A DNA stretch of 64,000 nucleotides, from contig CADEEV010000003.1 of NCBI GenBank assembly GCA_902826455.1, positions 62,001 through 126,000 on the forward strand, given 5' to 3'. Under the pieces are notes generated by a model. The model saw only the letters and a program-made list of their open reading frames with translations. It made no database searches and was not told the origin of the DNA. The DNA is from an uncultured Acidobacteriota bacterium (lineage in GTDB: Bacteria > Acidobacteriota > Vicinamibacteria > Fen-336). The position numbers and the translations under genes are program-made. Shown one piece after another: positions 1 to 64,000 of this stretch; within the stretch, counting starts at the first letter, position 1, and every line of letters begins with the position of its first letter.

Positions 1-32
1 TGGGCGTGCTGCGTTCCGAGTTCGAGGCCTGA
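1..32 (+). CDS. 3' end of an upstream gene (partial)
   Basis: The frame that begins at base 3 reads GVLRSEFEA and ends in TGA at 30-32, seven bases before the GTG of the next gene. Only nine residues are visible, so no function can be given. The tight spacing to the next start suggests the same operon. It could also be a chance open frame. Confidence 0.35.
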   Translation, partial: GVLRSEFEA

Positions 33-39
33 GTCCCTC

Positions 40-384
40 GTGAAGATCCATCACGTCGCCTTGCGGGTCGCGGACTGCGCGCGCGCGGCCCGCTTCTACG
101 GCGGAGTGCTGGGACTGCCCGAGATCCGGCGCCGCGACGACGGGACGGCCGTCTGGCTCTCGGCCGGCGACGCGGTGCTGATGCTGGAGACCGCCTTGCG
201 CGGAGCCGGCGCCGACGCGGGCTCCGGTCACGTGCTCGCCCTCGCGGTCGACGAGCTCGCGGCCTGGGAAGCACGGCTCGCGAGCGCGGGCGTCGCGATC
301 GTCGACCGCACCGAGCACACGCTCTACCTGCAGGACCCCGACGGCCACCGCGTCGGCCTGACCGTCTTTCCCGCCCGCGCTTGA
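40..384 (+). CDS. VOC (glyoxalase/bleomycin-resistance fold) family protein
   Basis: This 114-residue single-module vicinal-oxygen-chelate protein begins MKIHHVALRVAD, with the His-containing first strand that usually supplies a metal ligand. It ends in the typical YLQDPDGHRVGL strand-turn motif. The length fits one bidomain of a VOC enzyme, which would act as a dimer in the cytoplasm. The substrate cannot be told from sequence; lactoylglutathione lyase, methylmalonyl-CoA epimerase and antibiotic-binding proteins share the fold. The start is GTG. The stop overlaps the TTG start of the next gene (TTGA), so the two are probably translationally coupled. Confidence 0.85.
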   Translation: MKIHHVALRVADCARAARFYGGVLGLPEIRRRDDGTAVWLSAGDAVLMLETALRGAGADAGSGHVLALAVDELAAWEARLASAGVAIVDRTEHTLYLQDPDGHRVGLTVFPARA

Positions 385-1247
385 GCGACCACCTCCGGCA
401 CTCCTTCCGCATCGTCGCGGCGGCGGCGCTGTTCTCCACGGCCGGCGCCGTGATCAAGGCGACGACGCTCACGAGCTGGCAGGTCGCGGGCCTGCGGGCG
501 GCGTTCGCGGCCCTCACGGTCTTCGTCCTGCTCCCGGAGACGCGCCGGCACCTGACGCGGCAGGCCGCGGCCGTCGGCGTCGCCTACGCCGCGACCGTGA
601 TCCTGTTCGTCCAGGCCAACAAGCTCACCACCGCGGCCAACGCGATCTACATCCAGTCCACGTCGCCGCTGTACATCCTCCTGCTCGGCCCGTGGCTGCT
701 GAAGGAGAAGATCCGCCGCAGCGACGTCTTCGTGCTGGTGGCGATCGCGGCCGGCGTCGCGCTGTTCTTCGTGGGCCTCGACGCCCCGGTCGAGACGGCC
801 CCCGACCCGTTGCGCGGCAACCTGATCGCCGTCGCGAGCGGCTTCGCGTGCGGCGTGATGATGATCGGCCTGCGCTGGCTCGCCCGCATCGATCGCCTGA
901 GCGCCGCGTCGTCGGTCCTGATCGGCAACGTCCTGGCGGCGGTCTTCTGCCTGCCCTTCGTCATGCCCGTGGGGCCGGTGCGCGTGCTCGACATCGCGCT
1001 CGTGGCGTACCTGGGGATCTTCCAGATCGGCGTCGCCTACTACTTCCTCACGAAGGCCATGACCCACGTGCCGGCGCTCGAGGCCGCGCTGCTGCTGTTC
1101 GTCGAGCCCGTGCTCTCGCCGCTGTGGGCGTGGCTCATCCACGGCGAGACCCCGGGCACCTGGTCGCTGCTGGGCGGCGGTGTGATCCTGGGGGCGACCG
1201 TGGCGAATGCGGCGTTGGGATCGAGGCGTTCGGAAACGAACACCTGA
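381..1247 (+). CDS. EamA/DMT superfamily transporter
   Basis: This 288-residue membrane protein has about ten predicted helices in two EamA repeats. The first half carries FVQANKLTTAANAIYIQSTSP and the second ends LLFVEPVLSPLWAWLIHGE, which is the typical drug/metabolite-transporter repeat ending. It sits in the inner membrane. Family members export amino acids, nucleotides or other metabolites, and the substrate is unknown here. The TTG start at 381 overlaps the stop of the VOC gene by three bases. The frame runs cleanly to TGA with no sign of truncation. Confidence 0.88.
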   Translation: MSDHLRHSFRIVAAAALFSTAGAVIKATTLTSWQVAGLRAAFAALTVFVLLPETRRHLTRQAAAVGVAYAATVILFVQANKLTTAANAIYIQSTSPLYILLLGPWLLKEKIRRSDVFVLVAIAAGVALFFVGLDAPVETAPDPLRGNLIAVASGFACGVMMIGLRWLARIDRLSAASSVLIGNVLAAVFCLPFVMPVGPVRVLDIALVAYLGIFQIGVAYYFLTKAMTHVPALEAALLLFVEPVLSPLWAWLIHGETPGTWSLLGGGVILGATVANAALGSRRSETNT

Positions 1248-1268
1248 GGCCCCGGGGCGCTCAAATTC

Positions 1269-1286
1269 CTGGATCGCAAGTCGCTT
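1269..1286 (+). promoter_or_regulatory. Candidate sigma-54 promoter A1 (GG-N10-GC)
   Basis: CTGGATCGCAAGTCGCTT has the invariant GG (1271-1272) and GC (1283-1284) of sigma-54 promoters exactly ten bases apart, with the flanking T before GG and T after GC. The CAC of the -24 box is not conserved. It lies 60-80 bases before the adaptor gene at 1347. A second, different candidate lies at 1318-1332. Confidence 0.3.
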
Positions 1287-1317
1287 CGAATCAGCGTTTT
1301 GACGTTCCAGACGCCGA

Positions 1318-1340
1318 TGGCACGCCGCGTGGAGTAGCCG
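1318..1340 (+). promoter_or_regulatory. TGGCACG box upstream of the exporter operon (sigma-54 -24-like)
   Basis: The bases TGGCACGCCGCGTGG contain a perfect -24 consensus heptamer followed by GTGG in place of the -12 TTGC. TAGCCG follows at 1335-1340, six bases before the ATG at 1347. The second exporter operon has the same arrangement at 20125-20145, and a related one precedes the GNAT gene at 25974. The missing GC at -12 weakens a straightforward sigma-54 reading. Confidence 0.35.
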
Positions 1341-1346
1341 GGCGCC

Positions 1347-2600
1347 ATGGACATCGCCCGTCCGGACCGTGCTCGTGAGAAGAAGACCCGCCGCCTGATC
1401 TACGGAGGCCTCGGCCTCGCCGCCGTCCTGCTCGTGACGCTCGGCCTGTCGCGCCTCAAGCCGGCCGCCCCCAGCGTCGAGCGGGCGACCGTCTGGATCG
1501 ACACCGTGAAGCGCGGCCCGATGCTGCGCCAGGTGCGCGGCCTCGGGACGCTCGTCCCGGTGGAGATCCGCTGGATCCCGGCGATCAACGAAGCGCGCGT
1601 CGAGCGCATCGTGATCCAGCCCGGCACCGCCGTGAAGGCCAACTCGGTGATCCTCGAGCTCTCGAACCCCAACCTCGAGCTCGCGGCCCTCGAGGCCGAG
1701 TCGCAGCTGCGCGCCGCCGAGGCCCAGTACGTCGAGCTGCGCGTGCGCCTCCAGAGCCAGCGCCTCGACCAGGAGGCGTCCGCCGCCCAGGTGCGCGCGA
1801 GCTACAACGAGGCCCGCCTGCGCGCCCAGGCCGACGCCGAGCTGGCCAAGGCGGGGCTGATCGCCGACATCACCCGGCAGGTCTCGAAGGTCACGGCCGA
1901 GGAGCTCGGCAACCGAAACAGCATCGAGGAGAAGCGCCTCGACATCAGCGGCGAGTCGGTGAAGGCGCAGCTCGCGGTGCAGCAGACCGCGGTCGAGCGC
2001 GCGCGCGCCCTGCTGCGCGTGCGCCGGAACGAGGTCGACGCGCTGCGCCTCAAGGCCGGCATCGACGGCGTGCTGCAGGTGGTCCCGGTCGAGGTGGGCC
2101 AGCGCGTGACGCCCGGCCTCAACCTGGCGCGCGTCGCGCAGCCCGAGAAGCTGAAGGCGGTCATCCGCGTCGCCGAGACCCAGGCGAAGGACGTGATGAT
2201 CGGCCAGAAGGCGTCCATCGACACCCGCAACGGCGTCGTCGCGGGCCACGTGATCCGCGTCGACCCGTCGTCGCAGAACGGCACGGTCGGCGTCGACCTC
2301 GCGATCGACGGTACCCTGCCCAAGGGCGCGCGGCCCGACCTCTCGGTCGACGGCACGATCGAGCTCGAGCGCCTGGAGAACGTGCTGTTCGTGGGCCGGC
2401 CCGCCCAGGGCCAGCCCGAGAGCCTCGTGGGCCTGTTCCGCCTCGAGCCCGACTCGGCCGACGCGAACCGCGTGAAGGTGAAGCTCGGCCGGGCGTCGGT
2501 CAACACCGTCGAGATCGTCGAAGGCCTGAAGGAAGGCGACCAGGTGGTGCTCTCCGACACCTCCGCCTGGGACTCCCACGACCGCATCCGTCTCAACTGA
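1347..2600 (+). CDS. HlyD/MacA-like periplasmic adaptor subunit of an ABC exporter
   Basis: This 417-residue membrane-fusion protein should bridge the inner-membrane ABC exporter to the periplasm or outer membrane. After a charged N-terminus there is one anchor helix at about residues 15-34. A half lipoyl domain follows (about 75-105, IVIQPGTAVKANSVILELSN), then a long Ala/Glu/Arg-rich coiled-coil hairpin (about 110-220) and the returning lipoyl and beta-barrel segments (DGVLQVVPVEVGQRVTPG). The C-terminal membrane-proximal domain ends VVEGLKEGDQVVLSDTSAW, typical of MacA/RND adaptors. It heads an operon with the ATPase (16-base gap) and five permeases. Confidence 0.92.
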   Translation: MDIARPDRAREKKTRRLIYGGLGLAAVLLVTLGLSRLKPAAPSVERATVWIDTVKRGPMLRQVRGLGTLVPVEIRWIPAINEARVERIVIQPGTAVKANSVILELSNPNLELAALEAESQLRAAEAQYVELRVRLQSQRLDQEASAAQVRASYNEARLRAQADAELAKAGLIADITRQVSKVTAEELGNRNSIEEKRLDISGESVKAQLAVQQTAVERARALLRVRRNEVDALRLKAGIDGVLQVVPVEVGQRVTPGLNLARVAQPEKLKAVIRVAETQAKDVMIGQKASIDTRNGVVAGHVIRVDPSSQNGTVGVDLAIDGTLPKGARPDLSVDGTIELERLENVLFVGRPAQGQPESLVGLFRLEPDSADANRVKVKLGRASVNTVEIVEGLKEGDQVVLSDTSAWDSHDRIRLN

Positions 2601-2616
2601 TTCTCCGAGGGGCAGA

Positions 2617-3336
2617 ATGAACGCTTCGAACGACGCGATGATCAAGCTCGAGGGCCTGACCAAGGTCTTCTACACCGACGAGGTCGAGACCCACGCCCTC
2701 GCCGGCATCCACCTCGAGATCCTGCGGGGCGAGTACGTCGCGATCTCCGGCCCGTCGGGCTGCGGCAAGTCGACGCTGCTCTCGATCCTCGGCCTCCTCG
2801 ACTCGCCGTCGAGCGGGACCTACGTCCTCAACAACACGCCGGTGCAGGGCCTCGATCTCTCGCAGCGGGCGCGCATCCGGAACCGCGAGATCGGCTTCAT
2901 CTTCCAGAGCTTCAACCTGATCGGCGACCTCAACGTCTACGAGAACGTCGAGCTGCCCCTCACCTATCGCGGCATGAAGGCGAGCGAGCGCAAGGACCGG
3001 GTCAACGCGGCCCTCGAGCGCGTGGGCATGGCGCACCGCTCGAAGCACCTGCCCTCGCAGCTCTCGGGCGGTCAGCAGCAGCGCGTGGCCGTGGCCCGCG
3101 CCCTGGTCGGCGCCCCCTCGATCCTGCTGGCCGACGAGCCCACCGGGAACCTCGACTCGAAGAACGGCGACGCGGTCATGGACCTGATGCGCGAGCTGCA
3201 CCGCGCCGGCTCGACGATCTGCATGGTGACCCACGACCCGCGCTTCGCGCGCCACGCCGACCGCACGATCCACATCTTCGACGGCCGCGTCGTCGAGGAG
3301 TCGACGGAAGCCGCCGCCGCCCCCGCCCTCGCCTAG
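2617..3336 (+). CDS. MacB/LolD-type ABC transporter ATP-binding protein
   Basis: This 239-residue nucleotide-binding subunit has Walker A GPSGCGKST at residues 45-53, the signature LSGGQQQRVAVARAL from about 149, and Walker B ILLADE followed by PTGNLD from about 169. These are the canonical MacB/LolD/FtsE family features. It would couple ATP hydrolysis to conformational change of MacB-type permeases at the inner membrane. It is the only ATPase in the operon, so it probably serves all five downstream permeases. A GAGGGG Shine-Dalgarno lies 5-10 bases before the ATG. Confidence 0.95.
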   Translation: MNASNDAMIKLEGLTKVFYTDEVETHALAGIHLEILRGEYVAISGPSGCGKSTLLSILGLLDSPSSGTYVLNNTPVQGLDLSQRARIRNREIGFIFQSFNLIGDLNVYENVELPLTYRGMKASERKDRVNAALERVGMAHRSKHLPSQLSGGQQQRVAVARALVGAPSILLADEPTGNLDSKNGDAVMDLMRELHRAGSTICMVTHDPRFARHADRTIHIFDGRVVEESTEAAAAPALA

Positions 3337-3342
3337 CCTCCC

Positions 3343-5790
3343 TTGGAGACCCTGCTCCGGGAACTCGGCCATGCCGCACGCGGGCTCAACCGGAGCCGCG
3401 GCTTCACCGCCGTGGCGGTGCTGACGCTCGCCCTCAGCATCGGCGCCAACACCACGATCTTCACCTGGGCCAGCGCGGTCTTCCTCGACCCGCTGCCGGG
3501 CGTGGCGGACTCGGGCCGCGTGCTCGTCGTGCAGCAGAAGGAGCCGGGCAACAACGAGGGCTACGTCAGCCTCTCGTATCCCGACTACCGCGACTATCGC
3601 GACCGCAACACCACCCTCTCGGGCCTCGCCGTGACCCGCAACGTGATGGTCTCCCTGGAGAGCGACGGCACCCCGCAGCGCCTCTACGGCCAGATCGTCT
3701 CGGGCAACTTCTTCGACGTGCTCGGCGTGCGGGCGAGCCTCGGCCGCACCTTCGCGCCCGAGGACGACCGGGCCCCCGGCGAGTCGGCGGTGCTCGTCAT
3801 CAGCCACGCCTTCTGGCAGCGGCACTTCGCCGGCGACGCGAACGTGGTCGGCCGTGCCGTGCGCCTCAACAAGCAGCCGTTCACGATCGTGGGTATAGCG
3901 CCCCGGGAGTTCCGCGGCTCGGCCCTCGGCATGCGCCTCGACGTCTGGGTGCCCGTGATGATGCAGGCGGTCGTGGAGCCCGGCAGCACGCGCCTCGAGG
4001 AGCGCGGCAACCGCTGGCTCGAAGGCCTGGGACGCCTCCGGCCCGGCGTGTCGCGCGAGACCGCGCGGGCCGAGCTGACGCAGATCGCGGCGCAGATCGG
4101 CGCCGAGCGCAAGACCGAAGCCGGCCGCGGCCGGAGCGTCGGGCTGTTCCCCATCGCGCGCTCGCCCCGCGGCGGCGGCGCCGTGCTGGGCCCGGTGATG
4201 CTCGTGCTCGCCTCCGTCGTGGGCCTGGTGCTGCTGATCGCCTGCGCGAACGTCGCGAACCTGCTGCTGACGCGGGCCGTGGGCCGCGAGCGCGAGATGG
4301 CGGTGCGCCTGTCCCTGGGCGCGCGGCGGCGCGACCTGGTCCGCCAGCTCCTCGTGGAGAGCCTGCTGCTGGCCGCCCTCGGCGGCGGCTTCGGCGTGCT
4401 GCTCGCGTCGTGGGGCGAGCACGCGCTGCAGGCGATGCTGCCCCCCACCGACTATCCGCTCGGCCTCGCGGTCGGCCTCAACGGCCGCGCCCTCGGCTTC
4501 ACCCTCGCGGTGACGACGCTCGCGGGCCTGGTCTTCGGTCTCGTGCCGGCGCTCCAGGCCACGCGCGGCACGACCTCCGGGGCGCTGCGCGAGGGCTCCT
4601 CGGCCGTGGCCGGCGGACGGCGCCGGCAGCGCCTGCGGAACGCCCTCGTCGTGACCCAGGTCGCGGCGTCCGTGCTGCTGCTCGTCACCGCCGGCCTGTT
4701 CCTGCGCAGCCTGGGCAACGTCCGCTCGTTCGATCTCGGCCTCGACCTCAAGGGCGTCGGGCTCGCGTCGGTCGACCTCGTGTCGAGCGGCTACGACTCC
4801 GCCCGGGGCACCGCGTTCTACCGTGAACTGCTCGAGCGCGCCCGGGCCCTTCCCGGCGTCGAGAGCGTCAGCCTCGTGCGTCGCGTCCCGCTCGGCCTCG
4901 GCGGCTCGAGCTCGACGAGCTTCGAGGTCGAAGGCTACGAGGCACCCAAGGACGACCCGGCCTGGGCCTACGTCAACAACGTCGGCCCCGACTTCCTGCG
5001 CACCCTCGGCATCCGCCTCGTCGACGGCCGCGAGTTCGGCCCCGGGGACGACGCGCAGCACCCGGAGGTGATCGTCGTCAACGAGACGATGGCGCGCCGC
5101 TACTGGCAGGGCGGCAAGGCCGTGGGCGGCCGCGTGCGCCTGGGCGACGACTGGGTGAGCGTCGTCGGCATCGCCCGCGACACGCCGTTCACGAGCGTCC
5201 AGGAGCCGCCCGGGCCGACGTTCTACATGCCGATCCTGCAGCGCTACCGTCCCGACGCGACGGTCCTGCTGCGCGCCCACGGCGACCCGGCCTCCCACCA
5301 GGGCGCCCTCGTCGGCGCGATCCACGCCCTCGACCCGTCGCTCGCGGTCTTCGGCTTGCGCAGCCTCGAGGACCACGTGCAGGCCTCGGCGTTCCGGCAG
5401 CGCCTGGGCAGCCAGGTGCTGGGGGCGTTCGGGGTGCTGGGACTGGCCCTCGCGATGCTCGGGCTCTACGGCGTGCTGGCCTTCTCGGTGGCCCAGCGCA
5501 CCCGCGAGATGGGGATCCGCACGGCCCTCGGCGCGAGCGTCGCGACGCTGCTGCGGCAGGTGCTGGGCGAAGGCCTGCGCCTCGCCGTCCTCGGCGTGCT
5601 GCTCGGGACCGGCCTCGCCCTCGCCCTGGGCCGCCTCGTGAGCGGCCTGCTCGTGGGCGTGAGCCCCGTCGATCCCGCGACGTTCGCCGGCACGATCGGC
5701 GCGCTGCTGCTCGCCGCGAGCCTCGCGTGCGCCGTTCCGGCGCGGCGGGCCACCCGCGTCGACCCCGCCGTGGCGCTGCGTCACGAATGA
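3343..5790 (+). CDS. ADOP-type ABC transporter permease 1 (MacB/FtsX)
   Basis: This 815-residue permease follows the acidobacterial duplicated layout. It has an N-terminal helix (FTAVAVLTLALSIGANTTIF), a large periplasmic MacB-core domain, three FtsX helices around LIACANVANLLL, a linking helix, a second periplasmic domain and a C-terminal FtsX triplet ending PARRATRVDPAVALRHE. About eight membrane helices are expected, twice the usual MacB complement. It lacks a fused ATPase, so it must borrow the upstream subunit. The TTG start is six bases after the ATPase stop and agrees with the N-termini of the paralogues. Confidence 0.92.
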   Translation: METLLRELGHAARGLNRSRGFTAVAVLTLALSIGANTTIFTWASAVFLDPLPGVADSGRVLVVQQKEPGNNEGYVSLSYPDYRDYRDRNTTLSGLAVTRNVMVSLESDGTPQRLYGQIVSGNFFDVLGVRASLGRTFAPEDDRAPGESAVLVISHAFWQRHFAGDANVVGRAVRLNKQPFTIVGIAPREFRGSALGMRLDVWVPVMMQAVVEPGSTRLEERGNRWLEGLGRLRPGVSRETARAELTQIAAQIGAERKTEAGRGRSVGLFPIARSPRGGGAVLGPVMLVLASVVGLVLLIACANVANLLLTRAVGREREMAVRLSLGARRRDLVRQLLVESLLLAALGGGFGVLLASWGEHALQAMLPPTDYPLGLAVGLNGRALGFTLAVTTLAGLVFGLVPALQATRGTTSGALREGSSAVAGGRRRQRLRNALVVTQVAASVLLLVTAGLFLRSLGNVRSFDLGLDLKGVGLASVDLVSSGYDSARGTAFYRELLERARALPGVESVSLVRRVPLGLGGSSSTSFEVEGYEAPKDDPAWAYVNNVGPDFLRTLGIRLVDGREFGPGDDAQHPEVIVVNETMARRYWQGGKAVGGRVRLGDDWVSVVGIARDTPFTSVQEPPGPTFYMPILQRYRPDATVLLRAHGDPASHQGALVGAIHALDPSLAVFGLRSLEDHVQASAFRQRLGSQVLGAFGVLGLALAMLGLYGVLAFSVAQRTREMGIRTALGASVATLLRQVLGEGLRLAVLGVLLGTGLALALGRLVSGLLVGVSPVDPATFAGTIGALLLAASLACAVPARRATRVDPAVALRHE

Positions 5791-5800
5791 AGGAGTGGAA

Positions 5801-8308
5801 ATGGAAGGCTTGATCGGCGACCTGCGCTACGCGGTCCGGCAGCTCGCGAAGAGCCCCCTCTTCACCGGCATCGTGGTGCTGACCCTGGCCCTCGGCATCG
5901 GCGCCAACGCGGCGATCTTCTCGCTCATGGACCAGATCCTGTTCCGGAAGCTGCCGGTCCAGGATCCCGATCGCCTCGTGATGCTGAACGCGCCCGGACC
6001 GAGCCAGGGCTCGCGCCACCAGGCGAGCAATATCGAGCCGATCTCCGAGCCGATGTTCGCGGATTTCCGCGATCACGCGGAGCCGTTCGCGGGCGTCATG
6101 GCCTACTTCCCCGCCGACCTCCACCTGTCGTCAGGCGGCGAGACCGAGCGGGCCTCGGGCGCGCTCGTGTCCGGAACGTACTTCGACGTTCTCGGGGTGA
6201 AGCCGGCCGTGGGTCGCCTGCTGAGCCCGGCCGACGACAAGACCCCGGGCGCCCACCCGGTGGCGGTGCTGGCCTACGGATACTGGCAGCGGCGCTTCGC
6301 CTCGGACCCCGGCATCGTCGGGAAGAGCGTGCTCGTGAACGGCCAGCCCATGACCGTGATCGGCGTCTCGGCCCGCGGCTTCAACGGCGTCGCGGTGGGC
6401 AGCACGACGGACGTCTTCGTGCCGCTCATGATGCAGGAGCAGGTCGTCCCCATCTACAAGATGCTCGGTCAGCGCCGCACGGCGTGGCTCACCGCGTTCG
6501 CGCGGCTCAAGCCCGGCGTCACGCCGGAGCAGGCGAAGGCGGCGGTGAACGTCCAGTACCGCCAGATCCTGACCGAAGAGCTGGTGCAGATGACGACCAA
6601 GTCCGAGAGCTTCCGCAAGCGCTTCGTCGAGAAGACCCTCGAGCTGCTCCCGGGCGCGCGGGGCCAGTCGGATCTGCGCACCGACTCGCAGACGACGTTC
6701 TTCGTGCTCATGGGCATGGTGGGGCTCGTGCTCCTGATCGCCTGCGCGAACGTCGCGAACCTGCTCCTGGCGCGGGCCTCGACGCGGCAACGCGAGGTGG
6801 CCGTACGGCTCGCCATGGGCGCGCGCCGGGCCGTGCTGGTGCGCCAGTTCCTCGCCGAGAGCGTCCTGCTCTCGCTCCTCGGCGGCGTGCTCGGCCTGCT
6901 CGTCTCGTCCTGGGCGGGAAGCCTGATCCTGCGCGCGCTCCCGAGCGAGTCGACGGCGGCGGCGCTCTCGTCGGACCCGGACCTGCGCGTGGCGGCGTTC
7001 GCGTTCGTCGTGGCCCTCGTGACGGGATTCGTGTTCGGGCTCGTGCCGGCGATCCAGGCGACCCGCCCCGACCTCTTCACCTCGCTGCGCACCGAGGCGG
7101 GCTCGGTGATGGGCGCCGCCGGCCCCCTGCGCTTCCGCAAGGCGCTCGTCGTGGCCCAGGTCGCGCTCTCGTTGCTGCTGCTGATCGGGGCCGGACTCTT
7201 CACCCGGAGCCTTCACAACCTGCGCAGCCTGGATCCTGGCTTCAAGCCGGAGAACCTGCTCGCGTTCAGCGTGAACCCGTCCCTCGAGGGCTACGACGAC
7301 CCCCGGCGCGTGGCGCTCCTCGGCCGCATCCTCGACGACGTGGCCGCAGAGCCGGGCATCGCCTCGGCGTCCTTCGCCGAGATCGCGCTCATGGCGAACA
7401 GCGCGTCGAGCAGCACGGTCGTGGTCGACGGCTACGAGTCGAAGGACGGGGAGAACATGAACCCGAACTTCAACACGGTCGCGCCCGACTTCTTCCGCAC
7501 CCTCGGGATCCCGCTGCTGGCCGGCCGCGACTTCGGCACCCAGGACGGCACGACCGCGCCCAAGGTCGCGATCGTGAACCAGTCCTTCGTCCGCTACTTC
7601 TACAAGGGCAAGCCCGAGTCCGACGCGCTCGGGCGCACCTTCAAGCTCGGCCGGGACGAGAAGGACCAGATCACGATCGTCGGTGTCGTCCAGGACGGCA
7701 AGGCTGCGAACCTCACCGACGAGACGCGCCGCTTCGTCTACCTGCCCTACCCGCAGGTCCAGAACCTGGGCGACATGACGTACTACGTGCGGACGGCGGC
7801 CGACCTCACGCCCCTGGCGGCCCGGATCCGCGCCCTCGTCCGCACGGCCGACACCGGCCTCCCGGTCACCGACATGAAGACGATGAAGGCCCAGATCGGG
7901 GAGTCGCTGTTCGTCGAGCGCATGACGGCCGCACTCTCCGCGGCCTTCGGGTTCCTGGCCACGGCCCTGGCGGCCCTCGGCCTGTATGGCGTGATGTCCT
8001 TCGCGGTGGCGCGCCGCACCCGCGAGATCGGCATCCGCATGGCGCTGGGCGCCGAGCGCCGCAAGGTCCTCGCCCTCGTGATGCTCGAGGTCGGGACCCT
8101 GGCCGGCATCGGCGTCGCCCTCGGCCTGCCGGCGGCCTGGGCCTTCGGCCGCGCCATCAGCGCCCAGCTCTTCGGCCTGTCCCCCCACGATCCCGTGACC
8201 GCGCTGACTGCGACGGCACTGCTGTTGGGAGTCGCTCTCACCGCCGGATTCATTCCCGCCCGAAGGGCGAGCCGCGTCGACCCCATGGTCGCGCTGCGCT
8301 ACGAATAG
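5801..8308 (+). CDS. ADOP-type ABC transporter permease 2 (MacB/FtsX)
   Basis: This 835-residue paralogue has the same two MacB-core and two FtsX modules. It starts MEGLIGDLRYAVRQLAKSPL, shows GLVLLIACANVANLLLARAS in the first FtsX module and ends PARRASRVDPMVALRYE. I prefer the ATG at 5801 over the GTG at 5795, because the AAGGAG at 5790-5795 overlaps the preceding stop and is correctly spaced (five bases) only for the ATG. It is the longest of the five permeases because of an insertion in the first periplasmic domain (around ELVQMTTKSESFRKRFVEK). Confidence 0.92.
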   Translation: MEGLIGDLRYAVRQLAKSPLFTGIVVLTLALGIGANAAIFSLMDQILFRKLPVQDPDRLVMLNAPGPSQGSRHQASNIEPISEPMFADFRDHAEPFAGVMAYFPADLHLSSGGETERASGALVSGTYFDVLGVKPAVGRLLSPADDKTPGAHPVAVLAYGYWQRRFASDPGIVGKSVLVNGQPMTVIGVSARGFNGVAVGSTTDVFVPLMMQEQVVPIYKMLGQRRTAWLTAFARLKPGVTPEQAKAAVNVQYRQILTEELVQMTTKSESFRKRFVEKTLELLPGARGQSDLRTDSQTTFFVLMGMVGLVLLIACANVANLLLARASTRQREVAVRLAMGARRAVLVRQFLAESVLLSLLGGVLGLLVSSWAGSLILRALPSESTAAALSSDPDLRVAAFAFVVALVTGFVFGLVPAIQATRPDLFTSLRTEAGSVMGAAGPLRFRKALVVAQVALSLLLLIGAGLFTRSLHNLRSLDPGFKPENLLAFSVNPSLEGYDDPRRVALLGRILDDVAAEPGIASASFAEIALMANSASSSTVVVDGYESKDGENMNPNFNTVAPDFFRTLGIPLLAGRDFGTQDGTTAPKVAIVNQSFVRYFYKGKPESDALGRTFKLGRDEKDQITIVGVVQDGKAANLTDETRRFVYLPYPQVQNLGDMTYYVRTAADLTPLAARIRALVRTADTGLPVTDMKTMKAQIGESLFVERMTAALSAAFGFLATALAALGLYGVMSFAVARRTREIGIRMALGAERRKVLALVMLEVGTLAGIGVALGLPAAWAFGRAISAQLFGLSPHDPVTALTATALLLGVALTAGFIPARRASRVDPMVALRYE

Positions 8309-8323
8309 AAGAAGGAGAACGAG

Positions 8324-8533
8324 ATGGAGTTCACGAGCCCCGAGACGATGAGCGTCGACACCAGCCGGCCGCTCAAGGACCTCGTCGCCGACTACGAGCG
8401 CCAGCTGATCACCGAGGCCCTGACGGCCACGGGCGGCAACCAGCGGCGCGCCGCCGCGGCCCTGGGCGTCCTGCCGACGACGCTCCACGAGAAGCTGAAG
8501 CGCCTCGGCCTGCACCTGAAGCCTCTCGCCTAG
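8324..8533 (+). CDS. Stand-alone Fis-type helix-turn-helix protein (69 aa)
   Basis: This 69-residue protein consists almost only of a Fis/NtrC C-terminal DNA-binding fold. An amphipathic helix LKDLVADYERQLITEALTAT is followed by the GGNQRRAAAALGVLPTTLHEKLKRLGL helix-turn-helix. It has no receiver, AAA+ or ligand domain. It resembles the last 45 residues of the two NtrC-type regulators in this window. A strong Shine-Dalgarno (AAGGAG at 8312-8317, six bases from the ATG) contrasts with the weak or absent sites of its exporter neighbours, so it may be made in larger amounts. It probably binds DNA as a dimer. The target is unknown, but control of its own exporter operon is a natural guess. Confidence 0.85.
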   Translation: MEFTSPETMSVDTSRPLKDLVADYERQLITEALTATGGNQRRAAAALGVLPTTLHEKLKRLGLHLKPLA

Positions 8534-8549
8534 CGTCCGAGGCGCGGCC

Positions 8550-10985
8550 ATGGACGCCCTGCTGCAGGACCTGCGCTACGCCGTCAGGATGCTGGCGCGC
8601 AGCCCAGGCTTCACGGTCGCCGCCGTGCTCTCCCTCGCCCTCGGCGTCGGCGCCAACACGGCCATCTTCAGCCTCGTCAACGCGGCGCTGTTCGCGCCGC
8701 TGCCGGTGCGCGAGCCCGAGGGCCTGGTGCGGCTCTACACGAGCGACTCGCGCAACCCCGGATACAGCGGCACGTCGCTGCCGAACTTCCGCGACTACGC
8801 GGAGCAGGCACGCGGCTCGATCCAGGGTCTCGCGGCCTACGACTGGGTGCCCCTGAGCCTGGTGAACGGGGGCGAGCCCGAGCTCGTCTTCGGCCAGATC
8901 GTCACGGCCAACTACTTCGACGTGCTGGGCGTCCGGCCCGTGCTCGGCCGCAGCTTCACCCCGGTCGAGGATCAGCGCCCCGAGCCGGTGGCGGTCCTGA
9001 GCCACGCACTCTGGAAGCGCCGCTTCGCCAGCGATCCCGGCGTCGTGGGCCGCAGCGTCGACATGAATGGCCTCTCGTTCACCGTCGTCGGCGTGGCCCC
9101 GCCGCAGTTCACGGGCCTCGACGTCGGTGTGCGGCCGGAGCTCTGGGTGCCGATGGGGCTCCACGCCCAGGTGATCCCCGACGACGCCGAGGTGTCCGAC
9201 GACCGGCGCACCCTCCAGTTCAGCGTGGTCGGGCGGCTGGCGGGCGGGGTGAGCGTCGAGCAGGCGCTGGCCACGGTGAAGACGGTGGGCGAACGCCTGG
9301 CGGTCGCGTATCCGGCCGAGAACAAGGATCGCGGTGGCGTGCTGTCGCCCCTGGCGACGGCAACCCTCGACCCGGAGGCTCGGTCCACCGCGCGGCTGGC
9401 CGCCGCGGCCTTGATGACGATCGTGGGGCTCGTCCTGGTGATCGCCTGCGCCAACGTCGCGAACCTGCTGCTCGGTCGCGCGAGCGCGCGACGCCGAGAG
9501 GTGAGCGTGCGGCTGTCCCTGGGCGCGTCACGCGGGCGGCTGGTGCGGCAGCTCCTCACGGAAAGCGCCCTGCTCTCCGTGAGCGCCGCCGCCCTCGGGC
9601 TCGTCGTCGCGAGCTGGGCCCATTCGCTGCTGCTGCGGCTGCGTCCCGAGTCGCCGATCGCCATCGACCTCGGCCGCGGCCTCGACCTGCGCGTGCTGGG
9701 CTTCGCGCTGCTCCTGGCCGTCCTCGCCGGGCTGCTGTTCGGCCTCGCTCCCGCCCTGCAGTCGACCCACGGCGACCTCGCTTCGGACCTGAAGGCGCGC
9801 GGCGCCGAGAGCGGGGGCCGGGGCGCGGGACGCATGCGCAACGGCCTGGTCGTCGCCCAGGTGGCGCTCTCCCTCGTGGCGCTCGCGGGCGCCAGCCTGT
9901 TCGCGCGCAGCCTGCAGAACGCCCGCCGCATCGAGCCCGGCTTCGACGTCGGTCGCCTCGCCGTGCTGAGCTTCAATCTCGGCGCCCAGGGCTACACGCC
10001 GGCGCGCGGCGCCAGCTTCTACCGCGAGCTGATCGAGCGCGCCTCGCGCCTGCCCGGCGTCGAGTCGGCCGCCCTCGCGACCCACGAGGCGCTGTTCGGC
10101 GGCGGGTTCGGGCGCACGGTCTTCCCCGAAGGCGTGACGGGCGACAGCGTCGGCACCTTCGTCCTCGTGAACACCGTGAGCCCGCACTACCTCGCGACGG
10201 CCGGCACGCCGCTCCTGCGCGGGCGCGACATCGAGGCGATCGACCGGGAAGGCGGCGCCCGCGTGGCGGTGGTCAACGAGGCCATGGCGAAGCGCTACTG
10301 GCCGGGCGCGGACCCGATCGGCCGACGCTTCCACTTCTTCGGCACGGAGCCCTACGAGGTCGTCGGCGTCGCGAAGGACAGCAAGCTGTGGACCCTCGAC
10401 GAAGAGCCACGAGCCTGCGCCTACGTGGCCCTGGCCCAGAACTACAGCCCTGCGGCGACGCTCTACGTCCGCAGCGAGCGCCCCTCGGCCCAGCTCGCCG
10501 CGCTGCGAGCCGAGATCCAGCGCCTCGACGAGCGGCTTCCGGTCTTCGGCGTGGGCTCGTTCCGCGAGCGCGTCGAGGCCTCGCTCTGGGCGCCGCGCAT
10601 GGCCGCCGGGCTGCTCGGGGCGTTCTCGGGCCTGGCCCTGACGATCGCCAGCATCGGCCTGTACGGCGTCATGGCGTTCAGCGTCTCGCGCCGCACCCGG
10701 GAGATCGGGCTCCGGATGGCCCTCGGGGCGGCTCCGCGCGACGTGATGCGCCTCGTGCTCGGCAGCGGCCTGAGCCTCGCCCTCGCCGGCATCGCCCTGG
10801 GATCGCTGGCGGCCCTCGGCCTGTCGCGGGCGATCTCCGGCCTGCTCTACGGCGTGCCCTCGGTCGATGCCGTCACCTTCGGCGTCGTGCCGCTGGTCCT
10901 GGTGGCCGCCGCCAGCGTCGCGTGCTACGTGCCCGCGCGTCGCGCGATGAAGGTGGATCCCGTCGTGGCCCTGAGGGCCGAGTGA
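8550..10985 (+). CDS. ADOP-type ABC transporter permease 3 (MacB/FtsX)
   Basis: This 811-residue permease begins MDALLQDLRYAVRMLARSPG, has VLVIACANVANLLLGRASARRRE in the first FtsX module and ends PARRAMKVDPVVALRAE. The two periplasmic MacB-core domains and about eight helices are intact. It lies 16 bases after the small Fis-type gene. Its TGA overlaps the GTG start of permease 4 (GTGA), which suggests coupled translation of permeases 3 and 4. Confidence 0.92.
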   Translation: MDALLQDLRYAVRMLARSPGFTVAAVLSLALGVGANTAIFSLVNAALFAPLPVREPEGLVRLYTSDSRNPGYSGTSLPNFRDYAEQARGSIQGLAAYDWVPLSLVNGGEPELVFGQIVTANYFDVLGVRPVLGRSFTPVEDQRPEPVAVLSHALWKRRFASDPGVVGRSVDMNGLSFTVVGVAPPQFTGLDVGVRPELWVPMGLHAQVIPDDAEVSDDRRTLQFSVVGRLAGGVSVEQALATVKTVGERLAVAYPAENKDRGGVLSPLATATLDPEARSTARLAAAALMTIVGLVLVIACANVANLLLGRASARRREVSVRLSLGASRGRLVRQLLTESALLSVSAAALGLVVASWAHSLLLRLRPESPIAIDLGRGLDLRVLGFALLLAVLAGLLFGLAPALQSTHGDLASDLKARGAESGGRGAGRMRNGLVVAQVALSLVALAGASLFARSLQNARRIEPGFDVGRLAVLSFNLGAQGYTPARGASFYRELIERASRLPGVESAALATHEALFGGGFGRTVFPEGVTGDSVGTFVLVNTVSPHYLATAGTPLLRGRDIEAIDREGGARVAVVNEAMAKRYWPGADPIGRRFHFFGTEPYEVVGVAKDSKLWTLDEEPRACAYVALAQNYSPAATLYVRSERPSAQLAALRAEIQRLDERLPVFGVGSFRERVEASLWAPRMAAGLLGAFSGLALTIASIGLYGVMAFSVSRRTREIGLRMALGAAPRDVMRLVLGSGLSLALAGIALGSLAALGLSRAISGLLYGVPSVDAVTFGVVPLVLVAAASVACYVPARRAMKVDPVVALRAE

Positions 10986-13399
10986 TCGACGCGCTGCTGC
11001 AGGACCTCCGCTACAGCCTCCGGCAGATCGCGCGGGCCCCCGCGTTCGCGGGCGCGATCGTCGTGACGCTGGCCCTCGGGATCGGGGTCAACACCGCGAT
11101 CTTCAGCGTCGTCAACGGCGTGCTGCTGCGGCCGCTGCCGCTGCCCGAGCCGGACCGGCTCGCCTTCATCACCCGCGAGGGCGACGTGTCGATCCCCGAC
11201 GGCGTCGACTGGCGCGCCGCGAGCCCGAGCTTCGAGTCGATCGCGCTCATGTTGCGGGCCTGGGACTTCAGCGTCTCGGGGGACGGGGACCCGCTGCGGC
11301 TGCAGGGCGTCGTGACCGAGCCCGAGTACTTCGCGACGCTCCAGGTGGCGCCCCTCGCCGGCCGCGTCTTCACGGCCGCCGACAACCGCGTGGGCGGGCC
11401 CTGGGTCGCTCTCATCAGCGAGGGCCTGTGGAAGAGCCGCTTCGGCGGCGCTCCGGACATCGTCGGCCGCACCATCACGCTCTCCGACAATCCCACGACC
11501 GTGATCGGCGTGATGCCGGCCGGTTTCGACGTGTTCCGCGACGGCGTCGACCTGTGGATGCCGGTGGCGCTCGCGACGCCCTGGGCGATGTCCGAGCGCG
11601 GCACGAACAACTTCGACGCGATCGGCCGGCTCAAGCCGGGCGCGACGCTCGCGACCGCCAGCGCCGAGCTGCGCACGATCTGCGAACGCCTCGAGAAGGA
11701 GTTCCCGAAGACCAACCAGGACAAGATCGTGGAGCCCTTGCCCATGCTCGAGTTCATGGTGGGACGGGTGCGGCGCGCGCTGTTCGTGCTGCTGGGCGCG
11801 GTGGGCCTGGTGCTCGTGATCTCGAGTCTCAACGTGGCCGGGCTGCTCCTGGCGCGCTCCGCGTCGCGCCAGGACGAGTTCGCGCTGCGCCTCGCGGTGG
11901 GCGCCGGTCGCGGCCGCATCCTGCGCCAGGTCCTGACCGAGGGCCTGTGCCTGTCCTTGCTCGGCGGGGTGCTGGCCGCGGGGGTCGCGACGTGGGGCGA
12001 GAGCGCGCTCGTGGCGCTCGCCCCGGAATCGCTGCCGCGCACCTGGGAGGTGTCGATCGACGGCCGCGTGCTCGCCTTTGCCCTCGGGCTGAGCCTCGTC
12101 ACCGGCCTGCTGTTCAGCCTCGCCCCGGCGTTACAGGTGCTGCGCGCGCAGCCGGCGCCCTTCCTCTCGGGGTCCGGGAAGGGCAGCGGCGGCGGCTCGA
12201 CGCACCATCGCTTCCTCGGGGGCCTGGCGGCGGTGGAGATCGCCCTCGCCTTCGTGCTCGTCATCGGCTCGGGCCTGCTGGGCCGCACGTTCCTGAAGCT
12301 GCAGAGCGTGCCGCTGGGCTTCGAGCCGCGCAACGTCATCCTGGGAAACGTCGTGCTGCCCGAGTCCCGCTACGGCACGCGCGGCCTGCAGACCCCGTTC
12401 TTCCGCGAGGCCGTGGACCGCCTGGCGCAGGCGCCGGGCATCGAGAGCGCCGCCTACGTGCTCACGCCCCCGCTCTACCCGCGCGGCGGCGTCGGCGGCG
12501 CGATCCTGGTGGAGGGCGAGGCCGAGCCCGTCGACGGCCGCTCGCGCGGCGCCCGACTGCGCGCCGTCATGGGCGACTACTTCCGCACGCTGGGCGTGCC
12601 GATCCTCGCGGGCCGCGCGTTCTCGGCCGCGGACGACCATGGCCCGCCGGTCGCGATCGTGAACCAGGCGTTCGCGGCGGGCTTCTTCCCCGGCCGCGAT
12701 CCGCTCGGCCAGCGCATCGCCTGGCGCGATCACAACGACGGCACGCCGGTGTTCATGACGATCGTCGGCGTCGCCTCGGACATGAAGGGCGTCTCGATCG
12801 ACGGCGACGACCAGCGGGCCGTGTACATGCCCTACGCCCAGCGCCTCGTGGACTGGCAGCGCTGGGGCACGCTCGTGGCCCGCACGAAGTCCGACCCGCG
12901 CGGCTTCGCCCGCGTCCTCGAGCAGGCCGTGTGGTCGGTGGATCCCACGATCCCGCTCTCCGAGGTCGGCGCGATGGAGGACAAGGTCGGGGCGGCTCTG
13001 GGCGAGCAGCGCTTCAGCGCCCTGGCACTGTCGGCCTTCGGCCTCGTCGCGCTGCTCACGGCGCTCCAGGGCATCTACGCGGTGCTCGCCTACGCGGTCG
13101 TCCAGCGCCGGCGCGAGCTCGGGGTGCGCCTCGCACTGGGCGCCACGCAGTCGGACCTGCTGCGTCTCGTGCTGCGCCGCGGGGTCACGCTCACGGCCGC
13201 GGGCCTCGCGCTCGGCCTCGCCGCGGCCCTCGCCGGGAGCCGCGTGCTGACCGGCCTGCTGTTCGAGATCGATCCCCTCGACCCCGTCACCTACGTGGTC
13301 GTGTTCGTCGGCCTGGGCCTCACGGCCCTCGCCGCCAGCCTGATCCCCGCGCGGCGGGCCGCCCGCGTCGACCCGATCCGCGCCCTGCGCTACGACTAG
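10982..13399 (+). CDS. ADOP-type ABC transporter permease 4 (MacB/FtsX), divergent
   Basis: This 805-residue permease starts at the GTG overlapping the previous stop, giving MIDALLQDLRYSLRQIARAP in register with its paralogues. The longer frame open upstream is inside permease 3 and not credible. In the first FtsX module the usual IACANVANLLL is replaced by ISSLNVAGLLL, and the N-terminal periplasmic domain is shorter. It is therefore the most divergent of the five and may have a distinct partner or substrate. The C-terminus PARRAARVDPIRALRYD is conserved. Confidence 0.9.
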   Translation: MIDALLQDLRYSLRQIARAPAFAGAIVVTLALGIGVNTAIFSVVNGVLLRPLPLPEPDRLAFITREGDVSIPDGVDWRAASPSFESIALMLRAWDFSVSGDGDPLRLQGVVTEPEYFATLQVAPLAGRVFTAADNRVGGPWVALISEGLWKSRFGGAPDIVGRTITLSDNPTTVIGVMPAGFDVFRDGVDLWMPVALATPWAMSERGTNNFDAIGRLKPGATLATASAELRTICERLEKEFPKTNQDKIVEPLPMLEFMVGRVRRALFVLLGAVGLVLVISSLNVAGLLLARSASRQDEFALRLAVGAGRGRILRQVLTEGLCLSLLGGVLAAGVATWGESALVALAPESLPRTWEVSIDGRVLAFALGLSLVTGLLFSLAPALQVLRAQPAPFLSGSGKGSGGGSTHHRFLGGLAAVEIALAFVLVIGSGLLGRTFLKLQSVPLGFEPRNVILGNVVLPESRYGTRGLQTPFFREAVDRLAQAPGIESAAYVLTPPLYPRGGVGGAILVEGEAEPVDGRSRGARLRAVMGDYFRTLGVPILAGRAFSAADDHGPPVAIVNQAFAAGFFPGRDPLGQRIAWRDHNDGTPVFMTIVGVASDMKGVSIDGDDQRAVYMPYAQRLVDWQRWGTLVARTKSDPRGFARVLEQAVWSVDPTIPLSEVGAMEDKVGAALGEQRFSALALSAFGLVALLTALQGIYAVLAYAVVQRRRELGVRLALGATQSDLLRLVLRRGVTLTAAGLALGLAAALAGSRVLTGLLFEIDPLDPVTYVVVFVGLGLTALAASLIPARRAARVDPIRALRYD

Positions 13400-13406
13400 A
13401 GGCTCC

Positions 13407-15839
13407 ATGTTCAGCTCCGACTTCCGGCAGGACGTGCGGTTCGCGTTGCGCCAGCTCGCCAAGAGCCGCGCGTTCACCCTGGTCGCCGTCACGACCCTCG
13501 CCCTCGGGATCGGGGCGTCGGCCGCGATCTTCTCGGTCGTCGACGCCGTCCTGATCCACCCGCTTCCCTACGCGAGCCCGGACCAGCTCGTGCTGCTCTG
13601 GCAGCACGACCTGCGCACGGGCGCCCCGCTCGTCGAGGTCTCGTACGACGAGTTCAAGGAGTGGCGCCAGCAGGCGAAGGGCTTCGACGGCCTCGCGGCC
13701 CTGACGTCGACGAACTTCCGCGTGAACCTCACCGGGCGCGGAGAGCCGCAGCAGGTCGAGGGCGCCCTCGTGTCGGCCCAGTTCTTCTCGCTTCTGGGCG
13801 TGACGCCGCTGGCCGGCCGGAACTTCCTCGCGGAGGACGACAAGGCCGGTGCCGCGCCGGTGGCCCTGATGAGCCACGGCTTCTGGAAGCGCCAGTTCGG
13901 TTCGGACGCGAGCCTCGTGGGATCCGCCCTGACCCTCGACGGCACCGCCTGCACGATCGTCGGGATCCTGCCGCCCGACGTGGCGCTCCCGAAGGGCGCC
14001 GACCTGTGGTTCACGGCCGGCTCGGGCCTCGACACGCCCGACGCCTCGAAGTACCGCATCCTCAAGGTCCTCGGCCGCATGGATTCCGCCACGACGCTGC
14101 CGACCGCGCAGGCCGGGATGGACGTGCTCGCGAAGCGCATGGAGAGCATCAACCCCAAGGCCAACGCCGGCCTCGGCATCCGGATCGCGAAGCTCACCGA
14201 CGAGATCTACGGCGACACGCGGCCGGCCCTGTTGCTGCTACTCGCGGCCGTGGGCTTCGTCGTGCTGATCGCCTGCGCCAACGTCGCGAACCTGCTCCTG
14301 GCGCGGGGCGCCTCCCGCGAGAGCGAGCTCGCCCTGCGCGGCGCTCTCGGCGCCGGGCGCGGACGCATCGTCCGGCAGCTCCTCACCGAGAGCGTCCTGC
14401 TCGCGTCGATCGGCGGCGTCCTGGGCGTCGGCCTGGCAACGATCGCGCTCCGCACCCTCGCGGCGCAGGTGCCCGAGGGCGTGCCGCGCCTCGAGCACGT
14501 GGCGATCGACGCGCGCGTGCTCGGCTTCGCGCTGCTGCTGGCCCTCGTGACTTCCGTCCTGTTCGGCCTCGCCCCGGCGCTGCGGGCCTCCCAGACCGAC
14601 CCGGCCGACACGCTCCGCGAGGGCACGCTGCGCGCCTCCGACAACCGCCGCGGCCGCACGCTGCGCAGCCTGCTGGTCGTGAGCGAGATCGCCATGAGCC
14701 TGATGCTCCTGGCCGGCGCGGGCCTGATGGCGCGCAGCCTCAACCACCTGGTGGAGCTCGACCCCGGGTTCGATCCGAAGAACGTCCTCACCGCGCGCAT
14801 CAGCCTGGCGGACGCCAAGTACCCGGACCAGAAGGCGCGGACCGCGTTCTTCACGGCGCTCCTCGAGCGCATGAACGCCCTGCCCGGCGTCGAGTCGGCG
14901 GACATCGTGCTGCTGCGGCCGCTCGTGGACCCGATCGGCTGGGACTACGACTTCACGATCGAAGGCCAGACCGCCTCGGAGCAGGAGAAGAACCCGCCGA
15001 GCAACTACGAAGCGGTCAGCGCCGGCTACTTCAAGACGATGCGCATCCCGCTGCTCAAGGGCCGCACCTTCGAGTCCACGGACGGCGAGAACGGCCAGCA
15101 GGTCGTCGTGGTGACGAAGGCGCTCGCCGAGCGCTTCTGGCCCGGCCGCGATCCGCTGGGCCAGCGCATGAAGTTCGGCGGGGCCGACAACGAGAAGGCC
15201 CCGTGGCACACGGTCATCGGCGTCGTGGGCGACGCACGCTACCGCGGCTGGACGAACCCCTGGCTCGACGCCTACGTCCCCTACCAGCAGTGGAGCTTCG
15301 GCCGCATGGACCTCGTGCTGCGCACGAGCGTCGATCCCCTGAGCGTGGTGCCAGCGCTACGGCAAGCGGTGCTCGCCGGAGACTCCGAGCTGCCTCTCGC
15401 CGACGTCACCACGATGGAACGCGCGGTGTCGGCGGCGGTCGCCGGACCGCGCTTCACGGCGCTCCTGCTCAGCATCTTCGCGGGCCTCGCCGTGGTCATG
15501 GCCGTAGTCGGAATCTACGGCGTCATGGCGAGCTCGATGGCGCGCCGCACCCGCGAGATCGGCGTGCGCATGGCGATGGGCGCCCGGCCCAAGGATGTGC
15601 TCGCGATGGTGCTGCGCCAGGTGGCGAGCCTGACCGCTGCCGGCGTTGTCGTTGGATTGGTGCTAGCGCTCGCGTCGAATCGTGCCGTCGCGAGCCTGCT
15701 CTATGGCGTGAGCTCGACCGACCCGGTCACGTTCGCGGCGACTGCCGCCGGCCTCGCGGCCGTCGCAATCGGCGCGGGGTTGTTCGCAGCACGGCGCGCG
15801 ACGCGGATCGACCCGATGGTGGCGCTCCGAGATCAGTAG
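13407..15839 (+). CDS. ADOP-type ABC transporter permease 5 (MacB/FtsX)
   Basis: This 810-residue permease is the last of the operon, seven bases after permease 4. It begins MFSSDFRQDVRFALRQLAKS, contains VLIACANVANLLLARGASRESE and ends AARRATRIDPMVALRDQ. Domain order is as in its paralogues: helix, MacB core, FtsX triplet, helix, MacB core, FtsX triplet. The operon ends here. The converging DUF2442 gene stops only three bases away, and no hairpin plus T-run is visible between them. Confidence 0.92.
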   Translation: MFSSDFRQDVRFALRQLAKSRAFTLVAVTTLALGIGASAAIFSVVDAVLIHPLPYASPDQLVLLWQHDLRTGAPLVEVSYDEFKEWRQQAKGFDGLAALTSTNFRVNLTGRGEPQQVEGALVSAQFFSLLGVTPLAGRNFLAEDDKAGAAPVALMSHGFWKRQFGSDASLVGSALTLDGTACTIVGILPPDVALPKGADLWFTAGSGLDTPDASKYRILKVLGRMDSATTLPTAQAGMDVLAKRMESINPKANAGLGIRIAKLTDEIYGDTRPALLLLLAAVGFVVLIACANVANLLLARGASRESELALRGALGAGRGRIVRQLLTESVLLASIGGVLGVGLATIALRTLAAQVPEGVPRLEHVAIDARVLGFALLLALVTSVLFGLAPALRASQTDPADTLREGTLRASDNRRGRTLRSLLVVSEIAMSLMLLAGAGLMARSLNHLVELDPGFDPKNVLTARISLADAKYPDQKARTAFFTALLERMNALPGVESADIVLLRPLVDPIGWDYDFTIEGQTASEQEKNPPSNYEAVSAGYFKTMRIPLLKGRTFESTDGENGQQVVVVTKALAERFWPGRDPLGQRMKFGGADNEKAPWHTVIGVVGDARYRGWTNPWLDAYVPYQQWSFGRMDLVLRTSVDPLSVVPALRQAVLAGDSELPLADVTTMERAVSAAVAGPRFTALLLSIFAGLAVVMAVVGIYGVMASSMARRTREIGVRMAMGARPKDVLAMVLRQVASLTAAGVVVGLVLALASNRAVASLLYGVSSTDPVTFAATAAGLAAVAIGAGLFAARRATRIDPMVALRDQ

Positions 15840-15842
15840 GGA

Positions 15843-16091
15843 CTAGTCCGGCAACCCCAACAGTCCGGCCACGGAGATGTCCTCGTCGAGGGCCGGCCAG
15901 TGGATTCCCTGCCCTTGGCCGATGAGCTGCCACTCGTCCCGCTCGGGCCCCGTCGCGTCACGAAGGCGCGGAAACCATTCGAGGGGTACCGACAGCGCGC
16001 GCCCATCCTCGAGTTCGACGGTGAACGTGTCGGACGCGAACGTCACGCGACGGGCCCTGGCAGCGGGCGGGCTAACGATGGAAGTACTCAT
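15843..16091 (-). CDS. DUF2442 family protein
   Basis: This 82-residue protein has the DUF2442 pattern VTFASDTFTVELEDGRALSVPLEWFPRL and ends IHWPALDEDISVAGLLGLPD. I chose the ATG at 16091, which has GAGG five bases upstream, over an upstream start at 16124 that would overlap the partner gene further. Genes of this family often follow a DUF4160 gene, as here, with a 20-base overlap. The pairing is reminiscent of toxin-antitoxin modules, but no activity has been assigned from sequence. Confidence 0.85.
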   Translation of the reverse strand: MSTSIVSPPAARARRVTFASDTFTVELEDGRALSVPLEWFPRLRDATGPERDEWQLIGQGQGIHWPALDEDISVAGLLGLPD

Positions 16092-16308
16092 GCCACCTCG
16101 CCACGAACTCGGCTTGTCGCTCAAACGCGACCTCCCGAGCCCTTCGAAGTTCTCCCGGAGACAGTCCGTGCGAGTGAACGAGAGCTACCGGCTGAAGCCA
16201 CAACTTGGCCGCCCCATCCCCTCTGCTCACATGCACGTGCGGAGGTTCGTCGCGCTCGTTGCTGTAGAACCAGAACCGGAACCCGTCGAGCAGCAAGAGC
16301 GTCGGCAC
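16072..16308 (-). CDS. DUF4160 family protein
   Basis: This 78-residue protein matches the DUF4160 consensus closely: MPTLLLLDGFRFWFYSNE, then EPPHVHVSRGDGAAKLWLQP, the SHGLSPGELRR loop and the C-terminal ARWHEYF. It starts with GTG at 16308. Its last 20 bases overlap the start of the DUF2442 gene, so the two are made as a coupled pair. The conserved PPHVHV motif suggests a catalytic or metal site, but the function is unknown. Confidence 0.88.
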   Translation of the reverse strand: MPTLLLLDGFRFWFYSNERDEPPHVHVSRGDGAAKLWLQPVALVHSHGLSPGELRRAREVAFERQAEFVARWHEYFHR

Positions 16309-16370
16309 TCGCTCTTTCTAGCGCTCGACCGAGCCAGATCAGGTCCTGCATAGAAGGATTCTACGCCCGG

Positions 16371-16790
16371 CTATTCCCCTCCAAGCGACGCCAGGCCGAA
16401 GGCCACGACGATCACCGCGATGCAGACCGTGGGCGGCGGCGGGAAGTGAAGCGCTGAGATCGCGAACAGTAAGGCAAAGGCCGCGGCGTTCACGCGCGCC
16501 ACGGCCGTGAGCGTCGCTCCGCCGGCACGAAGCGCGACGACGCCGAGCGCCACGACCCACGCCATCATCAACGTGAAGCTGTGACTGAACCCGTCGAGGA
16601 TCTGCTCGAACGTCAGGCGCGGGCCGCCGGCGCCGAAGTCGATCGCCGTCGTCGCGACCAGCTTGAAGAGCGTGGCCTCGGTGTCGTTGGCCGCAGGCGG
16701 GTTTGGTTGCATCGAAGCGATGCCGTGCAGGGCTCCCGTGATCCCGGCGACCCACAGGCCGACCTTGAAGGCGACGCGCTGGCGCTTCAT
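16371..16790 (-). CDS. Small four-helix integral membrane protein of unknown function
   Basis: This 139-residue hydrophobic protein has four likely membrane helices: WVAGITGALHGIAS, FTLMMAWVVALGVVAL, NAAAFALLFAISA and VCIAVIVVAFGLASL. Between helices 1 and 2 lies a polar stretch with PRLTFEQILDGFSHSF. I do not recognise a characterised family. Its ATG directly follows the TAG of the 185-residue membrane protein, so it is the last gene of the sigma-factor operon. A role linked to that sigma factor is inferred from position only. Confidence 0.7.
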   Translation of the reverse strand: MKRQRVAFKVGLWVAGITGALHGIASMQPNPPAANDTEATLFKLVATTAIDFGAGGPRLTFEQILDGFSHSFTLMMAWVVALGVVALRAGGATLTAVARVNAAAFALLFAISALHFPPPPTVCIAVIVVAFGLASLGGE

Positions 16791-17348
16791 CTAGCGCGCA
16801 GAGCGCACGAACTTCGCAAGGATGAGCGCGGCGAGCAGCCAGCTCGAGAAGTCGTAGACGAAGTAGGTCAGGTGGTAGTCCCACGGCTGATGCCACCAGA
16901 TCGGCTTGCCGAGGTTCGAGAAGAACGAACCGGCGAGGCCCACGAGGAGCACGAGGGCCGCGCGGCTCCCGTAGCCGGTCGTCGCCGCGACCGTGCGCTG
17001 CAGCAGCAGCGCTCCGAGGAAGGACGCGACGAACATGTGGACGTAGCCCCACAGGAAGACGCTGCCGTCCATCGCGGCGCCCTCCTTCATGAAGAAGACC
17101 TGCGCCGTGGGCCCTGCGGACGCGCGCTTCTGCACGTCCTCGGCCGTGGCGCCGCTCGCGGGGTTCGGCAGCAGGTAGACGCCCGTCGCCGGCAGGGCCG
17201 CCGAGAGCGAGGCCGCCAGGGCCGCTTCGTCGGGCGCCGTCTTCATGGCCGTCTTGTACGGAAGGTAGTGCGGCGCGCCCCACCACAGGAAGCCCCAGAA
17301 GAACATCGCGAGCGCGCTCAGCGCGGAACCGACCAGCATCCCCTTCAT
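16791..17348 (-). CDS. Membrane protein of unknown function (185 aa)
   Basis: This 185-residue protein has an N-terminal helix (MLVGSALSALAMFFWGFLWW) and an outer loop of about 60 residues rich in Ala and Pro. Three further helices follow (LWGYVHMFVASFLGALLL, ALVLLVGLAGSFFSNLG, YDFSSWLLAALILAKF). I know no family for it. The ATG overlaps the stop of the tandem SRPBCC gene (ATGA) and its stop abuts the next membrane protein gene, so it is translationally coupled within the operon. Confidence 0.75.
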   Translation of the reverse strand: MKGMLVGSALSALAMFFWGFLWWGAPHYLPYKTAMKTAPDEAALAASLSAALPATGVYLLPNPASGATAEDVQKRASAGPTAQVFFMKEGAAMDGSVFLWGYVHMFVASFLGALLLQRTVAATTGYGSRAALVLLVGLAGSFFSNLGKPIWWHQPWDYHLTYFVYDFSSWLLAALILAKFVRSAR

Positions 17349-18322
17349 GGCGTGAACCTCTTCTGCAGTGCCCCGAGCACCATGCCCCAGGCGTTGTCGA
17401 AGTACTTGCGGGTCTCGGCCCACTCGGGGCCGGCGCCGTAGCCCATCGCATCCAGGCGGACGCGGGTGCCGGCGCCTTCGGGCTCGAGGTGGACCGTGAC
17501 GACGTGGTGCAGCGGTCGGATCTTCGGGATCGTGGGCGGCGCGTTCCACTCGAACGTCAAGTACCGCTCGGGCTCGACCGCGAGGAAGCGGCAGCCCTCG
17601 CTGCCCCGCTGCCCCAGGGGCACGGCCGGGTTGAAGTAGAGCTCGAACGGACCGCCGGCCTTCGCCTCGACCTTCGAGTCCACCCCGAGGAACTCCTTGA
17701 TGCCGGCGCTCGTGGTCCAGGCCTTCCAGACCTCGGCGGGAGCCGCGGGGACGAGCACGTCCTTGTGCACCGCGGGCGCTACGACGTCGCTCTGGGCCTT
17801 GTCCCACTCGGGCGAGACGCCGTCGCGGCCGTAGGCCACCAGGCTGTTGAGGACGTACGGCCAGATCACGTCGCGGAAGGTCGTGAACGGCTTGTCCCAC
17901 GCGGCGTCCGCGGGAAAGCCGCGATGCGCGAGGCGCAGGCGCGTGCGGCCGTCGAACCCTTCCTCGAAGTCGAGCTCCACCCGTGTCGGGAACGGCTTCG
18001 TGTTGTACTCGGGCCCGAAGGGCGGGAACGTCCACTCGGTCACGAAGCGGCGATTCGGGACGAGCTCGAGGATCGAGACGCCGAAGGAGCCGTGCTTGCG
18101 GCCCTCGGGGTCCGTCTTCGGCTCGAACACGATCTGGTAGCGCCCGCCGACGCGGGGCTCGATGACCGACACGGGCGCGAAGAACTTGCGAACGCCCTCG
18201 GTCGTCGTCCACAGCGCGTAGACCTCGGCCGGCTTGCGGTCGACCGTGACGTCGAAGACGAACTCGCGCGTGGCGGGCGCCGGGTTGGCGGCGAGCAGGA
18301 TCGCGAAGAGTGGCGCGATCAC
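17345..18322 (-). CDS. Secreted tandem SRPBCC (AHSA1/START-like) protein
   Basis: The 325-residue product begins MIAPLFAILLAANPAPATRE, which looks like a short signal peptide. Two SRPBCC domains follow (about residues 20-160 and 175-325). Each begins with the helix-grip sequence around KPAEVYALWTTTEGVRKFF and APAEVWKAWTTSAGIKEFL. The fold binds hydrophobic ligands in a deep pocket, and the ligand is unknown. GTG at 18322 is the only start that overlaps the upstream YciI stop (GTGA). Two copies in one exported chain are unusual for AHSA1-like proteins, which are normally single-domain and cytoplasmic. Confidence 0.82.
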   Translation of the reverse strand: MIAPLFAILLAANPAPATREFVFDVTVDRKPAEVYALWTTTEGVRKFFAPVSVIEPRVGGRYQIVFEPKTDPEGRKHGSFGVSILELVPNRRFVTEWTFPPFGPEYNTKPFPTRVELDFEEGFDGRTRLRLAHRGFPADAAWDKPFTTFRDVIWPYVLNSLVAYGRDGVSPEWDKAQSDVVAPAVHKDVLVPAAPAEVWKAWTTSAGIKEFLGVDSKVEAKAGGPFELYFNPAVPLGQRGSEGCRFLAVEPERYLTFEWNAPPTIPKIRPLHHVVTVHLEPEGAGTRVRLDAMGYGAGPEWAETRKYFDNAWGMVLGALQKRFTP

Positions 18323-18696
18323 GGCAGGATCCCGCGCTGCACCATCCACGGGTGCATCTCGACCTTGAGGCGCCCGGCCTTCACGGCCGGGTCCGCCTCG
18401 GCCCAGCCCTTCGCCTCTTCGATCGATGCGGCCTTGTAGACGACCAGGCCGCGGATCGTGCCGTCGTCGAGCAGCGGGCCCGCGATCACGAGGCGGCCCG
18501 CCTTGCCCATCGCCGTGAGGTGGGCGATGTGCAGGGCCTGGAGCGCCGTGCTCTCGGGCGTGACCTCGGGAGTCCACTTTTCCGCCTTCAGAAGCATGCC
18601 GAAGTAGTACGTCGTCATCTTGGGCATCGCGGGCTCCTCCGCCCGCAGGCCCGGAGCGGCGAGCAGGAGCAGCACGGCCCAGGTCGCAGTCTTCAT
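18319..18696 (-). CDS. Exported YciI-like domain protein
   Basis: This 125-residue protein has a clear signal peptide (MKTATWAVLLLLAAPGLRAEE, cut about residue 19). A YciI/DGPF-type domain follows: TTYYFGMLLKAEKW, LQALHIAHLTAMGKAGRLVIAGPLLDDG, SIEEAKGWAEADPAVKAGRLKVEMHPW. YciI-like domains are ferredoxin-like folds with a conserved His and Asp. The enzymatic role is unclear. The ATG overlaps the DinB stop (ATGA). YciI-related DGPF proteins are known companions of some ECF sigma factors, which fits this operon. Confidence 0.85.
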   Translation of the reverse strand: MKTATWAVLLLLAAPGLRAEEPAMPKMTTYYFGMLLKAEKWTPEVTPESTALQALHIAHLTAMGKAGRLVIAGPLLDDGTIRGLVVYKAASIEEAKGWAEADPAVKAGRLKVEMHPWMVQRGILP

Positions 18697-19313
18697 CGTG
18701 ACCACCTCTCGAAGAGCGCCGCGAGGCGCCCGATGTGATACGCGTCGTGGGTGCACTTGCCGAGTACCACCATGGCGATCGAGCCGCGGAAGAGCGCCTG
18801 CGGATCCCCCGACGGGGCGAGGGGCAGGCGCGCCTCGCCGTAGAGCGCGGGCTCGGGCAGCGAGAGCACCAGGTCCTGCAGGAAGCGGGTGTCGGCCTCG
18901 AACGCGTCGAGCAGCGCCCGCAGGGGCACCGAGCGCTGCGCCTCGGCCTGGCGGTTGTTCCACTCGTTCGGGCCCAGGATCGAGAGCGCGAACGGGATCG
19001 CGTAGTCGAAGCCCTCGCCGCGCAGGACCGTCTCGCACTCGCGGCGGAACTCGGCGGCCCACGTCGCGAGATGCCCGACCATGTCCTTCACGGTCCAGGC
19101 CGCGTTCGCGTAGCGCTCGGCGAAGCCCTCCGCGGAGCCGCGGACGGCCTGCCACCGCTCGAGGATGCCCTCGAGCTGCGCGGCGAGGGCCAGCGGCGTC
19201 GCCGCGATCGGCGGACGTCCGCTGGAAAGGAACGCCGGGCGGGCTTCGGCGAGGGCGCGGGTCTCCGCGGCCCACTCGGCCTCGAGCTGCTTCAGGAGAG
19301 CGCGCTCAGCCAC
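18693..19313 (-). CDS. DinB/DUF664-like four-helix protein
   Basis: This 206-residue protein has the DinB_2 four-helix layout. The first conserved stretch WTVKDMVGHLATWAAEFRRE carries a metal-ligand His, and the C-terminal CTHDAYHIGRLAALFERW carries the other His pair. Such proteins bind a divalent metal, and several act as thiol-dependent S-transferases. The start is GTG at 19313, which overlaps the end of the sigma-factor gene by eight bases. It is cytoplasmic, as no signal peptide is present. Confidence 0.82.
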   Translation of the reverse strand: MAERALLKQLEAEWAAETRALAEARPAFLSSGRPPIAATPLALAAQLEGILERWQAVRGSAEGFAERYANAAWTVKDMVGHLATWAAEFRRECETVLRGEGFDYAIPFALSILGPNEWNNRQAEAQRSVPLRALLDAFEADTRFLQDLVLSLPEPALYGEARLPLAPSGDPQALFRGSIAMVVLGKCTHDAYHIGRLAALFERWSR

Positions 19314-19914
19314 GGCCGCCTCCCTTCCGCGCGCGCGGCTTCGGTGCGAGCCGGCTCTTGAGCCGCGCGAGGGCGTCGCGGAAGCGATGGTCGACGACCG
19401 CCTCGGTGATGCCCAGGGCTCCCGCGATCTCCCGGGCCGGAACACCGGCGAGCTTCGCGAGCAGCACGTCGCGCTCCTCGGCCGTGCACACGCGCTCCGC
19501 CAGCCGCAGCGCGTTGCCGGCGTCGGCCGCGCGCTCCATGCGCAGGATGCCCGTGGGCGCGTCGACGTCGTCGGCGGCCTCGATCGGCAGCTCGCCACGT
19601 AGCTCGCGGCGGCGGAAATGGCCGCGCAGCACGAAGTGGCAGGTGCGGAACAGGAAGCTCAGCACGGGCCGGGCCTCCTCGGCCTCCATCTCGGGCCGGA
19701 ACTCCCAGCGCCGCCATCGATCGTGAAAGACGAGCCAGACGTCCTGCATCAGGTCTTCCGCCGTCGCCGCCGGCACCCGCGAGCGCAGCCAGGCGCGCAC
19801 GGATCCGGAGTGGAGGGCGTAGAGCTCCTCGAACGAGTCGGCTGCCGACACCTCGCCCCGAGCGCGAGCGCGCAGGACCGTCCTTTCGGGCGAGGGGTTC
19901 GGCGCCGGAGTCAT
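19306..19914 (-). CDS. ECF-like sigma-70 family RNA polymerase sigma factor
   Basis: This 202-residue sigma factor shows region 2 at about 28-90 (FEELYALHSGSVRAWL, ATAEDLMQDVWLVFHDRW) and region 4 at about 140-190 (CTAEERDVLLAKLAGVPARE, then ALGITEAVVDHRFRDALARL). Regions 1.1 and 3 are absent. I chose the ATG at 19914; the frame stays open further upstream but that stretch has no sigma-like sequence. It is the first gene of a six-gene operon (sigma, DinB, YciI, SRPBCC, two membrane proteins) joined by overlaps of 4-8 bases or none. No anti-sigma factor is evident; the membrane proteins could fill that role, but nothing in them shows it. Confidence 0.88.
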   Translation of the reverse strand: MTPAPNPSPERTVLRARARGEVSAADSFEELYALHSGSVRAWLRSRVPAATAEDLMQDVWLVFHDRWRRWEFRPEMEAEEARPVLSFLFRTCHFVLRGHFRRRELRGELPIEAADDVDAPTGILRMERAADAGNALRLAERVCTAEERDVLLAKLAGVPAREIAGALGITEAVVDHRFRDALARLKSRLAPKPRARKGGGRG

Positions 19915-19954
19915 GTTCTGGCCGGTAGATGCAGGGCGGAAGGGATTCTCGCCG

Positions 19955-19976
19955 AAAAAACCGGCGGCTGCGCCGG
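19955..19976 (-). terminator. Terminator-like hairpin in the leader of the sigma-factor operon
   Basis: Read leftward, CCGGCG-CAGC-CGCCGG (19976-19961) forms a six-base-pair GC stem with a four-base loop. It is followed at once by TTTTTT (19960-19955), a textbook intrinsic terminator. It ends 40 bases before the sigma ATG, and no leftward gene lies upstream. It is therefore either a leader attenuator or a barrier to transcripts entering from the right. In the rightward direction the stem is followed by A-rich sequence and would not terminate. Confidence 0.6.
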
Positions 19977-20124
19977 AAATACTTGTCGGACAGTGGGTTG
20001 GCTCGCGATTCCTTGTTCGAGGCTGGGACTCTGCGTCCCACGAACGGACAGGCCGGACGGTCCTGTGGAACGCGTCATCGGGCCAACGTCCGGGAGACAC
20101 AGGCTTTCGCCGGAGTGGCGTCGG

Positions 20125-20145
20125 TGGCACGGGCCTTGGTAGCCT
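20125..20145 (+). promoter_or_regulatory. TGGCACG box (sigma-54-like) and TAGCCT hexamer before exporter operon 2
   Basis: TGGCACGGGCCTTGGTAGCCT contains a perfect sigma-54 -24 heptamer. At the correct ten-base spacing from GG there is TTGG in place of TTGC. TAGCCT ends seven bases before the ATG at 20153. If this is a sigma-54 promoter, the transcript would begin only about two bases before the ATG. The same TGGCACG-N5-TGG-TAGCC layout precedes the other exporter operon at 1318. Confidence 0.45.
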
Positions 20146-20152
20146 CAGCCCC

Positions 20153-20815
20153 ATGATCGAGCTCCGCAACGTCGAGAGATGGCACGAACAGGGCGGCCAG
20201 CGCGCCTACGTCCTGCGCCGCATCACGCTCACCATCAAGGAGGGCGAGTTCGTCTCCATCATGGGACCGTCGGGCGCGGGCAAGTCCACGCTGTTGCACG
20301 TCCTCGGCATGCACGACGGGGAGTTCTCGGGCGAGTTCGATTTCCTGGGCGAGCCCATCCACAAGCTGAGCCGCAAGGCGCGCCTCGAGGTGCAGAAGAA
20401 GAACATCGGCTTCGTGTTCCAGAGCTACCACCTGCTCGACGATCTCACGGTCTACGAGAACCTCGAGATCCCGCTGTCCTATCGCGACGTGAAGAAGAGC
20501 GAGCGCCAGGGCATCGTGGCCGACGTCCTCGACCGCTTCCACATAGTGGGCAAGAAGGACCTGTACCCGAACCAGCTCTCGGGCGGGCAGCAGCAGCTCG
20601 TGGCCGTGGCGCGGGCGCTGGTCGCGAAGCCCAAGCTGATCCTGGCCGACGAGCCGACGGGCAACCTGCACTCCGACCAGGGCCGCGAGATCATGGAGCT
20701 GTTCCGGACCCTCAACGAGGCCGGCACCACGATCGTCCAGGTGACCCACTCCGAGACCAACGCGACCTACGGCAACCGCATCGTGAAGCTGCGCGACGGC
20801 TGGCTCGCCGACTAG
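20153..20815 (+). CDS. MacB-type ABC transporter ATP-binding protein with altered signature
   Basis: This 220-residue ATPase has an intact Walker A (GPSGAGKST, residues 38-46), Q-loop ([12 protein letters not shown]) and Walker B (ILADE). Two positions differ from the MacB consensus. The signature reads [15 protein letters not shown] (Leu for Arg, from residue 142) and the D-loop reads PTGNLH (His173 for Asp). Both may be features of a subgroup of acidobacterial ATPases rather than damage. It would power the permease encoded one base downstream, and it is the first gene of the exporter/two-component operon. Confidence 0.93.
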
Positions 20816-20816
20816 G

Positions 20817-23240
20817 ATGCAGGAGCTGCGACACGCCGTCCGCCGGCTCGCCCGCACGCCCCTCTCGAGCCTCTCCGCGATCCTGACCCTGGCCCTGGGC
20901 ATCGGCGCCACGACCGCCCTCTTCAGCGCCCTCGACACCGTGGTGCTGCGGCCGTTCCCGTTCCGCGATCCGGATCGCCTGGTCATGCTGTTCGAGACCC
21001 ACGCGAAGCGCGGCTCCGACCGCTTCGAGGTCTCGTGGCCGAACTACGAGGACTGGCGGCGCCAGCAGCGCTCCTACGACGACCTGGCCGCGATGCCGAA
21101 CGCGGTGTCCGACGGCTTCATCCTCGAGGGCCGCGACACGCCGCGGCGCCTCAAGGGCAGCCTCGTCTCGGGGAATTTCTTCGACGTCCTCGGCTCGCGG
21201 GCGGCGCTCGGCCGGACCTTCCAGCCGGAGGAGGGCCGCAGCGGCGGCGCGCCGGTCGTGGTCCTCAGCCACGCGGCGTGGCAGCAGGCGCTCGGCGGCG
21301 ATCCCGGCATCGTCGGCCGTTCGCTGGCAATCAACGGCACCGCGACGACGGTCGTCGGCGTGATGGCGTCGGACTTCGACTTCCCCCGCGGCGCCGAGCT
21401 GTGGCTGCCGGCGGTCACGACGCTCCCCGACGTCGTCGCCAGCCGGCAGACCGGCTTCCTGCACGTCATCGGCCGGCTGAAGGCCGGCGTCGCCCCCGAG
21501 ACGGGCCGCGCCGAGATCGACGGCCTGGTGCGGCAGCTCGCGCGGCAGTACCGGACCGACGACAAGGGGCGCGGCGCCGCGACGCTCGCGGTCACGGACT
21601 ACCTGCTCGGCTCGACACGCCTCGCGCTGTTCGCATTGTTCGGCGTCGTGGGCCTGGTGCTGCTGATCGCCTGCGGCAACGTCGCGCACCTGCTGCTCGC
21701 CCAGGGCCTGGCCCGGCGCCGCGAGACCGCCGTGCGCCTCGCGATCGGCGCCTCGCGCGGCCGTGTCGTGAGGCAGCAGCTGACCGAGAGCCTGGTACTC
21801 GCGCTCGCCGGCGGCGGCCTGGGGCTGCTGCTCGCGGCGTGGGGCGTGCGCGTGCTCGCCGCCCTCGCCCCCGAGGAGATCCCACGCGCGAGCGAGATCG
21901 CGGTCAACCCCGCGGTGCTCGCGTTCTCGCTCGGCCTGAGCCTCGTGACCGCCCTGGTGTGCGGCCTGGTGCCGGCGCTCCAGGCCTCGCGGCCCGACGT
22001 GGTCGACGCGCTGCGCGACAGCTCCCGCGGGCTCACCGCGAGCCGCGCCAGCCGGCGCCTCGAGGGCGGTCTCGTGGCCCTGCAGGCGGCGCTCGCGGTG
22101 GTGGTGCTGGCCGGGTCCGGGCTGTTCGCCCGCAGCCTGCTCGCCCTCGAGCACGTGCCGCTCGGCTTCGACCCCCAGACGCGCTCGTTCAACGTGGGGC
22201 TGCCCGACTGGAAGTACCCGAGCCTCGAGGCCAAGCGCGCCTTCCATCACGCGCTGGTCGAGCGCGTCCGCGCGCTGCCCGGCGTCGAGGCGGCCGCCGC
22301 CACGTTCCTGAGGCCGCTGGAGCTCGGAGGCATCGGGGTCAACAGCTGGATCGCCCTCGAGGGCGAGGGCTCGGAGGCCCAGGACCGGAACCCTTCCGTC
22401 AACTACCAGAGCGTGACGCCGGGCTACTTCGAGGCCATGGGCGCCCACATCCTCCGCGGTCGCGGCTTCGAAGAAGCCGATGGCGCCTCGGCTCCCGGCG
22501 TCGTGGTCGTCGGCGAGGCGACGGCCCGCCGCTTCTGGCCCGGCCAGGACCCGATCGGCAAGCGCGTCGCCGTGTACGGCGCCAAGGCCGATCCCAAGGG
22601 CGGCTACGTCTGGCAGACGGTCGTGGGCGTCGCCCAGGACGTGAGGCACCGCCAGGTGCACGAGGCGGCCCTCGACCTGTACGTGCCTTCCGAGCAGAGC
22701 CCGTTCCCGGCCGAGTACCTGGTCGTGAAGAGCCCGATCGAGACCGCCGGGCTCGCGGCCTCCGTGCGCCGCGAGATCGCCGCCCTCGACAAGGACCAGC
22801 CCTCGGACGCCGTGGCGCTGCTGCGCTTCGTCGACAGGGCGCGCGGCGGCGCGCGCTTCCGGGCGGTCCTCATCCTGGCCTTCGCCGGCCTCGCGGCCGC
22901 TCTCGCCGGCTTCGGCCTCTACGGCGTCCTCGCCCACGCGGTCTCGCGGCGCGTGCCCGAGATCGGCGTGCGCGTCGCGCTCGGCGCGCGCTCGAGGGAC
23001 ATCGCGACCCTGGTCCTCGTCGAGGGGCTGAGGCCGGTGGCCCTGGGCCTGCTCCTGGGCCTGGGTGGCGCCGTGGCCTTCGGACGCGCCGCCCGCAGCC
23101 TGTTGTTCGGCGTGAGCGCCACCGACGCCACGGCTCTCGCGCTCAGCGTCGTGACGCTGCTCTTCCTCGCGGTGCTCGGAGGGCTCGGACCGGCGCGACG
23201 CGCCCTGCGTGTCGATCCCGTCACGGCCCTGCGCGAGTAG
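20817..23240 (+). CDS. ADOP-type ABC transporter permease 6 (MacB/FtsX)
   Basis: This 807-residue permease has duplicated MacB-core and FtsX modules. It starts MQELRHAVRRLARTPLSSLS, shows LLIACGNVAHLLLAQGLARRRE in the first FtsX module and ends PARRALRVDPVTALRE. The ATG lies one base after the ATPase stop. The FtsX motif differs from the ANVANLLL of the five-permease operon. The large outer domains could recognise a peptide or lipid-like ligand, and the adjacent kinase could sense its activity. No adaptor is encoded in this operon. Confidence 0.92.
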   Translation: MQELRHAVRRLARTPLSSLSAILTLALGIGATTALFSALDTVVLRPFPFRDPDRLVMLFETHAKRGSDRFEVSWPNYEDWRRQQRSYDDLAAMPNAVSDGFILEGRDTPRRLKGSLVSGNFFDVLGSRAALGRTFQPEEGRSGGAPVVVLSHAAWQQALGGDPGIVGRSLAINGTATTVVGVMASDFDFPRGAELWLPAVTTLPDVVASRQTGFLHVIGRLKAGVAPETGRAEIDGLVRQLARQYRTDDKGRGAATLAVTDYLLGSTRLALFALFGVVGLVLLIACGNVAHLLLAQGLARRRETAVRLAIGASRGRVVRQQLTESLVLALAGGGLGLLLAAWGVRVLAALAPEEIPRASEIAVNPAVLAFSLGLSLVTALVCGLVPALQASRPDVVDALRDSSRGLTASRASRRLEGGLVALQAALAVVVLAGSGLFARSLLALEHVPLGFDPQTRSFNVGLPDWKYPSLEAKRAFHHALVERVRALPGVEAAAATFLRPLELGGIGVNSWIALEGEGSEAQDRNPSVNYQSVTPGYFEAMGAHILRGRGFEEADGASAPGVVVVGEATARRFWPGQDPIGKRVAVYGAKADPKGGYVWQTVVGVAQDVRHRQVHEAALDLYVPSEQSPFPAEYLVVKSPIETAGLAASVRREIAALDKDQPSDAVALLRFVDRARGGARFRAVLILAFAGLAAALAGFGLYGVLAHAVSRRVPEIGVRVALGARSRDIATLVLVEGLRPVALGLLLGLGGAVAFGRAARSLLFGVSATDATALALSVVTLLFLAVLGGLGPARRALRVDPVTALRE

Positions 23241-23242
23241 GA

Positions 23243-23268
23243 AGCGGGGCCCTTATACTGACCCCGCT
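23243..23268 (+). repeat. Small inverted repeat with TATACT between permease and regulator genes
   Basis: AGCGGGG (23243-23249) and CCCCGCT (23262-23268) form a seven-base inverted repeat around a 12-base spacer. The spacer holds TATACT (23254-23259), ten bases before the regulator ATG. It may be a separate leaderless promoter for the two-component genes or a processing hairpin. Confidence 0.35.
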
Positions 23269-23269
23269 C

Positions 23270-24621
<1,352 letters not shown>

Positions 24622-24625
<4 letters not shown>

Positions 24626-25959
24626 GCCCGGGGCGGAGGCGCCGAGCCCTCACCCACGACCAACGCACGCTGCTGCTGGCCCTCGGGGCCGGAGCGCCCG
24701 CCCTGATCGCGACCGGGATCCTGCTCGCGGTCGGCGGCTACTCGGCGCGGGTCGAGTGGACGGTCGGGATCCTCGTGGGCCTGGCGTGGCTGGGCTTCGC
24801 CTTCGCCACCCAGAGCCAGGTCATCCACCCGCTGCGCACGCTCTCGAACCTGCTCGCCGCGCTGCGCGAGGAGGACTACAGCTTCCGGGCCCGCCGCACC
24901 CGCGGCGACGACGCCCTGAGCCAGGCCATGAGCGAGGTCAACGCGCTCGCCGACACGCTGCGCGAGCAGCGCCTCGGGGCGCTCGAGGCCACGGCGCTGC
25001 TGCGCAAGGTCGCCGAGGAGATCGAGGTGGCCGTCTTCACCTTCGACGGCGACCGCAAGCTGCGGCTCCTGAACCGCGCCGCCGAGCGCATCCTCGCGCG
25101 GCCGTCGGAACAGCTCCTGGGCCGCACCGCCGACGAGCTGGGCCTCGCCGTGGCGCTGGGAGAGAGCGGGCCGCGCGTCCTCGAGCTCGTCTTCCCGGGG
25201 GGCCTCGGCCGCTACGAGGCGCGCCACTCCGTCTTTCGCCAGGGCGGCCGTCCCCATCAGCTCCTGGTGCTCGCCGACCTCTCGCGCGCGCTGCGCGACG
25301 AGGAGCGCCAGGCCTGGCAGCGCCTGATCCGCGTCATCGGCCACGAGCTCAACAACTCCCTGGCGCCGATCAAGTCCATCGCCGGGAGCCTCGAGGCCCT
25401 GCTCTCCCGCGAGCCGCGGCCCGCCGACGTCGACGACGACATGCGGCGCGGCCTGTCCGTGATCGGCGCCCGGGCCGAGTCCCTGTCGCGCTTCATGGAG
25501 GCCTACGCGCGCCTCGCGCGGCTGCCCGCGCCGAAGCTCGCGCCGGTGGACATCGGCGCGCTCGTGAAGCGCGTGGCCGGGCTCGAGACGCGTCTTCCGA
25601 TCCGGATCGAGACCGCGGGCGTCGTCACCATCCAGGCCGACGGCGACCAGCTCGAACAGCTGCTCATCAACCTGTTCCGCAACGCGGTCGACGCGACACT
25701 CGAGACGGGCGGCGGCGTCCGCACGGGCTGGAAGCGCCTGCCGGCGGCGGGCCAGGTCGAGGTCTGGATCGACGACGACGGCCCCGGCCTGCCGGCGTCC
25801 ATGAACCTGTTCGTGCCGTTCTTCACGACCAAGCCCCAGGGCTCCGGCATCGGCCTGGTGCTGGCGCGCCAGATCGCGGAGGCCCACGGCGGGGCGCTGG
25901 CCCTGGGGAACCACGAGGGGGCCCGCGGCTGCCGCGCCATCCTCCGCTTGCCGCTGTAG
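24622..25959 (+). CDS. NtrY-like sensor histidine kinase with two helices and almost no periplasmic domain
   Basis: This 445-residue kinase has two closely spaced helices (LLLALGAGAPALIATGILLA and TVGILVGLAWLGFAFA) with only about ten residues between them. A HAMP-like linker, a PAS-like segment (about 130-220), the H-box IGHELNNSLAP with His241, and the ATPase domain (NLFRNAVDATLE, DDDGPGLP, GSGIGLVLARQIAEAHGG) follow. Lacking an outer sensor, it must perceive signals in the membrane or from a partner, most simply the permease of its operon. The GTG start overlaps the regulator stop. Confidence 0.92.
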
Positions 25960-25973
25960 ACCCTTTTCCCTTC

Positions 25974-25989
25974 TGGCACGCCTCCTGCT
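25974..25989 (+). promoter_or_regulatory. Strong sigma-54 promoter candidate upstream of the GNAT operon
   Basis: TGGCACGCCTCCTGCT matches the sigma-54 consensus (TGGCACG-N4-TTGC-A/T) at all but one base of the fixed positions. GG (25975-25976) and GC (25987-25988) are exactly ten apart. It starts 15 bases after the stop of the sensor kinase. Transcription would begin near 26000, about 80 bases before the GNAT start. The adjacent NtrC-type regulator is the obvious activator. Confidence 0.6.
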
Positions 25990-26080
25990 CTAGCACGTGG
26001 CGACGCGTGAATCGGTGGCTGATACGTGGCGCACCACCCACAAACGCGTGGTCGCGGAACCACTCGAGAGGTTGATGATC

Positions 26081-26512
26081 ATGAGCGTGCAGGTCCGACC
26101 GGCAAGCCTCCAGGACGGTGTGGCCGTCCTCGCCCTCCTCGAACAGGTGGGCTACTACCCCGAACCCATCCCCTTCGCCCAGACCTATCGGAAGACCCTG
26201 ACCGACCCCCACTTCCTCGTGCGCGTCGCCGTCGACGACGACGGGGCGATCGTGGGGATGGCGTCGCTGTCGTTGCGCTACCAGCTCGGCCTCGGCGGGC
26301 TCGTGGCCTCCCTCGACGAGATGGTGCTCGCCCCCCACACGGACGCGAAGCGCGCGACCAAGCTGCTGCTCCTCGCGACCGTCGGGAAGGCGCGCTCCCT
26401 CGGCGCCCGCCGCATCGTGCAGAAGGCGAACGAGGGGACGCCGCCGCCGCGCGCGGCCCAGCTCCGGGCCGCCGCCGCTGCCGCCGCCGGTTCGGCCGCC
26501 GCCGCCGCGTAG
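26081..26512 (+). CDS. GNAT-like N-acetyltransferase, C-terminus atypical
   Basis: This 143-residue protein shows the first part of the GNAT fold: MSVQVRPASLQDGVAVLALL, the beta4 stretch GAIVGMASLSLRY, LDEMVLAPHTDAKRATKLLL as a reduced acetyl-CoA loop, and SLGARRIVQKANEG. The usual C-terminal FY-x-x-x-GF segment is missing. In its place is a low-complexity tail of Ala and Arg. It may be a decayed or truncated enzyme. ATG at 26081 has GAGAGG at a suitable distance. An ATG at 26075 and a GTG at 25997 are alternatives. Confidence 0.6.
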   Translation: MSVQVRPASLQDGVAVLALLEQVGYYPEPIPFAQTYRKTLTDPHFLVRVAVDDDGAIVGMASLSLRYQLGLGGLVASLDEMVLAPHTDAKRATKLLLLATVGKARSLGARRIVQKANEGTPPPRAAQLRAAAAAAAGSAAAAA

Positions 26513-26556
26513 CGACCTTCCCCGAACCACGCGGGACCGGAGATAATCCGGCCCGC

Positions 26557-27201
26557 GTGGCACAGAACGAGTCGCTGAACTTCGAGGGGCCCGCCGGGAA
26601 CCTGGAGGGCCTCCTGATCCAGCCCGAGACGCCGCCGGTCGCTGCCGCGGTCGTCTGTCATGCCCACCCGCTCCACGGCGGCATGATGCACTTCAAGGTG
26701 ATCTTCCGCGCCGCGAAGGCGCTGCAGGCCCAGGGCGTCGCGGCGCTGCGCTTCAACTTCCGCGGCGTCGGCCGCTCCGGCGGCAGCCACGACCACGGCA
26801 AGGGCGAGCAGGACGACGCGAGCGCCGCCCTCGACGAGATGGCGCGGCGCTTTCCGGGCCTGCCGCTCGTGATCGGCGGCTTCTCCTTCGGCTCGCACAT
26901 GGCGCTGCGGGTCGCGGCGCGCGATCCCCGTCCGGCCGCGGTGATCGCCATGGGCCTGCCGATCAAGAGCCTGGCCGATCCCGAGTTCGCGGACGGAATC
27001 ACGGTGCCGCGGCTCTTCGTCCACGGGGAGAACGACACGTACGGCGGCCGCGATGCGATCACGGCCTGGGTGGCGCGGCTGCCCGAGCCCAGGCAGCTCA
27101 CGGTGATCCCCGACAGCGATCACTTCTTCACGGGGCATCTCGATCCCCTGCAGGCCACGATCGAGGCCTGGGCCAGCGCCCGGCCCTGGCAGCGCGCGTG
27201 A
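26557..27201 (+). CDS. Alpha/beta hydrolase (short-chain, dienelactone-hydrolase-like)
   Basis: This 214-residue hydrolase has the CHAHPLHGG oxyanion-region motif, [13 protein letters not shown] after strand 4, the nucleophile elbow [10 protein letters not shown] (Ser), the acid region [11 protein letters not shown] and the catalytic His in SDHFFTGHL. This pattern is typical of the small YheT/DUF-like alpha/beta hydrolases found in many proteobacteria and acidobacteria. The start is GTG at 26557, nine bases after GATAAT (26542-26547), consistent with a leaderless message. The TGA overlaps the start of the next gene. Confidence 0.88.
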
Positions 27202-29024
27202 TCCGCCGGGACTTCCTGAACGGCGTCGCGGTCACGGCCGGATCCTTGCTGGCGCCGGGCTGGCTCACGGCCCTGGACGGCGCCGACGCGCCCTACCCGC
27301 CGGCCCTGACGGGCCTGCGCGGGAGCAACGAAGGCTCGTACACCGTCGCCCATCAGCTCAAGGACGGGTTGTTCTGGGAGCGCGCGGGAGCGCCTCGCGA
27401 CACCGGCGAGCGCTACGACCTCGTGGTCGTGGGCGGCGGCATCAGCGGCCTCGCGACCGCGTGGTTCTGGCGCAAGGCCGCGGGACCCGGGGCGCGCATC
27501 CTGATCCTCGACAACCACGACGACTTCGGGGGCCATGCCCGCCGCAACGAGTTCCGCTCCGGCGCCCGCACGCTGCTGAGCTACGGCGGAACCCAGTCGA
27601 TCGAGGCGCCGGGCTCGTACAGCGCCGTGGCCGCCGGCCTGATCCGCGAGCTGGGCATCGACACGCAGCGCTTCTACCAGGCCTTCGACCGGAAGCTCTA
27701 CGACGCCCTCGGCACCGGCGTGTTCTTCGACAAGGAGACCTTCGGCGCCGATCGCCTGGCGACCGGGTTCGGGAAGCGGCCCTGGCCCGAGGTGCTGGCC
27801 GCGAGCCCGCTCTCACCCGCGGCGCGCCGCGACATCGCCCGCCTGCAGACCGAGACGAAGGACTACCTGCCCGGACTCTCGAAGCAAGCCAAGCGCGCGC
27901 GGCTCGCGACGATCAGCTACGCCGACTACCTCACGAAGATCATCGGGCTCTCGCAGGACGTGCTGCCGTTCTACCAGACCCGCACCCACGACCTGTTCGC
28001 CGTCGGCATCGACGCGGTCCCGGCCTGGGCCTGCTTCGAGAGCGGCGACGACTACGCCTTCGGCTACCCGGGATTCGCCGGCCTCGGGCTCGACACCGCG
28101 GAGGCGGAGAGCGAGCCGTACATCTTCCACTTCCCCGACGGCAACGCCTCGGTCGCGCGGCTGCTGGTGCGCGGGCTGATCCCCGGCTGCATCCCCGGCT
28201 CCACGATGGACGACGTCGTGACGGCGCGGGCCGACTACGGGCGCCTCGACGACGCGGCCTCGCCCGTGCGCGTGCGCCTCGAGAGCACGGCCGTGCGCGT
28301 GAAGCACCTCGGCAGCGCCGGGCCCGTCGAGGTCGCCTACGTGCGCGGCGGAGAGCTGCAGACGGTCGTCGGCGCGCAGGTCGTGCTCGCGTGCTGGAAC
28401 GGCGTCATCCCCCACATCGCCCCCGAGCTGCCAGCGGCGCAGAAGGAAGCGCTCGCGTACGGCGTCAAGGCGCCTCTCGTCTACACCCACGTGGGGATCC
28501 GCAACTGGACGTCGTTCCAGAAGCTCGGGGTGAAGCAGATCAGCGCGCCCGGCAGCTACCACTCGTGGGCCGCCCTCGACTTCCCCGTCAGCCTGGGCTC
28601 CTACGCGTTCCCGAGCCGCCCGGACGAGCCCATGGTCCTGTTCCTGTTGCGCACGCCGTGCAGCCCGGGCCTGTCCATGCGCGATCAGCACCGCATGGGC
28701 CGCATGGAGCTGCTGGAGACCCCCTTCGACGTCTTCGAGGCGAAGATCCGCGACCAGCTGGGGCGCATGCTGGCGGGGGGCGGCTTCGAGCCGCGGCGCG
28801 ACATCGAGTCGATCACCGTGAATCGCTGGTCCCACGGCTACGCCTTCTGGCCCAACTCGCTGTTCGATCCCGCGTGGCCGGCGGGACAGGAGCCCTGGGT
28901 GCTCGGCCGCAAGCGCCTCGGCCGCATCGCGATCGCGAACTCCGACGCCGGCGCCGACGCCTACACGAACGTCGCGATCGACCAGGCGCACCGGGCGGTG
29001 CAGGAGCTCCTCGCGGCGCTCTAG
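27198..29024 (+). CDS. FAD-dependent amine oxidase, spermidine-dehydrogenase-like
   Basis: This 608-residue flavoprotein begins [20 protein letters not shown], a twin-arginine export signal. The FAD-binding Rossmann motif [14 protein letters not shown] starts at about residue 75, with [16 protein letters not shown] after it. Length, signal and the [18 protein letters not shown] segments resemble FAD spermidine dehydrogenase of Pseudomonas (SpdH, about 620 residues), but substrate specificity is not proven. It would oxidise a polyamine or other amine in the periplasm. Its stop shares CTAG with the converging APC permease gene. Confidence 0.8.
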
Positions 29025-30892
29025 CCGACGTGGATGCGGGGCCGCTCCAGGGGGTTCTTCACGAACTTGCGCAGCACCTCGCGGGTCACGGGCGCCGTGT
29101 CGCCCTCGCCGAAGGCGAGGTACTTGAGCACGTAGAAGACCGGGTTGCCCTCGGTCCAGCCGAAGTAGGCCTGGGGCATGCCGCCGCTCGTGTCGCGGAT
29201 GTGGAGGAGCAGACCGGCGATCGCGTTGGGTATCGCCGGGCTCTCGCAGCGCAGCACGCGGTGCCGCCCGACCAGGTGACCGTGGACCTCGAGGTCGTCC
29301 TCGAACGCCGACGCGTCCCCTTGCGTCACCTCGAGGAAGATGAGCGGCTCCCCCTGGTCGAGGCTGTGGTCGTCGCGGGCCTGCTGCTCCTTGCGGTCGT
29401 ACTCGTCGGCGGTCCGGCGGTCGGGCCGGTGGGCGATGATCCGCACACCGCGCCCGCGATCCTCGGCCACGAAGGCCTCGGCCGCGGGATCGAGGTGCAC
29501 GTGGGTCACCCGCAGCTCCGTCGAGCGGATCGCCCGCGACAGGAGCGACGTCACCATGATCGACACGATGAAGAAGGCCGCGATCTTCACGCCGTCGGGG
29601 CGCTCGCGCACGTTCTCGACCGTGGTGTAGACGAAGACCAGGGTCATGAGCCCGTAGGGGAAGCGCCAGGCGCTCGCCCGATGCGAGATGGTCACGGCCG
29701 CCGAGGCCGAGGTCATGAGCACGAGCACGCCGGTCGCGTAGGCGCCGCCCTGGGCGTCGACGTTCGCCTCGAACAGGATCGTCACGGCGAACGTGATCGC
29801 GATGAACACGAGCACGAGCGGTCGGGTGGCCCGGGCCCAGTCGGGAGCCATGCCGTAGGGAGGCAGGTAGCGCGGCACCAGGTTGAGCAGCGCCGCCATG
29901 GCGGACGCCCCGGCGAACCACAGGATGCTGATCGTCGAGAGGTCGTACACGGTGCCGAACACGGGCCCGAGGTAGCGGTGCGCCAGGTAGGCGAGGGCAC
30001 GGCCGTTGGCCGGCCCGCCCGGCTCGAAGTCCACGGCGGGGATGAGCAGGGTCGTGGCGAAGCTGCTGCCGATCAGGAAGACGCTCATCAGGAGCGCCGC
30101 CGTGACCAGCAGGCGGCGCGTGTTCCTGATCCGGCCCAGGGGGTAGAGCGGATCGTCGTCGGCATCGCCGCGCACCAGCGGCATCACGGCGACCCCGGTC
30201 TCGAAGCCGGACAGGCCCAGGGCGAGCTTCGGGAACACGAGCAGCGCGAGGGCGACGATCCCCCACGGCGTGCCCCGCGTCTCGAACAGCGCGCGGCGCC
30301 AGGCCGGCAGGGCCTCCGGGTGGGTCGCGATCTGGACGATCTCGGTCGTGAGCAGGATCGTGTTGAGCAGGAGATACGTCACGACGATCGCGACCGCGAT
30401 GCCGATCGCCTCGCGGAACCCCGACAGGAACACGAGGCCGAGCAGCGCCAGGAGCGCCAGGGTCACGCCCACCGGGTGGTCGGCCCAGGCCGGCGTGAAC
30501 GGGTTGTGGATGATGTGGGCCGTGGCGTCGGCGGCCGACAGCGTGATCGTGATGACGAAGTCGGTGAAGGCGAAGCCGAGCAGCACGAGCACCGCGAGCT
30601 TGCCCTTCCAGCGCGGCAAGAGCTCCTCGAGGATCTGTATGCTGCCCTGGCCGTGGGGGCTGCGCTCCGCGATCTGGGAGTAGACCGGCAGGGCCACGAA
30701 CAGCGTCACGAACACCAGCAGGCACGTCGCGATGGGCGACAGGGCGCCGGCTGCGAGGAACGCGATGCCGGGCTGGTAGCCGAGGGTCGAGAAGTAGTCG
30801 ACGCCCGTGAGGCACATGACCTTCCACCAGGGATAGGTCTCGTGCCCGTGGCTGGAGCCCGCCATGGGCCCCGCGAAGAGCCAGCGTTTCAT
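29021..30892 (-). CDS. APC-superfamily permease with C-terminal cytoplasmic domain
   Basis: This 623-residue transporter has about twelve helices in residues 25-470. It begins with the conserved [19 protein letters not shown] segment, an APC TM1 unwound region, and [18 protein letters not shown] in loop 2-3. A soluble tail of about 150 residues follows. It is annotated only as an amino-acid/APC-type permease because the substrate is not evident; similarity to KUP-type carriers is possible. The ATG overlaps the stop of the PlsC gene (ATGA), making it the last gene of a three-gene operon. Confidence 0.82.
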
Positions 30893-32187
30893 TCGAGCCC
30901 CAGGCCCAGGACGGGCGGCGGCGCGTCGGCCGGCGGCGGCGTCACCCGCGTGCCGCCTGCGGTCGCGAGCCACCAGGCGAAGAGCGCCGCGACGGCGTGG
31001 GGAATCGCGGACACGACGTCGGCGCCGAGCAGGTACGCGGCCCCGGCGGCGTACGCGACCAGCACGGGCGCCGCGTAGTCGGAGTACACGCTGCGCTTCT
31101 GCCAGGCGAAGGCCGCCGCGAAGAGCGGAAGCGCGATGTGGGGACCCGCGTCGATCGGGCTCAGGAACAACGCCCCCAGCTCGAGCACCGACGCGATCAC
31201 GACGCCGCGGATGAAGCCGAGGCCGGTGCGGCCCTTCTCGTACAGGTACGGGAAGAGCGCGCCGCACAGGATCGCTCCGAGGGCCGCGCCCGCGGGGATC
31301 TCGGGCCGGTCGAGCACGTCGAGGAGGATCGGCGCGTAGCCGAACACGAAGAGGATCGGCGAGGCGTTGCGGATCCACTTCACGAGGCGTCCCTGGGGGA
31401 TCAGGAAGTGGTCGAGGAGCAGGTACGCGATGTAGCCGTAGGCGGGCGCCACCGCGACCAGGCTGCGGCTGCGCCAGAACACGACGAGGGCCGCCGCCAG
31501 GGCCGGCAGCGATTCGTGGAGCCGCGGCCAGGCCGACGGCTGGTTGTAGAGCACGTTCAGCTTGAGGTCGGCCTTCACCCCCGGCAGCAGCGTGCGGTCG
31601 ACCCGCCGCCGGAGCTCGCCGAGGAGGCTCGCGACGGCCTGTTCCTCGGGCAGCGCTCGCAGGGGCACGGGATCGATCGCCTCGTGGAAACGGATCCGGA
31701 TCCGGCCGGGCTTCGGCAGGCGCTGGTGGTATGGCCAGACCCGGAACGCGCCCACGATCGTGGCCGGCACCAGGGGCGCCCCCGTTTCGAGGGCGAGAAA
31801 GGCGGCGCCCTCGCGCAGGCGCTCCTCCATCCAGCCGCCCCGCGACCGCTTGCCCTCGGGAAACAGGCCCACGACCTCGCCGGCCTCGAGCAGGCGCTTG
31901 GCCTCGGCGAACGCCGCCTTGCCCTGGCCGGGGCGCACGTCGACCGGGAACGCGCCGAACGCGCGGATCACCGCGCCGAGCACCGGCACCCTGAAGAGCG
32001 CGTCCCACGCCATGAAACGCAGCGGCCGCGGCGACGCGACCGAGAGCAGGGCCGGATCGAGATAGGACGGGTGGTTGGCCGCGACCACGGCCGGGCCGTC
32101 GCCGGGAATGTTCTCGAGACCGCTCCGGTCCCAGCTGAAGAGCACACGGAACAGGGCGTCAAGAAGCGGAAACAGGATCCGGCGCAT
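30889..32187 (-). CDS. PlsC-type 1-acylglycerol-3-phosphate/lysophospholipid acyltransferase with membrane tail
   Basis: This 432-residue protein has an N-terminal PlsC domain (1-210) with the catalytic NHPSYLD (H-x4-D) motif, [10 protein letters not shown] for phosphate binding and the third block [11 protein letters not shown]. The second half (about 225-430) has six or seven hydrophobic helices of no known family, whereas ordinary PlsC proteins end at about 240-250 residues. It would acylate a lysophospholipid or lysophosphatidate at the inner membrane. Its first 29 bases overlap the end of the MFS gene, so the two are co-translated. Confidence 0.87.
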
Positions 32188-33454
32188 GCCGCCTCTCGCG
32201 CTCCGCGACCGTGCGCTGGACGCGCTCGGTGTCGTCGCCCAGGGTGCGGGCACCCAGCAGGTAGAAGACCCCCGACACGGCCATCGCCACGGTCGTGAGC
32301 ATCAGCGCCCCCTCGAGGCTTCCCGAGCGATCCGAGAGCTTGCCGATCAGGATCGGCGAGGGCACGTCGCCGAGCAGGTGGTAGACGAAGATCGAGACCG
32401 AGATGGCCGTGGCCCGGATCTCGGGCAGCGCCACGTTCACGAGGACGGCGTTCGCGGGCCCGGTGTTGAGGAAGACCAGGACCTCGGCCAGGAACAGTGC
32501 CGGGAGATAGACGCCGCGGTCCGTGGCGTGGAGGCCGACGTAGGCGAAGGGCACGGCCAGCAGCATGCCCCAGCCCGACACGAGGAGGTAGGCCTTCGGG
32601 GTGCGCTTCAGGAACCAGTCGCCCAGGAAGCCGCCCAGGAAGGTACCGACCAGCCCCGATCCGACGGTCAGGGCGCCGAACAGGGTGTTGGCCTCGGCCA
32701 GGGGCAGCCCGCGCTCGCGGTGGAAGAAGGTCGGCATCCAGAAGGCCATGCCGCCGAGGGCGAATGTCATGGCGGACAACCCGAGGGTGGTATGGATGAA
32801 GGAACGGTTGCCGAGCAGGCCCTTCGCCGCGCCCATCTCGAAGCGATGCGAGGCGCTGACGGCGCCGTCGCCCGCGCCCCGCGCGGGCTCCGCCATGAAG
32901 AACGCGAGCGCCCCCAGGAGCAGCCCCGGGCCGCCGGCGATGTAGAACGCGTGGCGCCAGCCCCAGTGCTCGCCCACGTACCCGCCCAGCAGGAAGCCCA
33001 GGGCGCTGCCGACGGGAATCGCCACGTAGAAGTACGACAGCACGCGGCCGCGCTTCTCACGGGGGAACAGGTCGCTGATGAGCGTGGGCGCGACGCCTCC
33101 GAACCCCGCCTCGCCGATGCCGATCACGGAGCGCGCCGCCAGGAGGTGCCTGAAGTTGCCGGCGAGCCCCGAGGCCACGGTGGCGAGGCTCCAGACGACC
33201 ACGCCTCCGCCCACGAAGAAGCGCCGGGGAAAGCGGTCCGCGAGCACGCCCGCGATGGGCGACGCGACCATGTAGGCGATCATGAACATCGAGCCCGTCC
33301 AGCCGAAGTCCGTGTCCTTCAGGCCGAAGTCGGCCTGGATCATCGGGCCCACGGCCGCGATCACGTAGCGGTCGATGTAGTTGAGGAAGTTGACGCCGAA
33401 GAGCAGGGCCACGGCCAGACGCGCGCTGCGGATGGAGATGCGGCTGTCGGCCAT
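32159..33454 (-). CDS. MFS transporter, Spinster-like
   Basis: This 431-residue major-facilitator protein with twelve helices begins LLFGVNFLNYIDRYVIAAVG. The D-R-Y in TM1, the loop 2-3 motif GVLADRFPRR and FPREKRGRVLSYFYVAIPVG fit the Spinster (Spns) branch. Eukaryotic Spns1 and related proteins move lysophospholipids or sphingolipids. TAGAAT at 33463-33468 lies eight bases before the ATG and no Shine-Dalgarno is present, suggesting a leaderless transcript. It is the first gene of the MFS-PlsC-APC operon. Confidence 0.88.
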   Translation of the reverse strand: MADSRISIRSARLAVALLFGVNFLNYIDRYVIAAVGPMIQADFGLKDTDFGWTGSMFMIAYMVASPIAGVLADRFPRRFFVGGGVVVWSLATVASGLAGNFRHLLAARSVIGIGEAGFGGVAPTLISDLFPREKRGRVLSYFYVAIPVGSALGFLLGGYVGEHWGWRHAFYIAGGPGLLLGALAFFMAEPARGAGDGAVSASHRFEMGAAKGLLGNRSFIHTTLGLSAMTFALGGMAFWMPTFFHRERGLPLAEANTLFGALTVGSGLVGTFLGGFLGDWFLKRTPKAYLLVSGWGMLLAVPFAYVGLHATDRGVYLPALFLAEVLVFLNTGPANAVLVNVALPEIRATAISVSIFVYHLLGDVPSPILIGKLSDRSGSLEGALMLTTVAMAVSGVFYLLGARTLGDDTERVQRTVAERERRHAPDPVSAS

Positions 33455-33569
33455 GTGCCGGCATTCTACGCGGGCAGGCAGCGCCGCGCGCGGCTCCCGC
33501 TTTTCCCTCGCCAGCGGGCGAGCCCGTGGGTTAGAGTGGCGCGTTCTTTACACAGGAGACCAGAACACG

Positions 33570-33950
33570 ATGAAGAAGAGCTTGAAGGTCGTGACCCTCG
33601 GCGCGCTTCTCGGCCTCGCGGCGTGCGGCGGCGGCTCCCACGACGCGCCCCCGGCGACCAGCGCGCCGGCTCCCACGCAGCCCGCGACGACGCAGGCCGC
33701 GGCTCCATCGACGGCCGGCCAGTTCGGCGTGCCCGAGTGCGACGACTACATGGCCAAGTACCTCGCCTGCGTCGACAGCAAGGTCCCCGAGGCGGCCCGC
33801 GCCATGGTCCGCCAGCAGCTCGAGCAGACGAAGGAGGCCTGGCAGAAGGCGGCGGCGACGCCCGAGGGCAAGGCGGGGCTCGCCACCGGGTGCAAGGCGG
33901 CCTCCGACGCGGCCAAGACCAGCATGGCCGCCTACGGCTGCACCTTCTAG
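33570..33950 (+). CDS. Small secreted lipoprotein of unknown function
   Basis: This 126-residue protein starts with a lipoprotein signal (MKKSLKVVTLGALLGLAAC) and lipidation at Cys19. A flexible Pro/Ala/Thr linker (residues 25-50) follows, then a helical domain of about 70 residues with three cysteines (VPECDDY, YLACVDS, TGCKA) and a final YGCTF. The cysteine pattern suggests disulphides in the periplasm. Similar small Cys-rich helical lipoproteins occur in myxobacteria and acidobacteria with no known role. The ATG at 33570 has AGGAGA upstream. The gene stands alone and ends in a strong terminator. Confidence 0.82.
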   Translation: MKKSLKVVTLGALLGLAACGGGSHDAPPATSAPAPTQPATTQAAAPSTAGQFGVPECDDYMAKYLACVDSKVPEAARAMVRQQLEQTKEAWQKAAATPEGKAGLATGCKAASDAAKTSMAAYGCTF

Positions 33951-33973
33951 CGCGAAAGGTCCCTGGACGTGCG

Positions 33974-34016
33974 AACGGCCTTCGTCGGGCTCGTGCCCGG
34001 GCGAAGGCCGTTTTCT
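33974..34016 (+). terminator. Intrinsic terminator after the lipoprotein gene
   Basis: AACGGCCTTCG (33974-33984) pairs perfectly with CGAAGGCCGTT (34002-34012). An inner CGGGC/GCCCG pair closes a TCGT loop, and the stem runs into TTTTCT. As the stem is nearly symmetric and lies between converging genes, it may also stop leftward transcripts of the GAF regulator gene, although the leftward U-run is absent. Confidence 0.85.
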
Positions 34017-34038
34017 CTTGCTTGCTTCTGCCGGGGAT

Positions 34039-34737
34039 CTAGGCGATCGCGAGGCGCGGACGCGTCTTGCGGATCTTCTGGCGGGCGATCCCGAAGCGCG
34101 CGAGCCGCAAGTAGATGGTGCGGCGCGTGACGTTCATGAGGCGCGAGACGCGGGCGATGTTCCACTCGTTGCGGTTCAGCAGCAGCAGCAGCTTCTCGCG
34201 CTCGAGGTCCTCGGACGGCGTGCGCTCGAGATAGTCGTCGAGGGCCTCGCGGGGCGTGCGGCCCACCCCGTCGCGGGCGTCGGCCACGGCCTTGCCCACG
34301 ATGCGCGCGAGCTTCGTGATGCGCGTGATGCCCTGCTCGGCGGCGAAGCGGGTGTTGCGCCCGTCGAGGTAGACGAGGGCGACGAGACGCTCGCCCTCGA
34401 ACACAGGCACGACGGCGAAGCTGGGAGCGCCCGTGGCGCGGGCTTCCTTGTTGAGCCGCTTGTCGCCGGCGCGGTCCTCGACGTAGAAGGGCTCGGCTTT
34501 CTCGAGGCTCGACTTGTGGCGCGACCACACGGTCTGGAGCGTGTCCAGGACTTCCTGGTCGATGCCCCGCGACGCGAAAAGCGTGACCTTGTCGCCCTCC
34601 CGCGTGAACACGGCGCCGGCGCGGCCGTTCGTCATGGCCATGGCGACCTCGAGGGTCCGCTCGGCCAGGCGCCGGGGGTCGCTCGAGCCTACGACGAGAT
34701 CCGTGAACGAATCGATGAGATCGACCTGAGGTTTCAT
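34039..34737 (-). CDS. GAF-domain transcriptional regulator with Fis-type HTH
   Basis: This 232-residue regulator has a GAF sensor domain at about 10-160 (RTLEVAMAMTNGRAGAVFT, PSFAVVPVFEGERLVALVYLD) and a C-terminal Fis-like helix-turn-helix (LLLLLNRNEWNIARVSRLMN, RRTIYLRLARFGI). No AAA+ domain lies between them, so it cannot activate sigma-54 polymerase in the NtrC way. ATG at 34737 is preferred over GTG at 34743 because AGGGGAG is five to six bases upstream of the ATG but touches the GTG. It follows the second two-component pair, 139 bases downstream of the regulator stop. Confidence 0.87.
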   Translation of the reverse strand: MKPQVDLIDSFTDLVVGSSDPRRLAERTLEVAMAMTNGRAGAVFTREGDKVTLFASRGIDQEVLDTLQTVWSRHKSSLEKAEPFYVEDRAGDKRLNKEARATGAPSFAVVPVFEGERLVALVYLDGRNTRFAAEQGITRITKLARIVGKAVADARDGVGRTPREALDDYLERTPSEDLEREKLLLLLNRNEWNIARVSRLMNVTRRTIYLRLARFGIARQKIRKTRPRLAIA

Positions 34738-34850
34738 GAACACTCCCCTGGGGTCGATCTAAGCACATGCGTCAGGGATTGAGCACGGCGAAAGAGAAAC
34801 ATATACGTTCAGTGTTCATGCGCACAATTCATAAACGTATATCCCAGGGG
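34735..34850 (-). promoter_or_regulatory. AT-rich leader with nested inverted repeats upstream of the GAF-Fis gene
   Basis: Three inverted repeats share this stretch. ATATACGTT (34801-34809) pairs with AACGTATAT (34834-34842). CATGAACACT (34735-34744, over the start codon) pairs with AGTGTTCATG (34811-34820). CCCCTGGG (34745-34752, over the Shine-Dalgarno) pairs with CCCAGGGG (34843-34850). A -10-like TTAGAT (34757-34762, leftward) lies between them. Either a regulator binds paired operators or the RNA folds over its own start site. Confidence 0.5.
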
Positions 34851-34876
34851 CACGGCGGTCGAAATGGACGCAGGCG

Positions 34877-36213
<1,337 letters not shown>

Positions 36214-36217
<4 letters not shown>

Positions 36218-37587
36218 GCCGCGTCTCCCGGGCCCTGGGGCGGCCCTTCGGGGCCGAGCTCGACGGTGACAGCCGTGCCCTGGCCGGGGCGGCTGTCGAT
36301 GCGGATCTCGCCGCCGTGGCCCGTCACGATGCCGTGGCAGATCGCGAGACCGAGGCCGGTGCCCTGACCGACGGGCTTGGTCGTGAAGAACGGGCTGAAG
36401 ACGCGCGGCAGGTCGGCGGCCGCGATGCCCGACCCGTCGTCGCGGATCGTGAGGGCGATGCGGCCGCTCGGGAGCACCCGGGTCTCGATCGCGAGATGGC
36501 CGCCGGGCGCCGTCGCCTCCATCGCGTTCATCAGCAACGCCAGCAGCACCTGGCGGATCTGGCCCTGGTCCGCGCGGATCGACGGCAGCGCCTCGGCGAG
36601 GTGCAGCTCCAGGGCGAGGCGCCGGACGCGCAGCTCGTGGCCGACGAGGTCGGCGGCGCTCGTCGCGAGCGCATTGAGATCGGAGGCCGTCACTTCCTGC
36701 TTGCGAGGCCGGCCGAATTCGAGCAGCGCCGAGATGATCCTCTTGCAGCGGAAGATCTCCTCGCTGATCGTCGCGAGGTAGCGGGGGAAGTTCTTGAAGG
36801 CGTCGATCGCGGCGAGGCGCGGGTCCTGGGCGCTACGCAACAGGCTCTCGGCCCGGAGCCCGATCGAGGCCAGGGGCGTGTTGATCTCGTGGGCGACGCC
36901 GGCGGCGAGCAGGCCCACGTCGGCGAGACGCGCCGACTGGTGGAGGCGCAGCTGCTGCTCGCGCAGCTCGCTCACGTCCTTGAGCTCGACGGCGACGCCC
37001 CGCACGGCGCCGTCGGTCTCGAGCAGCGAGACCGTCACCTGGCGCACGCCGGGCAGCCGCTCGTAGCGGCCCTCCGCCGTGGTGGCCACCCGCTCCTCGA
37101 GGCCGCGGGCGATCGGATCGGCGAGCGGCGGCAGGGGTGAGCCGAGGAGGGCGCGGTAGTCCGCGCCGACGACGGTCGTGATGGGCCGGTCGAGAGCCCG
37201 GGCCAGCGCCAGGTTCGCGCGTGCCACGATGCCGCGCCGGTCGACGACCGCGATCGGGTCGACCATGGCGTCGAATGCGCCTTGCCAGTCGCGCTTGGCC
37301 TGGATCAGATCGTGGAGCAGGCGCGTGTGGGGATGCGCGTGATCGCCGCCCAGGACCAGGGTCGAGGGCAGGCCCAGCCGCGCGACCTCCTCGGCGACGG
37401 CTCCCACCCCGTCGACGGGCGCGAAGAAGACGGCGAGGGACGGTTCCGCCGCCCGTGCCGCGGCCGGATCCGCCACGCGCAGCAACTCGGTGCCGGGCGA
37501 GACCAGGAGTGTCTCCCAGGTATCCGCGGCGCGCTCGTCGCCCTGCAGCGTGATGCGCAGCACCGCCGGCTTGGGGGCCTCCGCCAC
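36214..37587 (-). CDS. Soluble PAS-domain sensor histidine kinase
   Basis: This 457-residue kinase has no membrane helix. The first 110 residues form an unrecognised alpha/beta domain (ITLQGDERAADTWETLLVSP) that may be a degenerate receiver. A PAS domain (about 115-225), the H-box GVAHEINTPLASIG with His233, and the ATPase domain (LLALLMNAMEA, RDDGSGIA, GTGLGLAICHGIVTGHGG) follow. It must read a cytoplasmic signal. The start is GTG at 37587, seven bases after CATACT (leftward, 37595-37600), with no Shine-Dalgarno. An 11-base inverted repeat lies 41-76 bases upstream. Confidence 0.9.
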
Positions 37588-37627
37588 GCGGGCGAGTATG
37601 CGCGAAATGCCTCGCGCGGCAAACCCT

Positions 37628-37663
37628 GTTTCCCGGGGAATGCGGCGTGGACCCCCGGGAAAC
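37628..37663. repeat. 11-base perfect inverted repeat upstream of the kinase gene
   Basis: GTTTCCCGGGG (37628-37638) is repeated in inverse as CCCCGGGAAAC (37653-37663) after 14 bases. Each arm contains a palindromic CCCGGG core, and the cores are about 21 bases apart, two helical turns. This is the geometry of a paired operator or an activator binding site. It could also be a weak terminator for the dipeptidase gene, although no T-run follows it. Confidence 0.5.
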
Positions 37664-37723
37664 GTCGCTGTATATCGCCGACACGCACGGCGCGTGGCGT
37701 GTGCGCCGCGCGATCGAGGAAGG

Positions 37724-38944
37724 CTAGTCGGCGCCGCCCGCCTTCGCCTCGCGCGCCGCCTCGGCCTCGGCACCGCGCAACGCCCGGAGCACGTTCTTGC
37801 CGGCGATCTTGCGGATGTCCTCGTCGGAGTAGCCGCGGCGCACCAGCTCGGCCAGCAGGTCGGGGTACTTCGAGACGTCCTCGAGGCCCTCGGGCAGCGA
37901 GTCGGTCCCGTCGAAGTCGCCGCCCAGGCCGACGGAGTCGATGCCGGCCACTTTCTTGATGTGGTCGATGTGGTCGGCGACCTGGCGCAAGGTCGCCTTC
38001 GGGTCGGGGTTCGCCTTGCGCCACTCGCCGATGGCGGCGGCCACGGCCTTCGCGTCGCCCGGGTAGAGCGCATCGAGGCGCTTCTTCTCGGCGAGGTAGC
38101 GGTTGATGGCCGGCCCGCCCTCGGGCGCGATGAACGCAGGCACGAAGGTGACCATCACGACGCCGCGGTTCTTCGCGAGATCCACGAGCACGTCGTCGGG
38201 GACGTCGCGGGGGCTGTCGCAGAGGGCGCGCGCCGCGGAGTGGGAGAAGATCACGGGCGCCTTCGAGACCCGGAGCGCGTCGCGCATCGTGTCGGGAGAG
38301 ACGTGGGACAGGTCCACGAGCATCCCCAGGCGGTTCATCTCGCGCACCACCTCCTCGCCGAACGGGCTCAGTCCGCCGCTCTTCGGGGCGTCGGTCGCCG
38401 AGTCCGCCCAGGCCGTGTTGGCCGTGTGGGTGAGCGTCATGTAGCGCGCGCCGAGCCGGTAGAGCATGCGCAGCGTCGCCAGGGAGCCGTCGATCGAGTG
38501 GCCGCCCTCCATGCCGATGAGCGAGGCGATGCGGCCGGCCTTGAACGCGCGCTCGACGTCGTCGGCGGTGAACGCCATCTCGAAGACGTCCGGGTAGCGT
38601 CGCGCCATGCCGTAGACGAGGTCGATCTGCTCGAGGGTGGCCCGCGTCGCCTCGGGTCCCGGGAGCTCCACCGGCACGTACACGGACCAGAACTGGCCGC
38701 CCATGCCACCGCGGCGCAGGCGCGGGATGTCGGTGTGGAGCGTGGGCTGGCTGCGGCGGATGTCGAGCTTCGCCAGGTCGGAGCCGGCCTTCTCGCGCAC
38801 CGCCCACGGGTAGTCGTTGTGTCCGTCGACGAGCGGCGACGTCTTCAGGAGCTCGCGGACGTGCTGGACCGGATCGGGCGCGGGAGTCGCCGCGAGGAGC
38901 AACGACGCTGCGGCGGGAACGAGCAAGCGGCCGGCACGGCGCAT
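37724..38944 (-). CDS. Membrane-dipeptidase-like peptidase (M19), secreted
   Basis: This 406-residue M19 zinc dipeptidase has a signal peptide (MRRAGRLLVPAAASLLLAAT). The metal motif LVDGHNDYPW (H-x-D) is followed by the bridging Glu in LIGMEGGHSI and the His ligands in VDLSHVSPDT and VIFSHSAARAL. The C-terminal GLGGDFDGTDSLPEGL carries the last Asp. It should cleave dipeptides, possibly D-configured or cysteinyl ones, in the periplasm. ATG at 38944 has AGGAAGG about eight bases upstream. Two in-frame GTG codons before it are too close to that site. Confidence 0.93.
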   Translation of the reverse strand: MRRAGRLLVPAAASLLLAATPAPDPVQHVRELLKTSPLVDGHNDYPWAVREKAGSDLAKLDIRRSQPTLHTDIPRLRRGGMGGQFWSVYVPVELPGPEATRATLEQIDLVYGMARRYPDVFEMAFTADDVERAFKAGRIASLIGMEGGHSIDGSLATLRMLYRLGARYMTLTHTANTAWADSATDAPKSGGLSPFGEEVVREMNRLGMLVDLSHVSPDTMRDALRVSKAPVIFSHSAARALCDSPRDVPDDVLVDLAKNRGVVMVTFVPAFIAPEGGPAINRYLAEKKRLDALYPGDAKAVAAAIGEWRKANPDPKATLRQVADHIDHIKKVAGIDSVGLGGDFDGTDSLPEGLEDVSKYPDLLAELVRRGYSDEDIRKIAGKNVLRALRGAEAEAAREAKAGGAD

Positions 38945-38995
38945 GGGCACCACCTTCCTGGGAGCGGCTAGCTTAGCGGCGACTCGCCCGCGGGC

Positions 38996-40324
38996 TCAAG
39001 CGCCGCAGGCGTCCTCGATGTCCGCGACGGTCTTCGCCACGCGGGTCAGGTTCTCGGGAGGGCCCGAAGCGCGCACCACCACGTCGTCCTCGATGCGGAT
39101 CCCGCCCAGGCCGCGGAACGCGAGCGCCTTCTCGAAGGCCACGCGCCCGCGGTGCCGGCGGCGCAGCGCCTTGTCCTGGAGCAACGCGTCGATGAAGTAC
39201 ACGCCGGGCTCGATCGTGAACACGAACCCGGCCTCGAGGCGCGCGCGGAAGCGGATCCGCGGGCCCTTCGCCTTCGGCAGGCGGCGCGCGCGGCTGCCCT
39301 GGGTGTCGTGGACGTCGAGGCCCAGGGTGTGGCCGATGCCGTGGGGGAAGAAGACGCGCACGGCCTCGCTCTCGAGCAGCTCGTCGAGACTGCCCGACAG
39401 CAGGCCGAGGTGGCGCAAGCCCTCGGCCAGGGTCCGCTCCGCCAGGCCCTGGAGCTCGACAGTGGTGCGGCCGGGGCGCGTGAAGGCGATGCAGGCGTCC
39501 TGGGCCGCCAGCACGATCTCGTAGAGGTCTCGCTGCCGGCGCGTGAAGCGGCCGTCGACCGGAAAGGTCCGGGTCACGTCGGCCGTGTAGCCCCGGTACT
39601 CGGCGCCGGCGTCGATCAGGAGCAGGTCGCCGCGGCGCAGCGCGGCGTCGTTGGCGTGGTAGTGCAGGACGGCGGCGTTGCGGCCGGCGGCGACGATCGA
39701 GCCGTAGCCGAGGCCCGTGCCCCCGGCATGACGGAAGCCGCGCTCGAGCTCGGCCTGCGCCTGGTACTCCGTGAGGCCGGGGCGCGCGACGCGCATGGCC
39801 GCGCGATGCCCGACGCCGGTGATGCGGCTCGCCTCGCGCAGCAGGGCGATCTCGGCCGGGGTCTTCAGGAGCCGCAGCTCGTCGAGGCTGTCGCGCAGCT
39901 CGCTCCCGCGCAGCCGGGCCCGCGGCCGCGCCCGCCGCACGAGGTGACGCGCGTGGGCGTCGGCATGGACGAGGCGGGGAGCGCGGCGCTTGAGGAACGC
40001 CGGCAGCTCGTCGGCGTAGCAGACCGAACGGATCCCGTAGCGCTCGCGGGCCTCGCGCGGGCTCGGGATGTGGCCCAGCCACACGGCGTGGCTCTGGGTG
40101 AGGCGGGGCACGAACAGCGTCTCGCCGCCCCGCCGGCCGTCGAGGACGAGGACGCAGCCGGGCTCGGCCACGCCCGTCAGGAAGAGGAAGTCCGAGGACT
40201 GCCGGTACTCGAAGTGGACGTCGCCGTTGCGCACGACTTCCGGGGCCGACGCGAGGACCACGACGCCGTCGGGCAGCGCCTCCCGGAGACGGCGGCGTTG
40301 CGCGCGGTGGAGCTCGGTGGACAT
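38996..40324 (-). CDS. pepP: Xaa-Pro aminopeptidase (M24B)
   Basis: This 442-residue enzyme has an N-terminal aminopeptidase-P domain (about 1-165, FEYRQSSDFLFLTGVAEPG) and a pita-bread catalytic domain. The metal ligands are visible in order: DAGAEYRGYTADVTRTFPV (two Asp), HGIGHTLGLDVHD (His), FTIEPGVYF (Glu) and IRIEDDVVV (Glu). It removes N-terminal residues that precede proline. It is cytoplasmic, without a signal peptide. The MSTELHRAQ start at 40324 fits other PepP proteins. The divergent phosphatase gene starts 31 bases away. Confidence 0.93.
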   Translation of the reverse strand: MSTELHRAQRRRLREALPDGVVVLASAPEVVRNGDVHFEYRQSSDFLFLTGVAEPGCVLVLDGRRGGETLFVPRLTQSHAVWLGHIPSPREARERYGIRSVCYADELPAFLKRRAPRLVHADAHARHLVRRARPRARLRGSELRDSLDELRLLKTPAEIALLREASRITGVGHRAAMRVARPGLTEYQAQAELERGFRHAGGTGLGYGSIVAAGRNAAVLHYHANDAALRRGDLLLIDAGAEYRGYTADVTRTFPVDGRFTRRQRDLYEIVLAAQDACIAFTRPGRTTVELQGLAERTLAEGLRHLGLLSGSLDELLESEAVRVFFPHGIGHTLGLDVHDTQGSRARRLPKAKGPRIRFRARLEAGFVFTIEPGVYFIDALLQDKALRRRHRGRVAFEKALAFRGLGGIRIEDDVVVRASGPPENLTRVAKTVADIEDACGA

Positions 40325-40341
40325 GCCCCGCGATCGTCCTC

Positions 40342-40347
40342 TATTCT
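40342..40347 (+). promoter_or_regulatory. -10-like TATTCT before the phosphatase gene
   Basis: TATTCT lies eight bases before the ATG at 40356 and no Shine-Dalgarno separates them, so the message is probably leaderless. The whole divergent spacer to the aminopeptidase gene is 31 bases. Confidence 0.4.
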
Positions 40348-40355
40348 GGCGCGCC

Positions 40356-41075
40356 ATGGAAGTCCCTCGCGGGCCACGCCGCGCACGGCTGCTGCTTCCC
40401 GTGCTCCTCGCCGCCTGGGGCTGCGCCCACGCCCGTCCCGGAGCTCTCGCGATCCACTGGGTGCGATCCTCGGCGGAGTACCGGGCGCTGTGCCTGCAGA
40501 CCTACGCGGCCGCCGGACGTGCCGTCGAGTCGGGCTTCGCCGCGCGGCCCCCCCGGTCGTGGGCCGTGATCCTCGACGCCGACGAGACCGTCCTCGACAA
40601 CTCGCTCTACCAGAAGGAGCGGAGCCTCGCGGGGCGCGGCTTCAGCCCGGAGAGCTGGGCGGCCTGGGTGAAGCGCCGCGAGGCGCACGAGATCCCGGGG
40701 GCCCGCGGCTTTCTCGAGCGGGTCCGCACCCTGGGCGGCGTCGTCGCGATCGTCACGAACCGCACGGCGGCGCTCTGCGACGATACGCGCGCGAACCTGG
40801 CGCAGCTCGCCCTGCCCTTCGACGTGGTCCTCTGCCAGACGGGCGAGAGCTCCGACAAGCAGTCGCGCTTCCGCGACGTCGCCGAGGGCCGTGCGGCGGC
40901 GGACCTGCCGGCTCTCGAGATCGCGGCCTGGGTCGGCGACAACGTTCGCGACTTCCCCGACGGCTCCCAGGCCTTGCGCAGCGCGCCCGAGGCCGACCTC
41001 GCCCGCTTCGGCGCGCGCGCCTTCGTGCTCCCCAATCCCATGTACGGCTCCTGGGAGAAGAACCCCGACGACTAG
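40356..41075 (+). CDS. Class C acid phosphatase-like lipoprotein (HAD, e(P4) type)
   Basis: This 239-residue HAD phosphatase has a lipoprotein signal (lipidation at Cys23 in LLAAWGC). The nucleophile motif VILDADETVLDN (Asp74, Asp76) is the mark of the class B/C acid phosphatases. VAIVTNRT is motif II, and WVGDNVRDFPD supplies the acidic motif IV. It would hydrolyse nucleotide or sugar phosphates at the cell surface or periplasm. Its TAG shares the palindromic CTAG with the converging S9 peptidase gene, so there is no room for a terminator. Confidence 0.9.
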   Translation: MEVPRGPRRARLLLPVLLAAWGCAHARPGALAIHWVRSSAEYRALCLQTYAAAGRAVESGFAARPPRSWAVILDADETVLDNSLYQKERSLAGRGFSPESWAAWVKRREAHEIPGARGFLERVRTLGGVVAIVTNRTAALCDDTRANLAQLALPFDVVLCQTGESSDKQSRFRDVAEGRAAADLPALEIAAWVGDNVRDFPDGSQALRSAPEADLARFGARAFVLPNPMYGSWEKNPDD

Positions 41076-43045
41076 CGCGGCGCGGCCAGGCGGGTCTCCA
41101 GCCACGCGATCCAGCGCGCGTAGACGTCGCGCTGGCGCACCGGGTCGGGCGGCAAATGGGTGCTGCACGGGTACGCCACGAACTGCGTCTCGACCTCGCG
41201 GTCCTCGAGGGCCCGGAACAGCTTGTAGGACTGCGTCACCGCCACCCGGCTGTCGCCGACGCACGAGAGGATCAGCGTCGGCGTGTCGATCTTCGTCACG
41301 TTCGTGAGCGGCGACTCCTCCCGGTAGGCAGCCTCGCGGCCCTCGGTCCACGGCGAGCCGGTGATGGCGTGACGCGGCATCACGTTGAGATCCGAGAGCG
41401 CGTACATGTCCACGAGATCGAGGGCCGCGGCGCCGGCCACGGCCGCCCGGAAGCCCGGGTAGTGGCCGAGCATCCAGACCGTCATGAAGCCCCCGTAGGA
41501 CCAGCCGGACACCGCCACCCGATCGGCGTCGACGTAGCCGAGCCGCTTCACCGCCTCGACGCCGGCGATCACGTCGCGGCCGGGCCCCGAGCCCGCCCCC
41601 GTCACGATGCCGCGCTGGAAGGCGTTCCCGAGGTTGTCGCTGCCCCGGTAGTTGGGCTGCAGGACCACGAAGCCGCGGGCCGCCAACAACTGGGCGAGCT
41701 CCGAGAACGATTCGTTCGACGACCCCGTGGGCCCGCCGTGGATGTACAGCACGAGGGGCCAGCGGCGCTTCGCGTCGAAATCCGGCGGGAACGTCAACAC
41801 CCCGTCGGCGGCGACGCCGTCCGACGACGTCCAGCGCAAGGCCTCGCTCCGGCCGAGGGCGAGAGCCGCCACGGGAGCGTTGAAGTCGGTGAGCCGCACC
41901 GGGGCCGCGTCGGCGCTCGCCATGAAGTAGAGCTCGGAGGGTCGGCCGGCCTCGCTGCCCGCCAGGGCGATCGCCCCGGTCGGACCCCGGTCGACGTCGG
42001 TGAACTCCACGACGGGACCCAGCTCGAGCGGACGCGCCGCGGCATCGGGGGCGAGGGCCCACAGCCCGACGCGCGTGTGGTCGTTGCCGCCCACGAGGAA
42101 GCCGGAGCCGGCGTGGAAGAACCAGCCCAGGGAACGATCGAGGCCGCGGGACACGGCTCGGCCGGGGCCGCCGGCGCTCGGAGCCACGTGCAGCTCGTCG
42201 CCGTTCGCGGGATCGCCGTCGCGCGACGCGAGGTAGGCGATCGTCGCGCCATCCGCGGAGAACGCGGGATGGCCTTCGCCGGCACGCCCGCCCGTGACGG
42301 CCCGAGCGGCGCCCGTGGCCGCGTCGACGCTCTCGATCCAGCTCGTGCCGGCGTCGCCGCTGTGGGCCGAGAGCGTCCTGCGGATCGCGAGGGTCCTGCC
42401 GTCCGGAGACCACGCGATCGGTGACGTCCCCAGGGACGTGGAGAGGCTCGCGGCCCCCGAGGTGAGCCGGCGCGGGACGCCTCCCTCGACGGGAACGAGC
42501 CAGAGATGCGACGGCCGTGGCGCCGCCATCGTCCGGTAGCCGTCGCGCCCCACGACGAAGCCGTCGTTCCAGCGTTCGACTCCCGTGCGCTCGGGGGCCG
42601 GATCCGGGGCAATGAAGGCGAGCCGGGCGCCGTCGGGGCCGAGGGCGATCTGCTCGACGCCGCCGGCGACGTTCGTGATGCGGCGCGGCGCGCCGCCCGC
42701 GAGATCGAGGGCGAAGGCCTGGCTCTGGCCGGTGCCGTCGGTCGCGAGCGCCACGAGCCGCGCGCCGTCCGGAAGCCAGCGCGGGCTCGCGAGCCCGGGC
42801 AGCCGGCTGACGCTGCGCACCGCGCGGGTCGCCATCTCCACGACCGCGAGCTCGGTCTCGTAGCGGTTCTCGTCCTCGTCGACGCGCGTCACGAGGAACG
42901 CGACCCGGTCGCCGCGGGGCGCCACCTGGGGCTCGGAGATCCGCACCAGCTGCCTCAGGTGCTCGAGGCCGAAGCGAGACTCTGCCGGCGCGGCCGTGGC
43001 GAGGCCCAGCGCGACGATCACGGCTCCGGATCGGAACACGCTCAT
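41072..43045 (-). CDS. Prolyl-oligopeptidase-family (S9) peptidase, secreted
   Basis: This 657-residue serine peptidase has a signal peptide (VIVALGLATAAPA) and an N-terminal beta-propeller of WD/TolB-like repeats (SPDGRTLAI, SADGATIAYLASRDGD, GPDGARLAFIA) to about residue 390. The alpha/beta-hydrolase domain carries the nucleophile in SGWSYGGFMTVW, the Asp in CVGDSRVAVTQSY and the His in YPCSTHLPP. It likely trims peptides outside the cytoplasm, as an acylaminoacyl- or dipeptidyl-peptidase. GGAGGG lies eight bases before the ATG. Confidence 0.93.
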   Translation of the reverse strand: MSVFRSGAVIVALGLATAAPAESRFGLEHLRQLVRISEPQVAPRGDRVAFLVTRVDEDENRYETELAVVEMATRAVRSVSRLPGLASPRWLPDGARLVALATDGTGQSQAFALDLAGGAPRRITNVAGGVEQIALGPDGARLAFIAPDPAPERTGVERWNDGFVVGRDGYRTMAAPRPSHLWLVPVEGGVPRRLTSGAASLSTSLGTSPIAWSPDGRTLAIRRTLSAHSGDAGTSWIESVDAATGAARAVTGGRAGEGHPAFSADGATIAYLASRDGDPANGDELHVAPSAGGPGRAVSRGLDRSLGWFFHAGSGFLVGGNDHTRVGLWALAPDAAARPLELGPVVEFTDVDRGPTGAIALAGSEAGRPSELYFMASADAAPVRLTDFNAPVAALALGRSEALRWTSSDGVAADGVLTFPPDFDAKRRWPLVLYIHGGPTGSSNESFSELAQLLAARGFVVLQPNYRGSDNLGNAFQRGIVTGAGSGPGRDVIAGVEAVKRLGYVDADRVAVSGWSYGGFMTVWMLGHYPGFRAAVAGAAALDLVDMYALSDLNVMPRHAITGSPWTEGREAAYREESPLTNVTKIDTPTLILSCVGDSRVAVTQSYKLFRALEDREVETQFVAYPCSTHLPPDPVRQRDVYARWIAWLETRLAAPR

Positions 43046-43098
43046 GGAATCCCTCCGCGCTCGGCACGGATACTACAATGACGCCCGGAGGCTCTCCC

Positions 43099-43920
43099 AT
43101 GCAGGCGCCCATCGACGCGCTCACGTCCGGCCAGGTCGCCCTGCTCGGCGTTCCCCTCGACGAGAACTCGTCGCTGTTCCGCGGCCCGGCCCTGGCACCG
43201 AAGCGCATCCGTGAAGCGCTGCACTCGGGCTCGATGAACTGGTGCGCGGAGAGCGGCCTCGATCTCGAAGGACACGCGGGCTGGCGCGACGTGGGCGATC
43301 TGTCCCTCGGCCACGGCTCCGCGGCGATCGACGCGATCGACGCGGCCGTCACGTCGATCCTGGCTCGCGGCGCCCGCGCGCTGGCGCTGGGCGGCGACCA
43401 CTCCGTGACCTACCCGATCGTGCGGGCGTATGGCCGCAAGTACGAGCGCCTCAGCCTGCTCCACTTCGACGCCCACCCCGACCTCTACGACGACTTCGAG
43501 GGCAACCCCTTCTCCCACGCGTCGCCCTTCGCGCGGATCATGGAGGGCGGCTCCGCGACGCGGCTGGTGCAGGTCGGCATCCGCACCCTGAACGGCCACC
43601 AGAAGGCGCAGGCCGAGCGCTTCGGCGTCGAGGTGGTCCAGATGGCCGAGTGGGTCTCGGGCCGCCGCTTCCGCTTCGACGGGCCCGTCTACGTGACCTT
43701 CGACATCGACGCCCTGGATCCGGCGTGCGCTCCCGGCGTGTCGCACCACGAGCCCGGCGGGCTCACGATGCGCGACGCGCTCGGCGTGCTCCAGTCCCTC
43801 GAGGGCGAGATCGTCGGGGCCGACATCGTCGAGTACAACCCGCTCCGCGACGTGGTGGACATGACGGCCGCGGTGGCCGCGAAGCTCACGAAGGAGCTGC
43901 TGGCCGGGATGTTGCGCTAG
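43099..43920 (+). CDS. speB: Agmatinase/arginase family ureohydrolase
   Basis: This 273-residue manganese ureohydrolase has all family blocks: ALGGDHSVTYP, LLHFDAHPDLYDDF, YVTFDIDALDPACAPGV and HHEPGGLTMRD. The pattern fits agmatinase, which makes putrescine and urea from agmatine, better than arginase, but guanidino-acid hydrolases look alike. ATG at 43099 is preferred: GGAGG sits eight bases upstream and the AT-rich GATACTACAAT would place the transcript start between 43078 and 43099. It shares a 53-base divergent spacer with the S9 peptidase. Confidence 0.88.
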   Translation: MQAPIDALTSGQVALLGVPLDENSSLFRGPALAPKRIREALHSGSMNWCAESGLDLEGHAGWRDVGDLSLGHGSAAIDAIDAAVTSILARGARALALGGDHSVTYPIVRAYGRKYERLSLLHFDAHPDLYDDFEGNPFSHASPFARIMEGGSATRLVQVGIRTLNGHQKAQAERFGVEVVQMAEWVSGRRFRFDGPVYVTFDIDALDPACAPGVSHHEPGGLTMRDALGVLQSLEGEIVGADIVEYNPLRDVVDMTAAVAAKLTKELLAGMLR

Positions 43921-43932
43921 GAACGTTCGAGC

Positions 43933-44067
43933 ATGCGTCGCCGCAGGCTTTCGGCCCTCACGTTCCTCGTCGCCTTCGCGGCTCTCGTGTCGCTGGGCGG
44001 CGTGCTGTTCGAGGTGACGCCGGAGAGGGGCCGTACGGTGAAGCTCGTGTACGGCGTGCGGTTCTAG
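43933..44067 (+). CDS. Small single-pass membrane or secreted protein (44 aa)
   Basis: An ATG at 43933, 12 bases after the agmatinase stop, opens a 44-codon frame. It encodes MRRRRLSALTFLVAFAALVS, a basic N-terminus plus one hydrophobic helix, followed by a short polar tail ending KLVYGVRF. The stop TAG forms CTAG shared with the converging GntR gene. An AGGA lies ten bases upstream. The helix, charge asymmetry and tight fit between two genes support it, but no family is known. Confidence 0.55.
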   Translation: MRRRRLSALTFLVAFAALVSLGGVLFEVTPERGRTVKLVYGVRF

Positions 44068-45023
44068 CGGCGGCGCGGGGCGGCGGGCGCGCGCTTGCCG
44101 CCCTTCCGCCGCGCCACCACGACGGTCAGCTCGGCGAGGAGCTTGTCGAGGACGGGCCTGGGCACGAAGCGCACCTCGCGCACGCGACGCGGTCCGCCGC
44201 GGCGCACCTCGGGATAGGCGAGCACGTCGGCGAACACGACGTCGGCCGCTCGCAAGAGGCGCTGCCAGTCGCCGCGCGCCGAGAGCGGCCGCGCCTCGAC
44301 CAGGACGTCGTCGCCCCGCAGGCTCTTGATCAGCGTCGACGCGAAGGGCAACACGGTCGGCGAGTGGGACACGACGAGGACGATGGCACCCTCGGGCAGG
44401 GCCAGCACCGCCGCGCGCTCGGCGGGCGAGACCTCGAGGTTGAGGCAGAAGACCGCGGCTCCGGGGACGCTGCGGCGTACGGCGTCGATGTGGTAGGGCA
44501 GGGCCACCGCGAGGGCTCCCGACAACAGGCCCGGATCCTTCTCGAGCTCCGCGAGGGATGCGGCGCGCACCGGCTGGGTCAGGAGCTGCGAGAGCTCGTG
44601 GACCAGCAGGTCCGCCATCTCCCGCGCGCGATCGAACACGACGACCCGGTCCGGCGGCGCCGCGGCCAGCCAGCGCTTCACCGCCGCCCGGACCTCGTCG
44701 CCCGAGTAGCCCTTCGCGAAGGCCATGTGGAGCGCGAGGCGCACCATCTCGTCGAGATCGCGGGCGTCCTGGGGCAGGCGCGGGCCTGTCGAACGCACGT
44801 AGACGCCCGACCCCGAGCGCAGCTCCAGGTGCCCGGCCTCCTCGAGCTGGTGGTAGGCGGCCGAGACGGTGTTCGCGTGGACGTTGAGGCGCCGCGCCAG
44901 TGCCCGGACGCTCGGGAGGCGCTGGCCCGGGCCGATCTCGCCGCCGAGGATCTTGAGCTCGAGCTGAGCCTTCAGCTGCTCCCGCACGGGGGCTCCGCCG
45001 CGGCGATTCACGACGATGTCCAT
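44064..45023 (-). CDS. GntR-family regulator with a substrate-binding-like C-terminal domain
   Basis: This 319-residue regulator begins with a GntR winged helix (PVREQLKAQLELKILGGEIG, LPSVRALARRLNVHANTVSA, GHLELRSGSGVYV) that fits the YtrA/MocR-like branch. The C-terminal 200 residues look alpha/beta (RVVVFDRAREMADLLVHEL, GAIVLVVSHSPTVLPFAS, ADVVFADVLAYPEV), like a small periplasmic-binding-protein fold. They do not resemble the UTRA, FCD or aminotransferase domains usual in GntR proteins. The divergent hydrolase gene starts only 21 bases away and is its likely target. Confidence 0.83.
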   Translation of the reverse strand: MDIVVNRRGGAPVREQLKAQLELKILGGEIGPGQRLPSVRALARRLNVHANTVSAAYHQLEEAGHLELRSGSGVYVRSTGPRLPQDARDLDEMVRLALHMAFAKGYSGDEVRAAVKRWLAAAPPDRVVVFDRAREMADLLVHELSQLLTQPVRAASLAELEKDPGLLSGALAVALPYHIDAVRRSVPGAAVFCLNLEVSPAERAAVLALPEGAIVLVVSHSPTVLPFASTLIKSLRGDDVLVEARPLSARGDWQRLLRAADVVFADVLAYPEVRRGGPRRVREVRFVPRPVLDKLLAELTVVVARRKGGKRAPAAPRRR

Positions 45024-45044
45024 GGATGGATCATTATGTGACAG
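45024..45044. promoter_or_regulatory. 21-base divergent promoter with palindromic -10
   Basis: The spacer between the GntR and hydrolase genes contains CATTATG (45032-45038). Rightward it reads CATTAT, seven bases before the ATG at 45045. Leftward it reads CATAAT, nine bases before the ATG at 45023. One AT-rich island can thus serve as the -10 of both genes, each with a leaderless message. Confidence 0.45.
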
Positions 45045-45914
45045 ATGAAGCTTCGCCCGTGGCAGGGTCGCGTCCTCTTCTATGGCCTCGCCGTCTTCGC
45101 GGCGCTGCCGGTGGCGCTCTCGGGAATGCTCGTCTCTCCCCCGCCCCGGCAGCCCGTCGATCGGCCGCCGAGCGACGCGCGCGACTCCTTCTTCACGTCC
45201 GATGGCCTGAAGCTGCGGGGCTGGCTCTTCGAAGGCGATCCGGAGAAGCCGGCCTTCGTCTTCGTCCACGGCCTCGGGGACTCCCTCGAGAGCTTCGAGG
45301 GCCCGGCGCGCCGCTTCAACGAGAGGGGCCACAGCGTGCTGCTGTTCGACCTGCGCGGCCACGGCGGCAGCGAGGGCCGCTACACGACCCTGGGCGGCTT
45401 CGAGCGCGACGACGTCCTCGCCGCCATGGCGACGCTGCGCGACCGGGGCCTCGCCAGGAACGGCTTCGTGCTGTCGGGCGTCTCGATGGGGTCCGTGGCG
45501 GCGCTCCGCGCGGCGGCCGGCCGCGAGGACGTGCGCGCCGTCATCGCCGAGGCGCCCTTCGACTCGTTCCGGGGCACCGCGCGCCACCATGGGCACCTGT
45601 TCTTCCACATTCCCGACTGGGTGCCGCTCATTTCCCTGACCGTAGCGGTGGCGGAATGGCGGGCGGGCTTCGACGCCGACGACGTGGACGCCGTGGCGGC
45701 CGCGTCCCGGCTCCGGGCGCCGCTCCTGGCGATCGCCGACGGCGCGGATCCGCGCATGCCCGAGCCCGTGGTGCGCCGGGTGTTCGACGCACACCCCGGT
45801 CCGAAGCAGCTCTGGGTCGCCGCGGGATCCGGCCACGCGGGAGCGATCCTCCACCCGGACTACTGGGCGACGGTCTTCGGCTTCCTCGAGACTAACGGGC
45901 TCAGCGCGCCGTGA
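45045..45914 (+). CDS. Membrane-anchored alpha/beta hydrolase (serine aminopeptidase-like)
   Basis: This 289-residue hydrolase has an N-terminal anchor or uncleaved signal (VLFYGLAVFAALPVALSGML). It then shows FVFVHGLGDSLESFEGP, LLFDLRGHGGSEGR, the nucleophile elbow LSGVSMGSVAAL (Ser) and the acid LLAIADGADPRMPEPV, with the catalytic His in GSGHAGAI. Enzymes of this type are monoacylglycerol-lipase- or BAAT-like esterases; the substrate is unknown. The C-terminus overlaps the converging M49 peptidase gene by 14 bases. Confidence 0.87.
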   Translation: MKLRPWQGRVLFYGLAVFAALPVALSGMLVSPPPRQPVDRPPSDARDSFFTSDGLKLRGWLFEGDPEKPAFVFVHGLGDSLESFEGPARRFNERGHSVLLFDLRGHGGSEGRYTTLGGFERDDVLAAMATLRDRGLARNGFVLSGVSMGSVAALRAAAGREDVRAVIAEAPFDSFRGTARHHGHLFFHIPDWVPLISLTVAVAEWRAGFDADDVDAVAAASRLRAPLLAIADGADPRMPEPVVRRVFDAHPGPKQLWVAAGSGHAGAILHPDYWATVFGFLETNGLSAP

Positions 45915-47568
45915 GCTCGTCGGCCGTGACGAAGCGCGGCTCGATGTCGACCGGCACGCCCTTCAGGCGATCCAGCACGACCTGGGTCGAGGGGCGGATC
46001 ACGGCCATCTTCTCGAGCAGGCCTTTCGCGCGGGCGTAGTCGCCGGTGGCCTGGATCGTCATGATCTCGCGCGTCAGGCTCTCGACCGCCGGCTTGATCT
46101 TCGCGAAGTCCACCGCGTAGGTGCCGTCGGCGTTCACGCGATAGCCGCCCTGGTCGAGGACGTGGTTGAGGATCATCGCGATTCCGCGCCCGTGGGCCTC
46201 GGTGATGCCGAAGCGGATCGAGCGGAAGCACGACGCGAGGAAGGTCTGCTGCATCGGCCGCTCGAGACCCTTGTCGACGATGCCGTGCTCGATCAGGTAC
46301 TGGACCGCCCACAGCCCGGACACGTCGGCCTTCGCCTCCTCGAGGGGGCCGTTGAGCTCCTTCAGCTCCTGGCGCACGGTCGTATCGCGGCCGCCCACGG
46401 TGATCGTCTGGGGGCCGAGGCCGTGCATCAGCTCGTGCATCAGGGTGTGGGTGAAGAACGCGTCGAAGGAGACCTCGCCGGCATCGGCCTTCGGCAGGGC
46501 GACCTGCGCCATCGGCGCCAGGATCTTCTCGAACTTCGCCTCGTTGCTGTTCTTCAGCATGATGCGCTTCGAGCCCTTGGCGGCGACCACGCGCTCGTCG
46601 TTCGGCAGGTTGTAGGCGATCGTCTGGACGCCGCGGTTGCCGTCGCCGGAGGAGAACACGACGTTCACGACGCGGATCGGCGAGGCGCCGCCCAGCTTGG
46701 AACGGCGGAACCTCGGGTCGATCGGCAGGTGGTCCTCGAGCTCCTGCAGGTGGGCGCTGAAGCGGCCGAGCTTCGTGCTGAAGGCGTCGTCGCGCACGGT
46801 GATGAAGGCCTCGAAGCCCGCCTTGAAGTTGAACCACTCGTCCTCGTACACCTCGTACGGGCCGATCGTGGGCTCGAGCGAGGCGTCGAGGTCCATCCAC
46901 GCCATGTCGCTGTCGACATAGTCGTTGGAGACGAAGGCCTTCGCGCGCTTCTCGAGGAACGTCTTCAGGGTGGGCTGGGTCGTCAGCGCCGCGGCCTCGT
47001 TCAGGAGCGCCGCGACCCGGGCCAGCTCGCCCTGGTACTCCAGGCTGTAGGGCACGGCGACGAGCGCGCCTGCCGGGCTGCGGCGGATCGTGGTGAAGAA
47101 GCCCGTGGCCGCCTCCTTCTGCTCCTGCGGGAGGCCGTTCATCCAGGCCTCGACCTCGGCCCGCGTGGCGCCCGCCGGATAGAAGTTGCCCTGACCGGGC
47201 TTCTCGCCGACGCCCGGCAGGAACGGCTTCTGGCCGTCGATGCGCGACCACGGCCCCTTGTTGAGGATGAAGTAGTGGAGGCGCGCGCGCCCGAGCGGCG
47301 AGTCGTCGCGGACCAGGTCGAGAAGACGCGGCTCGTTCTCGGGAGACACCTGGCGCAGGAACAACGCGTCGAAGAGTTTCGCGGCCTCGATCATCTTGAC
47401 GAGGGCCTGGCGTTCGTTGGCCGGGAGGGCGCTCACGTCGACCCGGAAGTCCACGGGCGCGAAGCGAGCGGTCATCGCCTGCAGCGTGGCGAGATCGGGG
47501 GCTTGCTCGGCGTGGGCCACGGCCGGGAGCAGGACGGCGCAGGCGAGGGCGGCGAGGCGACGGGTCAT
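45901..47568 (-). CDS. M49-family dipeptidyl-peptidase III-like metallopeptidase, secreted
   Basis: This 555-residue protein has a signal peptide (ALACAVLLPAVAHAEQ). The zinc site is HELMHGLG (HELMH, 378-382) and the second motif is EEAKAD about 30 residues later. Classical dipeptidyl peptidase III has a six-residue HEXXGH; a five-residue HEXXH is known in the Caldithrix abyssi branch of M49, which this matches better. It would release dipeptides from peptide N-termini in the periplasm. The ATG overlaps the stop of the 77-residue membrane protein gene. Confidence 0.87.
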   Translation of the reverse strand: MTRRLAALACAVLLPAVAHAEQAPDLATLQAMTARFAPVDFRVDVSALPANERQALVKMIEAAKLFDALFLRQVSPENEPRLLDLVRDDSPLGRARLHYFILNKGPWSRIDGQKPFLPGVGEKPGQGNFYPAGATRAEVEAWMNGLPQEQKEAATGFFTTIRRSPAGALVAVPYSLEYQGELARVAALLNEAAALTTQPTLKTFLEKRAKAFVSNDYVDSDMAWMDLDASLEPTIGPYEVYEDEWFNFKAGFEAFITVRDDAFSTKLGRFSAHLQELEDHLPIDPRFRRSKLGGASPIRVVNVVFSSGDGNRGVQTIAYNLPNDERVVAAKGSKRIMLKNSNEAKFEKILAPMAQVALPKADAGEVSFDAFFTHTLMHELMHGLGPQTITVGGRDTTVRQELKELNGPLEEAKADVSGLWAVQYLIEHGIVDKGLERPMQQTFLASCFRSIRFGITEAHGRGIAMILNHVLDQGGYRVNADGTYAVDFAKIKPAVESLTREIMTIQATGDYARAKGLLEKMAVIRPSTQVVLDRLKGVPVDIEPRFVTADELTAR

Positions 47569-47798
47569 CGGCGGGGGTCTCCTTGTGTGGCGCGCGGCGC
47601 CAGGACCGCGAGCTGGACGAGAGCGGCGGCGCCCGCGGCGAAGTGCCAGGGCCGGGCCGCGAAGAAGTCGGGCTGGTGGTGGGCGACCGCCAGCAGCGCG
47701 AGCATGGCGAGAAGCGGGACGCGCCGGGGGTCGGGCCGGCGGACGAAGTGGAGCAGGGCGACGACGCAGGCCGCGACGTAGAACGATTGGAGGCTCAC
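47565..47798 (-). CDS. Small membrane protein (77 aa) between oxidoreductase and peptidase genes
   Basis: This 77-residue protein begins at GTG 47798, overlapping the oxidoreductase stop (GTGA), and ends in TGA overlapping the M49 ATG (ATGA). It has three hydrophobic stretches (LQSFYVAACVVALLHFV, VPLLAMLALLAVAHH and WHFAAGAAALVQLAVLA). No family is recognised. The exact four-base overlaps on both sides make it hard to dismiss as a chance frame. Confidence 0.68.
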   Translation of the reverse strand: MSLQSFYVAACVVALLHFVRRPDPRRVPLLAMLALLAVAHHQPDFFAARPWHFAAGAAALVQLAVLAPRATQGDPRR

Positions 47799-49849
47799 GC
47801 GGGAACGACGTCGACCAGGACGTCGTAGAACGTCGCCCCGGCCCCGAGGTCGGTCAAGGCCTGGCTCGTGACCGCGTTGGCGTTGCGGCCTCCCGGGCAC
47901 ATCTTCGACCACCAGATGGACAGCCCGACCACGACGCCGGGCCGGGCCGCGTCCGAGACCTGCGCCGTCGCGAGGAACGAGCCGCGATCGTTGAAGGTCC
48001 GGACAGTGGCGCCGTCTCGGATGCCCCGCGCCGCGGCGTCCTCGGGGTGGATCGTGAGGAACGGCTCGCTCTCCCGGCGCACGAAGGCGGGCTGCGCGGA
48101 GAACGTCGAGTTGAGGAAGTGGTGGGCCGGCGGCGAGATGAAGGCCAGCGGGTACCTCGCCGCGAGCTCCGGCGCGCTGCTGCGGTTCTCGCGGGGCGGC
48201 GTGTAGGTCGCGACCGGGTCGTGACCCTGGGCGAGCAGCGTCTCGGAATAGAGCTCGCACTTGCCCGAGGGCGTCGGGAAGCCGCCCTGGGCGAAGGGCG
48301 CCCACGACGCCGGCACGTTGAGGCGCAGCGAGCCCTCGGACTCCAGGCGCTCGAAGGTGATGCCCTTCAGCAAGGGGCTCGACCAGTCCAGGGCCTGGCG
48401 CGCCAGCTCCGCGTCGCTCGCCCGGAGGCTCGGATCGTCGAGGCCCATGCGCGCCGCGAGCAACCGGAAGACCTCGGTGTTCGGCTTCGACTCCCCCACC
48501 GGCTCGATCGCCGGACGGCTCAGGCTCAGGTAGAGGTGGCCGTACGCCTTGTGTAGGTCGTAGTGCTCGAGGGTCGTGGTGGCGGGAAGCACGATGTCGG
48601 CGAAGTCCACCGTGTCGGTCTGGAACAGGTCGTGGACCACGACGAACAGGTCCTCGCGCGCGAAGCCGCGCCGCACCGACTCCTGGTCGGGAGCCACCGC
48701 GACGGGGTTCGAGTTGTAGACGAAGATCGCCTTCACCGGCGGGGCGAGCGTCGCGTCGTTCAGCACGCGGCCGATCTCGCTCATGTTGAGGGTGCGGGTG
48801 CCCGGCCGGATCAGGTCGTGGCCCTCGAGGACAGCGGCCTTCACGGGGAACGTGCCGGAGCTCGAGAGAAGGATGCCGCCCCCCGGGTGGCGCCAGGCTC
48901 CGGTGAGCGCCGGCAGGCACGCGATCGTGCGCACGGCCATCCCGGCCCCGCTATGGCGGTTGAGGCCGTAATTGATGCGCAGGGCCGAGGGCTGCGTGGT
49001 CGCGTAGGCGCGGGCGAAGGCCTCGATCTCGGCGACGGAGAGGCCCGTGATCGCGGCGGCGCGCTCGGGCGCCCACTCGGCCGCTCGCGCGCGCAGGGCG
49101 TCGGCGCCGATCGTGTAGCGCTCGAGGTAGTCCCGGTCCTCGAGGCCGTCCCGGAAGATCACGTGCATCATCGCCAGGGCCAGGGCCCCGTCCGTGCCGG
49201 GCAGGATCGCGAGGTGCTGGTCCGCCTTCTCGGCCGTGCGCGAGCGATACGGGTCGACGACCACGAAGCGCGCCCCGCGGCGCCGGGCCTCCTCGATGAA
49301 GGGCCACAGGTGCACGTTGGAGCTGACGATGTTCGCGCCCCAGGCGACGATGAAGCGCGCGTGGACCACCGCCTCGGCGTCGAAGCCGATCGACTTGCCG
49401 ACCGTGGCCTTGTAGCCCGCGGCGCCGGCCGACGCGCAGATGGTGCGGTCCAGCAGGCTCGCGCCGAGGCTCTGGAAGAAGCGGCGGTCCATGCTGCCGT
49501 AGGACAGCAGGCCCATGTTCCCCGCGTATGAATAAGGAAGGATGGCCTGGGAGCCGTCGCGCGCGATCACGTCCCGGAAGCGGGCGGCGATCGTGTCGAG
49601 GGCCTCGTCCCAGGAGATGCGCTCGAAGCGGCCTTCGCCCTTGCGCCCCACGCGCTTCAGCGGGTGCAGGAGGCGGTCGGGGCTGTAGACGCGGTCCAGG
49701 TACTGGTTCACCTTGGCGCAGAGGAAGCCCTGGGTGAACGGGTGGTCCTTGTCGCCGCCGATGGCGAGCGCGCGGCCGTTCTCGACGTCCACCGTCATCA
49801 CGCAGGTGTCCGGACAATCGTGGGGACAGACGACCTTGAGGGTGGCCAT
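47795..49849 (-). CDS. Molybdopterin (Mo-bisMGD) oxidoreductase, DMSO-reductase family
   Basis: This 684-residue catalytic subunit has an N-terminal [4Fe-4S] site (Cys8, Cys12, Cys16, Cys44 in CPHDCPDTC and GFLCAK). Molybdopterin-binding blocks follow (SYAGNMGLLSYGSMDRRFFQ, VAWGANIVSSN, YNSNPVAVAPDQ) and the C-terminal dinucleotide domain carries NDRGSFLATAQV and WWSKMCPGGRNAN. There is no twin-arginine signal, so it appears cytoplasmic. No FeS or membrane partner subunit is nearby, apart from the 77-residue membrane protein. The substrate is unknown. TAGGAT lies 11 bases before the ATG. Confidence 0.92.
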   Translation of the reverse strand: MATLKVVCPHDCPDTCVMTVDVENGRALAIGGDKDHPFTQGFLCAKVNQYLDRVYSPDRLLHPLKRVGRKGEGRFERISWDEALDTIAARFRDVIARDGSQAILPYSYAGNMGLLSYGSMDRRFFQSLGASLLDRTICASAGAAGYKATVGKSIGFDAEAVVHARFIVAWGANIVSSNVHLWPFIEEARRRGARFVVVDPYRSRTAEKADQHLAILPGTDGALALAMMHVIFRDGLEDRDYLERYTIGADALRARAAEWAPERAAAITGLSVAEIEAFARAYATTQPSALRINYGLNRHSGAGMAVRTIACLPALTGAWRHPGGGILLSSSGTFPVKAAVLEGHDLIRPGTRTLNMSEIGRVLNDATLAPPVKAIFVYNSNPVAVAPDQESVRRGFAREDLFVVVHDLFQTDTVDFADIVLPATTTLEHYDLHKAYGHLYLSLSRPAIEPVGESKPNTEVFRLLAARMGLDDPSLRASDAELARQALDWSSPLLKGITFERLESEGSLRLNVPASWAPFAQGGFPTPSGKCELYSETLLAQGHDPVATYTPPRENRSSAPELAARYPLAFISPPAHHFLNSTFSAQPAFVRRESEPFLTIHPEDAAARGIRDGATVRTFNDRGSFLATAQVSDAARPGVVVGLSIWWSKMCPGGRNANAVTSQALTDLGAGATFYDVLVDVVPA

Positions 49850-49891
49850 CGAGACCTTTGATCCTACCATCCCGTCGGCTAGGCTTCCGAG

Positions 49892-51961
49892 GTGACACGT
49901 CTCGTGACGCTGGCCTGCGCCGGCCTGCTGTCGCTCGCGGCCTGCCGCCGGGAGCCGGCCCCTCTCTCCTCGGCGCTCCGGCTGGCGTCCGCGGGCTCTC
50001 CCCCGTCCATCGAGGCCGCGAGCACGGAGATCCGCGCCATGCGGGTCCACGGCGACGGTCGGCCGAGCGTCGTGGTCGGAGTCCCGGCCCGCGTGCGCTT
50101 CGAGGCGCGCATCCCGGCGGAAGCCCAGCTCGCTCTCGGGCTCGTCGTGCGCCCGATCGAGGCGGCGGTCGACGTGAGCGTGTCGGTGGTCGAGGGGGCG
50201 AAGAGCAGCCCGGCCTATGCCGAGCGCTGGCAGGGCGTGCGCGGCTGGGCGGAGCGCCGCATCGACCTCGGGGCCTGGAGCGGCCGCGACGTGGAGCTCG
50301 AGCTGCGCGCGACCGGACCGGCCGGCGCCACGGTCGCGTTCGGCCAGCCCGAGCTCCTGACCCGGCCGACGGAGCGCCGCCCCAACGTCCTCGTCTATCT
50401 CGTCGACTGCCTGCGCGCCGACCATGTCGGCAGCTACGGCTACCCGCGGCCCACGACCCCGGCGATCGACGCCCTGGCCGCGGAGGCCGTGCTGTACGAG
50501 AAGGCGTACGCGTGCGCGGGCTGGACCAAGGCGTCCGTGGGCTGCCTCTTCACCTCGCAGTACCCCGCGGAGCACGGCGCGCGAGGTCTCGACGGCGTGC
50601 TCGATCCGGGCCGGACGACCCTGGCCGAGGCGTTCCAACGCCACGGCTACCTCACGGCGGCGTTCGTCGCGAACCCCATCGTCGACCACAGCTTCGGCTT
50701 CGATCGCGGCTTCGACCGCTTCGTGCAGCTGTCCCGGGAGTACGTCGGCAAGGCCGTGAACTCCGTGAACACCGACGCCGCCGACCTCACGACCGCCCTG
50801 CGCCCGTTCCTGGAGAGCAACCGCGACCGCCGCTTCTTCGCCTACGTGCATTCCCTCGACCTGCACTTCCCTTATCGGCCCAAGGCGCCGTACGACAAGG
50901 CGTTCGCGACCGGCGCCGTCCCGGGCGACGTCGATCTCTACGACGGCGAGCTGGCCGGCAACGATCACGAGATCGGCGTGCTCGTGGGCGAGCTGAAGCG
51001 TCTCGGGCTCTACGACGACACGCTGCTCGTGGTCACCGCGGACCACGGCGAGGAGTTCGGCGAGCACGGGTTCGACCGCCACGGCCACAGCGTCTTCGAC
51101 ACGCTGCTCCACGTGCCCCTCGTCGTGAAGCTGCCGGGCTCGAAGCCGTCGGGGCGGCGCGTCGCGTCGGAGGTCGGCTTGATCGACGTGGCCCCCACGC
51201 TCGTGACGCTCGCGGGCCTCGCCAAGGAGCCGGCGTTCGCGGGGCTCGAGCTCACGGCCTCGACGGCGGGCGGCGCGGTGCCCCCCCGCCCGGGGCTCTT
51301 CGCCGAGCAGATCGGCGCCCGCGACACGGTCTACGCGCTGCGACGGGGCCGCCACAAGTACATCCGGCGGCTGCTGCCCGAACCCGGGTCCCTGTTCTTC
51401 GACGTCGGCCGGGATCCGGGCGAGCGCGACGACCTCCTCCCCGGCCACGGCGCGGCGGCGGCTCCCTTCGAGCGCGAGCTGCTGCGCTTCATCCAGGAGG
51501 GCCAGCGCGGCTATCAGCTCCACCTCGACGGCGGGAACGGCGAGAAGGTCGAGGTCACCGTGACGACGACCGCTCGCATGCGCGAGGCGCTCCGGCTGTC
51601 GGTACGCACGGGCGAGACGCTCGAGAGCGCTCCCGACGGCAAGCGCGTCGTGTATCGATACGTCGCCGACGGCGCGCCACGACAGCTCGTGTTGAGCGCG
51701 GATCCACCCGAGGCGCCGCTGTGGTTCGCGGTCACCGCCGCCGGCCGGCCGCTCCTTCCCCGCTCCGTGGACCTGGGTGGAGGACGGCATCCCGAGTCGA
51801 TGCCCTTCGAGGCCGGCCCTGGGCAGCTCGGCGGGCCCCTGCGACCGGCGCCAGGCGCGTCCCTCGCCGTGTCGCTGAGCTACGTCGCGACGCCCGGCAC
51901 GACGCCGGAGCTCTCCGCCGAGGCGCGCGAGGGCCTGCGCGCCCTGGGCTACGTCGAGTAG
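49892..51961 (+). CDS. Sulfatase-like alkaline-phosphatase-superfamily lipoprotein
   Basis: This 689-residue lipoprotein is lipidated at Cys18 (GLLSLAAC). Residues 30-160 form a beta-rich domain. A sulfatase/phosphoglycerol-transferase domain begins VLVYLVDCLRADHVGSYGYP and contains VVTADHGEEFGEHGF for metal binding. The usual formylglycine motif C/S-x-P-x-R is absent; the equivalent stretch reads GWTKASVGCLFTSQYPAEHG, so Thr or Ser may be the nucleophile, as in phosphotransferase relatives. It faces the periplasm or cell surface. The GTG start is six bases after TAGGCT. Confidence 0.88.
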   Translation: MTRLVTLACAGLLSLAACRREPAPLSSALRLASAGSPPSIEAASTEIRAMRVHGDGRPSVVVGVPARVRFEARIPAEAQLALGLVVRPIEAAVDVSVSVVEGAKSSPAYAERWQGVRGWAERRIDLGAWSGRDVELELRATGPAGATVAFGQPELLTRPTERRPNVLVYLVDCLRADHVGSYGYPRPTTPAIDALAAEAVLYEKAYACAGWTKASVGCLFTSQYPAEHGARGLDGVLDPGRTTLAEAFQRHGYLTAAFVANPIVDHSFGFDRGFDRFVQLSREYVGKAVNSVNTDAADLTTALRPFLESNRDRRFFAYVHSLDLHFPYRPKAPYDKAFATGAVPGDVDLYDGELAGNDHEIGVLVGELKRLGLYDDTLLVVTADHGEEFGEHGFDRHGHSVFDTLLHVPLVVKLPGSKPSGRRVASEVGLIDVAPTLVTLAGLAKEPAFAGLELTASTAGGAVPPRPGLFAEQIGARDTVYALRRGRHKYIRRLLPEPGSLFFDVGRDPGERDDLLPGHGAAAAPFERELLRFIQEGQRGYQLHLDGGNGEKVEVTVTTTARMREALRLSVRTGETLESAPDGKRVVYRYVADGAPRQLVLSADPPEAPLWFAVTAAGRPLLPRSVDLGGGRHPESMPFEAGPGQLGGPLRPAPGASLAVSLSYVATPGTTPELSAEAREGLRALGYVE

Positions 51962-52543
51962 CTAGCGCTCCCGGACGTAGTCGAGACCCACGACGCCGGT
52001 CGGGTACGGCGTCGCCGACCGCAGCTTGAAACCGCCGTGGGCGCCGTCGGCCCAGATGCGCTTGCCGCCGCCGAGCGTCAACGGGTACAGCAGCACGTGC
52101 AGCTCGTCCACGAGGTCGTGGGCGAGCAGGGTGCGCACGAGCTGGCTGCTGCCGTCGGTCAGGATCTTGCCTCCCGGCTGCGCCTTCAGGGCACGGACGG
52201 CTCCCACCACGTCGTCGCGGAGGATCGTCGTGTCGCGCCAGATCGCCTTCGTCAGCGTCTTCGAGACCACGTACTTCCTCGGCGCGTTCATCATGTCGCC
52301 GAAGACGTCGCCGGCCGGCATGGGCTCGAAGGCCTCGGCGTGGGTCACGTACGTGCGGCGGCCGAGCAGGAACGCGTCGGTGCCCTGCATCAGCGCGCCG
52401 AAGCTGGCGCCGATGTCGTCGTGCCAGAACGGGACGGTCCAGCCGCCGTGCTGGAACCCTCCGTCCGTGTCCTCGTCCTTCCCGCCGGGCGCCTGGATGA
52501 CGCCGTCCAGCGACATGAACTCCGAGACGACGAGCGTGCGCAT
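51962..52543 (-). CDS. RibD C-terminal/dihydrofolate-reductase-like protein
   Basis: This 193-residue protein has the RibD_C fold: MRTLVVSEFMSLDGVIQAPG at the N-terminus, DAFLLGRRTYVTHAEAF, the NADPH-binding GGKILTDGSSQLVRTLL, and DELHVLLYPLTLGGGKRIW. Such single-domain proteins are widespread YyaP/YwjB-type reductases of unknown substrate. The start is ATG at 52543, 14 bases after the DoxX stop, and the stop directly abuts the sulfatase stop. Confidence 0.9.
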   Translation of the reverse strand: MRTLVVSEFMSLDGVIQAPGGKDEDTDGGFQHGGWTVPFWHDDIGASFGALMQGTDAFLLGRRTYVTHAEAFEPMPAGDVFGDMMNAPRKYVVSKTLTKAIWRDTTILRDDVVGAVRALKAQPGGKILTDGSSQLVRTLLAHDLVDELHVLLYPLTLGGGKRIWADGAHGGFKLRSATPYPTGVVGLDYVRER

Positions 52544-52557
52544 GGCCGGTATCCTTT

Positions 52558-52932
52558 CTAGCGCCGCGAGGCGATCGGCCGCACGCTGCGGCGCTGGTGG
52601 GCGACGAACGTCGCGAGGCCCAGCATCGCGAGGGTGATCACGCCCGAGCTGATCTCGCCGCGCACCAGGTGCCAGACGGTCGCCGAGGCGAGGACGATCA
52701 TGATCCCGCCGGCGGCCCACCACACGAGCCAGGGCAGGATCTTCGTCACCCCGGGCAGGATGAGGCCGATCGCGGCCAGCACCTCGGCGATGCCGAGGAA
52801 GAGCTGGAACCAGCGCGGCAGGGACGCGTTCATCTGCACGGCGATCTCGGGCGGGGGCGCGAGAAACAGCCAGCCGTGAGCGGCGAACGCGGCGGCCAGC
52901 AGGACCTGCAAGACCCAGACCACGATGTTCAT
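52558..52932 (-). CDS. DoxX-like four-helix membrane protein
   Basis: This 124-residue membrane protein has four helices and the DoxX signature: LQVLLAAAFAAHGWLFL, LFLGIAEVLAAIGLILPG, IMIVLASATVWHLVRGEISS and ITLAMLGLATFVAHQRR. The DoxX family is linked to quinone or redox functions in several bacteria, but most members are uncharacterised. AGGAGG is placed six bases before the ATG. It is followed by the RibD-like reductase gene. Confidence 0.88.
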   Translation of the reverse strand: MNIVVWVLQVLLAAAFAAHGWLFLAPPPEIAVQMNASLPRWFQLFLGIAEVLAAIGLILPGVTKILPWLVWWAAGGIMIVLASATVWHLVRGEISSGVITLAMLGLATFVAHQRRSVRPIASRR

Positions 52933-52980
52933 GACGACCTCCTGCCATCACGTCGAACGAAGGATGCCCGAATCGACACG

Positions 52981-53358
52981 CTATTCGGGCCGGATCGGCA
53001 TCGGCTGGCCGTTTTCGTCCACGGCCACCAGCACCACCTCGGCCTGGGTGACCGTGACGCGCTCGCCGGAGCCCGCGCCCCAGCGCTCGGCCTCGACCAC
53101 GACCTTCACGGTGATCGAGGTGCGGCCGACGCGCAGGGTCTCGGTGAAGAAGTTCACGACGTCGCCCACGAACACGGGGGCGTGGAACTCCACCTCCCGC
53201 ATCGCCTTCGTCACGTAGCGGCAACGCGCGACCTTGCGGGCCTCCACCGCCGAGGCCAGGTCGATGTGGGACAGGATCACGCCGCCGAAGATGGTGCCGA
53301 GGGCGTTCGTGTCCTTGGGCAGCAGCAGGACCTTGATCGCCGGAACGCGCTCGCTCAC
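52981..53358 (-). CDS. Acyl-CoA thioesterase (hotdog fold, YciA/ACOT type)
   Basis: This 125-residue single-hotdog thioesterase shows VLLLPKDTNALGTIFGGVIL and SHIDLASAVEARKVA, the substrate-binding and catalytic-Asp region. RYVTKAMREVEFHAPVFVGD and a TVKVVVEAERW strand follow. It hydrolyses acyl-CoA in the cytoplasm as a hexamer in known relatives. GTG at 53358 is preferred: GGAGG lies five bases upstream, whereas the GTG at 53364 overlaps it. It follows the M28 peptidase stop by two bases. Confidence 0.9.
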   Translation of the reverse strand: MSERVPAIKVLLLPKDTNALGTIFGGVILSHIDLASAVEARKVARCRYVTKAMREVEFHAPVFVGDVVNFFTETLRVGRTSITVKVVVEAERWGAGSGERVTVTQAEVVLVAVDENGQPMPIRPE

Positions 53359-53360
53359 GC

Positions 53361-54947
53361 TCACCTCCGGGGCAGCGGCTTGCGCGGCAGCATCTCGTCG
53401 CGCATCGCCGCGTCGTAGAGGAAGCTCGCGAGCACCACCGACGCCTGCACGAGGTCGTCGCGCTTCAGGCGGTCGTAGGTGTCGAGGTTGCTGTGCCAGG
53501 TGCGGGTCGAGTACTCGACGTCGTCCTGGATGAACTGGAAGGCCGGGATGCCGACGTCGTCGAAGGGCTCGTGGTCGGTGTCGACCTCGGGCCGCAGCGT
53601 CAGCTGCGTCACGCCCAGGTCGGCGAAGGGCCGCATCCACGCCTCGAAGATCGGCGCCAGGGCCGCGTTGTCCTGGGCATAGATGCCGCGGATCCGGCCC
53701 GTGCCGTTGTCCACGTTGAAGTAGCCCGAGAGCTTCGCGTGTCCAGGCTTGAGCTGCAGCGGCGCCGGGTCCTTCTGGAGCGCGATCGACAGGTCCTCCT
53801 CCTCCTTGTCCCTGGGCGCCGCGCGCTCGGCGAGGTTGCGGGCGACGTAGGACGCCGAGCTGCCGTAGGTCTGCTCCTCGCCGGTCCAGAGCGCGAAGCG
53901 GATCGTGCGCCGCGGAGCGACTCCGAGCGCCTTCAGGATGCGCGCCGCTTCCATGACGACCGAGACGCCGGCCGCGTTGTCGGTGGCGCCGGTGCCCACG
54001 TGCCACGAGTCGAGGTGGGCGCCGGCCATCACCAGCTCGTCCTTCTTGTCGGAGCCGGGGATGTCGGCGAGCGTCGTGTAGCCCAGCTTGTCGCGCTCGT
54101 CGAAGCTGACGCGCAGCTCCGCCTCGAGCTCCACGGGCACGTCCTTCTCGACGAGGCGTACGAGGCGGTTGTACTGCTCGGGCAGCACGAGGAAGGCCGG
54201 AACCCCGCGGCTCTCGCCGTCGCGCCACTCGCCGCTGCTCCCGCTGCCGACGCGGATCACCCCGGCCCACGAGCTGCCCTGCAGCGTCGCGACCACGCCC
54301 TCCTCCGCGAGGAACGCCCGCAGCGCCCGGCGGAAGCGATTGCCGCGCAGCTCCTCGCCGCGCTCCTCCTCGGTGCGACGCTCGCGCGGAACGGGATAGC
54401 GCCCGAGGTCGGCCAGCTCGTCCTTCGAGAACCGCGTGAGCGGCGCCTTTTCCTCGTCGGGCACCGGCACCGCGCCGTTCAGGAGCAGGATCCGGCCCTT
54501 GAGCTTGCCCTTGTGCGCGGCGAAGTCGGCCTCGCTCTCGAGGGACACGCGCAGGGCCTTGCCGCGCACCACGCCGCCGGTGCCCGGCGACCAGGCCTTG
54601 GGCCAGGCCGTGAGAGGCGTCGTGGTGGGCGTCACCATGTGGAGCGACGCGCGCTCGAGGGTCCAGCCGGCCCCGAAGGGGCCCCAGCTCTCGAGGTGCG
54701 CGTTGGCGAGGCCCCAGGCCGTGAAGCGGTCGCGGGTCCACTCGTTGGCCCTGCGCGCGGCCGGCGAGGCCGTGAGCCGCGGCCCGATCACGTCGCACAG
54801 GTACGCGGCGGTCTCCATGACCTGGGAGCGCCGCAGGCCCTCGTCGCGCAGCCGCGTCACGACGCCCAGGTCCACGGCCTCCTCGGCCGGGGCCGGCGCG
54901 GACGACGCCAGGACGAGGGCGAGCAGCGGAAGGGTCCGCATCTTCAT
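53361..54947 (-). CDS. M28-family metallopeptidase (carboxypeptidase Q-like), secreted
   Basis: This 528-residue protein has a signal peptide (LPLLALVLASSAPAPAEEA), a protease-associated insert (about 130-260) and the M28 zinc core. The core reads VMAGAHLDSWHVG (His, Asp), TDNAAGVSVVMEA (Asp), WTGEEQTYGS (Glu-Glu), and the final ligands in DVEYSTRTWHSNLDTYDRL (His). The domain arrangement resembles carboxypeptidase Q/plasma glutamate carboxypeptidase. GGAGCT precedes the ATG at a good distance. It is part of a four-gene hydrolase operon. Confidence 0.92.
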   Translation of the reverse strand: MKMRTLPLLALVLASSAPAPAEEAVDLGVVTRLRDEGLRRSQVMETAAYLCDVIGPRLTASPAARRANEWTRDRFTAWGLANAHLESWGPFGAGWTLERASLHMVTPTTTPLTAWPKAWSPGTGGVVRGKALRVSLESEADFAAHKGKLKGRILLLNGAVPVPDEEKAPLTRFSKDELADLGRYPVPRERRTEEERGEELRGNRFRRALRAFLAEEGVVATLQGSSWAGVIRVGSGSSGEWRDGESRGVPAFLVLPEQYNRLVRLVEKDVPVELEAELRVSFDERDKLGYTTLADIPGSDKKDELVMAGAHLDSWHVGTGATDNAAGVSVVMEAARILKALGVAPRRTIRFALWTGEEQTYGSSASYVARNLAERAAPRDKEEEDLSIALQKDPAPLQLKPGHAKLSGYFNVDNGTGRIRGIYAQDNAALAPIFEAWMRPFADLGVTQLTLRPEVDTDHEPFDDVGIPAFQFIQDDVEYSTRTWHSNLDTYDRLKRDDLVQASVVLASFLYDAAMRDEMLPRKPLPRR

Positions 54948-54964
54948 CTATAGAGCTCCGGGGA

Positions 54965-55597
54965 TCAGGTGAGGAAGGGGTTGTGGCGGCGCTCGCGGCC
55001 GATCGTGGTCTCGGGACCGTGGCCCGCGATGACCCGGGTGCGGTCGTCGAGCGCGAGCAGCCGGGTGCGGATCGAGGCGATCTCCTGGTCGAAATCGCCG
55101 CCCCACAGGTCGGTGCGCCCGATGCTCCCGGCGAACAGCGTGTCGCCCGCGAGGAGCAGGGAGTCGTCGCCGTGGAAGTGGAAGCAGAGGCTGCCGGGCG
55201 TGTGGCCGGGCGTGTGCAGCACCTGGGCCGAGAGGCCGCCGGCCTTCACCACGTCGCCCTGGGTCACGTGGTCGTCGACCTCGACCTGCACCGGAGCCAC
55301 CGGCAGTCCCATCCACTCGGCCTGGACCTTCAGCTGGTCGTAGAGCGGCATGTCGCCTTCGTGGAGCATCAGCTTCGCTCCGGTCGCGTCCTTCAGGCGC
55401 TCGATGCCCCCCACGTGGTCGAGGTGGGTGTGGGTGATCAGGATCGCGCGACAGGTGAGATCCTGCTCGCGCAGTGCGGCCAGGACCCTCTCGGGCTCGT
55501 CGCCGGGGTCCACCACGATCGCGTCCTTCGTGACCGGGTCGCCGATCACGGTGCAGTTGCACTGCAACAGGCCCACGGGGAACGTGCGGACGAGCAT
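54965..55597 (-). CDS. MBL-fold metallohydrolase (glyoxalase II-like)
   Basis: This 210-residue metallo-beta-lactamase-fold enzyme shows LITHTHLDHVGGIERLK (H-x-H-x-D-H), LHTPGHTPGSLCFHF, LLAGDTLFAGSIGRTDLW and the last ligand in RVIAGHGPETTIGRE. These are the motifs of the YcbL-type glyoxalase II subgroup, which hydrolyses S-lactoylglutathione or related thioesters. TAGAAT (leftward, 55606-55611) lies eight bases before the ATG and no Shine-Dalgarno is seen, so an internal leaderless promoter is likely. Confidence 0.92.
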   Translation of the reverse strand: MLVRTFPVGLLQCNCTVIGDPVTKDAIVVDPGDEPERVLAALREQDLTCRAILITHTHLDHVGGIERLKDATGAKLMLHEGDMPLYDQLKVQAEWMGLPVAPVQVEVDDHVTQGDVVKAGGLSAQVLHTPGHTPGSLCFHFHGDDSLLLAGDTLFAGSIGRTDLWGGDFDQEIASIRTRLLALDDRTRVIAGHGPETTIGRERRHNPFLT

Positions 55598-55616
55598 CGC
55601 CCGCGATTCTATCGCG

Positions 55617-57239
55617 TCAGCGGCGCTTGAGAGCCCGCCCGGGCCGGGCCGCCGTGATCTTCCCCTCGTCCACGACGAGCTGCCCGTTCACCGCGACGAA
55701 GCGGAAGCCGGCGCTGTAGTGGTTCGGGTCGGCGTAGGTCGACACGTCGCGCACCGTCCTCGGGTCGAACGCCACCAGGTCGGCCGCCATGCCCGGACGC
55801 AGGATGCCGCGGTCGGTGAGGCGCATGCGCGAGGCCGGCAGCGACGTCATCTTGCGGATCGCCTCCTCCAGGGTCAGGACCTGCTCGTCGCGCACGTACT
55901 TGCCCAGGATGCGGGCGGCCGACGCCCACGCGCGGGGGTGGGACTTCTCCTGGGAGAAGATGCCGTCCTCGGCCGAGCCGCTCGAGTCCGTGCAGAAGCC
56001 CACGAGGGGATGGCGCAGCGCGGCCTTCACGTCGCCCTCGTCCATGCTGAACGTGATGCGGCCCGTGTTGCCCTTGTCGGCGATCACGATGTCGAGCATG
56101 ACGTCGACGGGCTCCTTGCCTTCCGCCTTGCCGATGTCCGCGAGGGTCTGCCCCTCGTACTTCTTGAGCGCCGGGTTGAGGGTGCTCGTGATCAGGATCG
56201 CGTCGCCGCGGAACACGCCCTCGTCGAGGACGTCCTTGCGGGCCCGCGCGCGCTGGTCCGCGTCCTTCAGGCGCTCGGTGAGCTTCTCCCGCCCGCCTTC
56301 GCGGACCCAGGCCGGCAGCGTGGCGTCGAGGTTGTTCGAGCTCGCGGTCCACGGGTACTGGTCCGCGGTCACGTCGAGGCCCTCGGCCCGGGCGGCCTCG
56401 ATGCGCTTCAGGACCGCCGGCATGCGGCCGAAGTTCTTGGCACCGGCCGTCTTCAGGTGGTAGATCTCCGCCGGCAGCTTCGCCTCCCGCGCGATGCGGA
56501 ACACCTCGTCGAGGCTGCCGTCGATGCCGTCGCCTTCGTCGCGCTGGTGGGTGATGTAGCTGCCGCCGTGGCGCGCCGCCACCTTCGCGAGGGCGACGAT
56601 CTCTTCCGTCGACGCGAACCGGCCCGGCACGTAGATGAGCGACGTCGAGAGCCCGAAGGCGCCGTCCGTCATGGCCTCGTCCACGAGCGTCTCCATGGCG
56701 CGGAGCTCGGCGGGCGTCGCCGGACGGTCGTCGTTCCCGACCACGGCTTCGCGCACGCCCCCCGCGCCCACGAACGTCCCGAGGTTGATCGCGGGCTTCG
56801 CCGCCTCGAAGGCCTTCCAGTAGCCGGCCAGGGTCGTCCATGTCGGGCGGACGCCGTAATGCTTCCAGGTCTCCTCGCCGTCCGCGATCATCTTCGGCGT
56901 GAGCGGCGCGATCGCGTTGCCCTCGCCGGTGATCTCGGTCGTGATGCCCTGGGTGATCTTGCTCGCCGCCCGGGGATCGACGAGCACCGTGTACTCGGAC
57001 TGGCCCAGCATGTCGATGAAGCCGGGAGCCACGACGAGGCCGGTGGCGTCGATGCGCCGCGTCGCCCGTGCCTTCGAGAGATCGCCGACGGCGGCGATGC
57101 GATCGCCCGTGACGCCGACGTCGGCCACGAACCACGGCGCGCCCGTGCCGTCCACGACGCGGCCGCCCGTGAGCACGAGGTCGAAGACGGGCGCGGGAGG
57201 TTGGGCGGCGAGAAGGATCAAGGCGAGGGGAGCGAGCAT
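55617..57239 (-). CDS. N-acyl-D-amino-acid deacylase-like amidohydrolase lacking the HxH motif
   Basis: This 540-residue secreted amidohydrolase has a short signal (MLAPLALILLAAQPPAP) and the small beta-sandwich FDLVLTGGRVVDGTG. The barrel follows, with SYITHQRDEGDG, AEIYHLKTAG and GFCTDSSGSAE in the expected metal or substrate positions. At the first strand the normal PGFIDxHxH reads PGFIDMLGQSEY, so the HxH metal pair is missing. The protein may bind one metal or use another chemistry. GGAGG lies before the ATG. It is the first gene of the MBL-M28-thioesterase operon. Confidence 0.85.
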   Translation of the reverse strand: MLAPLALILLAAQPPAPVFDLVLTGGRVVDGTGAPWFVADVGVTGDRIAAVGDLSKARATRRIDATGLVVAPGFIDMLGQSEYTVLVDPRAASKITQGITTEITGEGNAIAPLTPKMIADGEETWKHYGVRPTWTTLAGYWKAFEAAKPAINLGTFVGAGGVREAVVGNDDRPATPAELRAMETLVDEAMTDGAFGLSTSLIYVPGRFASTEEIVALAKVAARHGGSYITHQRDEGDGIDGSLDEVFRIAREAKLPAEIYHLKTAGAKNFGRMPAVLKRIEAARAEGLDVTADQYPWTASSNNLDATLPAWVREGGREKLTERLKDADQRARARKDVLDEGVFRGDAILITSTLNPALKKYEGQTLADIGKAEGKEPVDVMLDIVIADKGNTGRITFSMDEGDVKAALRHPLVGFCTDSSGSAEDGIFSQEKSHPRAWASAARILGKYVRDEQVLTLEEAIRKMTSLPASRMRLTDRGILRPGMAADLVAFDPRTVRDVSTYADPNHYSAGFRFVAVNGQLVVDEGKITAARPGRALKRR

Positions 57240-57272
57240 GGCGACCTCCGAGGGAGCGCCGCGATTCTAGCC

Positions 57273-57316
57273 CGCAAAAGACGAGCGCGCCCTGAGCCCG
57301 AAGGCCCAGGGCGCGC
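57273..57316 (-). terminator. Intrinsic terminator after the S8 protease gene
   Basis: Read leftward, GCGCGCCCTG (57316-57307) and CAGGGCGCGC (57294-57285) form a perfect ten-base-pair stem with a 12-base loop, followed by TCGTCTTTTG. It lies 21 bases after the S8 protease stop and separates it from the amidohydrolase operon. Confidence 0.8.
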
Positions 57317-57336
57317 GGAACGGCGGAGCGACTACG

Positions 57337-60135
57337 TCAGTCGCAGATGGTCGGCGTGATGGCCAGGGAGAACGCCCGGAGCACGCCGGTGTCGAAGAAC
57401 GCGTTGTCCGACACGTTGACCGTCCACGTGCCGTTGGGATCCTCGCCGTTGAAGGCCGAGAGCGGGTTGGCCGGCTTCCAGGTGCCCGTGTACGGGGCGT
57501 CTTCGGGCGCCACGGCCTGGATGGAGTCGACGGCAGCGTCGTCGAGCACGGTCTGGCAGAAGTTGACGCCGTCGTTGAGGCCGCCGCCGGCGCGGTTGAT
57601 GAGCGTCACGGTGGTACCCGAAGGCGACGTCAGCTTGAGCACGATGTCACCGGTCCAGGTGTGGGCGAGACCGACGGTGGCGGAGTCCGCGTCGGTCGAG
57701 CACGCGGTGCCGTCGATGCTGAACACCAGGTTCGCGATGGCGCCCGTGGCGCCCGAGACGTTGAGCGGCACGTCGACGCCGGCCGAGTCGGCATCGGGAA
57801 TGTCGACGTCGGGGCCGGAGTATGCGGTGGTGGCGGGGGTCGAGCCTGGCTTGCCGGTCGCGACCTGGAACTCCAGGGCCTGGGGACTCAGGACGCCGTT
57901 GGTGTAGCTCGCGGTGAGGGTGAAGTCGGCCGCCAGGCCGCAGACTGCGTCCGCGGCGAGGCTGAAGCCGTACGGAGTGGCGTTGGTTCCCGTGCCGCCG
58001 CCGGGCGCGATCGCCGGGAAGGCGGAGGCCCCCGCGGTGACCGTGACCCCGGGCGTCGAGGTGGTGAGTACGCCGTTGAGGGCCACGGGAGCGGCGCCGC
58101 CGAGGTTCGTGAGCTCGGTCGTGAGGGACGCCGACTCGCCGGGCTCGACGAAGCCGTCGCCATCGCCGACGCTCTCTGCCGCCGTCGCCTCGGAGAACTC
58201 GAGGAAGGGAGCCGGCTTCGCCTTCAGCTTGGCGAGGCTGCCGTACGCGTCCAGGATCCCGACGCCCGAGTCCCGGTCCTTGCCGGGGGCTTCGATGTCG
58301 AGGGCCGCGCCGATCAGGGCCGTCTTGATTTTCGCGGGAGTCAGCCCCGGCTTCGACGACTTGAGGAGCGCGGCGATGGCCGCGGCGTGGGGGGCCGCTG
58401 CCGAGGTGCCGAAGAACGGGTTGAGGCCGCTGTCCCCCGGGAGCGTCGTCGACACGCCGTCGGCGGCCGAGAAGTCGGGCTTGGGGCGGCTCTGGGCGCC
58501 GCCCTGCTTGAACGTGAACTTGCCGGGCTTGTACGGCGTGCCGCTCGAGTCGTAGAAGACGCGGCGCGGACCGTCGGAGCTGAAGATCTCGACGGGGTTG
58601 GTCGCGCCGCCGGTGAAGGCGCCGCCCCCGGCGTTGAAGGAATCCACGGCGGCGACGGCGAACGCGCCCGGCGCCGAGTTGTGGCCGTAGACCGCGCCGG
58701 TCGTGGCGAGAGCCAGCTCGCCGCGCGACAGGGTCACGCGCAGGGCCCGGGCCTCGCCCGAGAACTTCACGAGCACGATGCGCAGCTCGGAAGGCACGAA
58801 GAGACCGAGGTACTCGAAGGGCAGGTCGTCGCCGTCCTGGACGTCGAAGGCGGCCGCGAGCACCTCGTTGAGCGTCGGATCCATCACCAGCAGGTCGTAG
58901 TCGTTGCCGGACTGCGGGTTGTCCAGGGAGCCCGGATCGGACCAGTGGAGGTAGAGCGGGCCGCTGCCCAGCTCGATGCGGTTCGACATCACGCCGTGGC
59001 CGAACTCGTGGATCTCGTAGCCGATGCCGTCGAGGGCCGGGATCGTCCCCTTGGCCTTCTTGAAGTCGCCCTCCCACACGCCCGAGGTGCCGTTGTTGAT
59101 GCCGCCCGAGTTGCCGGCCGAGGAGAAGTACATGGCGCCGTCGGCGATCACGTCCTGGACGGCCTTGGCGACGATGTCGTCCTGGAACGGCGATTCGAAG
59201 TAGTAGATGACGTCGTCGACGATGATGTCGCAGCCCGCCTCACGCAGCGCGCGGATGTTGTCGGCGAAGCTCTCGGGGCTGTTGAAGGCGGTCGCGAAGT
59301 AGATCTGGGCGCCCGGGGCGATGTCGTGGACGATCTCCATCATCGCCGTGCCCTCGCCCGAGCCCGGGCGGCCGTCCTGCCCGGGCAGCGTGATCGTGTT
59401 CGCCGGCAGGTCGCCGCTCGCGATCGAATCCTCCTTGAAGTCGTCGCTGTCGGAGAGAACGCCGACCTTGATGCCGGCGCCGTTGAGGCCGAAGAACTGG
59501 CGGGCGTCCTCGGCGCGGTGCGCCTTGTCGCCTTCCGAGGTGACGCTGCCGCCTGCGGCGAGGGAAGCCACCGCCTCCCGGAGCCGCTCGGAGGTGCGCT
59601 GGCGGACGATGCCGTCGGTCGTGGCCTGGACGGCGGGACGCACGCTGCGGACGTCGGCGCGCGACGCCAGGCGCTCGAGGGAGCGCGACGGGACGAGCGC
59701 GCGCACGAGCCTGCCGTTGGCGTTGCCGTAGAGGACCTTGCCGCCGAGAGACCGCACGGCCGCGGCCACGCCCTTGGTGGCGGTGGTGCCGATGTCGACG
59801 GCCACCAGGCCGTCCTTGCGGCTGGGGACCACGGGCTTGAGGGCATGGCCGCCCTGGGCGAGCAGGCTGCCCTTGGAGGTCGTCGAGTAGAGCAGGCTCG
59901 AGCTGATCTTGCGCTGGGCCGGCGACCAGGAACGCTTGTCGCGGACGAGGGCGTCGATCTGTGCCCGGGCATGCGCCGAGAGCTGGGAGATGTCGGCGAG
60001 CCGGGGCGTGCCGGCCTTCTCGGCCACGGCGTCGGCGTCGTCCGAGGCCCGTGCGAGGACGGGGGCGGCCAGGTTGGCAGCGAGGGTCAGTGCGACGAGG
60101 GGGCGCGGGAAGCGCCGCCAGGTGGGAAGGGACAT
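57337..60135 (-). CDS. Subtilisin-like (S8) peptidase with Glu in place of catalytic His, plus P-domain
   Basis: This 932-residue secreted protein has a signal peptide (LVALTLAANLAAPVLARA) and a propeptide-like region to about 210. The S8 catalytic domain (about 215-620) shows Asp229 in VGVLSDSDD and Ser578 in FGTSAAAPHAAA. Where S8 enzymes have HGTH, this reads GEGTAMMEIVHD, putting Glu261 at the His position, as in the Glu-Asp-Ser sedolisins. A CARDB-like beta domain (about 640-760) and a C-terminal proprotein-convertase P-domain (DIVLKLTSPSGTTVTLINRA, DPNGTWTVNVSD) follow. Confidence 0.88.
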   Translation of the reverse strand: MSLPTWRRFPRPLVALTLAANLAAPVLARASDDADAVAEKAGTPRLADISQLSAHARAQIDALVRDKRSWSPAQRKISSSLLYSTTSKGSLLAQGGHALKPVVPSRKDGLVAVDIGTTATKGVAAAVRSLGGKVLYGNANGRLVRALVPSRSLERLASRADVRSVRPAVQATTDGIVRQRTSERLREAVASLAAGGSVTSEGDKAHRAEDARQFFGLNGAGIKVGVLSDSDDFKEDSIASGDLPANTITLPGQDGRPGSGEGTAMMEIVHDIAPGAQIYFATAFNSPESFADNIRALREAGCDIIVDDVIYYFESPFQDDIVAKAVQDVIADGAMYFSSAGNSGGINNGTSGVWEGDFKKAKGTIPALDGIGYEIHEFGHGVMSNRIELGSGPLYLHWSDPGSLDNPQSGNDYDLLVMDPTLNEVLAAAFDVQDGDDLPFEYLGLFVPSELRIVLVKFSGEARALRVTLSRGELALATTGAVYGHNSAPGAFAVAAVDSFNAGGGAFTGGATNPVEIFSSDGPRRVFYDSSGTPYKPGKFTFKQGGAQSRPKPDFSAADGVSTTLPGDSGLNPFFGTSAAAPHAAAIAALLKSSKPGLTPAKIKTALIGAALDIEAPGKDRDSGVGILDAYGSLAKLKAKPAPFLEFSEATAAESVGDGDGFVEPGESASLTTELTNLGGAAPVALNGVLTTSTPGVTVTAGASAFPAIAPGGGTGTNATPYGFSLAADAVCGLAADFTLTASYTNGVLSPQALEFQVATGKPGSTPATTAYSGPDVDIPDADSAGVDVPLNVSGATGAIANLVFSIDGTACSTDADSATVGLAHTWTGDIVLKLTSPSGTTVTLINRAGGGLNDGVNFCQTVLDDAAVDSIQAVAPEDAPYTGTWKPANPLSAFNGEDPNGTWTVNVSDNAFFDTGVLRAFSLAITPTICD

Positions 60136-60245
60136 GTTTCGAACCTCCTGAACGGGACAACGGCTGTTCGGAGCGGCGAAAGCCCAGCCCTGACCCCGGA
60201 AGAGAGACCTCGGGTGGCGTGGTCGCGACGGCTGGACTACGAATG

Positions 60246-60292
60246 GTTGACTTCTGAGACCGATTCAGACGCTTTCGCGCGGCGAAGTCAAC
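60246..60292. promoter_or_regulatory. Inverted repeat overlapping a candidate promoter of the S8 protease gene
   Basis: GTTGACTTC (60246-60254) and GAAGTCAAC (60284-60292) are perfect nine-base inverted arms 29 bases apart, with an inner TCTGA/TCAGA pair. Leftward, the first arm contains TTGACT followed 17 bases later by CTGAAT, a plausible -35/-10 set. A repressor bound here would cover the promoter. The 180-base spacer around it holds no gene. Confidence 0.45.
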
Positions 60293-60315
60293 GAAAAAAG
60301 ACGAATGCCGAAAGA

Positions 60316-61497
60316 CTACGGCGCCGCGACGCTCGCGAGCGTGTCCCACAGCGCGACGCTGTCGAGCTCGCCTTCGTAGACGACCGTGCCGGTGCGATCG
60401 ATCATCAGGATGAAGGGGCTCGACGTCGGCGCGACCGCCTGCGTGACGTCGCCGGGATCGAGCAGCACCGAGACCGGGTACCCGGCGGCGCGGGCCGCGT
60501 CTTCGGCCTGCGTGTAGTACGGCCGCTCGCTGGGGCGCTCCCGCGTGAGCGTCAGCACGTGAAGTCCATGGAGATACTCGGGAAAGAAGCGGGCGTAGTT
60601 CTGGTAGCGCTCCATGAAGTCGCCGTAGGGTCCGTTGCCGCGGTAGCTCGCGAGCAGGCACACGATGAGGAGCCTCTCGTGGGCCATGGCCTGCAGCGTC
60701 GCGCGGAGCGATACCTCGCCGGGGCCCCCCTCGAGAAGCGGCAACGTGTAGTCGCCGGGGAAGCGGCGCTGCAGCCACTGGGGATGCGGCTTCTGGGGAC
60801 GCGCGCCCGTCTGCCGCTCGATGCTGCGGCCGAGGGCCTCGGACGGGTTCTGGCCGTAGGCCTCGGCGAAGATCGCCGTGGCCTGCTCCGCCTCGCCACG
60901 ACGCCACCACTCGGCGCCGAAGTAGAAGAGGCCGACGGCCGAGTAGTTCGTGGTCCACCACGAGGCGTACTGGTCCATGTACTCGGAGATGCGCGCGAGA
61001 CCGTCGTCGTGCCGACCGCCCTCCCACAGGGCGGCACCCTCGAACAGGAGCGCGGGAGTTCCCCGCTCCTTGCCCGCGGCCAGGGTGGCCGTGGCGAGCT
61101 TGGCGAGGCTGCGGAAGTCCCGGGCTTCCCACACCTGCTCGAGCGCCTTCGGGTCGGGCTGCTTGGGGTCGTAGGTCAGCTTGATCGCGTCGAGGGTCTT
61201 CGCGAGCGCGACGCCGATCTCGATGCCGGAGGCGTGAAGCTCGATCAGCTCGTGACGGGCGCGGGAGTAGAACACGTAGCGGCGCTGGGCGGCGCCGTAG
61301 GAGTACAGGCTCGGCATGAAGCCGGCGGCGGGCTGCCCGTCGATCTGCACGAGCAGGTCCTTCTCGGCGACGCCGGCGGCGGCGGCGATGCAGCGCGCGG
61401 CGATGCGGCTCACGATCAGGCAGGCCGAAGGCCGCGGCAACGGCGTGTTCGGGGTCGTGCGGATCCCGAGGATGTGCTTTTGGATGAACGCGTCCAT
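60316..61497 (-). CDS. Protein with PDZ-like, TPR-like and thioredoxin-fold-like regions, unknown function
   Basis: I recognise no named family for this 393-residue protein. The N-terminus (about 25-90) looks like a PDZ-type domain (AAAAGVAEKDLLVQIDGQPA). The centre (about 115-240) is helical and TPR-like (ALLFEGAALWEGGRHDDGLA, FGAEWWRRGEAEQATAIFAE). The last 130 residues suggest a thioredoxin-like fold without CxxC (LLIVCLLASYRGNGPYGDF, SPFILMIDRTGTVVYEGEL). No signal peptide is seen. ATG at 61497 is preferred over 61524: CGGAG is eight bases upstream, and a -10-like TAGAAT covers the upper ATG. Confidence 0.68.
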   Translation of the reverse strand: MDAFIQKHILGIRTTPNTPLPRPSACLIVSRIAARCIAAAAGVAEKDLLVQIDGQPAAGFMPSLYSYGAAQRRYVFYSRARHELIELHASGIEIGVALAKTLDAIKLTYDPKQPDPKALEQVWEARDFRSLAKLATATLAAGKERGTPALLFEGAALWEGGRHDDGLARISEYMDQYASWWTTNYSAVGLFYFGAEWWRRGEAEQATAIFAEAYGQNPSEALGRSIERQTGARPQKPHPQWLQRRFPGDYTLPLLEGGPGEVSLRATLQAMAHERLLIVCLLASYRGNGPYGDFMERYQNYARFFPEYLHGLHVLTLTRERPSERPYYTQAEDAARAAGYPVSVLLDPGDVTQAVAPTSSPFILMIDRTGTVVYEGELDSVALWDTLASVAAP

Positions 61498-61500
61498 CGA

Positions 61501-61520
61501 CCGTCTCCGGAGGGAGACGG
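61501..61520 (-). repeat. 20-base perfect palindrome at the probable 5' end of the 60316-61497 transcript
   Basis: CCGTCTCC and GGAGACGG arms (eight base pairs, four-base loop) lie three bases before the ATG at 61497, and about two bases after TAGAAT (61523-61528, leftward) in the DNA. The transcript would begin inside or next to the hairpin. It may stabilise the 5' end or, because the arm holds GGAG, mask the ribosome site. Confidence 0.45.
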
Positions 61521-61537
61521 TCATTCTATGCCGTCCG

Positions 61538-64000
61538 CTAGGTTCCGAAGCGGTAGGCGAGCTTCACGAGCAGCACGTTGTCGGTCTCGGCGTGGAACAG
61601 GCGCGAGAAGGAGCGGCCGAGGCGCAGCTCGCCGGTGGTGTCCTCGTCGACCCGGTTCTGCGTCCACACGAAGAACGCCGTGGAGCCGGGCCGGAACTCC
61701 CAGCGCAGCACCGCGTTGCCCCGCAGCGAGTGGAAGTCGAAGTTCGGATCGTCGAAGGATACCGCGGGCGCCGGGCCGGCGCCGTCGGGATCGGCCGTGT
61801 AGACGTCGTCCTCGCGGCTCACGTCGGCGTAGCGGCGGAACGCGTAGTCTCGGGGCCGCGCGAGCTCTCCGAAGTCGCGGTAGGCACCCGAGGCCAGGAG
61901 CGGCTGCACGTACAGCTGCAGGCTCAGGCGCGGCGAGAACGTCCAGTTGAGACGCAGCGCCGCCGAGAAGGATTTCTGCTCCAGGTGCGCGAACACGTAG
62001 CGGTGGCCGAAGGTGGCGGTCGCGAGGGCGTCGTCGAAGGTGTCGATGTACTGCGCCGCCGTGCGCGCCACCTCGTAGCGCGGCTCCACGCTGAGGTTGA
62101 AGCTCGAGCCGGGACGCCAGGTGAGGGCCATGGAGCCGTTGCGGTACCAGTCCGACTGGCGCGCGTAGTCCGAGCCGTGGCTCGAGAGCTTCACCGAGAA
62201 GGTGCGGCGATCGTCGCTGCGCAGCGCCAGATCCCACTCCAGGCCGCGAGGATTGAGAGCCAGCGGACCTCCGCGCGTGAGCCGCGGGTTCTGGGTCTCG
62301 GGGTTGTAGGCCGTGAAGCCCTCGATCGCCCAGTAGTTGAGGAACTGCAGGTAGCCGAACAGGAAGGCGCCCTGCCAGGTCGTGTTGCCCTGGTAGTCCT
62401 GGCTGCGGAACAGGGCGCCGTCGATGCTGGCCGCGCGCGCGAGCTTCCCCGGCGTCGTCCATCGGTAGGAGCTCCACACGTGGCCGTTCTTCACGTCGGC
62501 CCGGGACAGGAAGCCGAGGTCGTTGCTGTCGAAGCCGGGCGTCACGAAGCCGTAGGCCGCGTTGAACAGGACGTTGCCCTTCTCCTTGTTCACGGCGACG
62601 CGGCCCGCCCAGCCCGAGAGCGACGTCGCGTTCTCGTCGACCTCGACGTGGGTCGCGTCGGGGCGCTGGAAGTAGTGTTGGGGACCCTCCTGGAGGTCCT
62701 TCAGGCGCGCGGCGTTCCCGGTGACCTGGCTCAGGCTGGTCCATCCCGTGACCACCCACTTCTTGCCCGGCCCCAGGAAGGCCCAGCCGTCGATGCCGCT
62801 GGTGAACGAGCGGCCATTGAAGACGTCGCGGAGCCGCTCCTCGCCGAACGAGCGCTCGGCCAGCGTGCCGATGAAGCCGAGGCCGTAGCGGTTGTCGGGG
62901 AACTCGTGCTGCACCCGGGCGACGCCGTAGTACGTCCTCGGCTCCACCTCGAGGTGGGAGCGGACCCCGGACGTCGACACGTCGCCGAACTCGCGCTGCG
63001 TGATCGCGTGGAGCGTCGCGACGTTCCAGCGGCCGGCGACCTTGCCGGTGAGCTTCGCGGCGCCCAGGATCGTGGTGCCGCTCGGGGTCTGGGCGAAGTC
63101 GTAGTCGTCGGGCAGTCCCTGGGGCGACCGACCGATGCGGCGGCTGTAGAAGAGGTTGGGGCTCGGGAAGTTGAAGCCGAAGTAGTTGCTGGCGCCGCCG
63201 AAGCCGAAATTGAAGAGGCTCGAGCCCTCGACGAAGAAGGGACGCTTCTCGTCGAAGAAGGTCTCGACGTCGGACAGGTTGACGACGGCGGGGTCCACCT
63301 CGACCTGGCCGAAGTCCGGGTTCGCGGTCACGTCGAGGGTGAGCCCGGTGCCGATGCCGATCTTCGCGTCGGCGCCCAGGGTGGGCTCGAGCTCCGAATC
63401 GTCGGCGAAGGGATCGTCGGGATCCCCGGGGACGAAGGCCGCCTTGCCGGTCACGTAGGGCGTGATCGAGACGCGCCGGGGCGGCGCGATGCCGCGGATG
63501 CCGCCGAGATCGGCGAAGCGCGAGACGAAGCCGCTTTCCTTCCTGGGGCGCAGCACCAAGTAGGAATCTTCCTTGGTGCGGGCCTGGAAGCGGCGGCAGT
63601 TGATGCCCCACACCAGGTCCGGCTGTTCGCGGAAGCGCAGCTGCGAGTACGGGATCCGCATCTCGACCGTCCAGCCCTCGTCGTCGATCCGCGAGCGGCC
63701 CTCCCACACGCCGTCCCAGGTGTCGTCGTCCCAGTCGTCGTTGTAGAGCGTGCCGTCGCGCAGCGTTCCGGCGGCGTTGACCGAGAAGAACAGCCCGCTG
63801 CGCCGGTCGTGGAAGGCGTCGACGAAGAACACGAAGGCGTCGGCCTCGAGCCAGGCGTCGCGGCGGCCCAGCCGCGCCACGATCTGCCGGGGCTGGGAGT
63901 CGTGAAGGCGCGCCGCGACGTAGAGGGCGTCGTCGTCGTAGGCGAAGCGAACCTCGGTGGCTTCGCTGGCCGCCACGCCCTCGGCCGGCTCGCGCTGGGT
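61538..64000 (-). CDS. DUF5916 domain outer-membrane-type protein, 5' end beyond the window
   Basis: At least 820 residues are visible, reading in from the window edge with TQREPAEGVAASEATEVRFA. An N-terminal carbohydrate-binding-family-9-like sandwich (AYDDDALYVAARLHD, WTVEMRIPYSQLRF) is followed by ITPYVTGKA, LTLDVTANPDFGQVEVDP, VETFFDEKRPFFVEGSSLF and a long beta-barrel ending VLLVKLAYRFGT, with a C-terminal aromatic residue typical of outer-membrane insertion. This is the DUF5916 layout common in Bacteroidota and Acidobacteriota. The function is unknown. The ATG-like GTG inside the window is not the true start. Confidence 0.85.
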   Translation of the reverse strand, partial: TQREPAEGVAASEATEVRFAYDDDALYVAARLHDSQPRQIVARLGRRDAWLEADAFVFFVDAFHDRRSGLFFSVNAAGTLRDGTLYNDDWDDDTWDGVWEGRSRIDDEGWTVEMRIPYSQLRFREQPDLVWGINCRRFQARTKEDSYLVLRPRKESGFVSRFADLGGIRGIAPPRRVSITPYVTGKAAFVPGDPDDPFADDSELEPTLGADAKIGIGTGLTLDVTANPDFGQVEVDPAVVNLSDVETFFDEKRPFFVEGSSLFNFGFGGASNYFGFNFPSPNLFYSRRIGRSPQGLPDDYDFAQTPSGTTILGAAKLTGKVAGRWNVATLHAITQREFGDVSTSGVRSHLEVEPRTYYGVARVQHEFPDNRYGLGFIGTLAERSFGEERLRDVFNGRSFTSGIDGWAFLGPGKKWVVTGWTSLSQVTGNAARLKDLQEGPQHYFQRPDATHVEVDENATSLSGWAGRVAVNKEKGNVLFNAAYGFVTPGFDSNDLGFLSRADVKNGHVWSSYRWTTPGKLARAASIDGALFRSQDYQGNTTWQGAFLFGYLQFLNYWAIEGFTAYNPETQNPRLTRGGPLALNPRGLEWDLALRSDDRRTFSVKLSSHGSDYARQSDWYRNGSMALTWRPGSSFNLSVEPRYEVARTAAQYIDTFDDALATATFGHRYVFAHLEQKSFSAALRLNWTFSPRLSLQLYVQPLLASGAYRDFGELARPRDYAFRRYADVSREDDVYTADPDGAGPAPAVSFDDPNFDFHSLRGNAVLRWEFRPGSTAFFVWTQNRVDEDTTGELRLGRSFSRLFHAETDNVLLVKLAYRFGT

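Follow-up and report, generated by a model that had tools for sequence, protein, structure and literature searches.

Stand-alone Fis-type DNA-binding domains are an already known kind of protein, as in Fis of E. coli and NinH of lambda. E. coli Fis is a nucleoid-associated protein of 98 amino acids. It is thought to derive from the tail of NtrC (Morett and Bork 1998, as cited in PMC7166090), and its residue R85 makes the only critical base contact (PMC4784862). Lambda NinH has 68 amino acids and forms a dimer that binds and bends DNA; seven of the eight DNA contacts of Fis are kept in NinH, and its dimerization part follows the helix-turn-helix (PMC7166090). In FleQ of Pseudomonas, a full REC-AAA+ regulator, an RR pair in the C-terminal helix-turn-helix is believed to recognize the FleQ box at its ends (PMC10723142).

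Here we compare with these systems a small protein, termed mini-Fis, that is encoded within an exporter operon of an uncultured Acidobacteriota bacterium. The window is the whole stretch of DNA that was analyzed, 64,000 nucleotides.

The mini-Fis gene

8308..8323, + strand: ribosome-binding site region (AAGGAG) of the mini-Fis gene
8324..8533, + strand: mini-Fis gene, 69 amino acids, predicted helices at residues 17-35, 40-47 and 51-61
34039-34743: GAF-Fis protein, a comparison tail in the window
34877-36217: NtrC-type protein with a Fis-type tail, a comparison tail in the window

Translation of positions 8324-8533 from ATG to TAG gives 69 amino acids, and the coding score by codon usage was positive. 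The Pfam model HTH_8 matched residues 22-61 (E = 1.5e-12, 47.4 bits against a curated cutoff of 22). The protein consists almost only of this Fis-type domain, leaving no space for a sensory or an AAA+ domain. The flanking genes encode ADOP permeases (TIGR03434, E<=1e-270), and the gene lies 15 bp from permease 2 and 16 bp from permease 3. Translation, domain match and neighbors thus agree with the initial annotation, which had described a 69-residue DNA-binding-domain protein between permeases 2 and 3 that has no sensory or activation domain. Its three further Fis-type tails in the window, at 23270, 34877 and 34039, are all real as well. The claim that the gene has the best Shine-Dalgarno sequence of the operon needs correction: the duplex of AAGGAG (-9.7 kcal/mol) ranks second, just below that of permease 2 when the latter is read from the ATG at 5801 (-10.3 kcal/mol).

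Lacking the AAA+ sigma-54 activation domain, mini-Fis is not an NtrC-type enhancer-binding protein. It also falls far below the cutoff of the NCBIfam equivalog for the Fis nucleoid protein, NF001659 (26.1 bits against 99).

The exporter system and its promoters

1347..2600, + strand: membrane fusion protein (MFP, HlyD type)
2617..3336, + strand: ABC ATPase 1, assigned by position and 45% identity to ABC ATPase 2, not by a Pfam scan
3343..5790, + strand: ADOP permease 1
5801..8308, + strand: ADOP permease 2
8550..10985, + strand: ADOP permease 3
10982..13399, + strand: ADOP permease 4
13407..15839, + strand: ADOP permease 5
20153..20815, + strand: ABC ATPase 2 (ABC2), 78-80% identical to the ABC gene adjoining mini-Fis in genus g7
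20817..23240, + strand: ADOP-like permease 6 (MacB_PCD + FtsX)
23270..24625, + strand: NtrCb, the NtrC-type response regulator of the exporter system; its orthologue in the g7 mini-Fis cluster is 82-83% identical
24622..25959, + strand: HKb, the histidine kinase of the exporter system
1216..1244, + strand: enhancer-like element of P1 (TGGGAY-N6-RTYCSR plus CGRACACC), conserved and aligned in 8 genomes
1318..1332, + strand: sigma-54 -24/-12-like promoter P1 (TGGCACGCCGCGTGG)
20024..20050, + strand: enhancer-like element of P2 (TGGGACTCTGCGTCCCACGAACGGACA), conserved
20125..20139, + strand: sigma-54 -24/-12-like promoter P2 (TGGCACGGGCCTTGG)

The mini-Fis operon comprises the genes for the MFP, ABC ATPase 1 and five ADOP permeases. 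The ABC2, NtrC and kinase genes are contiguous with the exporter cluster in genus g7 and in G012 (genus g8), where they are 66-83% identical to the window genes at 20153, 23270 and 24622. Judging from this contiguity, the two blocks of the window, 1347-15839 and 20153-25959, are most likely one exporter system split by minus-strand genes at 16371-19851. These intervening genes, one of which encodes an AHSA1-type protein, separate halves that adjoin each other in related genera.

A conserved enhancer-like element and a sigma-54-like TGGCAC...TTG promoter precede the MFP gene in eight genomes and the ABC2 gene in three. The regions 1248-1346 and 19915-20152, which the initial annotation had named as candidate binding regions, do contain sigma-54-like sites, and conserved enhancer-like elements lie within these regions or immediately adjacent. 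The pattern TGGCACGNNNNNTGG matches the 64-kb window only at 1318 and 20125, two sites against an expected 0.12; since it was chosen after the sites had been seen, this count is support and not an independent test. A fixed-consensus enhancer search of the window found P2 only and performed no better than chance, so the enhancer claim for P1 and P2 is based on the alignments across genomes. In g7, a sigma-54-like site lies immediately upstream of mini-Fis. The element GTCCCATGACCGGAC persists in G004, a genome with the exporter but no mini-Fis; this fits binding by NtrC rather than by mini-Fis, and NtrCb presumably binds the conserved element.

Mini-Fis in the exporter clusters of relatives

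Orthologues of the window MFP and ABC genes were traced through the family genomes, and the gene clusters around them were then read. An orthologous exporter cluster with mini-Fis was present in 7 of 14 genomes (one in g1, two in g4, three in g7 and one in g10), at varying positions. The window copy lies between ADOP permeases 2 and 3, and the copy of G010 follows two ADOP genes. Mini-Fis follows the ABC gene in G003, lies between the ABC gene and an ADOP gene in G009, and in the three g7 genomes stands between a TonB-type receptor gene and the ABC2-NtrC-kinase part. The loci of G003, G010 and G009 reach contig ends, and gene order was read up to there. G002 has one copy in a related cluster, flanked by an ADOP gene and ABC-NtrC-kinase genes; a second copy lies ahead of an NtrC-kinase pair in a different MFP-ABC-permease-permease cluster. 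No cluster-linked mini-Fis was found in the two g8 genomes or in G004, though the exporter is present. Other genera thus also have the small gene in their orthologous ADOP exporter cluster, as a check suggested with the initial annotation had asked. A single origin of all exporter-linked copies was neither shown nor rejected (AU test, P = 0.13), and the same holds for a single origin of all solitary copies.

Distribution and conservation of the family

The genome itself encodes two more stand-alone copies, at C8:5443-5655 (70 amino acids) and C8:13722-13928 (68 amino acids). A family profile matched at E<=1e-12 in 12 of 14 genomes of the same GTDB family; in one of these 12, G008, the matching segment is a longer regulator's tail, not a stand-alone gene. 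Most genomes of this family have one or more stand-alone copies, and copies also occur in the second (sister) family of the order. Named database records come mostly from metagenome-assembled genomes (MAGs) of Vicinamibacteria and other Acidobacteriota. A typical mini-Fis also occurs on a contig labeled Chloroflexi (L090); it comes from the same sample series (14_1009_16_40cm) as Acidobacteria MAGs and is therefore probably misbinned.

The copies are about 50-110 amino acids long with variable ends and share the core LKxLVxxYERQLIxxALxAxGGNQRRAAAALGxLPTTLHEKMKRLGL, with the signature YERxLI...GNQRRAA..LG.LPTTLHEK(M/L)KRLGL. The helix-turn-helix is the most conserved part and its recognition helix is nearly invariant; the dimerization-helix segment LKxLVxxYERxLI is conserved in most copies. 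The window copy is a stand-alone gene, carries LPTTLHEK(M/L)KRLG and groups with the other copies. The dN/dS ratio was 0.07-0.50 over nine pairs of orthologues and paralogues, and the family is under purifying selection. Mini-Fis is therefore a conserved family in one order of Vicinamibacteria (Acidobacteriota) and not a strain oddity; the lack of conservation beyond this strain that would have spoken against the initial annotation was not observed, as conservation extends across genera and two families.

Three longer proteins of G005 combine a degenerate Fis-like stretch with an intact mini-Fis-type domain behind it (L078:6745-7383 and L078:2398-3144, both minus strand, and L075:5923-6624, minus strand).

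Ancestry

In a tree of 66 rows, a branch with support 98/81 set all 36 mini-Fis copies apart, and the copies were nested among full-length tails of the PTTLxE(K/M) type from Acidobacteriota. Support for the mini-Fis clade was only 82/69 in a smaller tree, the short domain limiting what a tree can support. In the smaller tree, AU tests rejected grouping mini-Fis either with E. coli Fis (P = 0.016) or with the tail of the exporter's NtrC at 23270 (P = 0.023); given the long branches and few columns of these trees, which were read with no root inferred, such results carry moderate weight. The tail had been called NtrC-like and a tree with NtrC tails proposed; the copies do fall among enhancer-binding-protein tails, apart from that of the exporter's own NtrC. 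The family probably arose by a single detachment of the tail of a PTTLxEK (FleQ-like) enhancer-binding protein, with subsequent copying to several loci.

Within the same genome, the full-length protein whose tail resembles mini-Fis most closely is a PTTL-type NtrC at G000:C3:206972. Its gene (L085:4746-7132) is preceded by a kinase gene and followed by a DUF4388 gene. In other Acidobacteriota families, small frames of 99-199 amino acids have a C-terminal Fis domain, in many cases with a helix of the TTLNEK type (L201-L209). Two such frames are neighbors in L202, and the tested frames of L201-L209 fall outside the mini-Fis clade.

An origin from a phage or plasmid was considered and rejected, no clear phage link having been found. 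Viral contigs had no mini-Fis match, the phage search returned one weak match, and the plasmid matches were below 60% identity and annotated as sigma-54 regulators or unannotated.

Solitary copies and an ECF-type promoter

Most other mini-Fis copies lie outside ADOP operons. The neighbors of these solitary copies encode CstA, an aminotransferase, beta-lactamase-type proteins, peptidase M4, dehydrogenase E1, aldehyde dehydrogenase, PilZ, outer-membrane proteins and TonB-type proteins. In L040, L045, L058 and L066, which represent several genera, the solitary gene is convergent with a receiver-DUF4388 gene, the 3' ends being close, and the upstream genes differ.

The motif AACC-N16-CGTC, which we take to be the form of an ECF-sigma promoter, precedes solitary copies in ten relatives and the copy at C8:5443 of the genome itself, with differing neighbors.

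G000:C8:5327-5353 (L009): ECF-sigma-type promoter before a solitary mini-Fis gene, AACC-N16-CGTC
L040, L043, L045, L046, L049, L050, L058: same ECF-type site upstream
L066, L067, L070, L068, L071, L073, L059: same ECF-type site upstream

With four copies of the second family included, the motif occurred in 15 of 37 upstream regions against an expected 0.44, a count that is not fully independent of discovery because the motif was first seen in an alignment. The spacing control is independent: with any other spacing between 10 and 22, AACC and CGTC were paired in only 0-1 upstream regions. No ECF-type promoter was found before the window copy.

A search of the same genome with AACCT-N15-CGTCTNA yielded seven sites, and the reversed control yielded none. 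The sites at L219:936 and L220:4062 closely precede genes for an ADOP permease and a DUF4097 protein, suggesting an envelope-type regulon, and a further one is in the region before an ExbD-type operon.

Upstream regions of mini-Fis genes were also scanned for a shared palindromic operator (half-sites of 4 and 5 bases, spacers of 2-11) against 116 control upstream regions, and none passed. The 8-mer TCCATTGT was present in 7 of 28 regions and in 0 of 116 controls, which may be an effect of multiple testing. A neighboring 8-mer, CCATTGTC, had the same counts (7/28 and 0/116); one or the other precedes mini-Fis in L061, L063, L052, L062, L064, L069, L077, L051 and L058.

Fold and DNA contacts

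A single-sequence AlphaFold model of mini-Fis had a mean pLDDT of 79, with helices at residues 17-35, 40-47 and 51-61. Its top structural matches were E. coli Fis and the DNA-binding domain of NtrC4 (probability 1.00, Foldseek E values of 0.016 and weaker), and the best sequence match among solved chains was the FleQ tail (E = 1.6e-11). Compared with E. coli Fis, mini-Fis retains the contact residues N73 and T87 and has P, L, H and E in place of R85, N84, R89 and K90, respectively. The position of Arg85 is Pro51 in mini-Fis and is nearly invariant across the family. The RR pair of FleQ corresponds to LP, and nearly every contact position differs between the recognition helices of mini-Fis (LPTTLHEK) and NtrCb (SRSALYRR). 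With these contact residues replaced, mini-Fis is expected to have a DNA specificity distinct from those of Fis, FleQ and NtrCb.

Proposed role and alternatives

The reading that we favor, with a probability of roughly 0.55, is that the window mini-Fis is an accessory homodimeric DNA-binding regulator that is cotranscribed with the exporter, acts at sites of its own and belongs to a family derived from PTTL-type tails. The exporter genes and mini-Fis would form one transcript from a sigma-54 promoter, most likely driven by NtrCb and HKb. Since the dimerizing helix and the helix-turn-helix are kept and the ATPase is absent, mini-Fis should act passively and as a homodimer. It would bind, and perhaps bend, its own DNA sites, modulating transcription as a repressor or architectural helper and leaving the NtrCb sites to NtrCb. 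Feedback or cross-talk of the exporter switch would be its most plausible role. As most copies lie outside exporter operons, this role may be incidental, and the family as such is not a dedicated exporter feedback device.

The initial annotation proposed that mini-Fis occupies or bends the enhancers of the NtrC at 23270 and so damps exporter synthesis. The cluster does have an NtrC-type regulator with a kinase, and enhancer-like elements and sigma-54-like promoters lie in or beside both regions. However, simple blocking of enhancers is not supported, given the mismatch of the recognition helices and the persistence of the conserved element in G004, and the AU test argues against joining mini-Fis with that NtrC tail; we regard this mechanism as quite unlikely. 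It is also doubtful that mini-Fis acts in a dominant-negative manner, forming mixed dimers with a full-length protein (NtrCb or the PTTL-type NtrC) that would then be kept off the DNA. The conserved dimerization segment and the similar tail of the PTTL-type NtrC in the same genome would suit such pairing, but conservation is highest in the helix-turn-helix, and the nearly invariant recognition helix suggests selection on DNA contact by mini-Fis itself.

A general Fis-like nucleoid-associated protein in several paralogues, whose genomic place means nothing for the neighboring genes, would agree with several copies per genome in unrelated settings and with solitary copies that keep the ECF-type promoter as their neighbors change. 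We consider this improbable in view of the repeated presence in the exporter cluster at varying positions, the second exporter/NtrC cluster in G002 and the proline in place of the critical Arg85 of Fis (PMC4784862). The gene is short and encodes a tail only, as would the remnant of a truncated NtrC gene in decay, but a single clade across two families, purifying selection, a start codon of its own and a strong ribosome-binding site make decay hardly credible.

For the family as a whole, we tentatively suggest that a PTTL-type tail was freed once in this Acidobacteriota order and multiplied into locus-specific copies, of which some are driven by an ECF sigma factor and others by sigma-54. Through a new DNA recognition code, the family may thereby tie exporter control to envelope stress.

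Comparison with known systems

Neither the mini-Fis family nor its PTTL recognition type or promoter logic appears to be described in the sources searched; with the terms tried, the literature search returned nothing on ADOP regulation or on stand-alone Fis domains in Acidobacteriota. Sigma-54 promoters, an NtrC/kinase pair and mini-Fis together offer a concrete regulatory scheme for ADOP exporters, the control of which appears little studied.

Like E. coli Fis, mini-Fis is a stand-alone Fis-type helix-turn-helix with the same predicted fold. Unlike Fis, it has no N-terminal beta-hairpin region and occurs as several paralogues per genome. In size and design, as a lone Fis-type helix-turn-helix, it resembles NinH, whereas its putative dimerization helix precedes the helix-turn-helix and its contacts differ. 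The C-terminal helix-turn-helix of FleQ has TTLxEKM in common with mini-Fis. The same recognition-helix type is found in the PTTL-type NtrC regulators of Acidobacteriota (such as G000:C3:206972, L065 and L072), which are its nearest full-length kin in the trees but possess AAA+ and usually receiver domains. Mini-Fis looks like a separate run of the birth of a Fis-type protein, from NtrC tail to free protein, in another phylum. With several paralogues in varied settings, it could allow the path from activator tail to free protein to be followed comparatively.

Follow-up and report, generated by a model that had tools for sequence, protein, structure and literature searches.

A sigma-54 promoter before a GNAT gene of Vicinamibacteria and its putative downstream enhancer sites, shared with lpxC

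In the synthesis of lipid A of the outer membrane, the committed step depends on the gene lpxC. In enterobacteria, the sites of the regulator GlrR (QseF) at glmY have the palindromic form TGTC-N10-GACA. In Escherichia coli and Pseudomonas, the control of LpxC appears to be exerted mainly at the protein level (PMC3333781), which is why a dedicated transcriptional control of lpxC matters. Such control was described for DVU2934 of Desulfovibrio vulgaris, a response regulator of the NtrC family with lpxC as its single target, and orthologues of this regulator were reported in Acidobacterium capsulatum (PMC3333781). For FleQ of Pseudomonas aeruginosa, enhancers downstream of the RpoN site are indicated by the title of Jyot et al. 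2002, cited as reference 27 in PMC10723142. A direct literature search on sigma-54 promoters in Acidobacteria gave nothing relevant.

The locus described here lies within the window, i.e., the whole stretch of 64,000 nucleotides that was analysed (Table 1). An earlier note on this DNA had read TGGCACGCCTCCTGCT at 25974-25989, with GG and GC ten bases apart, as the best sigma-54 site of the window and as the promoter heading a GNAT gene, an alpha/beta hydrolase gene and a spermidine-dehydrogenase-like oxidase gene. The site itself is borne out by its conservation and by a single mismatch to TGGCACGNNNNTTGCW (TGGCACG-N4-TTGCW), a score reached in 0 of 1000 dinucleotide shuffles of the 200-bp upstream region. 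Its rank holds among sites with both invariant pairs, but the exporter-operon site at 20125 also has one mismatch to the consensus, its -12 element carrying GG instead of GC. In the window alone, five sites with at most two mismatches were found against 7.0 expected for 64 kb; quality within the window is thus not above chance, and conservation had to decide.

Table 1. Features of the window discussed in the text
Feature	Coordinates	Strand	Remarks
Exporter-operon enhancer GTCCCACGAACGGAC	20035..20049	+	absent from the GNAT promoter
Exporter-operon sigma-54 site TGGCACGGGCCTTGGT	20125..20140	+	28 bp before the ATPase ATG
Exporter-linked response regulator	23270..24625	+	REC, sigma-54 activation domain with GAFTDA, HTH_8
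Exporter-linked histidine kinase	24697..25959	+	
Sigma-54 -24/-12 promoter of the GNAT gene	25974..25989	+	TGGCACG CCTC CTGCT; conserved at 16/16 GNAT loci
Leader enhancer site 1 (putative), GTGGCGCACCACCCAC	26026..26041	+	GTG-N10-CAC; second-best window match to the lpxC matrix
Leader enhancer site 2 (putative), GTGGTCGCGGAACCAC	26048..26063	+	GTG-N10-CAC; best window match to the lpxC matrix
GNAT-fold protein (P0002), 143 aa	26081..26512	+	PF00583, E 1.9e-5; AlphaFold pLDDT 84
GATAAT, -10-like	26542..26547	+	9 nt 5' of the hydrolase GTG 26557; similar hexamer there in several relatives
Alpha/beta hydrolase	26557..27201	+	adjoins GNAT in most relatives; probably a separate unit

Orthologues of the GNAT gene occur in 12 other genomes of the same family and in three that belong to another family within the order, whereas the other 44 relatives searched gave none; those relatives with this protein that are known by name are Acidobacteria/Vicinamibacteria metagenome assemblies. 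Across the resulting 16 loci (own genome included), whose counts come from related genomes and are not independent trials, a -24/-12 site precedes the GNAT start codon in every case, at a distance of 107-186 bp and with one to three mismatches (three in two of the 16, one or two in the remainder). Among control tiles of 200 bp, a site of at most two mismatches was present in 28 of 2184. The DNA flanking the sites at the GNAT loci has otherwise strongly diverged, so that the promoter stands out as a footprint. Since it persists while the upstream neighbours differ, 25974-25989 is assigned, on this comparative evidence, to the GNAT gene as its own sigma-54 promoter, in agreement with the gene named first by the earlier note. 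A transcription start is predicted near 26000, with a leader of about 80 nt.

The 5.26-Mb assembly to which the window belongs encodes one RpoN, and RpoN was found in 15 of the 16 genomes, the exception being 75% complete. The perfect sigma-54 consensus occurs six times in the genome, compared with none for the reversed pattern, and the perfect sites inspected are mostly intergenic, a short distance 5' of start codons. The most plausible start codon of the GNAT gene is ATG 26081 rather than GTG 25997. The best fold matches of the AlphaFold model of its product are GNAT structures, and the acetyl-CoA binding loop (R/Q-x-x-G-x-G/A) looks degenerate in the alignment. An alanine-rich tail closes the protein (26081-26512). 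The three orthologues from the other family share an identical protein and differ in their upstream DNA.

The genes further downstream are doubtful targets of this promoter. The distance between the GNAT and hydrolase genes varies from 28 to 1324 bp across relatives; together with the GATAAT-like hexamers found before the hydrolase gene in several of them, this points to a probable promoter of the hydrolase's own, giving a nearly leaderless transcript, and at least part of the hydrolase transcription is probably separate from that of GNAT. In the own genome, a strong hairpin lies between the two genes (26527-26560; -31.9 kcal/mol for the stretch, z -4.6), and its right arm extends over the GTG start of the hydrolase. 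As for the oxidase, it was not found near GNAT in relatives, and its linkage is not conserved.

The palindrome GTG-N10-CAC was found between the promoter and the start codon in all 16 GNAT leaders. In most leaders of the family it is doubled, with the two copies 21-23 bp apart (22 bp in the own genome, where the right half of site 1 is degenerate, CCCAC), and some orthologues, namely those of the other family and a few of the same family, have one clear site only. The stricter form GTGGY-N6-RNCAC is present, on either strand, in 14 of the 16 leaders, in 0 of 16 of the 200-bp regions upstream of the -24 element and in 1.6% of control tiles. In most genomes searched, the tandem pair is essentially unique to the GNAT locus. 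In the leaders L007, L008, L010, L013 and L015-L017, an additional strong, genus-specific inverted repeat is located between the promoter and the palindromes.

A link to lpxC was first provided by a search for the element 45-75 bp before a promoter, which returned two matches, one of them at lpxC of a relative. When 14 genomes were scanned for enhancer plus promoter, matches were obtained in 12 genomes, and 14 of the 16 matches were lpxC; the reversed control gave a similar total, scattered over the genomes, and the evidence is therefore the concentration on lpxC, not the count. The own lpxC was identified with PF03331 (E 3e-104), and all 15 lpxC orthologues recovered, the own included, have a -24/-12 site with at least one GTG-N10-CAC upstream, in the classical enhancer position. 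The element thus lies near a -24/-12 promoter at both genes, with paired sites mostly 32 bp apart at lpxC versus 22 bp at GNAT. In the strongest test, a matrix built from the lpxC enhancers only ranked 26048 first and 26026 second in the 64-kb window, and at all 16 GNAT loci (2 to 3.4 kb each) its top match fell in the leader. Because a matrix of lpxC sites alone picks out the GNAT leader sites, a common enhancer at the two genes is indicated by their sequences.

A search for other regulon members, with the promoter followed within 20-50 bp by GTGKY-N8-CAC, yielded mostly scattered matches, no more than the reversed control. In the own genome, an lpxC-type enhancer and promoter were also observed at L139:1500-1750, before a gene for a small YtxH-like protein (named from reading of the sequence), which is a possible third member of the regulon.

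We propose that the GNAT gene and lpxC share one enhancer-binding protein, which would act at GNAT from downstream of the start site, and we give this reading a probability of roughly 75%. RNA polymerase with RpoN would start GNAT transcription near 26000, and an AAA+ enhancer-binding protein would recognise GTG-N10-CAC, more fully GTGGY-N6-RNCAC. The same protein would activate lpxC, where it would bind in the usual upstream place. At GNAT, its two sites, separated by 22 bp or two helical turns, would lie at about +26 to +64, and contact with the promoter would be made through a DNA loop from the downstream side. In that case, the GNAT protein would have a part in the same physiology as LpxC, namely the envelope or the supply of lipid A.

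The leading candidate for this activator is an orphan activator encoded behind obgE (L142:5145-6098), with AAA+ and Fis-type HTH domains, a GAFTDA loop and no receiver domain. Its gene, which overlaps the preceding one in a TTGA start-stop, is conserved in this position, its distance from lpxC being 3-5 kb within the family and 7.5 kb for the other one. This proximity tentatively suggests that it may control lpxC and GNAT, but conserved gene order could also explain it.

The position of the palindromes leaves some room for an opposite role. Located 3' of the transcription start and near the ribosome-binding site, they are more constant in their spacing from the start codon than from the promoter, and this nearly fixed spacing from the start codon would suit operators at which the lpxC activator or another protein represses GNAT, with a different activator driving the promoter. 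However, a sigma-54 promoter depends on an activator, the upstream DNA showed no other conserved site, and at lpxC the same element occupies an activating position. Repression through the leader sites is thus unlikely, and activation by the protein shared with lpxC is preferred.

Control by the neighbouring exporter-linked response regulator, as suggested by the earlier note, is far less probable. In its favour, the regulator has a sigma-54 activation domain and its operon directly adjoins the GNAT gene, but it does so in the own genome only. In one relative (L032), the exporter operon lies 2 kb upstream of GNAT with other genes in between; in all other relatives it is absent from the GNAT neighbourhood, as far as sequence was examined, and the promoter is kept without the adjacency. 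The enhancer conserved at the exporter promoter is another one, GTCCCAC-N3-CGGAC, which lies about 74 bp before the -24/-12 site. That -24/-12 site is placed exactly 28 bp 5' of the ATPase ATG in the own genome and four relatives, a distance so short that the exporter transcript would be nearly leaderless; in three of these genomes the enhancer is in tandem. When the family was searched for this enhancer plus promoter, the matches included a PadR-type gene, regulator genes whose receiver type is that of the exporter-linked regulator, and additional permeases of the MacB/FtsX type, with one fixed spacing common to most matches (loci L073, L074, L075, L082, L084, L086 and L091 in relatives) and with some other matches being noise inside coding regions; judging by these sites, the matches appear to form a small exporter regulon. 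GNAT is absent from the family matches, and the GNAT promoters do not contain the exporter enhancer (GTCC-N7-GGAC). The paired regulator sites that the earlier note had proposed to look for upstream likewise did not appear, as 24600-25973 holds no match to the exporter element or to GTG-N10-CAC. The exporter element thus marks exporters and the regulator genes of that type and never GNAT, which makes the locus a case where adjacency to a regulator gene can mislead.

It is similarly improbable that the palindromes act as RNA hairpins controlling translation of the GNAT mRNA. In favour of such a role, they are transcribed close to the start codon, and in some genera the leaders hold additional inverted repeats. 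Nevertheless, the covariation score of the stems is 0.045 against 0.044 after shuffling, and 10 of 11 sequences carry a mispair at the fourth pair of the site 1 stem; stems that show no covariation and in which one pair is nearly always mispaired favour a DNA site. No Rfam family was matched beyond spurious weak hits, and at lpxC the element is placed before the start, where it would not belong to the mRNA. Finally, a chance resemblance of the promoter within GC-rich DNA, which would fit the lack of excess of such sites inside the window alone, can practically be dismissed in view of its presence at every GNAT locus.

Compared with the known systems, the putative shared enhancer resembles the GlrR sites in having palindromic half-sites ten bases apart at sigma-54 promoters for envelope precursor supply, and it differs from them in the sequence of the half-sites. 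DVU2934 is similar in regulator type and target, being a sigma-54-type regulator devoted to lpxC. It is, however, a response regulator and shares its operon with a kinase, whereas the candidate near lpxC described above has no receiver domain, and no GNAT target was reported for DVU2934. An extension of our proposal is that the enhancer-binding protein is dedicated, within this order of Vicinamibacteria, to little beyond lpxC and GNAT, acting from upstream at the one and from the leader at the other, and that lipid A synthesis is adjusted by the GNAT protein, which might modify LpxC or a precursor; we consider this wider scheme rather doubtful.

A close parallel to the arrangement at GNAT, as far as the title of the FleQ study conveys, is found in the FleQ-dependent promoters, where enhancer sites also lie downstream of an RpoN promoter. 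By this analogy, the mechanism at GNAT would be a variant of the one known for FleQ, involving another gene, another site sequence and another phylum. It would also differ in that the enhancer of GNAT would be used upstream as well, at lpxC. The same enhancer upstream at lpxC and downstream at GNAT thus offers a natural test of the freedom of position of enhancers.
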